Shown: piece by piece, positions 1-64,000 of the stretch
Layout: every line of letters begins with the position of its first letter
Position numbering within the stretch: the first letter of the stretch is position 1
NCBI GenBank assembly: GCA_003024785.1
Contig: PUQB01000081.1
Coordinates: forward strand, 62,001 to 126,000
Length of the DNA: 64,000 nt
Direction: 5' to 3'
From: Selaginella tamariscina
Lineage: Eukaryota; Streptophyta; Lycopodiopsida; Selaginellales; Selaginellaceae
Notes under the pieces: model-generated
The model's database searches: none
Told to the model about the DNA's origin: nothing
Seen by the model: the letters and a program-made list of their open reading frames with translations, nothing else
Position numbers and translations under genes: made by a program

Positions 1-1489
1 ATTTAGTTATACATAACCAGTTAAAACATATATCGCAATATAATATAGTTATATTAAAAATTATGGCATTATTAATATTGCTTATTCATAAAATTAAAAT
101 TTTATATTATATTGCAATATATATGTTTAAACTTAAGTCCCATAAATTCTAAATAAATCATAATTTATGTAAAATACAATGATAAGTATATATGATCTTA
201 CAAAGACTTTCAATACAAACCTATAAGTGCTTCGAGAATGTTTCATAATGTAAACTTAACGTCAGCTGCAGACACACACACACACACACACTTTATATAT
301 GTATACAACATATATGTTGCTCTCTCTTATGTGTTTCAATATAAGCACTTTATGTTTTATAATTTATTTACATTTATATAATATCTATGTAAATCTATTA
401 ATAGTATTTAAATAACAGATACATACATTATATATCCATTTGTACATATATATACATCTTATAAATATATCTTATATATACATATACTTTATAGATATAT
501 ATACATATAGGAATTTGTGTTTTATTATCTTTATAAAAATATATAGGTATATGATGTGTATTTAATCATATATTTATATATGTTAAATATAACACTGCAA
601 CATAAATTACAAATTTTTATATACAATTTCTTCTACCAAATGGAGCCATACTTAAATACAATGCAAAATTTCAGCACTGTAAAATAAAAGTCACAGTGTT
701 AGTATTTTGGCTTGCAGTAAGGTGTCTCTCTCTCTCTGTCTCTCTCCTCTCTCTCTCACACACACACAACACATATATGAATATAAAATGAAGCGTGGGC
801 TGCTGGAAGGAGTGGTATGTTGCTGAAAACAGACCCGTGATGAGTTGGGCAGATAGCATTGGAGTAAGCTGGCTTTATGCGTGTGTGTGCGCGCGTGCTT
901 ACACGCATGCGTATAAGATATATGTATAAGTATAGACAGTGTATATATACACACACATACATAACATGTATGTTGTAGACTTTTGGATGAGAACAAAGGT
1001 TCTGTATATGGCATTCTTCTTCGTTATCTCACCATTACTTTTTATATATTTTAGTCATACTAAGAGCTGGGCAAAACTGGGTATGCTCCACTAAGTGCTC
1101 GTCTCCCTTCCAGTTAACTTTATTAAATAATTATAAAAAATAAATAAAATTTGATATTATACATATTAAGTACATATTAGCATTAAAATAAGTTCTTTCT
1201 ATGCAGGTTATAAAACGCTAATAAATAAACTAATTTGTAAATGTGTAAATGCGCTAAATAACTTTTATTACGATACTCCATGTTAACGTTCGTATGGAAA
1301 TTTGATTTAATAATTGTATAAAGTGGAGAACTGTCCAAAGGTTTCAGCGAACAGTTTAATATTTGAAATCGACATTAAGTAATCATTAACTTTATTAATT
1401 CATAATTATTAAGTATGTTAAATCTTTAAGGATGCAGCTGGTCAAGATAAATGAGAAGTGTCTTCAACATTAATTAATAATTAATATAC
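1..1489. other. AT-rich intergenic DNA, no gene seen
   Basis: I see no coding region here. It holds TA-rich DNA with short microsatellites: a CA run near 271-292 and a mixed CT/CA tract near 722-770. Short open frames in the repeats have simple-sequence composition and are not credible genes. Similarity to the later repeat copy at 58955 becomes recognisable only from about 1490. Confidence 0.7.
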
Positions 1490-4400
1490 TATGTAGTGCG
1501 TATCTATTTAATAGTTATCAATATTTTATTAAAATTAAGCGTAATACAGGTCCATTATTGAGCTAATAATATATTTTATAAGCTTTTAACATAGTAATTT
1601 CAGCAATTTTCATAAGTAGATGACTATATTAGCTATATACCAATACATAGTAGTATATTAACATTATATACATAGTGAGATACCTATATTAAAATTTACA
1701 TTATTAAACAGCACTATTTCAATTAATAGATAAATAAAATTTAAAATCATTTCCTAATGGTTTATTATAGCTTAGGTCTCTCTATTATAATAACTAATAT
1801 AAATCATATATAAGTGTAATTAAATGTATATTATCAATTTAATACGACCACACGATTTTTCGAATAATTAAAAGTTGAGACAGGGATTAATTATTCTTTA
1901 GAGATACGTATTATATATATTAAATTATATATTGTAGTTGTATATATACACTTTATAATATTGAATTTTGCATATGTTATGTTAACGATATATATGTTTT
2001 ACTATAACATAAGAGTTATTACTACTCGTTAAACATTATACTTTAGGTAATATTTTAACACGAAACTATAAACAAGCATTTTATTTGTACTATGCTTATC
2101 CAATGGAAAGACAATCCTTTGAAACATATAGATGGGTAGTATAATTATTTACGATACGTATATCTGTACGTAGATGTATAAATGCATAAATGCACATTCT
2201 ATATATCTATACATAAAGCTCTCTCTCTTAGTATAATATTCACATAATTTTTAATATAATTTATATTTTTTAATTAATTACTTGTTTAGGATTTGAATTT
2301 ATCATTAGCAAGATAAATAAGAAAGATGCAAAGATGCATTCAGAATTTACACCTATGGTGATTATGTTAACATTTTAATAATCTACGAACGTAAATGAAA
2401 AGCTGGGTTAACACCTCGTTTCTTTTGTAATACATATGTTAATATGTGTAAACATGAAATTAAAACGATGGTAAAAAAGGAAGGAGAAGTATTAAACTTT
2501 TTATCATGGGACTAATTAATATCATCATCGATTACATAATAAGCAAAGAGACACACAATTCATATTATAACAATATACACGCACATATGGTGTATTACAT
2601 ACTTTCCTGTAGTATACATGTTACATAAACATATAAGATTAAATAACCTTCACAATTTACAAATATATGATAATATTGTAATACAGAGATAAACATGTAC
2701 AAATGGTGTATATATATACACATATGTGTGTAATTATATACAAATATTTAAAAATATTTAACTCTTAAAAAGAAAAAAAGATGACCATGTACATTGAAAA
2801 TAAATTAATTATAATATAAAAAGACAATGTACTGCATATGAAGTTATAAAGAGACACATACATACACGAGAAGCTAAGAATGTAGTGTGTGTGTGTTTAG
2901 TATACACACATATATAAGAAAAATTATAAACTATATAGAAAAATGATGTAATTTGTTTAGATAAAGGAATTTAATAATAAATACATACCTTTATGTTTGA
3001 GTTGTCTTGCCAAGTTATAATATAAATATTAATAAAGTAAAAATGGTTACACTTAGAACACATAAATATTAACAAAGTAAAAATGATTTACACTTAAAAT
3101 ATTTTATATGTAAGACACGAAATCCATTGTAAATAATATAAAGAATTATTTATATTATTATTATATAGATTAAGTATTAAACTTATTAATAACTATATAT
3201 AATAAAATGACAGACACACCTATTTGTATATAGAAAGAAAATCTTTCACATGATTAAAATGTGTGACATAGATGTTGTGGACTTAAAATTAATTATCAAG
3301 AAAAATATTAAAACTTTTATACACATGTACTGTGAACACTTTATAACTATGCATAGCACATACATATTACTTACTAAAATATGTTTTTGTTAAAATTGTG
3401 TTTAAGTTTTAACTTTATTATATAAGGAATAACTATATTATTATAATTATTGTGTATAATAATTGTGTATAATATGTATTATTAAATTTAAAGGTGTAAT
3501 CATGATTTAATATTACACTAAAGCTGGTTAAGAAAATTAATAAGAAAAATATTAAGAATTTAACACCAAAATTCTTTAATTTTAATGAAATCTCTCGTTC
3601 CCATATATTCATTACTGTATTTAATAATGTATTTTCTTAATTATTTTAAACTTTTTATAATGACTTTATAAATTCCATTCGAACTTTGTTGTGTTTCAAA
3701 TTGAAACAATATAATATTATTTAATTTTTGATAATTTTGTAATTTAATGTTCAGAAATTTTAAATTCATTTTTTATTTTCTTCATTTCTTATAAATTATA
3801 AGCCACATGCTAAATAAAAATTTAATTTACATTTATTTATTACATAAAAACAGGTAAATCAGTTTTATAAAAAATATTAGTTTTCTTATGATAAATTTAT
3901 TAATAATTACATAAAAAAGTTTGTGTGTGTGTATATATTACAAAAGAGTAAATGTGTTTTAATAATAAATTATTCAAATAAATATTGTTTCAATATTATA
4001 AATTATTTTGGTCAAAAAAATAATTCAAAATAAACAATAAATTATTATGTATTTAAGTGGGAGTTTAAATTAAAATATTATTGAATGGGACTTTAAGTTA
4101 AAATACATTTCTTATACTAAATTTAATTATTTGTATATTAAATTTTAATAAAAATACAACAACTTATTTAAATCATTTACAATGTAGCTCACATTTATAA
4201 ATAATATAAGATATTAGTACATGACAATACTTTTAAAATTACAAAATAATGAAATTATATGTCAATTGAATAAATATTATAAGATAAATAATATTATATC
4301 TTTTGATATGAAAAATGAAAAAAATACATAAAACCATATAGGCTAATCAACTTGTCAATCTTATAAATATAAACACAAGTTTATGTGCAGTATATAAACC

Positions 4401-6702
4401 TTCTTCATAATTAAATTCTTAATTTTATTTTAATTGTGTTAAAGTCTTTAATTAAGTGTAATAAAAATTTAATTTCAATGATGTACTTGCACATTTGTTA
4501 TTTATTTTTAACTTGAAATTATTTCTTAAACATAATAAAAATAACTAAAATTTAAAAATGTGATATTTCAAATTAAAATTGGCCAAAATGTTAATCTCAA
4601 TAATATTTTAAATATATGCTTAAGGTTTCAAAACCTAAAGAGGATTTTATTAGTGTTATTTAGTTTTAATTGTAAAACAAAGAATTTTATAATATATTTA
4701 AAATAAATTTTAAGGATAAAATAAAGTAGTATATGATGTTTATATAAGAATTTATTTTATATATACAAAAATATATACAAAAACACTTATTAAATAAAAA
4801 ATATTTTATATATAAATATTTTGTATCTATTTATAAGATATAGTATAATGGTATCAATACTAAGCTTATTCACATAAATTACGTAAGTTCAATATGCTTA
4901 CTTACAAAGATTAATTCTTATATTCTTTATCATGCATGCACATACATACATGGTAATCACAATGTTATTAATAATGATTTAAATTAATTTTTTAATTCAT
5001 ATTAATATCTCATTTGTTATATATAATATGCACCATATATTTAAAATGTTTTAAACCATATTAAATACATATATTAAATTTTATATTCTTTTAATATATA
5101 AATGTATTCCAGGTTTATACATTATGTGTATTATTAATATATATATATATATATGTATAATGTTAAATGCATTATTCATATAAATAATAAAAATAAAATT
5201 CTAGATAGTCTTTTGTTAAATTGGGAATGAGATTTATATAGCAATACCTTAATTATCAATGAATATATATATACATTAATCATTAGGAAACAATAACAAG
5301 AACACTCTCTCTCCACATGCATACCAAGTTATGAAAAAAATACATAAACTTTTAAATATTTTATTTAATGGTCCATTGCTAAAGAATAATTTGTATACTT
5401 AATAAATTCTTATTAAATATTATAAATGACATTAGTGACATGTGACAATTGCAAATTACATTTATTCATGTGTATATATATATAGGTGTGTATTTTTATG
5501 TGGCTTTAGGTTGTACCGTGTTTGTGTGTATGTGTGTATGATAATTTACATTAATATTCTTAAAAAACGATATTTAGTTTGTTGTTAAATAGCAAGGATT
5601 ATGGTAAAGTGAGCTAAGTTTAAAAAACAAAACCATAAATGTCACACATATACATAATTAAAATATAATAAGAATGGTTATATATTTATAGGTTGATATT
5701 TATGGTTAAATTAATGTCACGCACAATGTAATATAAAATCATTCTATATATTTGTAAGTTAATATTTATCATTGAATTATGAAAAAAATATATTTTCAAG
5801 GTTCACATCAAACATGTGTAATAAGTCTAATTACTGTTTTATACGTGTATATAATACCTAATACAGTCAAGTACGGCGTGCCTGAATTAATATAATCATT
5901 AACATAAAACATTTACAATTTCATTAATTTTGTACATCATGATTATAGAGGAATTAATGTCCTCTGTATATGTAAAGAGAAATGATTTACAAATTATTTA
6001 TTTTTATTTATAACATAAATATGTCCTTTTTTTATGTATTATATTCTTATTAGGATATAGTGTGTATTTCTATATATTATATACCTTATGTAGAATGTAC
6101 AATATATATAACGATAATATGTAACATAATAATATAAATTGAACTTGCCCTTAAATTCATTTTGTAAGTGTATGTGTTATACAAGGACTTTACAAATGCA
6201 AATATTTGATGTGTTATTATGTTATATATCATATTCACATGTTTATTAATGTGCATATGCATGTATTGTACATTATACACATGTATATTCTATATATAAT
6301 GTATTATACTTTAATAATAAATAACATATAAAATGTACATATTTATGTTATGAATAAAAATGAAATAACATTTTTAAACTGTTTTTTATGGATAAAGTGT
6401 ATATACTTACACATTTAATAGGGCTGATTATAATAAACTAATTAACATTATCAAACTATTTTATTTTAATATATAGGATTGTACATAGAATTTCTCTTTA
6501 GCATACACAAATTAAAAATGTATAAAATTAACTTATTAGTTGCATACACAATATGAATAATATATTTGTTAAAGGTATATATAAACCAATGTCATTACAA
6601 TTGTATACACATGTAACATAATATAAATATGGTGTATAAGTTTTGTGCATACAACAATAATAAAGATATGTATGTATATATTTATGTATATACGATTAAC
6701 TG

Positions 6703-6850
6703 CAGGATTAGATGGGTCAGAGGATGCTCTTGTTTGAAATCTCTGTGTAAAATAAGAAAATGAGAATAATGCCTGCTATTGCATTGCCATGTTTTATGTA
6801 TTTACCTATTCATCATGTATACCATATCCATTAGTTCTAGTATGTGTCAT
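6703..6850 (+). repeat. Conserved non-coding block, copy 1 of 4
   Basis: This island starts with GCAGGATTAG, contains ATGAGAATAATGCC and is less AT-rich than its surroundings. It recurs at 10088-10260, 30871-31030 and 33904-34070. A short hairpin, AATGC-loop-GCATT, is kept although the loop differs here (CTGCTATT instead of CTGCTGCT). Function unknown; it may be a small RNA, an exon relic or simply the least decayed part of the repeat. Confidence 0.6.
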
Positions 6851-8009
6851 TATGTGTACACGTGTGCATAAGTATGTGATTTGTTAATTATGACTAGCTT
6901 ATAACAGTAAAAAAGTAATAACAATTAAAATATAATGAGATTGAAATATATAAAATTCAAGTTAATAAACATTAAAGTTAAAGAAATATACAATATTATT
7001 GTTTTTAAATCTTGTTAAACACAAGACAGTAAAAGAAAATTAATTCTGGGGCTTACTTAAATAAGATTAAGGTCAATAGTATTTGAAATTAATAAATCAG
7101 TCAAAAATATATTTTTATACACAAATTTATTATGACGAAACGTTTAATATTAAACTTCATTGTTATTATTGTAAAATTAGTAAAAAAAAATTATTTTCTC
7201 AAATATATAGGTGTATATATACATATATCTAATACACACACACTTATATATATGCATACATACATACACACATGTACATATATAGGTGCATACACATACA
7301 CACACACACACATATATAAAAAAAAAAAAAAACTAGTTTACTACTTTCCTAAACCTCAGCCAAGAAAAGAAATTTTCCTCCGTTTCTTTATAATACACAC
7401 ATAGACATTTCACGCACACATACCCATACGCACGCGCACAAGTTAGAAAGAATATCAAACAAAAAGACTAAAGAAAAAACAAACACGTGTTCAAACTATA
7501 TGAACCATTTAAAAACGTGTGATATTACCGTTCTAATGTGTGTGTATATATATATATACATATTATACCGTTTTAATGTGTATATATAATTATACAAGTC
7601 CATATATAATGCTAAAAGCTAAATTATTAAACTAACTATATACAAGAACTCAGTGTATATATGAGCTTTATGAATATAAACACGTAGTATAAGAGCTTTC
7701 ATTTATAAAAGTGTTTGTAAATGTTAAACTGAAAAATTTGTTAAAGCAAGTCGTTTGAAATTTAAAATGGATCTCACCAAATAATACACACTCGTGTAAA
7801 AAGATTGAAAAAAGTTAGAAGGATTTAATCTTAATGAAACACTATTTATATAATTATGCACAACTACTTAGGGAAAAGAAACAATAAAGAGAGGCGGAAG
7901 TATAATATATAAAAGTGGAATTTGCTAACTCGTGCAACCGGCTCATCTTTTATATATATATATATATATACGATAATGCGAGGACCACATATACGGTATT
8001 ACTTTATTT

Positions 8010-8248
8010 ACGAACGTTATAAGTAAAATGGGAATGATACACGAAAACGAATATTAAAAAACAAATTAATTATATTTATATATTAATTATTAATATTTTA
8101 AATATATATTTAAAAAATATTCTTTCTTTAAACCCATATTATTCTAAAATTTATTTTTTGATATTAAAAATATCAATTAAATAATAAAAATTATTAATTA
8201 TTAAGAAAATGGGTTCATAAACATTTCCATTTTAATTACAACGTTCAT
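8010..8248. mobile_element. MITE with ~27-bp inverted termini, related to the giant element
   Basis: The left terminus 8010-8036 and the reverse complement of 8222-8248 match at about 23 of 27 positions (core TAAGTAAAATGGGAATG). ATTTA flanks both sides (8006-8010 and 8249-8253). The paralogous site in U2 (32061-32065) has one ATTTA and no insert, so this is a real insertion with a ~5-bp target duplication. The terminus closely resembles that of the 14 kb element (TAACTAAAATGGGCATG), and the following GATACACGAAA matches that element's right subterminal GATACGTGAAA. It is most likely a non-autonomous derivative. There is no coding capacity. Confidence 0.8.
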
Positions 8249-8892
8249 ATTTATGTTTATAAGACATTAAGTAATAAAGATATTGATCAACATAAATGTA
8301 TTTTTGTAAAATTATCTTGGAAAAAAAGAATAAAATGAACCGTTAAGTAAAATATTACACATTCGACCTCTAGTGTAACTATGTAACTATATATACGCCT
8401 GGAGCTCGCAAATTTATAACCATTGTTTTGATTTACCGTTATATAAATATTAATATCTTTAATAAACTAATATTTTAATTTATAATTTAGCTTAATTTAT
8501 AAGAAAAGAAAAAAATCAAAATAATGAGTTTGAAATTTGCGTTTCAAATGTGCATATGGAGACGTATATTAGTATTAAGTCATAGTTAACTTAATTAGTG
8601 CTCATTTTAATAAACCAAACCATACAATAATATATATAATAGTAATTAACTCTACGTGTTTCAAATCCGAGTTTAAATAGACTATAAAATAGAATGAGTT
8701 ATGCACACAAAGAAAACTATATAATATGTACAGATATATTCTATTGCATGTGAGTATATTATAGAAGGCTTAGTAAATAATTATATAAATTACCTACATG
8801 TGTAAACCTTAAATAATATATATATATATAAAGGCTTCTTGGAGAGCTTGAACACACACACACAATACTCATATTTTTTGGCATTCTAGTAA

Positions 8893-8918
8893 TGTGTGTG
8901 TGTTGTGTGTGTGTGTGA

Positions 8919-8962
<44 letters not shown>
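8893..8962. repeat. (GT)n(GA)n microsatellite
   Basis: A TG-rich run passes directly into a long GA run. U2 has a shorter equivalent at 32763-32813. Confidence 0.9.
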
Positions 8963-8967
<5 letters not shown>

Positions 8968-9356
8968 TATCGTACGCAAAAAAGAATCACCATGTAACTC
9001 GTTTGTGAATGTTTTCACTTGGTTAAAGATTTCATTGAATCTGAAATTTTTTAATGTGTATATATATATTAGACAAGTCCATATATAATTATTTAACTCT
9101 CTCTACATATTCACACCAGCAAAATATAAGATATATAATTATAATATTATACAAGAACTCAGTGTGTGTGTGTCTAATATAATATATTATATATATAGCT
9201 TTATATAAACAAACACGTAGTATAAGAGCTTTTATTTATAAAAGTATTTATAAATGTTAAACTGAAAATTTGCTAATTAAGTTTAAAAAGTAAATAAACT
9301 CATGTAAGAAGATTTAAAAATACCATACAGACTCTCTCTCTCTCTCTATATATATG

Positions 9357-9387
<31 letters not shown>

Positions 9388-9934
9388 TGGTGAGTGAAAG
9401 AGAGATTATATGTATTATATAGTCATTATACTAAAGCATACTATCGTTAATATATATGTTGATTTAAGGATTGTATAAATTATATCCAGTTTACTTTAAT
9501 TATAAATTATAATAAAAAAAACCCTTCAATAAGCACTCGTAATAAACAACCCAGTTTATTGAATGTCGTGAAGACCAGTAATTTTCTATTAATTTAAGGT
9601 ACTGTATTTTTCTTTAATATTCGTAAGACATTAATTAATAAAAACAATAACCTACATAATGTATTTTTGCAAAATTATTTTTAAAAAAATAATAATAAAA
9701 GCATATGAGCAGTTAAGTAAAATATTACACATTCGGCCTCTTGTGTATATATATAACTAAGTAACTATATATACCTAGAGCTTAACCAATGCATTGATTT
9801 TTACTTCATATATTTAGTTTTGTGCATATATATAGCACCTATATAACTTAAGTTCTTCTATTGAAGCATATATGCATGTAAAGTTTGTGTATAAATGTTA
9901 ATGAATACATTTACATTATACACACACACATAAG

Positions 9935-9980
9935 TGTGTGTGTGTCTCTCTCTATATCTATGTGTGTGTGTCTCTCTCTA

Positions 9981-10020
<40 letters not shown>
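9935..10020. repeat. TG/TC compound microsatellite
   Basis: Short TGTGTGTG-TCTCTC-TATATCTA units repeat, then a pure TG run ends at 10020. It is much shorter at the equivalent place in U2. Confidence 0.9.
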
Positions 10021-10023
<3 letters not shown>

Positions 10024-10087
10024 TGTTATGTTTATACACACATATACAGTATATCTAAACCTTGGTTCGAGATAAGCCGGAAATGAA

Positions 10088-10260
10088 TACTCGCAGGATT
10101 AGCTGAAGGTCGGAGTATGCTCTTGTTTGAAATCTTTGTGTGAAGGAAGGAAATGAGAATAATGCCTGCTGCTGCATTGTCATGTTCTATGTATCTACTT
10201 GTTCGTTACCATATCCTAATCTGTGGGTATGCCACGTCATATGTTAATGCACAATGTACT
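10088..10260 (+). repeat. Conserved non-coding block, copy 2 of 4
   Basis: Second U1 copy of the block at 6703. The hairpin core AATGCCTGCTGCTGCATT is intact. It is closer to the copy at 33904 than to the copy at 6703, so the internal duplication preceded the U1/U2 split. Confidence 0.6.
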
Positions 10261-11520
10261 TATGTGTACGCGTGTGCATATGTTTATGAACATATGTGTA
10301 TATAGTGTATTTTGAAATTTATTTATATTAAGTTTGTATATTTATCCATAAAATATAATTTCTATTCTGTATAAGATTTCCGTGTTTTCAGATGACGTAT
10401 TTGTTAATTATAGTTTATGACAAACAACAAAAATAACATTTAAAAATCTAATGAAATTGAAATTATATATTATATATATATATATATATTATATATATAC
10501 ACACACACACACATAATTAAATGTGCTAACAAACACTCTACATGTATCTATGGGTCATCCATTCACACACACACCGCAAAACTAAACAATGCGTAAACAT
10601 ATAAAATGTAAGCCTACAACTACATAGTTCACATGTAGTGTATAAACTAAACAGTATGTTATGTTAATATACACTATTTACTTGCAAGGTCAAACCTATC
10701 TAATACGAATATGTACATGTTTATATTTACATAAGCAGATGACATATGCATAATAGTTGTTTATGGCACACACACACACATATGGACTATACAATATGTA
10801 AACTATATAATTTACATATGTATATATTGACATAGTATAAACTATACGTTATATATAAAGAATGAAATCTACCTTTTGATGGTCTTCATGTTTGGTATCA
10901 GCTTTCTTCTGAGAATATGCTTCACTAGCAAGCGTATATTCACTTTCCATTGTTCTTATTCAAGCCTAACCAGAATAAATAAATAATTAACTAATTAATA
11001 AAATTAAAATTTTATTTTTAATTAAGGTATTCTCATTTTACACACGAGCCTAGGACTTCTTCTCTGCTGCAATGGTTCCATTAAATTAATTGCCTCTCAA
11101 CCTACTAGTTTAATTGTCAACAATATAAATAATATACAAACATATATAACGTAAGCCAACGAGCTAATTAACACGATGTTAAAGTTGACTTGTCGATTTC
11201 ACTTTCATGTGAGACAAAAGTTTTGTGTCACCGAGAACACGATGGCTCTCATTATTAAATACAAAACTTAATTGTTTTTAATACAAGTATAATATTATAA
11301 AAAATATATGTAATCCTACAAACACGTAGTGTATAAACTAAACAGTATGGAAACATATAAAATGTAAGCCTACAACTACACAGTTCACATGTAGTGTATA
11401 AATTGAACAGTATTTATGTTAATATACACTATTTACTTGCACGAATACATACATGTTTATGTTTACATAGGCAGATACATGCATAATATTTGTTTATGGC
11501 ACACACACAGCTATAGACTA

Positions 11521-12055
11521 TACTTCACGTTTGGTGTCAGATTTCTTGTGAGAATATGTTTCACTAGAAAGAGTATATTCACTTTTTTCACAAGAATCTT
11601 GTAAATGTATGGTTTAAAACTTAGATATTTATAAAATATAAGTTTTACTTTTCAAAAACAATGTTTAATCAACAATATAGTTGAGTTAATTCTTTGTGAA
11701 GAACAAAGTTTATCAGTAGATTTAAACATATAGACCAATAAAAGTTTTAATGAAAATTTGTTTATATAATATTAATTCAAAGGTACATTGTAGAATATTA
11801 TTTGTACGTTAACACATTGTGAAATACACATATATTCAGTATCTAGACCAAATGGGATTTTGGTTAAATTTTTTTTATAATAAGAGATATAAATCAAATC
11901 GAAAGAATATTTAAGAATATTATGTGTATTGAATATAGATAATTACTATAAGTATTTATATATTATTTATATTTAATTTTTCTTGGCATAAATTAGTCCT
12001 GGCTAACAGTTTGTTTTAAGAAAATAAATACATTAATATTTTTTTAAAAGCTCAT
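11521..12055. other. 3' flank of ARM-like gene A, no gene
   Basis: AT-rich DNA that aligns with 50890-51470 downstream of gene B, for example GTTTGGTGTCAGATTTCTTG in both. This ties U1 to gene A and the interrupted U2 to gene B. Confidence 0.7.
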
Positions 12056-13066
12056 TCAGATGAGGCAATTCTTCAAAAGTTGAAGAGAAATACTCATCTT
12101 TGACAAGCAGCCTGCAGAGTTTACATATATCTGCTCTGTTCCTTGCTCTAGAGTGTTGCAGGTACTCAACAAGGTAATCTTTAGAGTTTCTGAGCTTCTT
12201 GAGTTGCTCTGTTGAGCAGACGAGTTGTCTTCAAGGGACGATAACCACTGGACAATCTGAGACAGGCATCTGGAGAAGTTCACGTCCCTGAAGAAGTGTG
12301 CTATGTTGACACTTGTTATATCCCGTGTGGTCAATATGCCATGCTTCTGGAGTTCCACTAAGATCTCAAGTTCTCTAAGCTTCGGCTTCTTACTAAGGAT
12401 GGTACTCACCATCTTCTTATCTGGTAGCTCCATACCGTGCTCGCTAAGCGCAAGTAGAACTAACATGGGAATACTCACCTCGGGTGATGAGTAATGTCGA
12501 TTATTTCTGTCTTCCTTCTTGAGTGTTAAAAGCTCCAACATGAGTTTTGGGACGTTGGTGTTCAGAAAAAACTCTGTGGGCAGCTTCCTCACAATATGTA
12601 CAGCAAGTAAAACTTCGTCTTCACTACACGATCCGAGGCAGCTCTCGATGTAGCTGGACACAGGCCGCTGGATTCTTACAACATTCATAAGAAGCTCTGT
12701 GTACTCCGGGTAATCGAGGGCTTTGAACAATACAAGTGGACCGAACTTATTCGGCTTCTTGGTCTCCGTCTTGTTTACCAGTAAACTGGTGAGTAGCGAG
12801 ATGGCAGCCTCTCTGCTCTCATGGTTTCTTGGTCTATGGATGTGGTTTAAAACAAACGGTAGTAGCTTCACACGTTTGTCTGCATCAGCCTTTCTTATTA
12901 TCCACTCGTCACGCTGGTATAAGACGTCCAACATGAGTATTCCAGCAGCATTATCAATCTTATCTCGTCCCTCCAGCATTTCTGAAAATGACGCTTGAGG
13001 CTCATATCTAGACCATGAGCTACATTCTGTCTTGCAGCTAACAGCACCTACAAAACATATGTATCA

Positions 13067-13120
<54 letters not shown>

Positions 13121-13845
13121 GGAGGTAATACTCGTCTAGAATTTGAAAGATGCTGTCCATAGTCTCCTTGTCAGTAGTTAAACTATAGATGTTCTTGTCA
13201 AACAAACGGGGCATTCCCAACCACAGCTTGGCAGGAATAAACAAAACCGTCTCCACCACAACTAAGGAATAGTACACAATCATAGCCTGCCGCTGGTTGT
13301 TAGTGGCTTCATGTGAAGTGATAAAGTCACTGTTCTTCAAGAGCCTGAGAACCGAGAACACAAAGCTTACCATTGCCGAGGAAAGCACGAGGACTAGCGT
13401 GGCAAGGTCTAGTGTTCCAGCTACAACTGTGCTCCCTGCTATAGGAAACTTGGGTGGACCACCGAAGAGTTCCTTAAGAGACGTACACCCACCACAACAC
13501 GACACTTCGCTTTGACTCGATCCTGCTACTGTTCAGTTTCTGCTCGCGACTAATGCCAAATAACCTCACGGAACTCCCAAGAGTAAGAGATGATATCACC
13601 CAGAAATCGTAAGAGTTTAAGCCACTTATGAAGCCTCCCAATAGAATTGTCGTCGCCCACACAGATGCGATCTGACCGAGTCTTAGAGATGTGCTCTCCA
13701 CCAATACCAAGATGCATACCAACAGCTGGTACCTCCATAATGTGCTTCTTCTGTTGCTCTTCTTCTGTTTCCCGTATGTTGTATTATGCTTGGTTTTCTC
13801 CTCCTGTGCATTATCTACGACTTCTATGGCCAAATCTTCAGCCAT
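12056..13845 (-). pseudogene. ARM-like multi-membrane protein, copy A (frame-broken)
   Basis: Leftward gene of roughly 590 codons. The first ATG shared with copy B is at 13845 (MAEDLAIEV). An in-frame ATG further upstream lies in inserted transposon DNA and should be ignored. The N-terminal half has several hydrophobic helices and the segment SYDFWVISSLTLGSS. The C-terminal half (12056-13047) is helical and resembles armadillo-type folds (MLDVLYQRDEW, REAAISLLTSLLVNK). The layout recalls the plant BLE2-like family of membrane plus ARM-fold proteins; this is family resemblance from memory, and the function is unknown. One GT-AG intron lies at 13048-13118. Relative to copy B there is a 2-base loss near 13482 and a 1-base loss near 12985, both shifting frame. 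It may be a pseudogene or an intact gene with consensus errors. Confidence 0.7.
13048..13118 (-). repeat. 71-bp intron made largely of (GT)n(GA)n
   Basis: On the coding strand the donor is CCAG|GTGTGT and the acceptor is TTTTGTAG|GTGC. Most of the intron is GT then GA repeats. The same intron in gene B (about 52480-52556) is the same microsatellite, longer and interrupted. Confidence 0.75.
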
Positions 13846-13899
13846 TTCGAGTACATGTAATAATATTAGGGGCCTCCGCACTCACTTTTTATTTTTGAA

Positions 13900-14091
13900 T
13901 GTAAGATACTGTATATTAGGTATATACGCATGTGTATATACACACATGCGTAGTGACACATGGGTGGTGATCTGGCCCCCATGTGTCAGCGCCACGTGTC
14001 GCATGTGTGCCACGTGGCAGGAGGTCTCCTGTATATAAGCAGGGTTTTTTAAACTAATATCTGACATTTATTTAATATATCTGCTCTTTCA
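13900..14091 (+). repeat. 5' LTR
   Basis: TG...CA termini, 192 bp. It contains an inverted repeat near 13921-13952 (ACGCATGTG...CACATGCGT), two CACGTG motifs and a TATA box. Compared with the 3' LTR it differs by four single-base indels and no substitution. Confidence 0.95.
13993..14038 (+). promoter_or_regulatory. LTR promoter: two G-boxes and a TATA box
   Basis: CACGTG occurs at 13993-13998 and 14011-14016, followed by GTATATAAG at 14031. G-boxes are known bZIP/bHLH targets in plants, so light- or stress-responsive transcription is a reasonable inference, not shown. Confidence 0.55.
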
Positions 14092-14144
14092 TTGGTGGAG
14101 AAGTTGGGTATTCCTTTCTTCCGCATTTTCTTTTTCTTGTTTCC

Positions 14145-15542
14145 ATGACAATGAACATGGAGACGGCTTTTAGCATTATTGCTACTGCTATTGATGCACA
14201 AACTAAGTTGTTGGAGCGCTTCGTTGAGGGTCCGTCCTCCTCTTCCCCGTCTGAGCCTCATGCCGGGGGATCTGCTTCTAGTACTCCTTCATCTTCTTCA
14301 CAGGCCACAAATCCGAGGGTTCGACCCCGATCTTTTTGTGGTGATCCGGGAGATGATGTATACCACTGGTTTGATCATTTCCAAGTCATTGTTCGTTACC
14401 ATGGTTGGGATGAGGCCCGTGCTCTCAGAGAATTCCCTACATGTTTGGAAGGCCCTGCGCTCAAGTGGTATAATGGATTGGCTGCGGAGATTCAAGCCAA
14501 TAGTAATCGGTTAACGGAATGCCTCAAACGTACGTTTGGCAAAGTTGAGGATTCAGATGATGCTTTCCAACAACTGCATGCGATACGACAACATCCTGGT
14601 GAGTCTGTTATGCGGTTCAGTATTAGGTTCGGGGATTTAGTTCGGCGTGCATATCCTAACATGCCTGAGCCTATTAAGCTCGGTATGTTATGGCCAACTA
14701 TGCGACCCGAACTTGTTCGATTCGTTCGGGCTCTTCGTCCTACCACATTGGAGGAAGCTTTTGCACTAGCTCAACGTTTTGAGTTGGTGCCTGGTGAGGG
14801 CCGTGTTCCCCTTGGGTTACCTGCTCCTCTTGTTCAGCGTGCTGATCCAATGGAGGTTGATGCTGCTGCATATGTGCCCGCACGGCAAGCCTTTCGTGGT
14901 CGACCTCGGGGCCCACCCCGTGGACCACCTCCACGAAATCGTCCTGCACCTGCTCCAGTACCTGCCCGTGGTGGTCAAAATCCACGGATTCGTGACAGGA
15001 GGAATCGGAACAATGCAGGTCACCCAATCAAGTTCATTGTTGGGCCTGTTGGGCGCCTGGACATACTTGGCGGGCATGCGATGTGTATCCTGATTGGCGT
15101 CCACCACATCCAGGCTGGCGACCATATGTTCCGGATGGTGTGCCTGTGGCGGCCATTATGTCTGATGATGAGCTTCCAGATGACGAAGCCTCTCTTGCAG
15201 GTGGATCTGTTGCGGAAAACCAGTAATCGTACGGGCGACGGAGGGATCCCGTGCGATGGAGACTTCACCTCCATGCTTTTTTCCGCTATGCATATCAAGG
15301 GTTTGCAAGTTCCACCAGATCATCCAGTTTTCACATTTTCTGCACGAGTGAATGATCTTTCAGTCACAGTGCTTGTGGATACAGGATCCAGTATGTCTTC
15401 CATAACTACTTCTCTAGCGCATCGGTGCTCATTACCCTTAAGACGTGCAGATAAGGTCTTGCACATTTTATATGGTAATGGGCAGTCTCGTGCAGTATCA
15501 CAGTACACCACTTCGACTACGCTGGTTTGGGTGCCAATGTAA
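14145..15542 (+). CDS. gag: Gag plus protease N-terminus of the Ty3 element
   Basis: ATG at 14145, just after the 5' LTR. Residues ~60-210 form a Ty3-type capsid (YHWFDHF, GPALKWYNGL, LKRTFG, RFSIRFGDLVRRAYP). A Pro/Arg-rich tail (RGRPRGPPRGPPPRN) follows. A CCHC zinc knuckle is expected next but is not readable in this frame, probably because of an indel near 15000-15100. The end of the frame carries the aspartic protease active site, VLVDTGSS, near residue 415. The frame then stops at 15542, while the protease continues in another frame. Confidence 0.9.
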   Translation: MTMNMETAFSIIATAIDAQTKLLERFVEGPSSSSPSEPHAGGSASSTPSSSSQATNPRVRPRSFCGDPGDDVYHWFDHFQVIVRYHGWDEARALREFPTCLEGPALKWYNGLAAEIQANSNRLTECLKRTFGKVEDSDDAFQQLHAIRQHPGESVMRFSIRFGDLVRRAYPNMPEPIKLGMLWPTMRPELVRFVRALRPTTLEEAFALAQRFELVPGEGRVPLGLPAPLVQRADPMEVDAAAYVPARQAFRGRPRGPPRGPPPRNRPAPAPVPARGGQNPRIRDRRNRNNAGHPIKFIVGPVGRLDILGGHAMCILIGVHHIQAGDHMFRMVCLWRPLCLMMSFQMTKPLLQVDLLRKTSNRTGDGGIPCDGDFTSMLFSAMHIKGLQVPPDHPVFTFSARVNDLSVTVLVDTGSSMSSITTSLAHRCSLPLRRADKVLHILYGNGQSRAVSQYTTSTTLVWVPM

Positions 15543-15984
15543 GTTTCCCTCTGGGTCTCTTAGGGTTGTCCCTTCCCAGGTCTTTGACATTATTCTGGGA
15601 TGTGATTGGTTAAAGCAGTCGAAAGGTACATGTGATTTTTCACTCTCTCCTCCTGTATTACGCTTGGAGTCTGTGTCTTGCAGTCTGTTCCTTTACGTCC
15701 AGAGAAGCTTGTTGCTGTTTGTATCACATACAGCTCCTTTGATTCCGGTCTTGGGGTGGTGTTCATCTCAACAGGTTCAAATGCCGGATCCGTCACCTGA
15801 GTGTCGAGCACACTGCATCGAACAACTTAAGAAACAGTATGCAAGTTTGTTCAAATTTGATCTGTCCCAAGGTGCACGTGTGAAGACTCGACACTGTATA
15901 CCCACCGGCAATGCAAAGCCTTTCAAAGTCCCGGTTCGACGCAGGTCACCAAAAGTTATCAGCCATGCGAACAGCTGTTACTGA
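15445..15984 (+). CDS. pol: Protease C-terminus and linker to reverse transcriptase
   Basis: This frame begins inside the preceding one and holds FDIILGCDWL, the usual second conserved block of Ty3 proteases, then the pre-RT linker with VKTRHCIPTGNAKPFKVPVR. The offset from the gag-protease frame implies an indel between about 15480 and 15545. Confidence 0.75.
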   Translation: MQIRSCTFYMVMGSLVQYHSTPLRLRWFGCQCKFPSGSLRVVPSQVFDIILGCDWLKQSKGTCDFSLSPPVLRLESVSCSLFLYVQRSLLLFVSHTAPLIPVLGWCSSQQVQMPDPSPECRAHCIEQLKKQYASLFKFDLSQGARVKTRHCIPTGNAKPFKVPVRRRSPKVISHANSCY

Positions 15985-16690
15985 TATGATTGGTAAACGA
16001 GTGTGTCGTCCGTCACGGAGTCCATGGGCATGTGAACCTCATTTGGTTCCCAAGCCTGATGGATCTCTCCGATTTTGTGTGGATTACCGACCTCTTAACG
16101 ATGTTACCATCAAAGATGTCTATCCACTTCCGAACTCTGCCGATCTATTAGATCGTTTGGGTCAGAGTCGATGGTTTACTAAGTTGGATTTGGCATCAGG
16201 ATATTGGCAGGTTCCTATGGCTGAGGAGGATATTCCAAAAACGGCCTTCCGGACACCATTTGGTCTTTACGAGTTTTTGGTCATGCCTTTTGGATTGACT
16301 TCAGCTCCTGCCACCTTTCAACGCATGATGGATGAGCTTCTTTCCGATATGCCTGATATCACTGCCGATTTTATCGACGATGTGCTCATTCATGGGTCTG
16401 GTTCTTGGGAGGATCACATTCGTGATGTACGGCGCGTTCTTGATCGATTTCGAGAAGTTGGCCTGAAGTTGAAACTTGAAAAGTGTGTGTTTGGTTCGAC
16501 CGACACCACTTACTTGGGTTACCGTATATCTCGAGAGGGTTTACAGGTGGATCCAATGAAGTTGCGAGCTGTTCGAGAGTTCCCTCGTCCCGTACAGTAC
16601 AGGAAGTCCAGCGTTTCTTGGGCACGGTGCAGTACTTGGGTCGATTCATCGATCATCTCACTGATCGAACTGCCCCTCTTCGGGAGTTAG
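15911..16690 (+). CDS. pol: Reverse transcriptase
   Basis: Classic RT blocks in order: LVPKPDGSLRFCVDYRPLN, FTKLDLASGYWQVPM, KTAFRTPFGLYEFLVMPFGL, and the catalytic FIDDVLIHG, followed by LGYRISREG in the thumb. Phe replaces Tyr before the IDD catalytic pair, a substitution known in some Ty3 elements. The frame shifts near 16600, where the connection and RNase H continue in the overlapping frame. Confidence 0.95.
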   Translation: MQSLSKSRFDAGHQKLSAMRTAVTDMIGKRVCRPSRSPWACEPHLVPKPDGSLRFCVDYRPLNDVTIKDVYPLPNSADLLDRLGQSRWFTKLDLASGYWQVPMAEEDIPKTAFRTPFGLYEFLVMPFGLTSAPATFQRMMDELLSDMPDITADFIDDVLIHGSGSWEDHIRDVRRVLDRFREVGLKLKLEKCVFGSTDTTYLGYRISREGLQVDPMKLRAVREFPRPVQYRKSSVSWARCSTWVDSSIISLIELPLFGS

Positions 16691-17574
16691 TTCGTCCACA
16701 GGTATCTTTCAGGTGGACTCGCAGGTGTCAGCAGGCATTTGACCAGTTAAAAGAGTTCCTGACAACTCCACCATTGCTTCAATACCCAGATTTTACTCGT
16801 CCGTTCATTTTACGAGTAGATGCCTCAGATGTTGGTATTGGTGGTGTATTGATGCAAACTGATGCTGTGGATTCTTCAATTCGACACCCGGTGGCTTACA
16901 TTAGTCGAGTACTCACGCCGGCTGAGCGGAATTATTCCACTACTGAAAAAGAATGCCTTGCTGCTGTTTGGGGTTTTGAACGACTTCATGCCTACTTACA
17001 TGGGAGTGAAACACTTTTGGAGTGTGATCATGCTGCTGTCACTTCCTTATTAAAACGGAAGAATTTAGTGGGTCGCGTAGCCAGATGGGCATTACGTCTC
17101 CAGGTATATAACTTTAAGGTGGTGCACAGGCCTGGGCGAACAATGGTGGATGCGGATGCACTTTCTCGAGCACCCCTCTCCGATTCCACTTTGCCTGCTC
17201 ATGCAGTAGCTGCAGCATTCGGTTTGATACAAGCCCCTCAGGTATTCGATGCCGACTTACCATCCTTGGAACAGTGGCAGGATGCTCAAAAACATGAACC
17301 ATGGACGAGGCAATTACGCGATGCGTTTGCAAATCCGTCTTCCGAACCTCGGTTTCGACAATATCATGCTCAGTTTCGACTTCAGGATGGTTTATTGTAT
17401 TTTATTGGGACAAATCCAGAGGACAGATGGCGTTTGGCTGTACCCTCTACATATGTTCCACACCTTCTTCGAGCATATCATGATTCACCTATTGTTGGAG
17501 GTCATCTTGGTCACCAACGAGTGTTGGAGAAGCTGCGCCGATCATTTTATTGGCCAGCATGCGTGGTGATGTGA
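16483..17574 (+). CDS. pol: RT thumb, RNase H and integrase N-terminus
   Basis: The readable part starts around 16600 with VQRFLGTVQYLGRFI. RNase H follows: FILRVDASDVGIGGVL, RNYSTTEKECLAAVW and RPGRTMVDADALSRA. The integrase zinc-binding start is GGHLGHQRVLEKLRRSFYWP. The two cysteines of the HHCC finger (CPTCQTRN) lie just after the stop in another frame, so an indel sits near 17570. Confidence 0.93.
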   Translation: MCVWFDRHHLLGLPYISRGFTGGSNEVASCSRVPSSRTVQEVQRFLGTVQYLGRFIDHLTDRTAPLRELVRPQVSFRWTRRCQQAFDQLKEFLTTPPLLQYPDFTRPFILRVDASDVGIGGVLMQTDAVDSSIRHPVAYISRVLTPAERNYSTTEKECLAAVWGFERLHAYLHGSETLLECDHAAVTSLLKRKNLVGRVARWALRLQVYNFKVVHRPGRTMVDADALSRAPLSDSTLPAHAVAAAFGLIQAPQVFDADLPSLEQWQDAQKHEPWTRQLRDAFANPSSEPRFRQYHAQFRLQDGLLYFIGTNPEDRWRLAVPSTYVPHLLRAYHDSPIVGGHLGHQRVLEKLRRSFYWPACVVM

Positions 17575-17589
17575 TCAGGTATATTCAAA

Positions 17590-18333
17590 GTGTCCCACTT
17601 GTCAAACTCGGAATTCCTCTACGACTCGGGCCATGGGGTGTTGGAATCCATCAATGTCTCTCGCCCTTTTGAGTTAATTGCAGTGGATTTAATGGGACCT
17701 TTTCCACGTTCTTCTCAAGGTAACCAGTACATCATTGTTGTATCCGATTATTTAACTCGATGGGTGGAGGTTGGTGCTCTTCCGGATGCAACTGCCATGT
17801 CAACAGCTTTGTTTCTGTTCGATAATGTGGTTTTGCAGCATTCTTGTCCAGAGCGGATGTTATCAGACAATGGCCCCGCTTTCATTGCAGAGGTATTCCG
17901 AGTGTTGTGTGAGAGGTTAGGGGTAAAACATTCATTTGCCTCTCCGTATCATCCACAAACTGATGGTTTGGTGGAGCGATTGAATCGGACCTTCAAGGGT
18001 ATGATCTCGAAGTATGTGAACTTCAATCACACGGACTGGGATTGGTATTTGCGATGTTTGAGATTTGCTTATGTAACAGGCATTCAGAGTTCGATTGGTA
18101 TCTCTCCATTCAAGGCATTGTATGGATATGATCCTAAGTTGCCTAGTGAATTGGGGTTATCATCGAATCTGCCACGTGCCGAGGATGCAAAGATGTGGGC
18201 TCGACATTTGGATGCTGTTTTGCCTCTTCTGCGTGCAGAGTCTGCTGAACATCTTGGTCGAGCTCAAATGCGCAGCAATCTTCTTACAATGCACGACATC
18301 AAATTCCACCAGATTTTGCTGACGGTGACTTAG
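17590..18333 (+). CDS. pol: Integrase catalytic core
   Basis: DDE core: Asp in AVDLMGPFPR, Asp in MLSDNGPAF, Glu in TDGLVERLNRTFKG. WYLRCLRFAYV and SPFKALYGYDP are the usual downstream blocks. The first ~17 residues are probably out of frame with the authentic protein. The frame stops at 18333, but the C-terminus continues in the next frame. Confidence 0.95.
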   Translation: MSHLSNSEFLYDSGHGVLESINVSRPFELIAVDLMGPFPRSSQGNQYIIVVSDYLTRWVEVGALPDATAMSTALFLFDNVVLQHSCPERMLSDNGPAFIAEVFRVLCERLGVKHSFASPYHPQTDGLVERLNRTFKGMISKYVNFNHTDWDWYLRCLRFAYVTGIQSSIGISPFKALYGYDPKLPSELGLSSNLPRAEDAKMWARHLDAVLPLLRAESAEHLGRAQMRSNLLTMHDIKFHQILLTVT

Positions 18334-18334
18334 T

Positions 18335-18613
18335 CCTGGTACGTTTTCCCAAGCTGACTGCACCTGGGCTTGCAACTGGTTTATTACATAAGTGGCTTGG
18401 TCCCTACCGAGTACTCCGAAAGGTTGGTCCTCAGGTATATCAAGTACAGTTGGTGGGATCTCATGAGGTTGAGATAGTTCACGTGGTTCGAATGAAACGG
18501 TTTGTCGTTCGAGACTCGTTGAGTACATTTGGTCATACCTTAGATGGCCCAGCTCACACGGATCCAGGACCATCAGATCCATCACCATCTACACAGCCGC
18601 AGAGGGGAGGATA
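18335..18613 (+). CDS. pol: Integrase C-terminal GPY/F module
   Basis: Reading on in a shifted frame gives DLVLVRFPKL, then HKWLGPYRVLRKVGPQVYQV, the GPY/F signature that follows Ty3 integrases, and a Pro/Ser-rich tail to a TAG at 18611-18613. No chromodomain is seen. Confidence 0.85.
18601..18610 (+). promoter_or_regulatory. Polypurine tract
   Basis: AGAGGGGAGG just upstream of the 3' LTR, the standard plus-strand primer position. Confidence 0.85.
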
Positions 18614-18614
18614 G

Positions 18615-18808
18615 TGTAAGATACTGTATATTAGGTTATATACGCATGTGTATATACACACATGCGTAGTGACACATGGGTGGTGATCTGGCCCCCATGT
18701 GTCAGCGCCACGTGTCGCATGTGTGCCACGTGGCAGGAGGTCTCCTGTATATAAGCAGGGTTTTTGTAAACTAATACTGACATTTCATTTAATATATCTG
18801 CTCTTTCA
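18615..18808 (+). repeat. 3' LTR
   Basis: 194 bp, TG...CA, same G-boxes and TATA box as the 5' LTR. Differences are one-base indels near the AGGTATATACG segment, the T-run before TAAAC, TAATATCTG and CATTTATTT. Confidence 0.95.
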
Positions 18809-19014
18809 AATGGAACTTTTCAAAAAGTTTTTTTGGGTTTTAATATTCATTTTGCACCGGTCAAAAAAGTGGAATATACCAGTATCTTTTTGAGTTTATT
18901 TTTTAAGTATTTTCTTTTAAAAGAAAAGTTAAAAGGTACCAAAAAAATTTCAATCTGCACTTAAATTAAAAGATTCTCTATAAAAGTGCCTCTCTGCACA
19001 CAACCCCTTTTAAG

Positions 19015-19266
19015 TTACAATTTTTTGAATTTTTGGATTTTTTGGAATGCCCTGCCACCTGCTGCTGGAGCTGGAGCAGCACCTCCAGTAGGGCTCCCGG
19101 GATTGTATCCCGGGAATGGAGCTGCTGGAAACCCCAAACCTGATGATGCCGGTGATGCCGGAGAACTCGAGTAGTCGAAGAAGCCAGTAAGATCCATGGA
19201 TCCGGCATCTAATCGTCTCCTCCCTGAATCAATCTGGAGATGGCGCGAGATGTGGCGCGACCCCAT
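19015..19266 (-). pseudogene. Gly/Pro/Ala-rich N-terminal fragment inside the TIR element
   Basis: An 83-residue frame starting MGSRHISRHLQ and including MDLTGFFDYSSSP, then a Gly/Ala/Pro-rich stretch. It resembles the starts of NAM-like or Myb-like accessory proteins of plant Harbinger elements. The match is by composition and a few residues only. No DNA-binding domain follows, so it is a fragment at best, probably kept when the non-autonomous element formed by internal deletion. Confidence 0.35.
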
Positions 19267-19329
19267 TTCTCAAGAACCCTACAAAAAAAAAACTGATGTG
19301 TCGGCAGCGTGGTAGGAAAAAAGTGACTT

Positions 19330-19365
19330 AAAAAATAAACGTCCTCCAGAGGACGTTTATTTTTT
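19330..19365. repeat. Perfect hairpin, 17-bp arms
   Basis: AAAAAATAAACGTCCTC, a 2-base spacer, then its exact reverse complement, within the TIR element. It could form a foldback or cruciform. No transcript evidence. Confidence 0.85.
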
Positions 19366-19619
19366 GAAGGGAATCTTTTATTTTTTTGGCATATGCTTGA
19401 GTATATATTAGAAATAAAAGATCTTTTATTTGGGTGCAGAACCAGCCCTAAATGTAAGATTCCTTTTATTTTTTTAGCAGAAAAGTAAGTTTTTCTTTTA
19501 ACTCTGGTGCAGAACCAACTTTTACACTTTTTTGGCCAAAAAAGTGGTCAAAAAAAGTGGGTGCGGAGGCCCTATTACGTCTACATTGTCTCTGTCCTAT
19601 ATAAAGATTAATAAATAAT

Positions 19620-20180
19620 TGTGTGTTCATGCGTGTTTCACTTGGGTGAACTTGCAGATATCATTGAAGTCCAACTTATGAAGACTACCGTCCAAAACAC
19701 CTTTTGCGTCTTCTCACAGCCCGAAGTACCGTACATGTTAATAAGCGCATTTCTAAGTGTGACATTTGAGTACCAGCCGTCCGATACAAACATCTTGTGC
19801 ACCGTCAATCGGTTTCTGCGTCACCGATCTAGCATCCAAAAACTTATGAAGGTTACACTGTTCGGTTTAACGTCCATCTTCTTGAAGGAGCTCAACGGCC
19901 GATCATGCCGGACCAACTGAGGCAGTTCTTTCTCTCCGTCGAGTCGAACAGTTGTCTAGCGTCTTCAAGAAGACACACAAAATTATGATAAGTCAAGGCC
20001 TGCCACAATTGTCCGAGCATGTACTTGCCTTTACTTGAGCAACCGTCATCCTGTAGGCTTTACTCCTAAGTAATAGCGTGGGGATATCACTTGTGACCAT
20101 GTATGGGAAATGTGCGTCTCCAAAGGAGTATTCGACAAGCTCACAGAGAAACCATCCAACTGGGAAAGTAATGTATGCTC
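19620..20180 (-). pseudogene. Degraded PLS-type PPR gene, copy A
   Basis: Reading leftward gives NALINMYG at 19749-19726, then SWTSMISAS, with upstream EDARQLF-like and WFLCELVEYSFGDAHFP segments near 20050-20160. These are PLS-class pentatricopeptide motifs, which in land plants act in organelle RNA processing and editing. The frame breaks every few dozen codons and no terminal E or DYW domain is visible. The better preserved paralogue is at 53370-53960. The relic is head-to-tail with ARM-like gene A on the same strand. Confidence 0.65.
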
Positions 20181-21095
20181 TCTCTCTCACACACACACCA
20201 CACAGATTGTATATTTTTAAAACATGTATATTCGTGATACATGGAGCGGAACAACACGTATATGCGTAGCGGAGATGCATGGGAAAGTAATTTATGCTCT
20301 CTCTCTCTCACTCAACACACACGCCTTCAGAGACCGTACCAAGCTCAGAACAGATGCCAAGAGCAATAGTGTATGTGATGTTGCAACAAAGTGAGGTGTT
20401 CATTACCCAGTACAAGTTCAGACCAGGTCGGAGACGGTCATTTGCTGACATGTGTCATATATCTCACCCTTGGTTATGGTTATGTATGGAATGTGAACCA
20501 ATAATTTAGAAGATGCAATCTGTCATGTTAGACTGTGATAATTTATTTTAAAATATGCTAAATTTATTCAAATTTAGTCTTAAGGTAATAAAGGTTAAAA
20601 AATAATAAAAATATTCAGGCAATATACTGGATGAGAATAATTTGAATATAACCATATATATGTATGTATGTATGTATTAGCATAAATATATTTTATATAC
20701 AAAAACATATTTATGTATTGGCATTGTAAGTAATATTATTTATAAATTATAATAAATTAAAATATTAATTTTTAAGTTAATTATAACTATTGAATATTAA
20801 TATTAAAATACTTTAAATTTTCTAAAAAACAGTCAAACGTATGTATATGTAATAAAAGCAATGAAATAGAAAATAAACATAATTATAATTAATTAAAATA
20901 AACACATTAATTTTAAGAATTAATATGAGTATTTTTGAATTTTGCCGACTTTCTTACATACCCAATATGTTAATATCTCTGTTCAATATGTGAGTATGTT
21001 TAAACTGTACTTAAAATCAGTATAATACATGTGTGTACATATTATATTTGTCTAAATACACACAGGTATTCGCGTTAACGACGATTACAACCGTA
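20181..21095. other. Mixed flank, then AT-rich DNA
   Basis: 20181-20515 still aligns with 54110-54540 next to gene B, including CTCTCTC/CACACA tracts. The similarity stops near 20515. 20520-21050 is AT-rich with no gene. Confidence 0.6.
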
Positions 21096-22945
<1,850 letters not shown>

Positions 22946-23393
22946 AGCGGCTTAATTTACCTACTTCCAAATCCAAGATTTAATCAAAATCTTTACAAAC
23001 GAACTATCATGATATGTTTAAATAAAATATTAAATATAAATTAAAAAAAAATTATAGAACTTATCTAGAATTATATTTAAAATAAAAATATTAAATATAA
23101 ATTAAAAAATTTATAGAACTTATCTCGACTTTTTTGGATGGTACGGGTAAGTGGAAATAGATGAAGTTTTTTTTTTTTTGAAAGAATGTCATAATGAAGA
23201 GCTTTTGCATAATCTTATGGTACTAAAGAGATTACTCATTTTTTTTCAATTATGCCACAACCATTCATTTTTGTACAGTCTTTGTACGTTTATGTGCATG
23301 TGTACATATATGACTACATGCAAATCATTTGCTTTGAAACAGTTGAAATCTTCGCTTCTGTTGAGAGTAGACAGTTCATTTAAAATATCATGC

Positions 23394-23441
<48 letters not shown>

Positions 23442-23585
23442 GGTAATGACTGATATATAGTGTGTAAAATTGTAGTCTCTACCAATATAAAGATAAACAA
23501 TAAGTAATAAACAAAAGAAATTCAAAATTTGAAGTATATGTAGAACCTCTTACTATTCCTCTGGTGGGAAAAGTGGTAAAGAGTT
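22946..23585. other. AT-rich spacer with a (GT)n(GA)n microsatellite
   Basis: Contains two tandem ~70-bp AT-rich blocks (22990-23125) and a GT/GA microsatellite at 23395-23440. No gene seen. Confidence 0.65.
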
Positions 23586-24301
23586 TCAGAGGAGGAACTC
23601 TGGAAGGAGTGGAGCAGCGACATGAATTATCTCAACCTCTCCACGCTCCCCGCCAGACTCTTCAACCACATACCTCCAATCACTCACCTACAATGAGTAA
23701 AACATAACTAATTTATTACACTTGTGTAAGAAAGCTACACACAACACACACAAACACACACCTGCATACTCTTGTGCAAGTCGACATCTCTTATGTAGAT
23801 CGTGAAAAGCATTTTCACAACTTGGTTATGTAAAAGACACCATATTGTGAAATAGACAAAGCCACCCGTGAATCCCACGGACCTCGGAGCGTTCTCATCC
23901 ACAAAGTCAGACACATGCATCGTGGACTCATCAAGTTCCTGGCTGTCTTTGATAAAGTGCTCCTTTAGATACTCTTGCAGCTCTTCTGTGTAAGCTTTCT
24001 GCTCCTTCTCCAGTCCTAACCTCTGTGCCATCCCTTTAGCATGCTCGATATGTGCGGCCTTGACTCTTTCAACGTTCTTAAGATACCCAATCCTGTATAA
24101 GACTATGAAATACCACCTTATATTATATAAATTTAATAAATAGAACAGAAATTACCACACAGGATGATCGGTTGGAACCACTGACCGGTATTGTTTATCG
24201 TAATTCTTCCAGAACCAGGTGTCTCTTGCTTTGGCAGCGACCCGGGAGATACAGTGACTTCGGGAAGGACAGGTAAGGTGCTGCGCGCCATGGATGTTTA
24301 C
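23586..24301 (-). CDS. Unrecognised protein, three exons, one membrane helix
   Basis: Splicing 24301-24156, 24092-23762 and 23687-23586 gives one continuous frame ending at a TGA (23586-23588), with GT-AG borders throughout. Exon 1 reads ARDTWFWKNYDKQYRSVVPT, exon 2 has a charged helical stretch (ERVKAAHIEHAKGMAQRLG), then GFVYFTIWCLLHNQVVKML (likely membrane helix) and YIRDVDLHKSMQ. Exon 3 reads SDWRYVVEESGGERGEVEII. The 5' start is unresolved: an ATG at 24291 is out of this frame, so an upstream exon is likely beyond the TTACAG acceptor at 24302. I do not recognise the family. Intact splicing and frame make this the best candidate for a working gene in the window. Confidence 0.6.
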
Positions 24302-24855
24302 CTGTAAGTGGCAGGATCTGGACCGTTCCTTTTTTTTATGTCATTTGTGGGTTCGTTCCTTGTACAGAATCTACCACCCAATGCTGTGTGTGATGAAAGA
24401 AAGTTGCAAAGACAATTTCCATTTTCACTTATTAAATGTACTAATATTTATATGTGAATTCTCGGACACGCCTTCATATATGTATAGAAATAATCTAGCA
24501 TTGTGCATATTGTGAAGAGAGTATGTATCTCTTACTCTACATTCCTTCCTATGAACACACATGCATGCAAGAGTATAGTCAACCTAGAAACCAGCGCAGA
24601 TGGTTTTATTTATGATTTTCGTATACACATTATAAATGTATTCATCTCACACAATTATGATATTTAACCTCTCTTCTAATGGATGCCTAAGACTTAGCAT
24701 CTTAATGCTTAAATTATCAAACTCTCAATGTTAACCCACCACACAACTTTCAAAAGGAGTACCTTAAGCATTGTACTGTGTACTAACTAGCCTAATGTTA
24801 TATGTTCATGAAACATTATTTATCAAGATGTGTACTATATCGCCATAAATGCACA
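24302..24855. other. Intergenic DNA, possible upstream part of the preceding gene
   Basis: Moderately AT-rich with no convincing exon. It may hold the missing first exon of the leftward gene ending at 23586. It stops at the terminus of the transposon relic. Confidence 0.4.
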
Positions 24856-25639
24856 TTATAACTAAATTGGGCATGATACATGAAAATAAAATATAAAATA
24901 AATTACTAATTAATTCTTAAGTTTTAATTATTAATTAATTATATAATATATTTAAGTCTTAATTTATAAATTAATCCTTAATTAACCTTACTTAGTGTTA
25001 ATAAAATCAATTTTATCATTACTAAAAATATATCTTTATTCATTTTACATTAATATGGGACAAAGAAATTAATAAAAATATAATTTTCATGTCAATATAT
25101 AATTAATAAACATTACAATTGAAATACATATAGAATATTTATACGATAAAACAATTATTATATTTTATCAAGATATTCATAAAGTAAAGAATATTCTTAA
25201 AATATCTTAGAATATTCATATTATTCTTCAATATAAAATATTTTACAATAATTAAAAAAAAATTAGCAAACATAATCGAACAGAATCTCCTCTAAGTCAT
25301 CGGATTGATGAAATCATTCTTGTTAATATTTTTATTTGTTATCACATGTAACACTCCCACGGATATAGTTAAGAGTTGTCATCTTTATTAATATGTAATA
25401 TGTGATAAGACTAGAAGTGCATAAAGACTTATTTAAAAAATGAAGTTCTTTGATAATAACATTGTGTTGGGTTGCTCTTCTTTAATAAAAATCATAAGAA
25501 AGAAAAGTACCAGGGTATATTTATATGGTGGATATTACTTGCAAAAGTTTTCAATATTCTTCTTTCTTAAGCACGTGTCCAAGTAGTTCATTAGCTTATC
25601 CATGGTAATAATATCAGAAATGGGCTGAAAGTGATTGGA

Positions 25640-26345
25640 TAAATATAAACAATGTTTTGGTTGAGCATAACCTTTTTAAGAGAGTCATCTATCACTAAGA
25701 TATATGCATTCTTCATTATAAAGTTCAATTATTTTTTTATTCTTGAAGAAATATGGTTTGCTTTTCTTACTCACATCATAATATTTCAGAATTTTATAAC
25801 AAAATTGCTGGTCAAAAATTCAATCTTTATTAATCATTTTTTTTTACAATACTACAATGCTTATTAAGCAAATTCAGTAGCAGTGTTAGGTTGTGAAACT
25901 GTATACATGACCAAATCCTCAAAAGTGTTCCTATCTCCTTGAGCTTTTGAAAGAGACGGTTCAACTTTGAACAGAAATTTATCACGACAAGGAATGAAAA
26001 CTTCCTATATGATTTTTCTTTCAATGTCCTCATGCCTTTGTCGATGAAGCAAAACAATATGAACATGGATAATATTGTTGTTGATCTTTTTATCATTTAT
26101 TTATACATTATCTTTACAAGATTCAGATATTGCATGCGCTGGAGAAAATGATTTAGGAATTGAAGGCGATAAAAATGGTGATGCAGAAACTGAAGGAGCT
26201 AAAGATGATGGTTCAAAAACCTCAGCAATAAACTTTTTTGTAACTTACCAAGACAAGCAATGACGATGTTTTGAGTTGCATTATTGTACATTTCCTGCAT
26301 GAACTCTATCATTCTGACACCATACCCCTCTCTTACCTTATGCCA
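25640..26345 (-). pseudogene. Relic of the FCP1/NIF-like HAD gene
   Basis: Aligns in reverse with 49350-50180. Recognisable pieces are RMIEFMQEM (near 26310), HVHIVLLHRQRHED-like sequence (near 26060) and LFQKLKEIGTLLRIWSC (near 25930). The DxN active-site segment is partly deleted and stops occur throughout. The spliced form suggests the intact element has an intron after the exon equivalent to 49385-49450. Confidence 0.7.
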
Positions 26346-26659
26346 TTTTTGAAATACTTATTCTGATGTTTTTTTATATTTATAAAATGATTGTTAGCTA
26401 ACTTTATAATTATTAAGGTATATTATTTACCTTATTAATGTATGATCCATGTTTGAAACAAAAGCTTCTTTGGTTCTTGAGAATTTATTTTCTATAAAAT
26501 ATACATAAAATATACAAAAATGCCTTATGTTACACTCATTTATAACTATCTATCACTCTAACAATTCATTGACAATTCATCTTCATTGTTAACTTTTGAG
26601 CGAGGCAAAAAAGGTTTTAACGTTAATAAAGAGGGACGTATTTGGCAATGTACAATATC

Positions 26660-27620
26660 GTTTAGAAGTTTGAAATTATCTGCACATTCCTGACAATTAA
26701 GTTAATAATCGTATTAATATACCTGGGATCAGCATCATTCATGTAAAATCCAATCCAACAATGATTCTTCTTGATGAAGATGAAGGTGAATGTATCGGTG
26801 ACATGAGCAAAAATTAAGAAATAAATACTTGAAAACGTAAGTTTTAGGTAAGTGTGCAAAATTAAATAATAAATACTTTTTTGTACATGCTTGCATGCAT
26901 AAGCTTCTTCACCAAATCTTCTAACACCCTATATGAAGATGGATATTTTGATACTCGTTGATCCATTATGAGCATTTGAAAAGATTTCCTGCAGGCAATG
27001 ATGTTTCAACAACAAACATTTATATAGCTTGTCATGATTCGTAACATTCTTCTTTATCAGGTTCAACTCGATTCTCCGTTATTGAAGGACTATCATAATA
27101 GAAGATGTCACCGCAATATTCTCCTTTCTTACATTAGTGTGCAATAGATTCTTACTTAGATCTCCCAATTGGTTTATCCACTGGATAAGCATATCGTTGT
27201 CTGTCACATACAAATATTTACTGACCTTCTCGTATGCTAGAGCCGAGGTTTAACTCAGTTTATGGTAGTGTATTCTTAATCATTTTTTTGAAGTATTTGA
27301 TCGTCTTCAGCTCTATTGTCTTGAGATAAAAAAGAGAGTGGGACTGATGTTGTTAATTTGTAGTTTGTCATTAACCACCAAATCAATTAACACATCTATC
27401 TTCTTCATTATTGTTCCATTTAGAGGCTTTAACCATGTGAGCTTGAAGTCATTGTTCACATCATTTGCATGTTGGACAAACTTAACCTAAGAAGAAACAG
27501 ATGAATGAAGGGGAGCCCTCGGAGAAATCTATAAAAAAATCTAGTAAAACGTCAAAAGTGTTCCTTTTATAAACGATTCTATGATCCCTACCCATTTGTT
27601 GAAGACTTTATCCTTGAAGT
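26660..27620 (-). pseudogene. Relic of the ParB-methyltransferase gene
   Basis: YFLIFAHVTDTFTFIF and GFYMNDADPRYINTIINLIV at 26830-26680 match the block encoded at 48385-48540, and earlier segments match 47560-48300. The SAM-binding motif region lies outside or is lost. A ~70-bp piece at about 27490-27560 is inverted relative to its surroundings. Confidence 0.75.
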
Positions 27621-29129
27621 AAAAAATTATTAAGGCATGCCTCTTTATGCACATTAAAGCTAGTTAAAGAAATTAATGAGAAAAATATTAAGAATTTAAC
27701 ACCAAAATTCTATAATTTTAAAATAAATTTGAAATCTCTCATCCTCATATATTTCATTATTGTATTTAATAATATATTTTCGTAATTATTTTAAACTTTT
27801 TGTAATGACTTTATAAATTCCATTCGAGCTTTGTTGTGTTTCAAATTGAAACAATATAATATTGTTTAATTTTTTAATTTTTGATAATTTTGTAATTTAG
27901 TGTTCATAAATTTTAAACTCATTTTTATTTTCTTCTTTTTTTATAAATTATAAGCCACATGCTAAATAAAAACTTAATTTATAAAAATAGCTAGATCAAT
28001 TTTATAGATATTAGTTTCTTATGATAAATCTATTAACGATTACATAAAAAAGTTTGTGTGTGTGTGTGTGTGTGTATGTGATTACAAAAGAGTAAATCTG
28101 TTTTAATAATAAATTACTCAAATAAATATTGTTTCAACTAGAATTTAATATTACAAATTATTTTGGTAAAAAAAATAATTCAAGACAAACAACAGATTAT
28201 TATGTATTTAAGTGGGACTTTAAATTAAAATACTATTGAATGAGACTTTAAGTTAACATACATTTCTTATACTAAATTTAATTATTTGTATCTTAAAATT
28301 TTAATAAAAATACAACTTACTTAAATCGTTTACAATGTAACTCACATTTATAAATAATATGAAATATTGGTACATGACAATACTTTTAAAATTATAAAAT
28401 GGTGAAATTACATATCAATTGAATAGATATTATAAGACTCAAAAGTTTACCCATAAGGGAAGATGTAATAAAAATTTAATTTCAATAAGTACTTGCACAT
28501 TTGTTATTTATTTTTAACTTAAAATAATCTCAATAATATTTTAAATATATACTTAAGGTTTTCAAAACTTAAAAAGGATTTTATTAGTGTTATAAAGTTT
28601 TAATTATAAAATAGAGGATTTTATAATATATTTTAAAATAAATTTTAAGGATAAAATAAAGTTAGTATATGATGTTTATACAAGACCTTATTTTATATAT
28701 ACACAAATTTATACAAGAACACTTATTAACTAAAGAATATTCTCTATATAAATATTTTATATTTATTTACAAGATATTCATATAGTATATAATGATATCA
28801 ATAATAAACTTATTAACATAAATTATGTAAGTTCAATATGCTTGTTTACAAAGATTAAATTTTATACTCTTTATCATGCACAGGCACATACATGATAATC
28901 ACAATGTTATTAATAATGATTTAAATTAATTTTCTAATTCATATTAATATCTCATTTGTTATATATAATATGCACTGTATATTTAAAATGTTCTAAATCA
29001 TAATCATTTAAGCCATAACATTTAAATAATTTATAATGATTTTGAATAATTATAAACCATATTAAATACATGTATTAATTTTATATTCTTTTAATATATA
29101 AATGTATTTTGGATTTATACATTATGTGT

Positions 29130-29170
<41 letters not shown>

Positions 29171-29173
<3 letters not shown>

Positions 29174-29300
29174 TGATATATGCCGTAGTAAAAAAATACT
29201 ACAGATTAGTAATTAAATTAGATTAATAATTAATAAATTAATAATTAAATTAATAATTAAACATTTCTATAGCATTTTCCGACTACGGATTTAATTACTG
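29171..29300. mobile_element. hAT-like MITE, copy a
   Basis: Runs from CAGTGATATATGCCGTAGT to the inverse of CAGTAATTAAATCCGTAGTC, with a TTAATAATTAA-rich palindromic centre. The same element recurs at 31833. It is absent at the U1 equivalent near 5140. Family assignment rests only on the CAGTG start. Confidence 0.6.
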
Positions 29301-30870
29301 TAATATATATACAATGTTAAATGCATTATTCATATAAATAATAAAAATAAGATTCTAAATAGTCTTTTGTTAAATTGGGAATGAATTTATATAGTAATTT
29401 AATTATCAATATATATATATACATTAACCAGTAGGAAACAATAATAAGAACACTCTCTCTCCACATACAACAAAGTTATGAAAAAAATACATAAATATTT
29501 AAATATTTTATTTAATGGTCCATTGCTAAAGAATAATTTGTATACTTAATAAATTCTCATTAAATATTATAAATGACATTAATGACATGTGATAATTATT
29601 TTTGATTGCAATACATACAGGTGTGTAGTTTTATGTGGTTTTAGGTTGTACCGTGTTTGTGTGTATGTGTGTATGATAATTTACATTAATAATAAAACTT
29701 TACACACCGTATTTGTGTTATGTTACGTGTGTATACAATCGTAATGACATTGATTTATATATACCTTTAATAAATATATTATTCATATTGTGTATGCAAT
29801 TAATAAGTGAATTTTATACATTTTTAATTTGTGTATGCTAAAGAGAAATTCCTATGTACAAATCGTATATATTAAAATAAAATAGTTTGATAATGTTAGT
29901 TACATGTGTAAGTATATACAATTTATCCATAGAAAACAGTTTAAAAAATGTTATTTCATTTTTCTTTATAACAAAAATATGCTCATTTTATATGTTATTT
30001 ATTATTAAAGTATAATACATTATATAGAATATACATGTGTATAATGTACAATACATGCATATGCACATTAATAAACATGTGAATATGATATATAACATAA
30101 TAACACATCAAATATTTGCATTTGCAAAGTCTTTGTATAACACATATACACTTACAAAATGAATTTAAGGGCAAGTTTAATTTTATATTATTATGTTACA
30201 TATCATATGTTATATATATTCTACATTCTTCATAAGATATATATATATAGAAATACACACTATATCTTAATAAGAATATATTACATAAAAAATGTATATA
30301 TTTGTGTTATAAATAAAAATAAATAATTTGTAAATCATTCCTCTTTACATATATAGAGGACATACATTTCTATAATCATGATGTATAAATTAATGAAATC
30401 GTAAATGTTTTATATCTTAATTATTAAATATGTAAGTCAAATTGTTAATGATTATTTAATTCAGGAACGCCGTACTTTAGGTATTATATACACATAAAAA
30501 CAGTAATTAGACTTATTACACATGTTTGATGTGACCCTTAAAAATATATTCTTTTTCATAGTTCAATGATAAATATTAACTACAAATATATAGAATGGTT
30601 TTATATTACATTGTGTGTGTGACATTAATTTAACCATAAATATCAACCTATGAATATATAATCATTCTTATTATATTTTAATTTATGTATATGTGTGACG
30701 TTTATGGTTTTGTTTTTCAGTAAGTGAGTTAAACTTAGCTCACTTTACCATAATCCTTGGTATTTAACAACAACTTAATTAAATCGTTCTTTAAAAACTT
30801 GTACACATAACAATAATAAAGATATGTATGTATATATTTATGTAAATAATAATAATAAAGACATATACGA

Positions 30871-31030
30871 TTAACTGCAGGATTAACTGAAGAAGAAGAT
30901 GGGTCAGAGAATGCACAGTTTGAAATCTTTATATGAAGGAAGGAAATGAGAATAATGCATGCTGCTGCATTTATGTATCTACATGTTCATCATGTATACC
31001 ATATCCATTAGTTTCTAGTATGTGTGGTTA
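30871..31030 (+). repeat. Conserved non-coding block, copy 3 of 4
   Basis: U2 equivalent of the block at 6703, with GCAGGATTAACTGAAG and ATGAGAATAATGCATGC. The hairpin is altered: GCATT follows, but the distal part is shortened. Confidence 0.55.
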
Positions 31031-31832
31031 TGCAACCTATGGATTATATTATTTCATTATGTGTACACGTGTGCATAAGTATGTGATTTGTTAATTATGA
31101 CTAGCTTATAACAGTAAAAAGTAATAACAATTAAAATATAATGAGATTGAAATATATAAAATTCAAGTTAATAAACATTAAAGTTAAGTTAAAGAAATAT
31201 ACAATATTAATGTTTTAAATCTTGTTAAACACAAGACAGAAAAGAAAATTAATTCTGGGGCTTACTTACATAAGATTAAGGTAAATAGTATTTGAAATTA
31301 ATAAATCAGTCGAAAATATATTTTACACAAATTTATTATGACGTAAAGTTTAATATTAAACTTCATTGTTATTATTGTAAAATTAGTAAAAAAAAATTTA
31401 TTTTCTCAAATTATAGGTGTATATATACATATATCCTAATACACACATACTTATATATATATGCATACATACATGTACATATATAGGTGCATACACATAC
31501 ACACACACACATATATAAAATTAAAAAAAAAAACTAGTTTACTACTTTCCTAAACCTCAGCCAAGAAACAAAAAATTTCCTCTGTTTTTTATAATACACA
31601 CATAGACATTTCACGCACACATACCCACACGCACGCACAAGTTAGAAAGAATATCAAACAAAAAGACTAAAGAAAAAACAAAACACGTGTTCAAACGATA
31701 TGAACCATTCAAAAACGTGTGATATTACCGTTTTAATGTGTGTGTATATATATATATATATATTTGTTAATTAAGTCGTTTGAAATTTAAAAATGGATCT
31801 TACCACATAATACACACTCGTGTAAAAAGATT

Positions 31833-31943
31833 GAAAAAAATCTACGGATTAGTAATTAAACTAGATTAATAATTAATAAATTAATAATTAAATTAGTAAT
31901 TAAACATTTCCGTAGTATTTTTTGACTACGGATTTAATCACTG
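31833..31943. mobile_element. hAT-like MITE, copy b
   Basis: Ends in GACTACGGATTTAATCACTG, the inverse of the copy-a terminus, and shares its internal TAATTAAACTAGATTAAT. Missing at the U1 equivalent near 7810, so it inserted in U2 after the duplication. Confidence 0.6.
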
Positions 31944-32783
31944 AAAAAAAGAGAGACGGCAGTATATATATGAAAGTGGAATTTGCTAACTCGTGCAACC
32001 GGCTAATCTTATATATATATATATATGATAATGTGAGGACCACATATATGGTATTACTTTATTTATGTTTGTAGGACATTAATTAATAAAGTATTGATCA
32101 ACATAAATGTTTTTGTAAAATTATCTTGGACAAAAAGAATAAAAGCAATATAGGATGAACCGTTAAGTAAAATATTACACATTCGACCTCTAGTGGTGCA
32201 TATATATAACTATGTAACTATATATACGCCAACCATTGTTTTGATTTACCATTATATAAATACATACAATATCTTTAATATCTTTAATAAATTAATAGTT
32301 TTTAATTTATAATTTAGCTTAATTTATAAGAAAAGAAGAAAAATCAAAATAATGAGTTTGAAATTTGCGTTTCAAATGTGCATATGGAGACGTGTATTAG
32401 TATTAATTAACTTAATTAGTGTTTATTTTAACAAACCAAATTATACAATAATATATATAATAGTAATTAACTCTACGTGTTCCAAATCCCAGTTTAAATA
32501 GACTATAAAATAGAAGAATTATGCACACAAAGAAAACTTTGTACACATTTAATATAATTATGGAAAACATTTTACATTAATATTATAATACGTACAGATA
32601 TATTTTATTGCATGTGAGTATATTATAGAAGGTTTAGTAAATAATTATATGAATCACTTACATGTGTAAACCTTAAATTATATATATAATATATATATAT
32701 ATTTGGAAGGCTTCTTGGAGAGCTCGAATGCACACACGCATCATATTTTTTGACATTCTAGTAATGTGTGCGTGCTTGCGTGC

Positions 32784-32814
<31 letters not shown>

Positions 32815-32928
32815 CCGTACACAAAAAAGAATCACCATGTAACTCGTTTGTGTTGAAAATGGTACATCATGTCAATGTTTTCACTTGGTTAATGATTTCA
32901 TTGAATCTGAAATTTTTTAATGTGTGTG

Positions 32929-32960
<32 letters not shown>

Positions 32961-33903
32961 CAAGTCCATATATAATGATTTAACTCTTTCTACATGTTCA
33001 CACCAGCAAAATAAAATAAATATATTAATTATTATACAAGAACTCAGTGTGTGTGGTGTACATATATATAATTTATATAAACAAACACGTAGTATAAGAG
33101 CTTTTATTTATAAGTGTTTGTAAATGTTAAACTGAAAATTTACTAATGAAGTCTTTTGTGTATAAAAGCAAAAAGTAAATAAACTCATCTCTCTCTCTAT
33201 CTATATGTGTGTGTGTGTGTGCACGGGTAAGTGAGAGAGAGATTATATTTATTATATAGTCATTACACTAAAGTATATTATTGTTAATATATATGTTGAT
33301 TTAATGATTGTATAAATTATATCCAGTTTACATTAATTATAAAATATAATAAAAAAAACCTTTAATAAGCACTCGTAATAAACAACCCGGTTTATTGAAT
33401 GTTGTGAAGACCAGCAATTTCTTTAATTTAAGGTACTGTATTTTTTTATAATATTTGTAGGACATTAATTAATAAAAAAATAATCTACATAAATGTATTT
33501 TGCAACATTATTTTGAAAAAAAAATTAATAAAAAAGCAATATGAGCCGTTAAATAAAATATTACACATTCGGCCTCTTGTGTATAAATATAACTAAGTAA
33601 CTATATATACCTAGAGCTTAACCAGTGCATTGATTTTTACTTCATGTATATTTAGTTTTGTGCATATATATAGAATCTATATGACTTAAGTTTTTATATT
33701 GAAGCACACGTGTACATGCATGTAACGTTTGTGTATAAATGTCAATGCATACATTGATATATGTATGGTTATGTTTATATATCTATATATCTATCTATAT
33801 AGGTGTCTATATATCTATCTATATAGGTGTGTGTGATTGTTATGTTTATACAACATATATATCTAAACCTTGGTTCGGTATCAGCAAGATAAGTCGGAAA
33901 TGA

Positions 33904-34070
33904 ACACTGCAGGATTAGCTGAAGGTCGGAGTATGCTCTTGTTTAAATCTTTGTGAAGGAAGGAAATGAGAATAATGCCTGCTGCTGCATTGCCATGTTC
34001 TATGTATCTACTTGTTCGTCATGTATACCAATATCCTAATAATGTGTGGGTATGCCACGTCATATGTATT
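33904..34070 (+). repeat. Conserved non-coding block, copy 4 of 4
   Basis: U2 equivalent of 10088-10260, with hairpin core AATGCCTGCTGCTGCATT intact. Confidence 0.6.
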
Positions 34071-34319
34071 ATATTAGAATGCACAATATAATTATGTGTA
34101 CACGTTTTCATATGTTTATGAACATATGTGTATATAGTGTATAGTGTATTTTGAAATTTATTTATATTAAGTTTGTATATTTATCATAATATAATTTCTA
34201 TTCTATATAAGATTTCCGTGTTTTCAGATGGCGTATTTGTTAATTATGCTCTAGTTTATTAAAAACAACAAAAACAACATTTAAAAATCTAATGAAATTG
34301 AAATATATAAAATTCAAGT

Positions 34320-35630
34320 TAATAATCAAATCAATAAACACTTAATATTTGGAAACAAAAGTATGCAGCAATTATTAAAATGAAATTTTGTGTAGATTTG
34401 TTATTATAAAAATTATAGAGTCATATATTCGAGGAATACCAACGATAAGTTTCAAGTTAAAACAGAATATTCCTTTAGGGCGTATGGCGTCCGAGTCTTG
34501 AATCTTAATCCTCCGGGTCTTGGCTCAGGTTCTAAAGGAGATATATTCTTATTAAGATTATTATATTGAAGACACCTCCCCAACCTAATCGGAAAATATT
34601 AAAACCCTGATCAACAGTGTGCAAAAAGTGGTTTGTATGATTAGGAGACGGATGTTCCATGGCAAGCTTTATATTGTTTAGGAGATATGTGATCTCCGAG
34701 GAAGGAGCTGAGCATATATAATGCCACCAATAAGTCGACCTTAGAGTTATCCATGTATGTTTACAAAGATATCTATTTAGTTGCCATGTCAATGTTTATC
34801 ACGAGGACTGCCATTACTTGATATGTAATCCATTCGAACAGAAATGGTATTGGCTCCCAAACGTCAGCACAGTCTTTGTTGCCTTTTCCGCCTTCCAAAC
34901 TTTGAGGTACTTGTGTGTGTGTTGTGCGCACGCGTGTGGACTATAACATGTTACATATTTTAATTTATTAACTTGTAATGTATTCTATTATTATTATTAT
35001 CTTTTTTGTTATAAGTTGAACTTTAGGTATTCACCTTGTTAATGGAATGGAAATATAAATATAATATAATCCACTATAAAATTAATATCCTATCATAAAA
35101 AATTTAATTCATATGAAATATTATAATATTTAATAATCATATGAATAATTGACCTGGAAATGTAAACAGTAGTGTGTGTAAACTTATTATCTGAGACCTC
35201 ACCACTAATTCATTTATAAAATATGTTATTATAAAATATAAAATAAATACTGTTTTCTTACGAACGCGTACCACTCCTAGCTTGGCCTATATGAATCTTC
35301 GTATTGATTTAAATGTTTTTATTTTTATGATTTAATCTAAATAATCTTTATTTATATATTAAAAAATTTAACTAAATTAAAAATAATCATTTAAAACTCA
35401 TGTTTAAACAACAATTTAAATATGGTTTAAAATTATTCCAGAGACCTTGAGGTATAAACTATATATATAATTATTTTTATCATAAGATTATATTTATATA
35501 TGATGTATTCTCACAAGGCATATTTAATACATGATGCCTATGATATAGGACGAAGAGCAGATACACATACATATATCTGTATATGCTCATTAATCATTTT
35601 GTATATATTTAGACTTGAGTTATATACATA
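34320..35630. other. U2-specific segment with no counterpart at U1 10460-10510
   Basis: U1 passes directly from the AATCTAATGAAATTGAAAT segment to TAAATGTGCTAACAAACACT, while U2 has about 1.3 kb between them. 34480-34920 is less AT-rich and has an 86-codon leftward frame (34792-34532) with no recognised similarity. It could be an insertion in U2 or a deletion in U1; I found no terminal repeats. Confidence 0.5.
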
Positions 35631-36597
35631 TATACATAACTAAATGTGCTAACAAACACTCTACATGTATCTATGGGTCATCCATTCACACACACACACA
35701 CACGCAAACTAAACAATGCGTAAACATATAAAATGTAAGCCTACAACTACATAGTTCACATGTAGTGTATAAACTGAACAGTATGTTATGTTAATATACA
35801 CTATTTACTTGCAAGGTCAAACCGAGATCTCGTGTATCTAATACGAATACGTACATGTTATATTTACATAAGCAGATTATATGCATAATAGTTGTTTATG
35901 GCACACACACACACGCATATAGACTATACAATATGTAAACTACATAGTTTACATATGTATATATTGACATAGTATAAACTATACGTATATATAAAGAATG
36001 AAATCTACCTTTTGATGGTCTTCATGTTTGGTATCAGCTTTCTTATGAAAATATGCTTCACTGGCAAGCGATATCACTTTCCATTGTTCTTATTCAAGCC
36101 TAACCAGAAATAAATAATAATAACTAATAATAAAATTAAAATTTTATTTTTAATTAAAGTATTCTCATTTTAACACACGAGCCTAGGACTTTGGTTCCAT
36201 TAAATAATTGCCTCTCAACCTACTAGTTTAATTGTCAACAATAAAAATAATATACAAACATATATAACGTAATCCAATGAGCTAAGTAACACGATGTTAA
36301 AGTTGACTTGTTGATTTCACTTTCATGTGAGACAAAGTTTTGTGTCACCGAGAACACGATGGCTTTCATTATAAATACAAAACTTAATTGTTTTTTAATA
36401 CAAGTATATTATAAAAAATATATGTAATCCTACAAACACGTAGTGTATAAACTAAACAGTATGGAAACATATAAATGTAAGCCTACAACTACACAGTTTC
36501 ACATGTAGTGTATGGCAGATACATGCATAATATTGTTTATGGCACACACACAGGTTAGACTATACAATATAAAACTGAATAGTTTTGTATAGCAAGT

Positions 36598-36616
36598 TTA
36601 ACTAAAATGGGCATGG
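36598..36616 (+). repeat. Left terminal inverted repeat of the giant element
   Basis: TTAACTAAAATGGGCATGG. It matches the reverse complement of the right end except for A/G and one extra G. Confidence 0.75.
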
Positions 36617-37092
36617 CTATAGTCCCATTTCCTAATAATTAGCAATTTTAGCTATTTAATTAGCATTTTCTAATATTAAAGGAATATTCTTTAGAATATA
36701 TGTTTGAAAAAGAATATTCTTTAGAATATTCTATTTTGTATTCTACCCTTTAATAAATTATAGCATTCATTGAACAAAAATTAATAACATTATAAAAGTA
36801 GAAGTATTAAATTATATAATATATTGCCTAATATAACAATTAAGGAAGAGCATAAGAGGTACATTATATAAATATTGATGTTGTTATTAAAATATTAATA
36901 TTTAAATATAACATTATTAATTAAAAATTTGTAGTAGTAATAATATATATATAAAATCCTATAATAATATAGTCAATCTTCCATATCATTTTTTAAATTT
37001 ATATAGTTAAGTATACAATTTGGTACTATTATTAAAGAGTTTATATAATTATGAATATTAAATATATGATATTTTATAATTTTGTAATTGCT

Positions 37093-40000
37093 TTAAGCTT
37101 CAGAAAACATACATTCCCTTGCAGTTTTGTTAATCGTGACTTTATCAACGCTTCTTGACATCCACCCATATCGAATGGATTTAACATTTATAAAACATGC
37201 TGGGTCTTTTTGATTGGGAGACCATGTTTTCTCTAGGCATCCATTATATCTTTCGCTCTCCTTCTCGTGTCGCCTTTTTTGTGGTTTGAACCATGCAACC
37301 TTAACAATACTATTTTTTGTGATTACTTCAGGTGTGTCGATAATTTGACCCATCCAAATAGGCTGATTATATGACGCATCTGGAGTAATGAGAACCATCA
37401 TTAGTTTTTGAAGATCCTTGCAGCAATCAAAGTATGCTTTAGGTTTTTGGTTCCTTTGTCCAACAAAGTGTGGGGTTTGCACTTCCACATCACTACTGGC
37501 TTCTATGTCGTCTATGCTCAGTGATGTCATTTCAATCTCCTCTCGCCACCTTGTTTTAGGCCAGAAAGGGTGTTGCAATTCTGTACTTGTGACAGTAGGC
37601 CCTTCCAACTCTCGAACAACAGTCTCCCAATAGTTGACCACATGCTTATATAGTTCTGAGTAACCAGTTGCCTTATCAGAATTCTTTGGCATCGATTTTT
37701 GAACCCATGCCACATATTTTTTGATGCCATCAATAATAACCTCTTGTTCCTTGAGCTGGGCACTCAATGGAATAGGGTCTGGTTGTCCTTCTGGGAGAAG
37801 TGGCTTTCCATCCTCTCCACTTTTGAAGAGCATTAAGCCCTCTTTCGGTAACCACTCCTGCTCTGATGGCCGTAACTTGTACTGCATAATAGGTATACCA
37901 TCTCGTATGGAGAAAAAGAATTGTAGCGGCACAAGGTGACCAACTAAAGAATCACTCCCTTCTTTTATATACTCCTTGAGAAATTTTTTGAAGTCTGGCA
38001 CCTCAGTCACAAGCAAAGCACAACTTTTTTTGGAGATGCAATTTTCAAAAAGATTCATCATATGCGGTAAGGTAAGTGCACTTGTCCTTTTTGTAGAGTT
38101 GGAGACCTTGCTGAAGAACGCATCAATATCTTCATGAGTGTGACCAACCATAAGGAAACTGAGCGTGATTGTTTCAAACACACCTTTGGCAACAAGCATT
38201 GACAAGTATGCTAGCACATATCTAGAAAATAAAAGTAAGTATGAGCTTGAGAAACCCTTAAGTAAAATGATTTACCTATTTTTGTTCTCGCCTGCACAAT
38301 TATCCATCTGTAAAAGCAAATGACGAGGAAGCTTATTTGATGTTGAGGACACATGTACACTATTTGAGCTAGATCCCTCCACTGAACCAGAACTCTCAAC
38401 AGGGCCATCTGTTTTTGTGCAGGCTGTTGACAATGCCTCTCATATTCCCAAGTAGCCTCAAGTGCAGACGTGTTCATGAGAGCATTATGTAAAGGTTGAA
38501 GGTGTTGTTTCTTCACTTTGAGATCACTGATAGGACTTGTCTGTGAGTGGGCTTCAAGGTTTCTGAAACACATGGCTAACGACCCAATAGTGAAATTGGA
38601 GTCGCTAGACCAATGTGGAAGTGAAAAGTGTCCATATGACTCACAACCGTGTCCATGTGTTAGCACACCTGTCAATGAAATCGGAAGTTTCATGACATTT
38701 CCAAGGCACTTTGGTGTTGCAAAGAGCTTTGGAATGCTGGTCTTTGAATGATCCATCTTGTCATGGATCAAGCACAGGTACTCTGATGGGCGTGACACAG
38801 AAAGCATGCGGTGTGCATAGTACTGAGACCGGCAAGTTTGTTGTGCAATCATGTGGGCCTCCATCTTCTTTTGAATGGCAGTGATCTCCACCAAGGTTTT
38901 TGCACAAGCCTCTGCAGCCTTCAATGATGTACAAGTGTCACACTTGGAAAAGCTAGAGTGTTTTGCAATCTCCACATCCTTAAAATGAGTATTCCATATG
39001 TTGTTGAAGGTACCAGTGCAGATTGCTTGGAGCCCCATCAAACTGAGGCACTTGTTCACATGTTCACACAGCTTCAATTGAGTGTAGATTGAAGGCAAAA
39101 CCTTGAGATTTTCCCTGACCCCTGCATTTGTGGTTCGGCATTTGTGAGGCATCCTGTCTGCATTTGCTTCCACAAAAGCCTTGAGTATCTCTATGGCTGC
39201 CATGATGTGAGAGCGGGTTTTGACCAAGCGAGTGTTCCCATGAACTGAGGTTCGCGCTCCATCTAGCCACTCATCCCTCCGACGGTAGAACGTGGTCTTT
39301 GGGATCCCGTATATACTGTACCAAGCTTTGAAGCAGATGGCCACCTTATTAAATACCATGGATGTACTCTGATAACCTGTGTCCGAGGCCATTCCATCAA
39401 TACACCCAGTTAGTGCAGCATATACAAACTCATGCCTTTGCTTTTGGGTGAGCATACGAAAGACATGTCTACATTGGGTAATTTCATTCCGGTCTGCCAT
39501 CTGACAACACTTCTTCTTGCAACAGTCAATCGTGGAAATGCTCGTAACACTTTCGGAAGATGTAGGATCCATCTTTACCCTCTTGCTGAAACTTGCAGGG
39601 GAAGATCTACAACCCATGAATCGCCTTTTTCTTACAATAGGACCAATGCAAGGAACCTCTTCAAATATGAGTTGTTCTTCCGGGTTGTTATTATTGAAAT
39701 CCAACCCAGAATATGTTGAACCATCTTGCCGTCTTAATTCAGATGTTCGCCACCTCACGAGGGATCCAGGATACAATGTGCCATTAGGTGAAACCTCTGT
39801 CACAACTACACCCACGAAGTCGGACCCTAGTTTCTCTTCTGACACTGCTTCCATTGGATTTATAGCTGTGATGATGCCTCTTCCGACTTCAATCTCACGA
39901 AGAAAGAGAATCACCTCATCCATCACAGCAGGCAAGCCATCATCTGGTAAACTCGTGCTACTATTTGTTTGTGACTCTGCATATTCTGTGTCAGCCTTGA

Positions 40001-40223
40001 CTTCATCCAAATTCCACAATACAGGAGAACCCTCCTCAAATTCCATTCCCAGAACCTCAACATGCTTGTAAATGGTGTTCACCCATACGTACACACAAGA
40101 TCCTTGGGCAATATTGTGACATGATGCATTATTATCTCGAACTTCCACAGTTCCAGTGCCAACTATCTCGTTGTTCCGAAGAAGACATACTTTATCTCCA
40201 GTATTAAACATATTGTCCTGCAC
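37093..40223 (-). CDS. Large DDE-type transposase (two exons, one frameshift)
   Basis: About 1,030 residues. Exon 1 runs 40223-38276, the intron is 38275-38222 (54 bp, GT-AG) and exon 2 is 38221-37093. The start is MQDN or the MFNTG a few codons later. N-terminal ~250 residues: small beta-rich domain (QGSCVYVWVNTIYKHVEVLG), then a Cys cluster (CCKKKCC) and helical region. Catalytic core: LIHDKMDHSKT (first Asp, near 38745), MDNCAGENKN across the intron (second Asp, near 38310) and FLMVGHTHEDIDAFF (acidic third residue, near 38140). This pattern fits DUF7869-like transposase cores; that name is from memory. Near 38430 the frame shifts by one base (EYERHCQQ to CTKTDGPVESS), so the second Asp is reached only after the shift. 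The gene points outward toward the left TIR. Confidence 0.85.
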
Positions 40224-40363
40224 ATAAATAATTGTATTATTTATGATATCTGTTTATGCAATATTTTAAGAAATCTGAATTACGGTTACTTAATAATATG
40301 CATATGCAATAATACATAATTATGTTTAGAGATAATATCTCATGTTTGATTAATACAACTGAT

Positions 40364-40970
40364 GGGCGGGATTAATCCCGCCCACGAATCCCTCCGACGA
40401 GGAACGGTCGGCGGGATTAATCCCGCCGCCGACTCAACCCCTTCGGAGAGAGTCGGCGGGATTAATCCCGCCTTGGACTCCCTCCGACAAGGAAGAGCCG
40501 GCGGGATTAATCCCGCGCCTCTTCCTCCTCGGGGGAGTCCGGCGGGATTAATCCCGCGGCTCTTCCTTGTCGGAGGAGTCCAAGGCGGGATTAATCCCGC
40601 CCACAATTCTTACGACGGGGAATGGGTGGCGGGATTAAACCCGCACATAACTCTCTCCAAAACTATGATTTCAAAGAGATCTCGGGATAAATCCTGTCCC
40701 CAAATCCTTAAAACAGGGATGTGGTGGCGAGATTAATCCCGCCACCCCTTCCCTGCCTCCTAAAATGGTTGGCGGGATTAATCCCGCCGACAACTCTTTT
40801 AATAAATTCTGGTAACTCTTCATCAGTTGAGAAGGTTATCGGCGGGATTAATCCCGCCACTCTTTTTCAGTGGCGGAGAAGCATTGCCCGAGAGATGGTG
40901 GCGGGATTAATCCCGCCACCTCTTCGAAGAGGCGAAAAAGAAATGGCCGGATTAATCCCGCCGCCCCGGT
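40364..40970. repeat. Palindrome array 1 (~13 copies, ~45-bp spacing)
   Basis: The core GGCGGGATTAATCCCGCC recurs with centres near 40371, 40416, 40461, 40506, 40548, 40590, 40634, 40687 (degenerate), 40732, 40777, 40847, 40906 and 40951. Most steps are 42-45 bp. Spacers are GC-rich and partly similar (CTCCGAC-GAGGAA). The array lies about 140 bp upstream of the transposase start, so it is probably part of a promoter or a transposase/host-factor binding region. Confidence 0.95.
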
Positions 40971-40979
40971 TAACCTAGA

Positions 40980-43613
40980 ATATTAAGTTAAAAATTTAAA
41001 CGATAAACTAAAATATATTATAATCCTAATGCATTCCTAAACCCCTAAATTGTAATTTTAAGAGAGAATGTAAGAGAGTGAATCTTTATAAGTATTTTTA
41101 AATTTGTTTATAATACTTACTTGTAAACAGCACTGAAGGCGCCGTGCTTTCCTATAAAGAATAGCACCCAATTTAATCTCGCTCCTGAGATGATCACTAT
41201 GAAGAAAAAAGAAGATCTAAAGAGTGAAAAATACAGAAAAGAAACCCTTGCCGGAGAAAGAACCAGATCTGAATTTGAGTGGGAAATTAAATGCATTTTC
41301 AAATTTACATGTCAGACCGACAATACATATGTCAGAAATTCAAATTTTTTAAAAAGAACAGAAAATAAAATTTAAGATGAGTTGACACAAATATCCGACA
41401 CTCTGACATATATACTCTCCAGTTCCAATGTATTTTAAAATTGCATTTAATGTTATTCAAGTGATTCAAGCTGTTTAATATTACGAAATTTTAGACTATA
41501 TTCTACATTCTTAGTATTCAAGTATATTTATATTATATATATATAAATATATACTTATACAATAAATAAATTGATATATTATTATGTATCATTTAAAATA
41601 TATTCATAGTCTGTTTATTATTATTATTTTCTTAATTACTCGAGTATTTAGTTTTCATTTCCTAGTATCAATGGGATATTCTTTATTATTTTATTAATAT
41701 TTGAAGAATATTCTAATATTAAACCTGATTATCATAATTAAATTAGTCTTGTTCTTAATTATTGCAGTAATTATTCTACATTTGTATATATTAATGGGAT
41801 TTTCTCAATTAATTTGTTATTATTTCAAGAATATTCCTGTGTTAAACCTTATTATCAATATTAAATTAATATTATTATTAAAACTATATATGAAATATTA
41901 GATAAAATGATGTATTATTATGTATAATTTAAAATATGTTCATAGTGTGTATATTAATATCATTTCCTTAATTACTTGAGTAATTAATCTTCTTTATATT
42001 AATGGGATATTCTTTATTATTTTCTTATTATTCCAAGAATATTCCAATATTAAACATGATTATGATAATTAATTTAGTTAATTATTTGAGTACTTAATTT
42101 ACATTTGTATATATTAATGGGATTTTCTCAATTAATTTCTTATTATTTCAAGAATATTTCAATGTTAAACCTTTTTATCAATATTAAATTAATATATATT
42201 ATTAAAACTATATATGGCTATATATTAGATAAAATCATATATTATTATGTATAATTTAAAATATGTTCATAGTGTGTTTATTAATATTATTTTCTTAATT
42301 ATTCGATGTTTGTTTTGCACACATATATAAACACAATCATAAATTTACACACGCATTACAAGAACTTACAAAAACACATATGCACACACATGCACAACCC
42401 TAAACCAAACTGAAGAAATATGTTGCTTCTTTATTGAAAACATCATGTTCAACGCATGTATGATATATGTACTCAATCTGTGTGTATGTAACACATTGAA
42501 TTTACATGTGTAATATTTATATTAAGCTTGTTGGGAGCAAACCCTAAACCCTAAACCCTAAACCCTGTGTATACATGTGTGTACAAAAATAATTTTTCAA
42601 CACTCTCTCTTCACACCATGCATGATCCATCCTAAACCCTAAACCCTAAACCCTAAATGTAACACAATGAATTTACTCATGTAATATGTATGTATGTCTG
42701 TGTGTATACACGTGTGTATGTATATGTGTACTCTGTATGTATATATGTGTACTTTCTGTCTTCTCTCATACATACACACCATGCATGATCCATGTTAATA
42801 TGTACTGTGTCTCTTCTCTCAAACATACACACCATGCATGATCTATAATATGTACTCGGTCTCTCTAATATTGTACTAATATGTATGTATGTCTGTGTGT
42901 ATAATACACACCATGCATGATCCATAATATGTACTGTCTCTCTTCTCTCATATACTATGTATGTATATCTGTGTATAATATGTGTAAGTATATATGTGTA
43001 CTAATATATGCAATGTGTACAAAAATAATTTTTCAACACTCTCTCTTCTCTCATACATACACACCATGCATGATCCATCCTAAATCCAAAACCCTAAACC
43101 CATGTAATATGTATGTATGTCTGTGTGTATACACGTGTGTATGTATATATTATGTGTATTAATATATGCAATGTGTATGTATGTATTGATACACATGAAA
43201 CTTTAACACTCTCATGGACACACACATGTTAAATCCCTGCATGATTTATATTTTTGGGGTGTATGTGATACACCCACGCACACGCACGCGCTAATAATAT
43301 AATGAAAGAATATTCGTTTAGGGCGAATCTATATTTTATTCTTTTTAGGGTTTAAGTATATTCTCAGAAGGAATATTCTATTAGGGTTAATATATATATT
43401 TAATTCCTTTAGGGTTTAGGTATATTCTTAGGGTTTCAAGAGGCGGCGGCTGTGAAATCGGCGGCGGCGGCTGTGCACACAGGTGAGATCTGTGTGTGTG
43501 TGTGTGTGTGTGTATGTATATATGTATAGGAGTGTGCGTATAATTTTATGTGTACCAGTATCTATAAATTTTTTTTATTGATCTATCTCTCCCACACACA
43601 CGCACACTGCTTT

Positions 43614-43644
<31 letters not shown>

Positions 43645-44362
43645 CAATGCATATTAACAAATAGTATACAACACTAGTTTATATATATGCTTATATATTC
43701 ATATGGGTTATATATCTATATACACACATATATATATGTGTGTGTTTATCTGTATAATTTTATTTATTTATTAGTTTTATCTCTCGCACACACACGCACA
43801 CTCCTGTGTATATATATGTGTGTGTGTGTTTGTTTATCTGTATGATTTTATTTGTTTCGCTCACACACGCATACACACAATATACATATACACATATATA
43901 TATACCTATATACATATATACATACATATATTATGTGTACCAGTATATAATTTTTTTTATTGATCTATCTCTCCCACACACACGCACACTGCTTTAATAT
44001 ATATATATATATATATCAATGCATATTAACAAATAGTATACAACACTAGTTTATATATATGCTTATATATTCACAGACTCTCTATATCTATATACACACA
44101 TATATAGTGTGTGTTTATCTGTATAATTTATTTATTTATTAGTTTTATTTCGCACACACATGCACACTCCTGTGTTATATATGTGTGTGTGTGTGTGTTT
44201 GTTTATCTGTATGATTTTATTTGTTTCGCTCACACGCATACACACGATATACATATACACACATATATATACCTATGTACACACATATATTATGTGTACC
44301 AGTACTGTATAATTTTATTTATTTATCTATCTCTTGCACACACACGTACACTCCTATACAAC

Positions 44363-44405
<43 letters not shown>

Positions 44406-44460
44406 TATGTGTGTGTTTTTTTTATAATTTTTTATTTATTAATTTTCTCTCGCACACACG
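40980..44460. other. Gene-poor core of the giant element
   Basis: Very AT-rich to about 42350, then rich in (CA/TG)n, ATGCATGATCCAT repeats and telomere-like repeats, with a small GC-rich patch (GGCGGCGGCTGTG, near 43441). No credible protein frame. 43590-43720 repeats almost exactly at 43940-44060, and 43800-43930 at 44170-44300. Confidence 0.75.
42541..42657. repeat. Interstitial plant telomere repeats
   Basis: Four CCCTAAA-type units at 42541-42566 and four at 42631-42657, with a degenerate set at 43079-43100. All lie inside the transposon core between the two palindrome arrays. Confidence 0.9.
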
Positions 44461-45690
44461 CTAAGCCCCTCGAGCGGCGGGATTAATCCCGCCGCCAAGG
44501 CCCTTCACGCAGGCTATGGGCGGCGAGATTAATCCCGCCGCTCTAGGACAAACCGAAGAGCGGCGGATTAAATCCCGCCGCTCACCCATGCCCTGCGCGG
44601 AATGCGGGGGATTTATCTCGTCGGCAATGGCCTGTCTGAAGGCCCTAATGGCCAGGATTAATCCCGGCGGATTCCGCGCAGGGCATTTACAGGGGATGGG
44701 CGCGGGATTAATCTCGCCGCTCATGAGGCTAACCGAAGAGCCTGCATGAAAGATCCTGCACGGAAAGCTAACTGAAGAGCCTGCATGACATGTCCTGCGC
44801 GTAAGGCGGCGGGATTAATCCCGCCGACCAGGGAATTCACGCTGGACATGAACGGCGGGATTAATCCCGCCCCACGCTCATGCCCTTTGCGGAGGGCGGC
44901 GGGATTAATCCCGCCGCTCAGGCACTTCCGCAGGATATAAGCGGCGGGATTAATCCTGCCCCACCCATTCCTGCTCAAAATGCCGCAGCCAATTATATGT
45001 GTAAGCGCCATTGGCCTGCCTGAAGGGCCTAGGCGGCGGGATTAATCCCGCAAGATTTCGCACAGGGCATTGGCGTTCGGCGGGATTAATCCCGCCGACT
45101 AAGGCCCGAGTGAAGGGCCTGGGAGGCGGGATTAATCCCGCCGACGCCAATTCCCTGCGCGGAATCGGGCGGGATTAATCCCGCCGCCATTGGCCTGCCT
45201 GAAGTGCCTAGGCGGCGGGATTAATCCCGCCCGATTCCGCGCAGGGAATTGGCGTCCGGCGGGATTAATCCCGCCGCATAGGGACCGAGTGAAGGCCCTG
45301 GGCGGCGGGATTAATCCCGCCGAGTCTTCAATGCCTGTTGGAGGAATGAATCCCGCCACCCTTCTTTTTCTCCATTGGTGAGTCGGACCAATCCAAACGT
45401 TTCTGTCTGAGACGTAGAAGGTTTTCAACATACCAATGGAGAGAATTGGGAAGGGTGGGGAAATTCATTTAACCATCCTTACATGGTGGGCGAGATTAAT
45501 CCCGCCTCCTTTCTGGAGTCACTGAAGGGGTGTGAGAAATAAATCCTGCCCAGTTCTCTCTGAGACCGAGAAGGGTGGCAAGATTAATTCCGCACTCCCG
45601 TTCAAGGCCTCCAGAAAGGTGGCGAGATTAATCCCGCCCACTCTTTCAGGAGGCATTGAAGGGGTGGCGAGATTAATCCCGCCGCACCTT
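44461..45690. repeat. Palindrome array 2 (~23 copies, ~45-bp spacing)
   Basis: Same 18-bp palindrome as array 1. Centres step by 43-46 bp (for example 44814, 44860, 44904, 44949, then 45041, 45085, 45131, 45174, 45220, 45264, 45310), with gaps near twice the period (92 bp). Spacers carry their own inverted pieces (CCCTGCGCGGAAT and ATTCCGCGCAGGG). Several cores are altered to GGCGAGATTAATCCCGCC, mainly at the right end. It lies about 340 bp upstream of the ParB-methyltransferase start. Confidence 0.95.
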
Positions 45691-45797
45691 CCATGTGAAT
45701 ATATATGTGTATTAGTATATATAAGTTGCATATCTCATTTTATTTACTTTTATCATCTTATCATAATATTTCGAGTAAAAGCTAGGAATCTATGTAA

Positions 45798-45884
45798 AAC
45801 TGTCCAGAGCTCACATTTGTGGTGGTTCTAAAACGAAATGTTATCTTTCTTTTGCACTAACACAAATGTGAGCTTCGGACAGTT
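45798..45884. other. Long-armed stem-loop, miRNA-precursor-like
   Basis: Arm 45798-45821 (AACTGTCCAGAGCTCACATT...) pairs with arm 45861-45884 with about two mismatches over 24 bases, around a 39-base loop. Arm length and total size suit a plant small-RNA precursor, but a decayed foldback element would look the same. Confidence 0.5.
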
Positions 45885-46025
45885 AATTACGTCTACTTCT
45901 CTCTGTGTATTATTTTTGTATATTCGGGTTTATACAAGTGTGTGTGCGTTTTTATATAATTTATATTATAGTGTATTATTTTGCAGAAGGACGATTTGAT
46001 CAAACAAGGAGATCGAGTCATTAGT

Positions 46026-49000
46026 ATGGAGTCGTCGTCAAATTCTGGGTAAGAATTAAAATAAAATCTGTTATACTCGGATACTTGAACTAATCATTTT
46101 TGTATTCAGATGTGGAATTGAGGTGACATTAAAGACAAGAGCAGGAGAAGAGATGGGCAGGGGGATTCTGGAATCAACTTGGCCATATTTTAAGATAAAT
46201 GGGAAGCGCATTGGAGCAACCATGGCTGCTGTCAAATTAACCTCTGTCACATCTCATGGACAAGCAAAACAATGGAAAGTAGATTCGCTAGTCAAGCACC
46301 CGAAAGCAGGCTGCGAACCCAGATTGGACGATGCTCGACACATATGCCTTGTTCCATCCAATGTCACGTTCTCGGATCCAGAGGTCGTCAGTTACAACAT
46401 TAATTTCGGGTGGTTTTGTCGACTTGTGGATAATGACGTTCACGTGTTCACTAATGATGTTGACCTTGGAGTTCTTCTTCAACTCAACGAAAGCCCATCT
46501 ATGGAGGGGATCCATCTGGATGTCTACTTCGAAATCTTCAGACTCATCGAGTAGGTGTATTGTCAGGAGATATTGCTTCACAATACAGAAAATCAGCAAG
46601 TGGAGCAATCTTCCCTCTTCACATTGAAGAAGAACACAGCGACATCATAATGGAGATTGAGAGGGTGGCTCGGTCTCAGGTTCTCTACAGATCACGTTCA
46701 ATTTGCTTAGGAGCTTTGGGAGCTGGAAGAGTGTACCGAGAACACTAGAACAGCTGCAGTCGGGGATCACACATGTTGATTCGGATCGCAAAAGAAAATC
46801 ATCAATCGTTTTGTCAGCTGCACCTGTGGCATCTCATGCTGCAATAAGTCACAAGGAAATGATGTTGGATGATAAGATTTATCCTTGTAGGGTTAAATAT
46901 TGCAGCGTCAACCCAAACTTCAATTACAGGCCACTCAACCAGGAACGTGTAGCTGAGCTCATGGAGAAGATGAAGGACGACAATTCTTATACCGTTCCAC
47001 ATAATGCTGTTTTGTGTCCATACTATGAAAGAAGGAAGGGCGTGACAAAGTCTGGATCACAACACCAGAACAACTCATGAAGATTCAGACGGAGAATAAA
47101 AATCTATCAAGTACTACATCATTAGTGGCCAGCACACAATAACGGCAGCCCAACGACTTCTCGATGAACACAACAAAGGAACGATGGCAACAAAACTTTC
47201 CGAGCATACCCGTGAGAAGCTGACAAAAAGATCGGCGTTTTTAGCTAAGCCGAATCTCACAATCGAGCAGTACCATAAGTTATCGGCGGAATGGGACGCT
47301 GCCGACACCAACCACTACAACAGCAAAATATGGGAGAAGTTTAAACACACGCGAGCCGTGTGGGAATCTCTTCAGCGACCACAAAGAGCTACCGCAGGGA
47401 ATACACAATCTGCGGAATACCGGGTAAGCAAATTGTTTGGGCGGGATTTATCTCGCCGGTATATTAATCTGTCTTTTTCCTCAGAGAGTTGAAGAAATTG
47501 CAGCAGTTGATTTTGCCCAGGTGGGCGGGAAGGAAACATCCTTTCTGATGATGTTGATTTCTTGCCCCGAAGATAGGATCTTTGCCAAATGGTTGGGGAT
47601 TATGGAATCCTTTTCAAAAGGAACACTGAAGAAGAAGCAGACAAGTGAAGGGGAGCCCTCAGAAAAGTCTGCAAAGAAACCCAGTAAGACGCCGAAGGCT
47701 AAGTCTGTTCAATCTACAAAGGATGTAGACAACGATTTCAAGCTCACATGGTTGAAGCCTTTAAATGGAACAACGATGGAGGAGATGGAAGTCTTGGCTG
47801 ATTTGGTGATCGATGGCAAACTACAAATTAATAACAGCAGCCCAACCTCTCCTTTTCATCTCAAGGCAATGGAGTTGAAGACGGTCAGGCATTTCAAGGA
47901 GTGGTTGGGAATACACTGCCACAAACTGGGTTGGACCTCGACTTCAACATATGAAGAGGTCAGCAAATATTTGCATGTGACGAACGATGATATGCTTGTC
48001 GAATGGGTGAACCAATCGGAAGATCTAGGCAAGAATCTATTGCACGCCAACGCCAAAAAGGAGAACATTGGGATGACGCCTTCTCTTATGGCAGTCCTTC
48101 AGCAGCGGAGAACCGAATTGAACCTTATAAAGGAGGATGCTACGAATCACGACAAGCCCTACAGATGTTTGTTGTTAGATTCGGAGACTTTATGGGGTAA
48201 CATCACTGCTTGTAGGAAACCGTTTCAATTGTTCGTGATGGATCGGCGGGTGTCAAAAAATCTTTCGACAGATAGGGCACTAGAGGATCTGGTGGAGAAA
48301 CTTAGCCGTGCAAGCATATACATAGAAGGTATTTATTATTGAATTCATGCTTGCGCTCTTCACTGATACCTACTTTTTCAGGTATTTATTTCTTGATTCT
48401 TGCTCATGTCACCGATACTTTTGCCTTCGCCTTCGCCAAGAAGAATAGACATCGTTGGACAGGATTTTATATGAACGATGCTAATCCCAAGTGCATTGAT
48501 ACCGTTGTTCACTTGGTTGTTAGGAATGCGCCAAACAATTTCAAGCTTCCAAATGACTGGCCAGGCATCTGTTTGCACTCCAACGGCCCTGAACCTCCAT
48601 CCGATACACCGATAGGTATGAGTGACGTATTCGGCAATGTACGTTATCCAAACATTACAAGTCAAGCGGCACGGAGCATCGTCAACTTGATCAGGGGTCC
48701 TCACAGTGATGCGTGGGTTTTTGACTACTGCACTAGGGGGTCCGTCTTGAAGGAGTGTTACCTTCGGCATACATGTGTGTTTGCCGTTGAAAAGGATAAG
48801 ACCATGGTTGAGGACCTGAACAAGTGGATAGATTGGGTCTCAACTGAGTACCCCAACGAATCCATAAAGGCGTATTTGAGAAAGTTCCCTCCAGATAAGT
48901 GCGATAGCTCTGAAGGTGAATCTGGTTCAATCTCGGAGTCTGAGAACGAACTTCAATCAGATATTAGACCGGAAGTTATCTCGAGGAGTACAGAACATTC

Positions 49001-49127
49001 GCACACTCCAGGACCCATGGAAACATCAATAGAAGATGCAGAAGATCTTGAACCATCTCACAAGCGGCTTAGACCTTCTTCGCCTCACTCAGAAGGTAAT
49101 AGCGAAGAAGAATTGATAATGAATTGA
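46026..49127 (+). CDS. ParB-like domain fused to a permuted amino-methyltransferase-like domain
   Basis: Exons join with GT-AG borders: 46026-46048, 46110-47423, 47485-48328 and 48382-49127. The N-terminal region (IEVTLKTRAGEE...) is unrecognised. A ParB/Srx-like domain follows: CRVKYCSVNPNFNYRPLNQE (near 46890) and YYIISGQHTITAAQRLLDEH (near 47110). A long helical linker and a Lys/Ser-rich segment come next. The C-terminal part has the beta-class methyltransferase order: FQLFVMDRRVSK where DPPY is expected, GIYFLILAHVTDTFAF, a middle region, then NITSQAARSIVNLI and the SAM-site-like DAWVFDYCTRGSVLKE with VFAVEKDK. DPPY reads DRRV, so catalysis is doubtful. Frameshifts lie near 46545, 46740 and 47050-47110. 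The tail is acidic (EGESGSISESENE). ParB-methylase fusions are known from phages; that this is one is my inference. Confidence 0.65.
47439..47459. repeat. Single palindrome of the array type inside an intron
   Basis: GGGCGGGATTTATCTCGCCGG lies in the 61-bp intron 47424-47484 of the ParB-methyltransferase gene, outside both arrays. It is a diverged copy of the 18-bp palindrome. Confidence 0.8.
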
Positions 49128-49299
49128 TAGAGTGATGAATAGTTGTAAATGAGTGTAACATAAGGCATTTTTGTATATTTCTTTTATATTTGTACAGAAA
49201 ATAAATTCTCAAGGATTAATGAAGCTTTTAGTTCAAACATGGGTCACACATTAACAAGGTAAATAATATACCTTGATAATTTTAAGGTCAGCTAATTAT

Positions 49300-50564
49300 C
49301 ATTTTGCAGATGTAATGAAATAATTGAGAACATGGATTTTCAGCATTGCCATGAGGTAAGAGAGGGGTTTGGCGACAATTTCTTGTGCCACATGTCAGAA
49401 TGACAGAGTTCATGCAGGAAATGGATAATAATGCAGCTCAAAACATCGTTACCATGGGGGCCACTTCATCATCATTTTTATTGGCTTCAGTTCCGAAATC
49501 AATTTCTTCAGCGCATGCAATATCTGAATCTTGTAAGGATGATGTACAATTAAATGATGAAGGGATAGGCAACGAGATAGTGGCAACGGATAAATGTGAA
49601 AGGGAGCAAACAAGTGATTTGCAAAGTATTCAAGAGGCAACGCATCTCATGTTACTCATGGCCATATTGTGTTGTTGGATGTCAATGGTGTTCTGCTTCA
49701 TCGACAAAGGCCCAGGATAGGAAAAAAACAGAAATCAACAAGGAGATTTCATTCCTTGTCATGGTAAATTTCGATATGATATTATTTTTCGTCCAGGGTT
49801 GGATCGTCTCTTTCAAAAGCTTAAGGAGATGGGTGCGCTTGTGGGGATTTGGTCATGCATGCAGATTCATAACTTAACACCGCTGTTGATTTACTTAAGA
49901 AACATTGTAGTGTTGCAGAAGAGGTGATTCGTAAAGATTGGATTTTTGACCAGCGAATGTGTATAAACCTCTCGAATTTCACAATATAAGAAAGGAAAGC
50001 AAGCCATACTTCTTCAAGAATGAAAGAATAATTGGGACTCATGGGGAGATCAGTCGCTTAAGGATAACGAAGAATGCACATATCTTAGTAGTAGACGACT
50101 CTCCTCAGAAGGCTATGCTCAACCAAAACATTGCTTGTATTCATCCAATCACTTTCGATCCATATTCTGATACCGATATCATGGATGAGCTAGTGAACTA
50201 CTTGGATACGTGCCTCAGAAAGAAGAATCTCGAAAATTTTTGTGAGCAGTATCCACCGTATCATACATTTCCTGAAGCTTTTCTTTCTCGTGATATTGAA
50301 TTTTATAAAATGAAGGATAGCAACCGGGCGCTTTATAATATTATTCTTAAGGAACGTCAGTTTTTAGATGAGCCTTTATGCAGACCTTCTCTTATCACAT
50401 CTTATGTATTAACAAGGATGGCAACTCCCAATTGCATTCGTGAGAGTGTTAAGTGGTGGCAACAACATCAAGATATTGACCAAAATGATTTGATTAATCC
50501 GGAGAGTGATGATTTAGACAAAATGAAAAGATTTCTTTGTATGATAGAAAGAAAGTATTTATAA
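49300..50564 (+). CDS. FCP1/NIF-type HAD phosphatase-like protein (frame-broken)
   Basis: First part (49385-49650): RMTEFMQEMDNNAAQNIV and a Ser-rich acidic stretch. Then, in a shifted frame from about 49645: HIVLLDVNGVLLHRQRP, the HAD nucleophile loop with the usual second Asp replaced by Asn; YDIIFRPGLDRLFQKLKEMG and VGIWSCMQIHN (motif II region). From 49959: KPLEFHNIRKESKPYFFKNE and ILVVDDSPQKAMLNQN, the NIF acidic motif IV. It ends MDELVNYLDTCLRKKNLENF and a helical tail. The FCP1/NIF family dephosphorylates Ser/Thr in proteins such as RNA polymerase II CTD; here the activity is unproven. Indels near 49640, 49730 and 49900-49970 break the frame. It is the last gene before the right TIR. 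Confidence 0.8.
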
Positions 50565-50821
50565 AAAATTAACATGTTGATAAGAAAATGATTTCATTTG
50601 TAATTATGTTTGATAGTATTTCTTCATTATTGTAAACTATTTTTAGAATAATATGAATATTCTAAGATATTTTAGGAATATTCCTTACTAAGTAAGGTTA
50701 TGAAGGATTAATTAATTAATTAATTAATATTTAAGGCTTAATTACATATTAATTAAATGATTAATTAATAATTAAAACTTAAGTATTAATTAGTAATTTA
50801 TTTATATTCCCATTTCACGTA

Positions 50822-50846
50822 TCATGCCCCACTTTAGTTATACAAC
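50822..50846 (-). repeat. Right terminal inverted repeat of the giant element
   Basis: Reading inward (reverse strand): TATAACTAAAGTGGGGCATG then ATACGTGAAA. The relic at 24856 has TATAACTAAATTGGGCATG then ATACATGAAA. Confidence 0.8.
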
Positions 50847-51305
50847 ATGCATGTTATGTTTACATAGTATAAACTATACGCTATTATTAAAGTATAAAAT
50901 CTCACCTTCGGTAGTCTTCACGTTTGGTGTCAGATTTCTTGTGAGAATATGTTTCATAGAAAGAGTATATTCACTTTTTTCACAAGAATCTTGTAAATGT
51001 ATGGTTTAAAACTTAGTATTTATAAAATATAAGTTTACTTTCAAAAACAATGTTTAATCGTTGCCACCAACACATGTAATAAAAGTAAGTTAATTCATTG
51101 TGAAGGACAAAAGTTATCCGTAAATTTAAGAATAGAGACCAATAAAAGTTTTAATGAAAACTTGTTTTAAAATATTAATTAAAGATACATTATTTCTACA
51201 TTATCACATTGTGAAATACACATATATTCATAATATGAGTATCTAGGCCAATGGGATTTTGGTTAAATTTTTATAATAAGAGATATAAATCAAATCAAAA
51301 GAATA

Positions 51306-51346
<41 letters not shown>

Positions 51347-51469
51347 CATGTTGTGAATGTCTGAATATAAATAATAACTATAAGTATTTATATATTATTT
51401 ATATTCAATTTTAAATTAGTCTTAGTTAGTTGTTTTAAGAAAATAATACATTAATATTCTTTTAAAAGC
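50847..51469. other. 3' flank of gene B, AT-rich
   Basis: Aligns with 11500-12050 beside gene A, with a long (AT)n run at 51308-51340. No gene. Confidence 0.7.
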
Positions 51470-52481
51470 TCTTTCAGATGAGGCAATGCTTCAAATGTTA
51501 AAGAGAAATACTCATCTTTGACAAGCAGCCTGCAGAGTTTATATATATCTGGTCTGTTCCTTGCGGTAGAGTGTTGCAGGTACTCAACAAGGTAATTTTA
51601 GAGTTTATGAGCTTCTCAAGCTGCACTCGTTGAGCAGATGAGTCATCTTCGAGGGATGATAACCACTGGACATCTGAGACAAGCATCTGGAGAAGTTCAA
51701 GTCCTTGAAGAATTCTGCTATGTCGACCCTCTTTATATCCTGTGTGGTCAATATCCCATGCTTCTGGAGTTTCACTAAGATCTCAAGTTCTCTAACCTGT
51801 GGCTTCTTATTAAGGATGCTACTTCACCATCTTCTTATCCGGTAGCTCCATACCATGCTCACTAAGTGCACATAAACTTAACATGGGAATGCTGACCTCG
51901 GGACGCCGGTTTCTATTGCTGTCTTCCTTCTTGTGTCTGGATAGTTTGTTAAAAGATCCAACTGAGTTTTGGGACGTTGGTCTTCAGAAAAAACTCTCTG
52001 GGCAGCTCTGACAACCTGTAGAGCAAGTAACAACTTCGTCTATGCTACGGGACTTGAGGCAGCTCTCGAGGTAGCTGGACACAGGCTGCTGGATGCTTAC
52101 AACACCATAAAAGCTCTGTGTACTTCGGGCAATCGAGGGCTTGAACAATACAAGTGGACCGAACTTACTCGGCTCTTTGGTATCCGTCTGTTTACCAGTA
52201 AACTGGTGAGTAGAGAGATGGCAGCCTCTCTGCTCTCATGGTTTTTGATTTTTCGATGTGCTTTAAAACCAATGGTAAGTAGCTTTACACGTTTTGTCTG
52301 CATCAGCCTTTCTCTTTATCCACTCGTCACGCTGGTATAAGAAGTCCAACGTGAGTATTCCAGCAGCATATATATCTTATCTCGTCCCTCCTGCAGCATT
52401 TCTGAAATATGACGCCTGAGGCTCATATCTAGACCATGAGCTACATTCCGTTTGCAGCTAACAGCACCTGCAAAACATATG

Positions 52482-52533
<52 letters not shown>

Positions 52534-53307
52534 ACACACACACACACACACACACCTACCTGAGGTAATACTGTCTAGAATTTGAAAGATGCTGCCCATA
52601 GTCTCCTTGTCAGTAGTTAAACTATAGATGATGTTCTTGTCAAACAAACGGGGCATTTCCAGCACAGCTTGGCAGGAATAAACAAACCGTCTCCACAACT
52701 AAGGAATAGTACACAATCATAGCGTGCCGCTGGTTGTTAGTGGCTTCATGTGAAGTGATAAAGTCACTGTTCTTCAAGAGCCTGAGAACCGAGAACACAA
52801 GCTTACCATTTGCCGAGGAAAGCACAAGACTAGCGTGGCAAGGTCTAGTGTTCCAGCTACAACTGTGCTCCCTGCTATATGAAACTTGGGTGGACCGCCG
52901 AAGAGTTCCTTAAGAGAAGCGTACACCCACCTCAACACGACGCTTCGCCTAGTGTCGCTCCTGCTACTGTTCAGCTTCTGCTCGTGATTAGTGCCAATAA
53001 CCTCACGGAGCTGGCAAGAGTAAGCGATGATATCACCCAGAAATCGTAAGAGTTTAAGCCGGTTATGAAGCCTCCCAATGAATTGTCGTCGCCCACACAG
53101 ATGCGATCTGACCGAGTCTTAGAGATGTGCTTTCCACCAATACCAAGACGCATATTAACAGCTGGTACTCCATTCCGGCCTGCTTGGTGTGCTTCTTCTG
53201 TCGAACTTAAACTCCTGCCTCTTCTTCTGTTTCCTGTATGTTGTATTATGCTTGGTTTTCTCCTTCTGTGTATTATCTATGACTTCTATGGCCACATCTT
53301 CAGCCAT
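51470..53307 (-). pseudogene. ARM-like multi-membrane protein, copy B (frame-broken)
   Basis: Paralogue of 12056-13845. The ATG at 53307 begins MAEDVAIEV. Preserved pieces include GLNSYDFWVISSLTLASSVR, LLKNSDFITSHEATNNQRH and, at the 3' end, VQWLSSLEDDSSAQ. Where copy A is shifted at 13482, copy B stays open (WVYASLKELFGGPPKF). Copy B has its own shifts near 52820-52840, 52450 and repeatedly in 51600-52350, plus a ~25-bp insertion between RKQKK and RRST near 53200. It is more damaged than copy A in the ARM half. The intron at about 52480-52556 is a microsatellite, as in copy A. Confidence 0.7.
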
Positions 53308-53369
53308 TTTCGAATACCTAGCATGTAATATATTAAGTCCTATAATAAAGATTAATAAATAGCTGTACG

Positions 53370-53960
53370 TGTTTCACGTGGGTGAACTTGCAGATATCAT
53401 TGAAGTCCAACATATGACTGACTTCCTCGGGATACCGTCCAAAACACCCTTTGCGTCTTCCCACGGCCCGCACTTACCGTACATGTTAATAAGCGCATTT
53501 CCAAGTGTGACATTTGAAATACGAGCTGTCCGTCTTGTGCACCGTCTTACCGGTTTCTGGCGTCACCGATCTAAGAGCAGGCATCCAAAACACTTTGAAG
53601 GTTACCACTGTTTGGTTTAACCTCCGTCTTCTTGAAGAGCTCAACGGCGATCACGCCGGACCAACTGAAGCAGTTCTTTCTCTCCGTCGAGTCGAACAGT
53701 TGTCTAGCATCTTCAAGAAGACACAAGGGCACTCGCAATTATGATAACTGATACAAGGCCAGCCACAATTGTCCGAGCATGGACTTGCCTTTACTCGAGC
53801 AAGCGGCCTTTACTCCTAAGTAATAGCGTGGGGATATCACTTGTGACCATGTGGGAAGTGTGCGTCTCCAGAGGAGTATTCGACAAGCTCGCAGAGAAAC
53901 CATCCAACTACACAGGCTGATGGTGGTTCTCACTACTCGTTCCTGAGATGCTTTTGTGCT
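53370..53960 (-). pseudogene. Degraded PLS-type PPR gene, copy B
   Basis: Better preserved than copy A: GNALINMYGKCGPWEDAK at about 53510-53455, then CWTSMISASS near 53400, and upstream ARQLFDSTERKNCFSWSGVI (near 53700) and ELFKKTEVKPN. These are L- and S-type PPR repeats with their usual NALINMYGKCG and WTSMI signatures. Frames shift between repeats. The ~60-bp gap to gene B holds the empty site matching the nested insertion beside copy A. Confidence 0.75.
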
Positions 53961-53969
53961 AAGCAACAA

Positions 53970-53982
53970 AACATTGATTGAG

Positions 53983-54073
<91 letters not shown>

Positions 54074-54560
54074 GATCTATATATACAATATGTGTAGCGG
54101 AGATCATGAGAAAGTATGTATGCTCTCTCTCTCTCACAGACACACCACACAGATGGTATATATAATTTATATTAAAACATGTATATGCGTGATACATGGC
54201 GCGGAGATGCATGGGCAAGTAATGTATCCTCTCTCTCTCACACACACATGTGCATACATATACCACATAGATAATCTTACAACATGTATATGGATGCATG
54301 GGAAAGTAATTTATGCTCTCTCTCTCTCCACTCACTCACACACACACACACCTTCAGAGATGGTACCAAATCAGAACAGATGCCAAGAGCAATACTGTAT
54401 GTAATGTTGCAACAAAGTGAGGTTGTCCATTACCCAGTACAAGTTCAGTATAGGTCGGAGCGTCCATTTGTTTGTTGACATGTGGTCGTATATATCTCAC
54501 CTTGGTTATGTATGGAATGTGAACCATTAATTTAAAAGATGCACCACAGATCTGCACCAC
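53970..54560. other. PPR relic flank with CT/CA and TA microsatellites
   Basis: A CT-CA-TA compound repeat at 53978-54068 and three tandem-like copies of a GGAGATGCATGGGAAAGTAAT...CTCTCTC module at 54098-54330. Ends the similarity with the gene A side at about 54540. Confidence 0.65.
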
Positions 54561-57500
54561 CGATTTAGAGAATAGTTGTGGATGGATTAGGGAATAAAGA
54601 TCATCCCACGTTACTTAATTCTTATGCTTCACTCGTAGTTCCTTTGTTGTACCGAAGCAGATTATGTATTGTTAGTGAGTGAGATCATTGTTTGTGCTTT
54701 AAATGGCTCCTCAGGCTTAAAGATTGAATTACAGGTAAGTCGTGGAGTGTGGTGTTTCACAAGTGGCAAAATAAGTAAAAAGAAAACTTCAGCTTCCTCT
54801 GCAGTAAAATCGATAGTTACAACGATAACAAGTGAGTGCTGATATCATGAACCACCAGAAGTAATACAAAGTTAATTCTAATACTGATACATTGTAAACT
54901 AAAACATTCTTTTTAAATATTCATGATTTTAGTTCAGAAAAAGAATCATGAATATTTAGGTTCAGATTTAGAATTAAAAATCCAAATTCATATTTAAAAT
55001 TAAAATTTAAATTTAAATTTAGAATCTAAAGTCCAAATTCAAACTTAGGTTTAAATTCAAACCCAAAATTAAATATTCATGTTCAGATTTAAAATTAATC
55101 AAATTTTAAGTTTATATTCTAATTTATTACTGGTGGAAGTTAGGATTTAGTATTACGATTCAATATTAATTATTACTTAATTTATTATAATATTAAGTAA
55201 TTAATATATATATATTCCATTAAAAGATTTTGTTTGCTCTATAACATTTTGAATTGAAATCCCTTCACATTAACTATATTTGAGTCACTGTAGGATAATA
55301 ATAAAATCACTTTATAAGATTATGCATACATGTTCAAAAGTTTGCAATAATAAAATTAATAACTAATGAGTGAAAATTAGTAATTGATGATAAAAAAACA
55401 TGAACTTCGTGAAGATCAAAAAATGATCATAAGGGTCAAAAATTGATACAATAAATGACCAAACTCACATGACATATTCAACTATCACAAAACAGCCTTC
55501 AAGCCCAAGTTACCATGAAATTTAAGGGTTAGTTTATTAGAAAGGTTTGACCTCATTCTGTGTTCATAAAACTAGATCTGTAAAATCATTTGGATGAACC
55601 TTTAGTGCTATGCAAATGATCGTTTAAAAATGGTCTAATTAGACTATTATTCATTAACACATTTGAGTTTAATTTGCACCTTTTTTTGGATAAAAACTCA
55701 ACGTTATTAAACAATTTCAAATTGTTCGTTTCATAATTTATGTATTGTTTTGGCGACATCGACAGTGTGTATATTGCATTAACAAGATTTGTCGACTTGA
55801 ACAGGGTAACCATCCAACATTAATATATACACTATGACGTTTGTGAATGAAGAAACTCTAATTAACCAATTTCTTCAATGGCTCTTTAACGATGTCAAGT
55901 TGACATTCCACGAGGACTCAATAAATCTTTTTGAGGCTATTAATCATGCTATATGATGCAATAATTAGTTTATTTAAATGGCACTCAAAACGGTTTTAAC
56001 AATTTTGTTCGAGGGAATACACTTACATAGCAACAATGGTTCACCTCAATAACACCAATGGAAAATCATGGACTTGCTCCAAACCCCAACTCAAGGGCCA
56101 GTCCCCATGGAGTGTGAGGTCACTCAAGGTCGATGCTAAGGTCCCTAACCCTACTTTGAGAAGCAATGTCATAATTCATGTCTAGAATATGTCATAGTTT
56201 TTACTATAACTCCTCTTTATTTTGGACGTTGACTGTTGTTACTACCGAACTATGTTGATAAGCCTTAGGTGTAGAAGAAATAGGCCCGTTTAGTGCACTT
56301 GGATATTTAGTGATGGTCCGTCTGGGTGTCATTAGGTATTTGCATGAAACTTTGGGCGAAGCTTACACTTTCATCTAGAAAACTCTTACCCTGGTTTTCG
56401 TGTCTCATTTAGGTTTTTGGGTGGTTCGGTGAGTTCGGCATGTTGTATATAGGTAGAAACACCCTTAGGTTGACTTAATTCTAGGGTTGCCATAACCCCA
56501 TGTCCCTAAACCCCTCAGGTTAAGATTTAGGGGTTAATGGGTCATTAATTAACTCACCAAGTATATTTCCTCTGAGAATGAGATTCCGTGCCAGCCCACT
56601 TTATGTAACAGGAAACAAGGGGGGGGGGGGCCGAGGGGCTTATGTCACATATATTAAGTAGTACATGTAGGAGAGCTCCTAGGTTCATGATTGAGTTTGT
56701 TACTCTTCTGCCAGTGCAAGCTTCAGCTTGTGTCATTAAGGTACAACCCTCTGTTGTGCCGCCCTAACTTCGAGGTAATACACCTTTAACGTTGGCGAAT
56801 CTATGCCTAGAAGGTCTTGTCGGAATGCATGTAAGGTTGAGCTTGTCTTCAGCCTCCTCCTCCATGTTAACAGGTGTAGCACTTATGGCCAAGCAAGACA
56901 CATCTGTGTCCTTGTCCAACTGTGGGCGTGGGATATTATTTGACGTGTTCACATTACCCAGTTCTTAAGGTTCACTAAGGGGTTATAGAATTGGCATTTA
57001 GGAGCTATGTTTGTGACACTTGGTGCAACTTTTGAATTTAAGGGTTATGGCATAATAGCTCACATCGTGGAAAGCAATGTCACATGGAGATGTGTCATTG
57101 GGTTAAACATCACAAAACAACGCCTAAGGCACGCCCTTTGGGGTTGTGTCATGGGTTTATCGCCAAGGGTTGAATACTTTAGCAAACATGCGTGCTTGTG
57201 CTTGCACTAGGGTGCTAACCTTAGGCATCCACTCAAGGAGGTTAGGTCTCGTAACTAGGTGTGCTTTAGCACACCTGGCTAGGGGGTGTTCTCTTAACAT
57301 ATAAGGGTTGAACAACCTAAGCTCATTAGCAAAAGCCTTATCATGAACACTTGCAAGGTTATGTACTTAGGGTTATCCAAACCTAGCTTTAAGGAGTTTG
57401 CTTAGCAGAACATTCGTGTTCACTTATGGCGCACACTCATGTCCTCACTAAATACTAGCCCTAAGTTTAGGGTATGACTTGGCCACTCAAACCCTTAAGG

Positions 57501-57830
57501 GTTAATCGTGGTTCAGGGTACCCCTTGTCGCCTTAAAGGGGTTGTTCTCTCGGATGAGGGTGATCCTCAGGGTAAATGACGATGCCTTAACTTTGTCACG
57601 GGGGCATGTGTGAGACATATTTCTTTATGGGGTTAAGGCATGAGCCTATTTAGGTCTACTAGGATAGAATCTTAAAGTCTACTTGGTGGCCATGTGTTAG
57701 CCCTCCGGGTTAAAACTCTGACAGAATAGATTGTTGAATTCCCATCCATGAAATAAAAACCTTTAAAACTTAGCAAAAAAAGCAAAATCCATTAATTGAT
57801 CAAAACAATTTTCATGTTTTCTTTTTCATT
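54561..57830. other. Decayed DNA of mixed composition, no gene recognised
   Basis: 54950-55110 is an imperfect AATTYAAATTTA-type repeat. From about 55850 to 57750 GC rises and TTAGGG-like words are frequent, but stops occur in all frames and no domain is visible. It has a 12-base G run at 56619-56630 and a near-perfect hairpin AGGTGTGCTTTAGCACACCT at 57259. It may be the decayed body of the retroelement whose integrase relic follows. Confidence 0.45.
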
Positions 57831-57837
57831 CACAAAC

Positions 57838-58500
57838 AAATGAGCTGGGTAGAGCGTTTGAATCGGACTTAAAAGTATGATTTTTAAGTATATAAATCCT
57901 ACTCAAAACGATTGGGATTGGTACTTGCGATACTTAAAATTTGCATATAACACTGACATTTATAATTTTATTGGCATGTCTCATTCAAAGCATTGTATGT
58001 TTAGAGAAGGCATTCTTTGAAACATATTAACTGCTTCCTGCATATGACCATTTTGGGAATACACTGCAATGAGGATGTTCTATGAGAATATGTTCTTTGC
58101 AGGTATGTGATCGAATACATTTGCTGCATCGAAATTACCTCCATTCAAAGCATTGTATGGGCAAGACCTAGAAATGCCTTTAGAGATTTGTTTGGTTTCT
58201 CATAAAATTAAATATGTTAAAGTTTAATATTGGGTGACTTACTTAATTGAGTTCTTCCTTTATTGCATGATATCTCAATAAAACATATGGTTCATGTTAC
58301 AAGTTCAATAACAACAAGATTATAATTCTGTCAATCAACCACATTCTCATTTGCTATTAGTGACTTTATTTTAGAACTTCATAAAAAAAAAGGCTCACTC
58401 TAGGTTTCTATGAAATGGCTTAGTCCACCCTCAAGTTACTATATACAAGATGTTGAATCTCAAGGAGCACCTTTGGTTGGTCATGTTTTATGATTGAAAT
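57838..58500 (+). pseudogene. Relic of a Ty3 integrase
   Basis: VERLNRT (57848), then in another frame NDWDWYLRYLKFAYNTDI (57907) and, after a gap, PFKALYGQDLEMPLEI (58140). These match the integrase core of the full element at 17590. KWLSPPSSYYIQDV (near 58425) looks like the remains of the GPY/F module. Many stops and a partly duplicated PFKALYG-like block (57985 and 58140) show long decay. Confidence 0.75.
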
Positions 58501-58573
58501 TTTTTTTCTCACAAAGGGGAATATATACGGAGGTTAACTATGGTATATTCTAGAAATTACTAAAGATATTTAT

Positions 58574-58690
58574 TGTGTTAGTTAAAATATACCTTTTTTT
58601 GTATATATAAACCCTTACCTTGAATACAAAGGGTATTTGAGTTTCTTATCTTTTTGTATATTTATTATATTGTTTTTTGGGGTTCTTACA
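58574..58690 (+). repeat. Possible 3' LTR of the Ty3 relic
   Basis: Begins TGTGTTAG, ends TTCTTACA, contains a TATATAAAC and lies just after the integrase relic and a CAAAGGGGAA purine-rich stretch. No matching 5' copy was found in the window. Confidence 0.35.
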
Positions 58691-58954
58691 CAGTCAACTT
58701 GAGGGGTATCTACCAAACATTGCAGTAAATTTTAAAATTAATTAAATTAATTATTAATTATTAAAACTAATAAAAATACATTGTAAAGTTAATAATTAAA
58801 AAATAATTTTAAATTGTTAATTAAGTAGTAATTATTATAAAATTAATAATATGTAGTCTCAATAAGACATATGTATGCAATATCTATTAGAACCAATTTT
58901 TATATAGAATCTATTAAGTCAATAGGTAATATTATATATCAGTGAAAATAAGAA

Positions 58955-61900
58955 TTATTTAATAGTTGTCAATATTTTATTAAATAGCTAATCTGTACAT
59001 GCAGAATGGTAATAGTTAAGCATAATACAGGTCTTCAACATTCTGAGCTATAATGTAATTATTATAAGCTTTTAACATAATACATCACAGCAATATTCAT
59101 AAAGTAGATGACTATACTAGCTATTATACCAATACATAGTAGTATAATATTAAATTATATACATAGTGAGATACATATATTAAAATTTACATTATTAAAC
59201 AGCACTATTTCAATTAATATACAAATAAAATTTAAAATCTCATTTTTTTTAATGGTTTATTATAGCTTAGGTCTCTCTCTGTACACAGTATATATATATT
59301 GATAACTAATATAAATCTATTAAATATGTATGGAATTATATATTGCCTATATATAAAGTGTAAATTGAAATGTATATTTATATATATTACATATAGTGTG
59401 CATAGAATCATTTAATATGACCAATGATTCTTTGAATAATTAGAAGTTGAGACATGGATAATTATTCTTTAGGAGATCTGTATTATATATATTAAAATTA
59501 TATATTGTAGTTATATAAATACAATTGAATTGAATTTGCATATGTTATGTTAACGATGTATATGTTTTACTTCTAACATAGGAGTTATTATTACTCACTA
59601 AACATCATACTCTAGGTAATTATTTTGAGCACAAACATACAAACAAGTATTATTTATTGTAAAAACTATACTTCCCAATGCAAAGAAAATCATTTCGAAA
59701 CATATAGATGGGCAATATAATTGTTTATGATATGTATATTTGTATATAGATGTATAAATGCACATCTATACATAAAGCGCTCTCTCTTAATATAATATTC
59801 ACATAATTTCTTAATTATAAATTATATTTTTTAATTAATTACTTATTTAGGAGTTGAATTTGTATCCCACATAAATTTAGCAAGATAAATAAGAATAATG
59901 GTCCAGAGGTTATTATGTTAACATTTTAATAATCTACAAAAGTAAATGAAAAGCTAAATTAACATAAACATATTTTTAAAATTAAATTCAACATATATTG
60001 AACATGTTTTAAATAATAAGTACATACTTTTATGTTTGAGTTATCTTGCCAAGTTATAATATAAATATTAACAAAGTAAAAATGACTTACATTCAAAACA
60101 CATAAATATTAACAAAGTAAAAATGGTTTACATTTAAAATGTATATATGTAAGATGCAAAAGCCATCATAAATAATATAAAGGATTATTTATTATAATTA
60201 TTTTGTTATTATATAGATTAAATATTCTATATATAATAAAAATGAGAGACACATCTATTTGTATATAGAAAGAAAATGCTTTACATGATTCAAATATGTG
60301 ATTCGATATTGTGAACCTTAAAGTTACTTTTTAAGAGGAAAATATTAAAACTTTATATACATATAATGTGAACATTTTTTAACTATGCATAACACATACA
60401 TATTGCTTAATCAAATATGGTTTTGTTAAAATTATGTTTAAGTTTTGGCTTTATTATTATAAGAAATAAATTTAAAAGTGTAACCATGATTTAATATTAA
60501 GACATGCCTCCTTATGCACCCTAAAGCTGGTTAAAAAATTAATGAGAAAAATACCAAGAATTTAACACTAAAATTTTATAGTTTTAAAACATGTTCAATA
60601 TATCTTTTGTATCTAGAGATTCCATTAATATATATTTTTGATTATTTTTGCACTTTCTATAATGACTATGTAAATTCCATTTAAACTATGTTGTATTTCA
60701 AATTGAAACAATATTAAATAATATTGTTTACTTTTTTAATTTTTAATATTTTTGCAATTTAATATTTAGAAATCTTAAACTCATTAATTTTATTTTTCTT
60801 CTTTTCTTAAAATTATAAATAAAAAGTTAATTTTCATTTATTATCATATACAAACAACTAAATCAATTTTATAAAGATATTAATTTCTTATAATAAAGTT
60901 TATAAAGATATTAATTTCTTATAATAAATCTATTAATGATTGCATAAAAGTGTTCGTGTATGTATATATATATGTGTGTGTGCACACATGATTACATAAG
61001 AATAAATGTGTCTTAATAATAAATTATTTAAACAAACATAGTTTCAACTAGAATTTAATGTTACAAATTGTTTTGGCCAGAAAAAATAATTCAGACAACA
61101 ACATATTAAAATGTACTTTAAGTGGGACTTTAAATTAAAATATTATTGAGTAGGCCTTTAAATTAAAATACATTCTTATACTAAATTTAATTATTTGTAT
61201 CTAAGAATTTAATAAAAATACAATAACTTACTTAAATCATTCGAATAATATGGACAATACTTTTAAAATTACAAAATGGTGAAATTATATTTTAATTTAA
61301 TAATATTATAAGACCTGAAATATATTATATTTTTGGTATGAAAAATGTGAAAATACACATAACTAAAGTCTTTAATTAAGTGCAAAAATTTTTCAATTGA
61401 AATGACACATTTGTTGTTTATGTTTAAATTAAATTTTTGTTTTAAATTTAAATTTACTTTTAATTTAAAATTATTTATTTAGACATAATAAAAATAATTA
61501 AAAATTTTAAATGTGATATTTTAAATTAAAATTGGCTAAAATGTTAATCTCAATATATTTAAGGTTTTCAAAACCTAAAAAAGATTTTACTAGTGTTATA
61601 AAGTTTTAATCATAAACAAAAGTTTTACAATATATTTTTAAAATAAATTTTAAGGATAAATGAATTTATATGTAAATTTTTTGATGTTTATATAAGAAAT
61701 TATTTTTATATACACATCAATTTATATACAAACTCATATTATTAATATTTTGTATCTGTTTACAAGATATTTATATAGTATATAATGATATCAATAATAA
61801 AGCTTATTCACATAAATTATATAAATTTAATTCATATTATATATCACACAAGAATTGAAAATCTTACGGCAACGAGAGGAGAAATTAAACTAGGTCTGCA

Positions 61901-64000
61901 ATAAAAAATTTAATTATAAAGATTAAATATTATGGTGCTATTTATATAAACAATGAAATATTAACATGGATTAACAAATTTATTTAAATCATTATATAAT
62001 CATAATGATTTAAGCCATAACATTTTTAAAATAATTTATAATAATTTTGAATAATTATAAACCATATTAAATACATGTATTAAATTTTAATTCTTTTAAT
62101 ATTAAATAATATTTTGATGTTATATATTATGTGTATTATTAATAAAATATTAAATTCATTATTCATATAAATAATATTTGAAATAGTGTTTTGTTAAATT
62201 GGGAATGAGAACTATATATAGCAATACTATAATCATCACATAATAATATATACATACATTAATCATTAAAAATAACTAATTATAATGGAGTACTCTCTTT
62301 CTTTACATATACAAACCTTTGAATATTTTGATTATATTTAAAAAATAATTTGTATACTTAGTAAATTTCATTAAATATTACAAATGGCATTAATGACATG
62401 TTACAACTATTTTTTATTGAAATTACATTCACTCATATGTGTATACACATAGGTGTGTATATTCATGTGGTTTTAGGTTGTACTATTTTGTGTGTACGAG
62501 TGTATGATAATTTACATTAATAATAAACTTTTATATATCGTATTTGTGCATATGTGTACACATATATATTATGATTAATATATACTTTTAATAAAAATTA
62601 TTATTCATATAGTGTATGCAACTAATAATTTAATTTTTACATTTTTACTTTGTGTAAATGAGAAATTTCTATGTACAATTCTATATATTAAAATAAATAA
62701 TTTTGATAATGTTAGTTGTTTTTACATGTATAGGTATATACACTTTATTCGTAAACAACATTTTTTAAATGTTATTCCATTTTTATTTATAAACATAATC
62801 ATGTTAGTTTTATATGTTAATTTATTATTAAGGTATACATTATTATATAAATATACATGTATAATGTACAATACATGCATATGCACATTAATAAATATGT
62901 GCATATGATATATAACGTCATTGTATAACACTTACGTACGTTTATAAAATGGAAATAAAGGGCAATTCAATTCTATATTTTATGTTATAAACATATTTAT
63001 ATATTATACTTTACAAAGGATATATAATATATAGAATATACACTATATCTTAATAATAATATAATACATCAAAATGTACATATCCGTGTTATAAATAAAA
63101 ATAAATAATTTATGTAAATCATTACTTTTACATATAAAGAACAATATATTTTTTAATCACGATGTGCAAATTGATGAAATTACAAATGTTATATCTTAAT
63201 CATTAAAAATATATAAGTTAAATTTGTTTAATATAAATTTTATTAATCTAGGCTCGTTGTATTTTGTCTCCGCCTTAATTGAGTATGTTCTTGTTTTTTT
63301 CTTTAAATTAATTTTAACTGAGGTATAAAAGAATATACAAATATTAAAAAACATACACATAATTTAGGACTTTTTTATATATAAATATTAATTATACTTA
63401 TTACACATGTTTAATGGGAACCTTGAAAATACGTATTTTTCAAAGTTTAACAATAAAATTAAATTGTAAAATATATAAAGTGATTTCATATTGCATGTGT
63501 AACTTAATTCAATAATTAATATCAACCTATGAATTATAACGATTTCTTATACATATTAATTTATGTGTATGTATGACATTATGGTTTTTTTCAATAAGTG
63601 ATTTAAACTTAACTTTTAAATTCATTTACCGAAATTCTTAATATTTAATTGTTCTTTAAAAACTTGTACATATAACAATAGGAAAGATATGATGTATATA
63701 TTTATGTAAATATAATAATAAAGACACATACATAAATAAGTACAAGTTTGATACGTTGTAGACATGTGTTTATGGACATGTAGATAATTATGTGAATAAT
63801 TGTATGCACATACATAGTATGCAAAGGTATATTATATATGTATATATATCTATATATACCATAATTCATATGCATGTAAACACATGTACACTCATGTGTG
63901 TGTGTGTGTGTTTTACAATAAATGAATATTACATATTATTTCATTGCTAAATTATGTATGTTAACTTAAAATTATAATAATATGAATGTATAGTATCACT
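58955..64000 (+). repeat. Long segmental repeat, copy U3 (runs off the window)
   Basis: Aligns with U1 from about 1490 in the same order: 59060-59230 with 1570-1740, 60530-60720 with 3525-3710, 62830-62910 with the inverse-readable ATGTACAATACATGCATATG region of U2 near 30045. Divergence is higher than between U1 and U2. No gene seen in this part of the unit. Confidence 0.8.

Follow-up and report, generated by a model that had tools for sequence, protein, structure and literature searches.

What kind of mobile element splits a repeated locus in this 64-kb stretch of Selaginella tamariscina DNA (the window), and do the genes and palindrome arrays within it belong to one system? The regions at 30.0-36.5 kb and 50.9-53.3 kb of the window duplicate the region at 5.6-13.9 kb, in blocks of 74-91% identity, which bears out the split paralogous locus of the preliminary description. 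Local repeat units at 10,746-10,946 and 35,872-36,080 reveal the paralogous site in its empty, uninterrupted form, and the break falls between 36,585 and 50,851. The unit that had been drawn at 36,594-50,846 was recovered as a single unit with other limits: comparison of copies places the element at about 36,589-50,852 (about 14.3 kb). Its matching inverted ends were confirmed, as TAACTAAAATGGG at 36,599-36,611 (+) and TAACTAAAGTGGG at 50,828-50,840 (-) are the sole exact matches in an exact search of the 64-kb window. The same comparison of copies showed that the terminal inverted repeat (TIR) reaches 10 bp further outward than first read, ATGCAMGTTGTAACTAAARTGGGCATG; it is about 27 bp long with 2 differences, and the termini of the element are ATGCA...TGCAT. 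With one fixed boundary, a 4-bp target site duplication (TSD) was exact in seven of 16 elements, with differing sequences (AAGA, AACG, AAGT, CAAT, ATTA, TTAA and CCAT), against a mean of 0.5 and a maximum of 6 exact in 20,000 shuffles of the flank pairing; in this fixed-boundary comparison an exact TSD was absent from the other nine, the window copy included. The TIRs of the window copy are slightly unlike ATGCAAGTTGTAACTAAAATGGGCATG on the left and slightly unlike ATGCACGTTGTAACTAAAGTGGGCATG on the right. The features are collected in Table 1; the introns of all genes were set by eye, guided by splice signals and by continuity of the reading frame in genomic sequence alone.

Table 1. Features of the element, its left flank and a related relic (window coordinates)
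Feature	Position	Strand	Details
Decayed relic, right half of a related element, inverted	27,633-24,857	-	right end, HAD gene, middle of second gene
Left flank	35872..36588	.	repeat unit paralogous to uninterrupted site 10,746-10,946
Left TIR, transposase side, A type	36589..36614	+	ATGCAAGTTGTAACTAAAATGGGCATG in most other copies read
Transposase gene, two exons	37093..40211	-	DUF7869 (PF25273), E 8.4e-47; 54-bp intron 38,222-38,275; frame break near 38,440 in window copy
Palindrome array 1, upstream of transposase gene	40365..40962	.	12 copies at ~45-bp intervals, 2 mismatches at most
Central AT-rich low-complexity stretch, 27% GC	40963..44475	.	short CCCTAAA repeats; varies between copies
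Palindrome array 2, upstream of second gene	44476..45683	.	~45-bp intervals; 17 copies if 2 mismatches are allowed, 20 if 3
Second gene, ~970 aa, three introns	46026..49127	+	introns 46,049-46,109, 47,424-47,484, 48,329-48,381; four frame breaks in window copy
Lone palindrome, second-gene intron	47440..47457	+	kept in 10/11 copies with at most 2 mismatches
Third gene, NIF-family HAD phosphatase-like	49400..50564 (start approximate)	+	PF03031; frame breaks in window copy
Right TIR, cargo side, G type	50823..50852	-	ATGCACGTTGTAACTAAAGTGGGCATG is the form of most other copies read

The outward, leftward gene that had been read as a transposase matches the DUF7869 profile, and its relatives, to which it is 31-53% identical over most of the domain, include proteins of Physcomitrium, Ceratodon and Riccia. 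Residues D518, D676 and D718 (P0004 numbering) are invariant in 67 aligned of the 78 relatives found, the moss and liverwort DUF7869 proteins having the same invariant residues as the element, and these three aspartates are the putative catalytic residues. The DUF7869 protein would be the transposase, cutting at the element ends. Its N-terminus matches Transposase_23 weakly (E 0.054), and part of the DUF7869 relatives contain PF26133 (DUF8039). No description of DUF7869 proteins as a transposon family was found in the literature searched by that name; their function is unknown according to Pfam, and the element points to a likely one.

Copies were counted in the window's own genome (300.7 Mb), where the terminus pattern has 4,001 matches (2,008 + 1,993) against 10 (6 + 4) for the reversed control. 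Ten further whole copies of 13.8-14.9 kb were obtained, nine as inward end pairs among the first 100 termini of the listing, the tenth (C14) via its transposase. All ten span both ends, a co-occurrence on which the single-element reading had been made to depend, and each matches all three genes, the two further genes always in the same order, and both arrays. The proposed union of transposase and cargo in one element was likewise found in 13 of 15 sampled exact-transposase copies, in which the second gene lies in the expected place and strand; in one of the remaining two it is inverted, and the other shows the HAD gene only, within the stretch read. Exact genome copies number 1,703 for a transposase 31-mer and 649 for a second-gene 31-mer. 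On contigs C1-C142 the former lies 8.8-11.3 kb from 31 of 46 second-gene 31-mers in the right orientation, and on the wrong side of one, and the latter is in place for just 31 of 99 transposase 31-mers. The second-gene 31-mer is absent from five of 11 copies although the gene is present, and part of the transposase copies may be without the second gene. The ends are also shared by 62 short elements, which are MITEs built of both termini.

Among the best-scored genome matches, the full exact-match score was reached by 53 of 109 transposase exons, the other 56 rounding to 100%, and a value of 100% was found for every one of the 137 exons of the second gene and for 113 of the 150 from the HAD gene; the window copy itself is counted in the transposase and HAD lists, and no stop codons were found inside the best-scored 100% exons of the three genes. 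The frame breaks are not the same in every copy and are probably assembly error. Because the transposase 31-mer recurs so often and many of the best-scored exons are identical, the burst, to more than 1,000 copies, appears to be recent, and that this is a DNA transposon with such a burst is practically certain. Near-identity could instead reflect gene conversion or assembly errors. Private indels are indeed numerous in individual copies, and long-repeat assembly is prone to errors. However, flanks differ among the ten copies and several distinct TSDs occur, central regions and array lengths vary between copies whose exons are near-identical, and older copies (C1b, C1a and C3b), with up to 7-16% synonymous difference per exon, coexist with them, so that an origin of the near-identity other than recency is most improbable. 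Autonomous eukaryotic DNA transposons usually have few intact copies and one or two genes, and an element of this size seldom exceeds a thousand copies; the present one, with three genes, would account for about 7-8% of the 300-Mb genome, provided that most of its copies are whole (estimated from 1,400-1,700 copies x 14.2 kb).

The preliminary description placed this combination in no named family. That view now stands in part: the transposase belongs to DUF7869, and the profile of TSD, aspartate triad and size fits the published description of Sola, a superfamily reportedly defined by a 2009 paper. The element has a 4-bp TSD, three invariant aspartates, a TIR of about 27 bp and a length within the range given above for whole copies. 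The excerpted Sola description (PMC10741241) gives a 4-bp TSD, a DDD transposase, TIRs of 11-1124 bp, sizes of 2-9 kb with some over 15 kb, and presence in Physcomitrella; the extra genes and internal palindrome arrays of the element fall outside this excerpt. Since TSD length, aspartate triad, size and moss relatives agree, Sola membership, judged on the published description, is probable. CACTA/En-Spm transposons have two proteins and arrays of short motifs, and the element resembles them in being large and high-copy and in the weak Transposase_23 match of its transposase, but its arrays lie inside the element, next to the 5' ends of genes. The same excerpted source gives CACTA/En-Spm a 3-bp TSD and CACTA termini (PMC10741241), and this candidate was rejected, since the element ends in ATGCA...TGCAT instead of CACTA/CACTG and has a 4-bp TSD. 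Likewise piggyBac and Kolobok were rejected, TTAA being just one of the seven exact TSDs and the others differing. Among eukaryotic DDD/E transposons, KolobokP, as excerpted (PMC9587614), is similar to the element in carrying an additional gene, one for a second enzyme; nevertheless, Kolobok TSDs are TTAA-specific and KolobokP bears long terminal direct repeats together with a homing-type endonuclease, whereas the TSDs of the element vary and its extra proteins differ.

Beyond the transposase, the two rightward genes and the two arrays of one palindrome near gene 5' ends were found as proposed. The 18-bp palindrome GGCGGGATTAATCCCGCC has 33 matches in the window with up to 3 mismatches, against 0.01 expected, and 27,128 exact copies genome-wide, against 0 for the control. 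The arrays (12 + 20 copies in the window) lie upstream of divergent genes, are both present in 11 of 11 copies and each comprise 11-25 palindromes, again about 45 bp apart. The second protein consists of an N-terminal domain similar to the transposase N-terminus, a weakly ParB-like middle and a C-terminal part without recognisable family; protein searches that scored 7,992 and 367 candidates turned up no relatives, and neither did viral contigs. The similarity of the two N-terminal domains reached E 3.3e-4 in hhalign (probability 38%), against 0.23-0.47 for five shuffles and 0.38 for the reversed sequence, and E 5e-5 in a single BLASTP comparison. Because of this resemblance the second protein may have an accessory role in transposition or a regulatory one rather than being captured cargo. 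The chance that it is an accessory DNA-binding protein is slightly below even, and the palindromes are tentative candidates for its sites. The protein would bind the palindrome arrays, the transposase or both and, as an accessory factor, would control the two promoters or assemble or spread along the element. The idea of three proteins and arrays as one system survives as a single DNA transposon, in which ends co-occur and genes sit together, and loses its methyltransferase component. On balance we favour an autonomous, high-copy, recently active plant DNA transposon, most likely Sola, with a putative accessory palindrome- or transposase-binding protein and a HAD protein that would be passenger or helper. 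Such an element provides a natural setting in which to test whether accessory proteins help a large transposon to amplify.

The second protein had been called ParB-methyltransferase-like, of which the ParB part is suggestive and the methyltransferase part was not borne out. With a 25-residue loop removed, the segment weakly matches phrog_1033, a ParB-like partition protein (E 0.0057, below the family threshold), phrog_26754, a ParB-like partition nuclease (E 0.15), PF20188 DUF6551 (E 0.052) and PF03235 GmrSD_N (E 0.084), which has a ParB-type fold and which the uncut window read-through also matches weakly (E 0.13). A 2025 survey, as excerpted, reports the ParB fold in eukaryotes too, often associated with mobile elements and joined to further domains, of which DUF6551 is one (PMC12704722). 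With the regularly spaced palindromes of every copy, these matches would suit a nuclear transposon that runs on ParB-parS-like lines, in which the second protein is a nucleotide-gated clamp that loads at palindromes and spreads over the element, for replication, segregation or escape from silencing. Phage and plasmid ParB-domain fusion proteins resemble the element in its weak ParB-type signature, its palindrome arrays and its mobile setting; the element, by contrast, is nuclear and from a plant, with no recognisable methyltransferase or ParA and with sub-threshold similarity. No ParB-type match of the second protein reached a family threshold, the uncut clean segment matched other families (PH_BUD3_C, E 0.076; phrog_21535, function unknown, E 0.034) and nothing ParB-type among solved structures, reversed and shuffled sequences gave matches in 4 of 10 (best E 0.018), and the Pfam scan of the three element proteins found no ParA. 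The ParB-parS-like system is distinctly unlikely, and somewhat less likely still is its elaboration, in which a transposase N-terminal domain joined to a ParB-type module would clamp the arrays and spread to switch promoters, to shield the element from silencing or to tie excision to replication, a phosphatase serving as helper. If true, such a clamp would account for a 14-kb autonomous element at well over 1,000 copies, many near-identical, and would be a possible case of a ParB-type module and palindrome arrays at work in a eukaryote. Self-marking, raised earlier as a possibility beside a link to replication, with the second protein methylating element DNA at the palindrome, would agree with the C-terminal part, whose order by eye is like that of beta-class methyltransferases, and with the CpG of the window copy, retained in the arrays (observed/expected 1.09 and 0.98) and depleted in the transposase gene (0.41). 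Yet Pfam, PHROGs, NCBIfam and PADLOC gave no methyltransferase match for the protein, the DPPY-type motif [DNS]PP[YFWH] is absent from it, and where the FxGxG glycines of methyltransferase motif I are expected, for SAM, it reads FDYCTRGS, which makes this explanation very improbable.

A more serious contender, though still unlikely, is that genes two and three are passengers, plant genes captured once by a DUF7869 transposon and spread by hitch-hiking with no function in transposition. Gene capture by transposons is well established, and the HAD phosphatase-like assignment made earlier was upheld for the third gene (PF03031, E 1.1e-9, 38.6 bits against a cut-off of 21.8, window read-through), NIF phosphatases being a known cellular family. 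Pooling C1a, C1b and C3b against the window copy gave pN/pS of 0.88 for the HAD exon, 1.8 for second-gene exon 3 and 0.61 for exon 4. Within the burst itself the second gene shows no sign of constraint, because in six young copies its exon 2 has 35 nonsynonymous against 3 synonymous differences, compared with 19 against 25 in transposase exon 1. On the other hand, in the pooled comparison second-gene exon 2 and transposase exon 1 both gave 0.37, and exon 2 ranges over 0.22-0.46 across the three older copies, like the transposase; the transposase-like N-terminal domain also argues against capture. Moreover, the relic at 24857..27633, a feature absent from the preliminary description, holds both genes and a right end of this type (TAACTAAATTGGG at 24,859); no transposase match was found there. 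Since the relic proteins share only 43-48% identity with the burst copy across the main aligned blocks, the association of both genes with the element is old. Within the favoured transposon, the NIF-type HAD protein would be a passenger or a helper modulating host proteins, and a role in amplification is doubtful. Also counting against the passenger reading, HAD frames stand open over 402-406 codons in four other copies (fetched for their listed open frames). In these four copies the position of DxDG, the catalytic motif of NIF-type HAD phosphatases, reads DVNG, with the first aspartate kept and the second replaced by asparagine.

The terminal sequence TAACTAAARTGGG has just two exact matches in the window, facing inward, and genome-wide it gives 4,001 matches versus 10 for its reversed control (300.7-Mb genome). 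The element flanks are duplicated in the window, the stretch at 5.6-13.9 kb corresponding, in blocks of 74-91% identity, to 30.0-36.5 plus 50.9-53.3 kb. In two local repeat units the site is intact, the break lying between the equivalents of 36,585 and 50,851. The preliminary description was right in proposing one bounded element with matching inverted ends that splits a paralogous locus, and the system it described is real and abundant. Its inverted repeat is genuine, but the boundary had been placed too far in, the repeat reaching 10 bp further outward; alignment of copies gave the full terminal repeat, ATGCAMGTTGTAACTAAARTGGGCATG. The most fitting description of the element is a giant transposon with three genes and a transposase of the DDD type.

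Coordinates of the element and of neighbouring features in the window
Feature	Position	Strand or direction
Element (~14.3 kb)	~36,589-50,852	
Left match of TAACTAAARTGGG	36,599-36,611	inward
Right match of TAACTAAARTGGG	50,828-50,840	inward
Transposase gene	40,211-37,093	leftward
Palindrome array 1	40,365-40,962	
CCCTAAA telomere-like repeats	42,540-42,660	
Palindrome array 2	44,476-45,683	
Imperfect inverted repeat	45,798-45,884	
Second gene	46,026-49,127	rightward
Third gene (HAD)	~49,400-50,564	rightward
Decayed relic of a related element	27,633-24,857	-
Segmental duplication	5,557-20,517 vs 30,000-54,543	
Insertion in one duplication copy	~13,870-19,590	+ (long frames)

When the boundary is set by ATGCAMGTTGTAACTAAARTGGGCATG, identical 4-bp flanks, each of a different sequence, are found in seven of 16 elements (ten further whole copies, the window copy, one 13.8-kb pair of two left-type ends and four short elements); shuffled flank pairing gave a mean of 0.5 identical and a maximum of 6 in 20,000 trials. 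The flanks of the whole copies C14 and C1a agree, by eye, after a one-base boundary shift; the window copy is without clear target duplication. The genome also has 62 short elements (213-228 bp) whose ends match exactly, about 50 of them listed; judged by eye they consist of ~110 bp of each end of the large element. These MITE-like elements (e.g. C1:1443145-1443369) fall by eye into two sequence subgroups, with GGCATG or GGAATG after the terminus.

The ten further whole copies (C1a, C1b, C2, C3a, C3b, C7, C14, C21, C29 and C46) are a selected sample: nine were taken as inward-facing pairs of ends from the first 100 termini listed, and the tenth, C14, was located through a listed terminus together with a match to the transposase. 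They measure 13.8-14.9 kb, with the left-type end on the transposase side and the right-type end opposite (the former damaged in C14), and all three genes and both arrays were matched in every one. A less selected test used 20 listed minus-strand exact transposase matches, at 16 of which the position of the second gene was read; one place fell beyond the contig end, and among the remaining 15 the second gene lies on the expected strand in 13, is inverted in one and is not seen in one, which has the HAD gene alone in the stretch read. Two loci, L046 (C592:180,599-182,798) and L055 (C280:458,357-460,556), are rearranged copies, one with the second gene inverted and the other with the HAD gene ~2.5 kb closer to the transposase. 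On contigs C1-C142, a correctly oriented transposase 31-mer stands 8.8-11.3 kb from 31 of 46 second-gene 31-mers and on the wrong side of one; 31 of 99 transposase 31-mers are accompanied by the second-gene word, which is missing in five of the 11 whole copies that have the gene. In nearly all of the copies sampled, transposase and cargo sit together in one element, and within the selected sample both ends co-occur in all ten copies, as had been proposed.

The transposase is a member of DUF7869 (PF25273, E 8.4e-47), a family for which no paper was found in the literature searched. Its 78 protein relatives, the majority unnamed metagenome proteins, include sequences from Physcomitrium patens, Ceratodon purpureus, Riccia sorocarpa and the bivalve Mya arenaria, and the 67 that were aligned all share D518, D676 and D718, in the contexts HDKMD, LDN and GHTHEDID. 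A 2023 review gives Sola a DDD transposase, a 4-bp target duplication, terminal repeats of 11-1124 bp, a size of 2-9 kb with some members above 15 kb, and presence in Physcomitrella (PMC10741241). The element agrees in triad, target duplication, size, terminal repeat and moss presence with this description and is probably a Sola member; CACTA and Kolobok/piggyBac were considered and rejected. The accessible portion of PMC6431247 mentions neither Sola nor moss. In the searchable literature, Repbase and most subscription papers aside, no report of the element was recognised.

The second gene, read by us as four exons, had been taken for a ParB-methyltransferase-like gene. The C-terminal part is without a match in four libraries and without a DPPY-type motif, so that a methyltransferase, and with it a methylation system, is rejected on present evidence. 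The middle has a ParB-type look, judged by eye from spacing and an ISGQHTITAA box. When a 25-residue loop is removed, its top match in PHROGs is a ParB-like partition protein (E 0.0057), followed by a ParB-like partition nuclease (0.15); in Pfam it matches DUF6551 (0.052) and GmrSD_N (0.084), the latter a family of ParB-type fold. The uncut read-through of the gene in the window also matches GmrSD_N (E 0.13); the uncut clean segment matches instead PH_BUD3_C (0.076) and a PHROG without assigned function (0.034), and reversed or shuffled controls gave matches in four of ten cases, the best at E 0.018. PMC12704722 lists DUF6551 among the domains to which the ParB fold is fused. A ParB/parS-like reading is attractive, though unproven. 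The protein has no match above family threshold in Pfam, PHROGs, NCBIfam, PADLOC or PDB sequences, and two matches to a PDB designed repeat protein (E 5.4e-6 and 0.016), covering 39 residues, were taken as chance or composition. A search of a 5.8 billion-protein database, moss proteins included, in which shared exact words were required, gave no relatives among 7,992 scored candidates for the whole protein and 367 for the methyltransferase-like part, and viral contigs gave none. As to its source, the N-terminal domain aligns with that of the transposase (BLASTP E 5e-5; hhalign with a profile of 39 relatives E 3.3e-4, at a probability of only 38%, versus 0.38 for the reversed control and 0.23-0.47 for five shuffles), which makes an origin inside the transposon more likely than capture from the host.

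The HAD phosphatase-like gene was confirmed by a PF03031 (NIF) match of 38.6 bits, above the cut-off of 21.8. The HAD catalytic motif carries two aspartates; here it reads DVNG, the first being kept and the second replaced by Asn, so that the activity of the protein is uncertain. A PDB search gave weak matches only, chiefly a cyclin-kinase inhibitor.

Small shifts interrupt the window copy (one break in the transposase, four in the second gene, several in the HAD gene). Every other copy has its own private set of breaks, and in the right-hand gene block of seven copies gap openings exceed mismatches (C21 31/20, C2 44/10, C14 34/18, C7 54/20, C46 36/18, C29 47/25, C3a 25/24), although not always on the transposase side (C14 20/28, C46 27/43). 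Pseudogenes were rejected on these grounds, and the breaks are most simply, though not conclusively, put down to long-read errors left in repeats. Open natural versions exist: in four copies, chosen because such frames were listed for them, the HAD frame runs for 402-406 codons, and in C46 second-gene exon 2 is open over 438 codons.

A transposase 31-mer over the GHTHEDIDAF motif has 1,703 genome copies (control 0), a second-gene 31-mer 649 and the 18-bp palindrome GGCGGGATTAATCCCGCC 27,128. As 11 elements hold 19 exact palindromes each on average, the last figure implies ~1,400 elements. Full exact-match scores were reached by 53 of the 109 best-scored matches of the transposase exons (375 aa), the other 56 rounding to 100%; identity is 100% in all 137 matches of the second-gene exons (283 aa) and, for the HAD exons (198 aa), in 113 out of 150, and none of these best-scored matches has internal stops. 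The lists hold the best of 5,443-6,962 candidates, are uninformative on old copies, and for transposase and HAD include the window copy. Synonymous difference from the window copy is at most 4.1% in any exon, nearly always 0-1.8%, in C21, C2, C14, C7, C46 and C3a; C29 is similar save for its transposase (up to 4.0%, nine stop codons), and the older C1a, C1b and C3b reach 10.8, 7.1 and 16.2% in one exon. This low divergence among copies indicates a recent burst.

The association of the two extra genes with the right end is old. The relic, which stems from the right half of a related element and gave no transposase match, has kept that end together with the HAD gene (main blocks 43-48% identical) and a middle portion of the second gene (47%), all arranged as in the element, which indicates that the two extra genes have long travelled with the right end. 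Pooled pN/pS of the window copy against the three older copies is 0.37 and 0.47 for transposase exons 1 and 2, 0.37, 1.8 and 0.61 for second-gene exons 2, 3 and 4, and 0.88 for the HAD exon. The six young copies, whose differences also contain assembly error, show 19 nonsynonymous to 25 synonymous changes in transposase exon 1 (ratio ~0.2) and 35 to 3 in second-gene exon 2 (ratio >1). The ratios point clearly to constraint on the transposase and make it likely for second-gene exon 2 over longer time; with the older copies it is not evident for exons 3 and 4 or the HAD exon. The extra proteins are likely accessory; given this uneven constraint, such a role for the second gene itself is held tentatively, at slightly under an even chance.

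Both arrays are present in all 11 copies, with 11-19 and 12-25 units (up to two mismatches) at a median spacing of 44-46 bp, and an extra palindrome lies in an intron of the second gene in ten. The position of the arrays upstream, at the 5' sides of both divergent genes, suggests promoter control. The arrays might be bound by the N-terminal domain apparently common to the transposase and the second protein or, alternatively, by the ParB-like domain. CpG observed/expected in the window copy is 1.09 and 0.98 in the arrays versus 0.41 in the transposase gene, and the arrays form local CpG-rich islands within an AT-rich window. The central region holds short telomere-like repeats, whose two-unit word occurs in nine of the 11 copies, and between array 2 and the second gene lies an inverted repeat with a 76% match to its own complement.

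Rfam (gathering thresholds) and tRNA scans gave none in the window. The segmental duplication is composed of blocks of ~74-91% identity, one copy being split by the element and the other by an insertion whose long frames resemble, by eye, Ty3/gypsy gag-pol.
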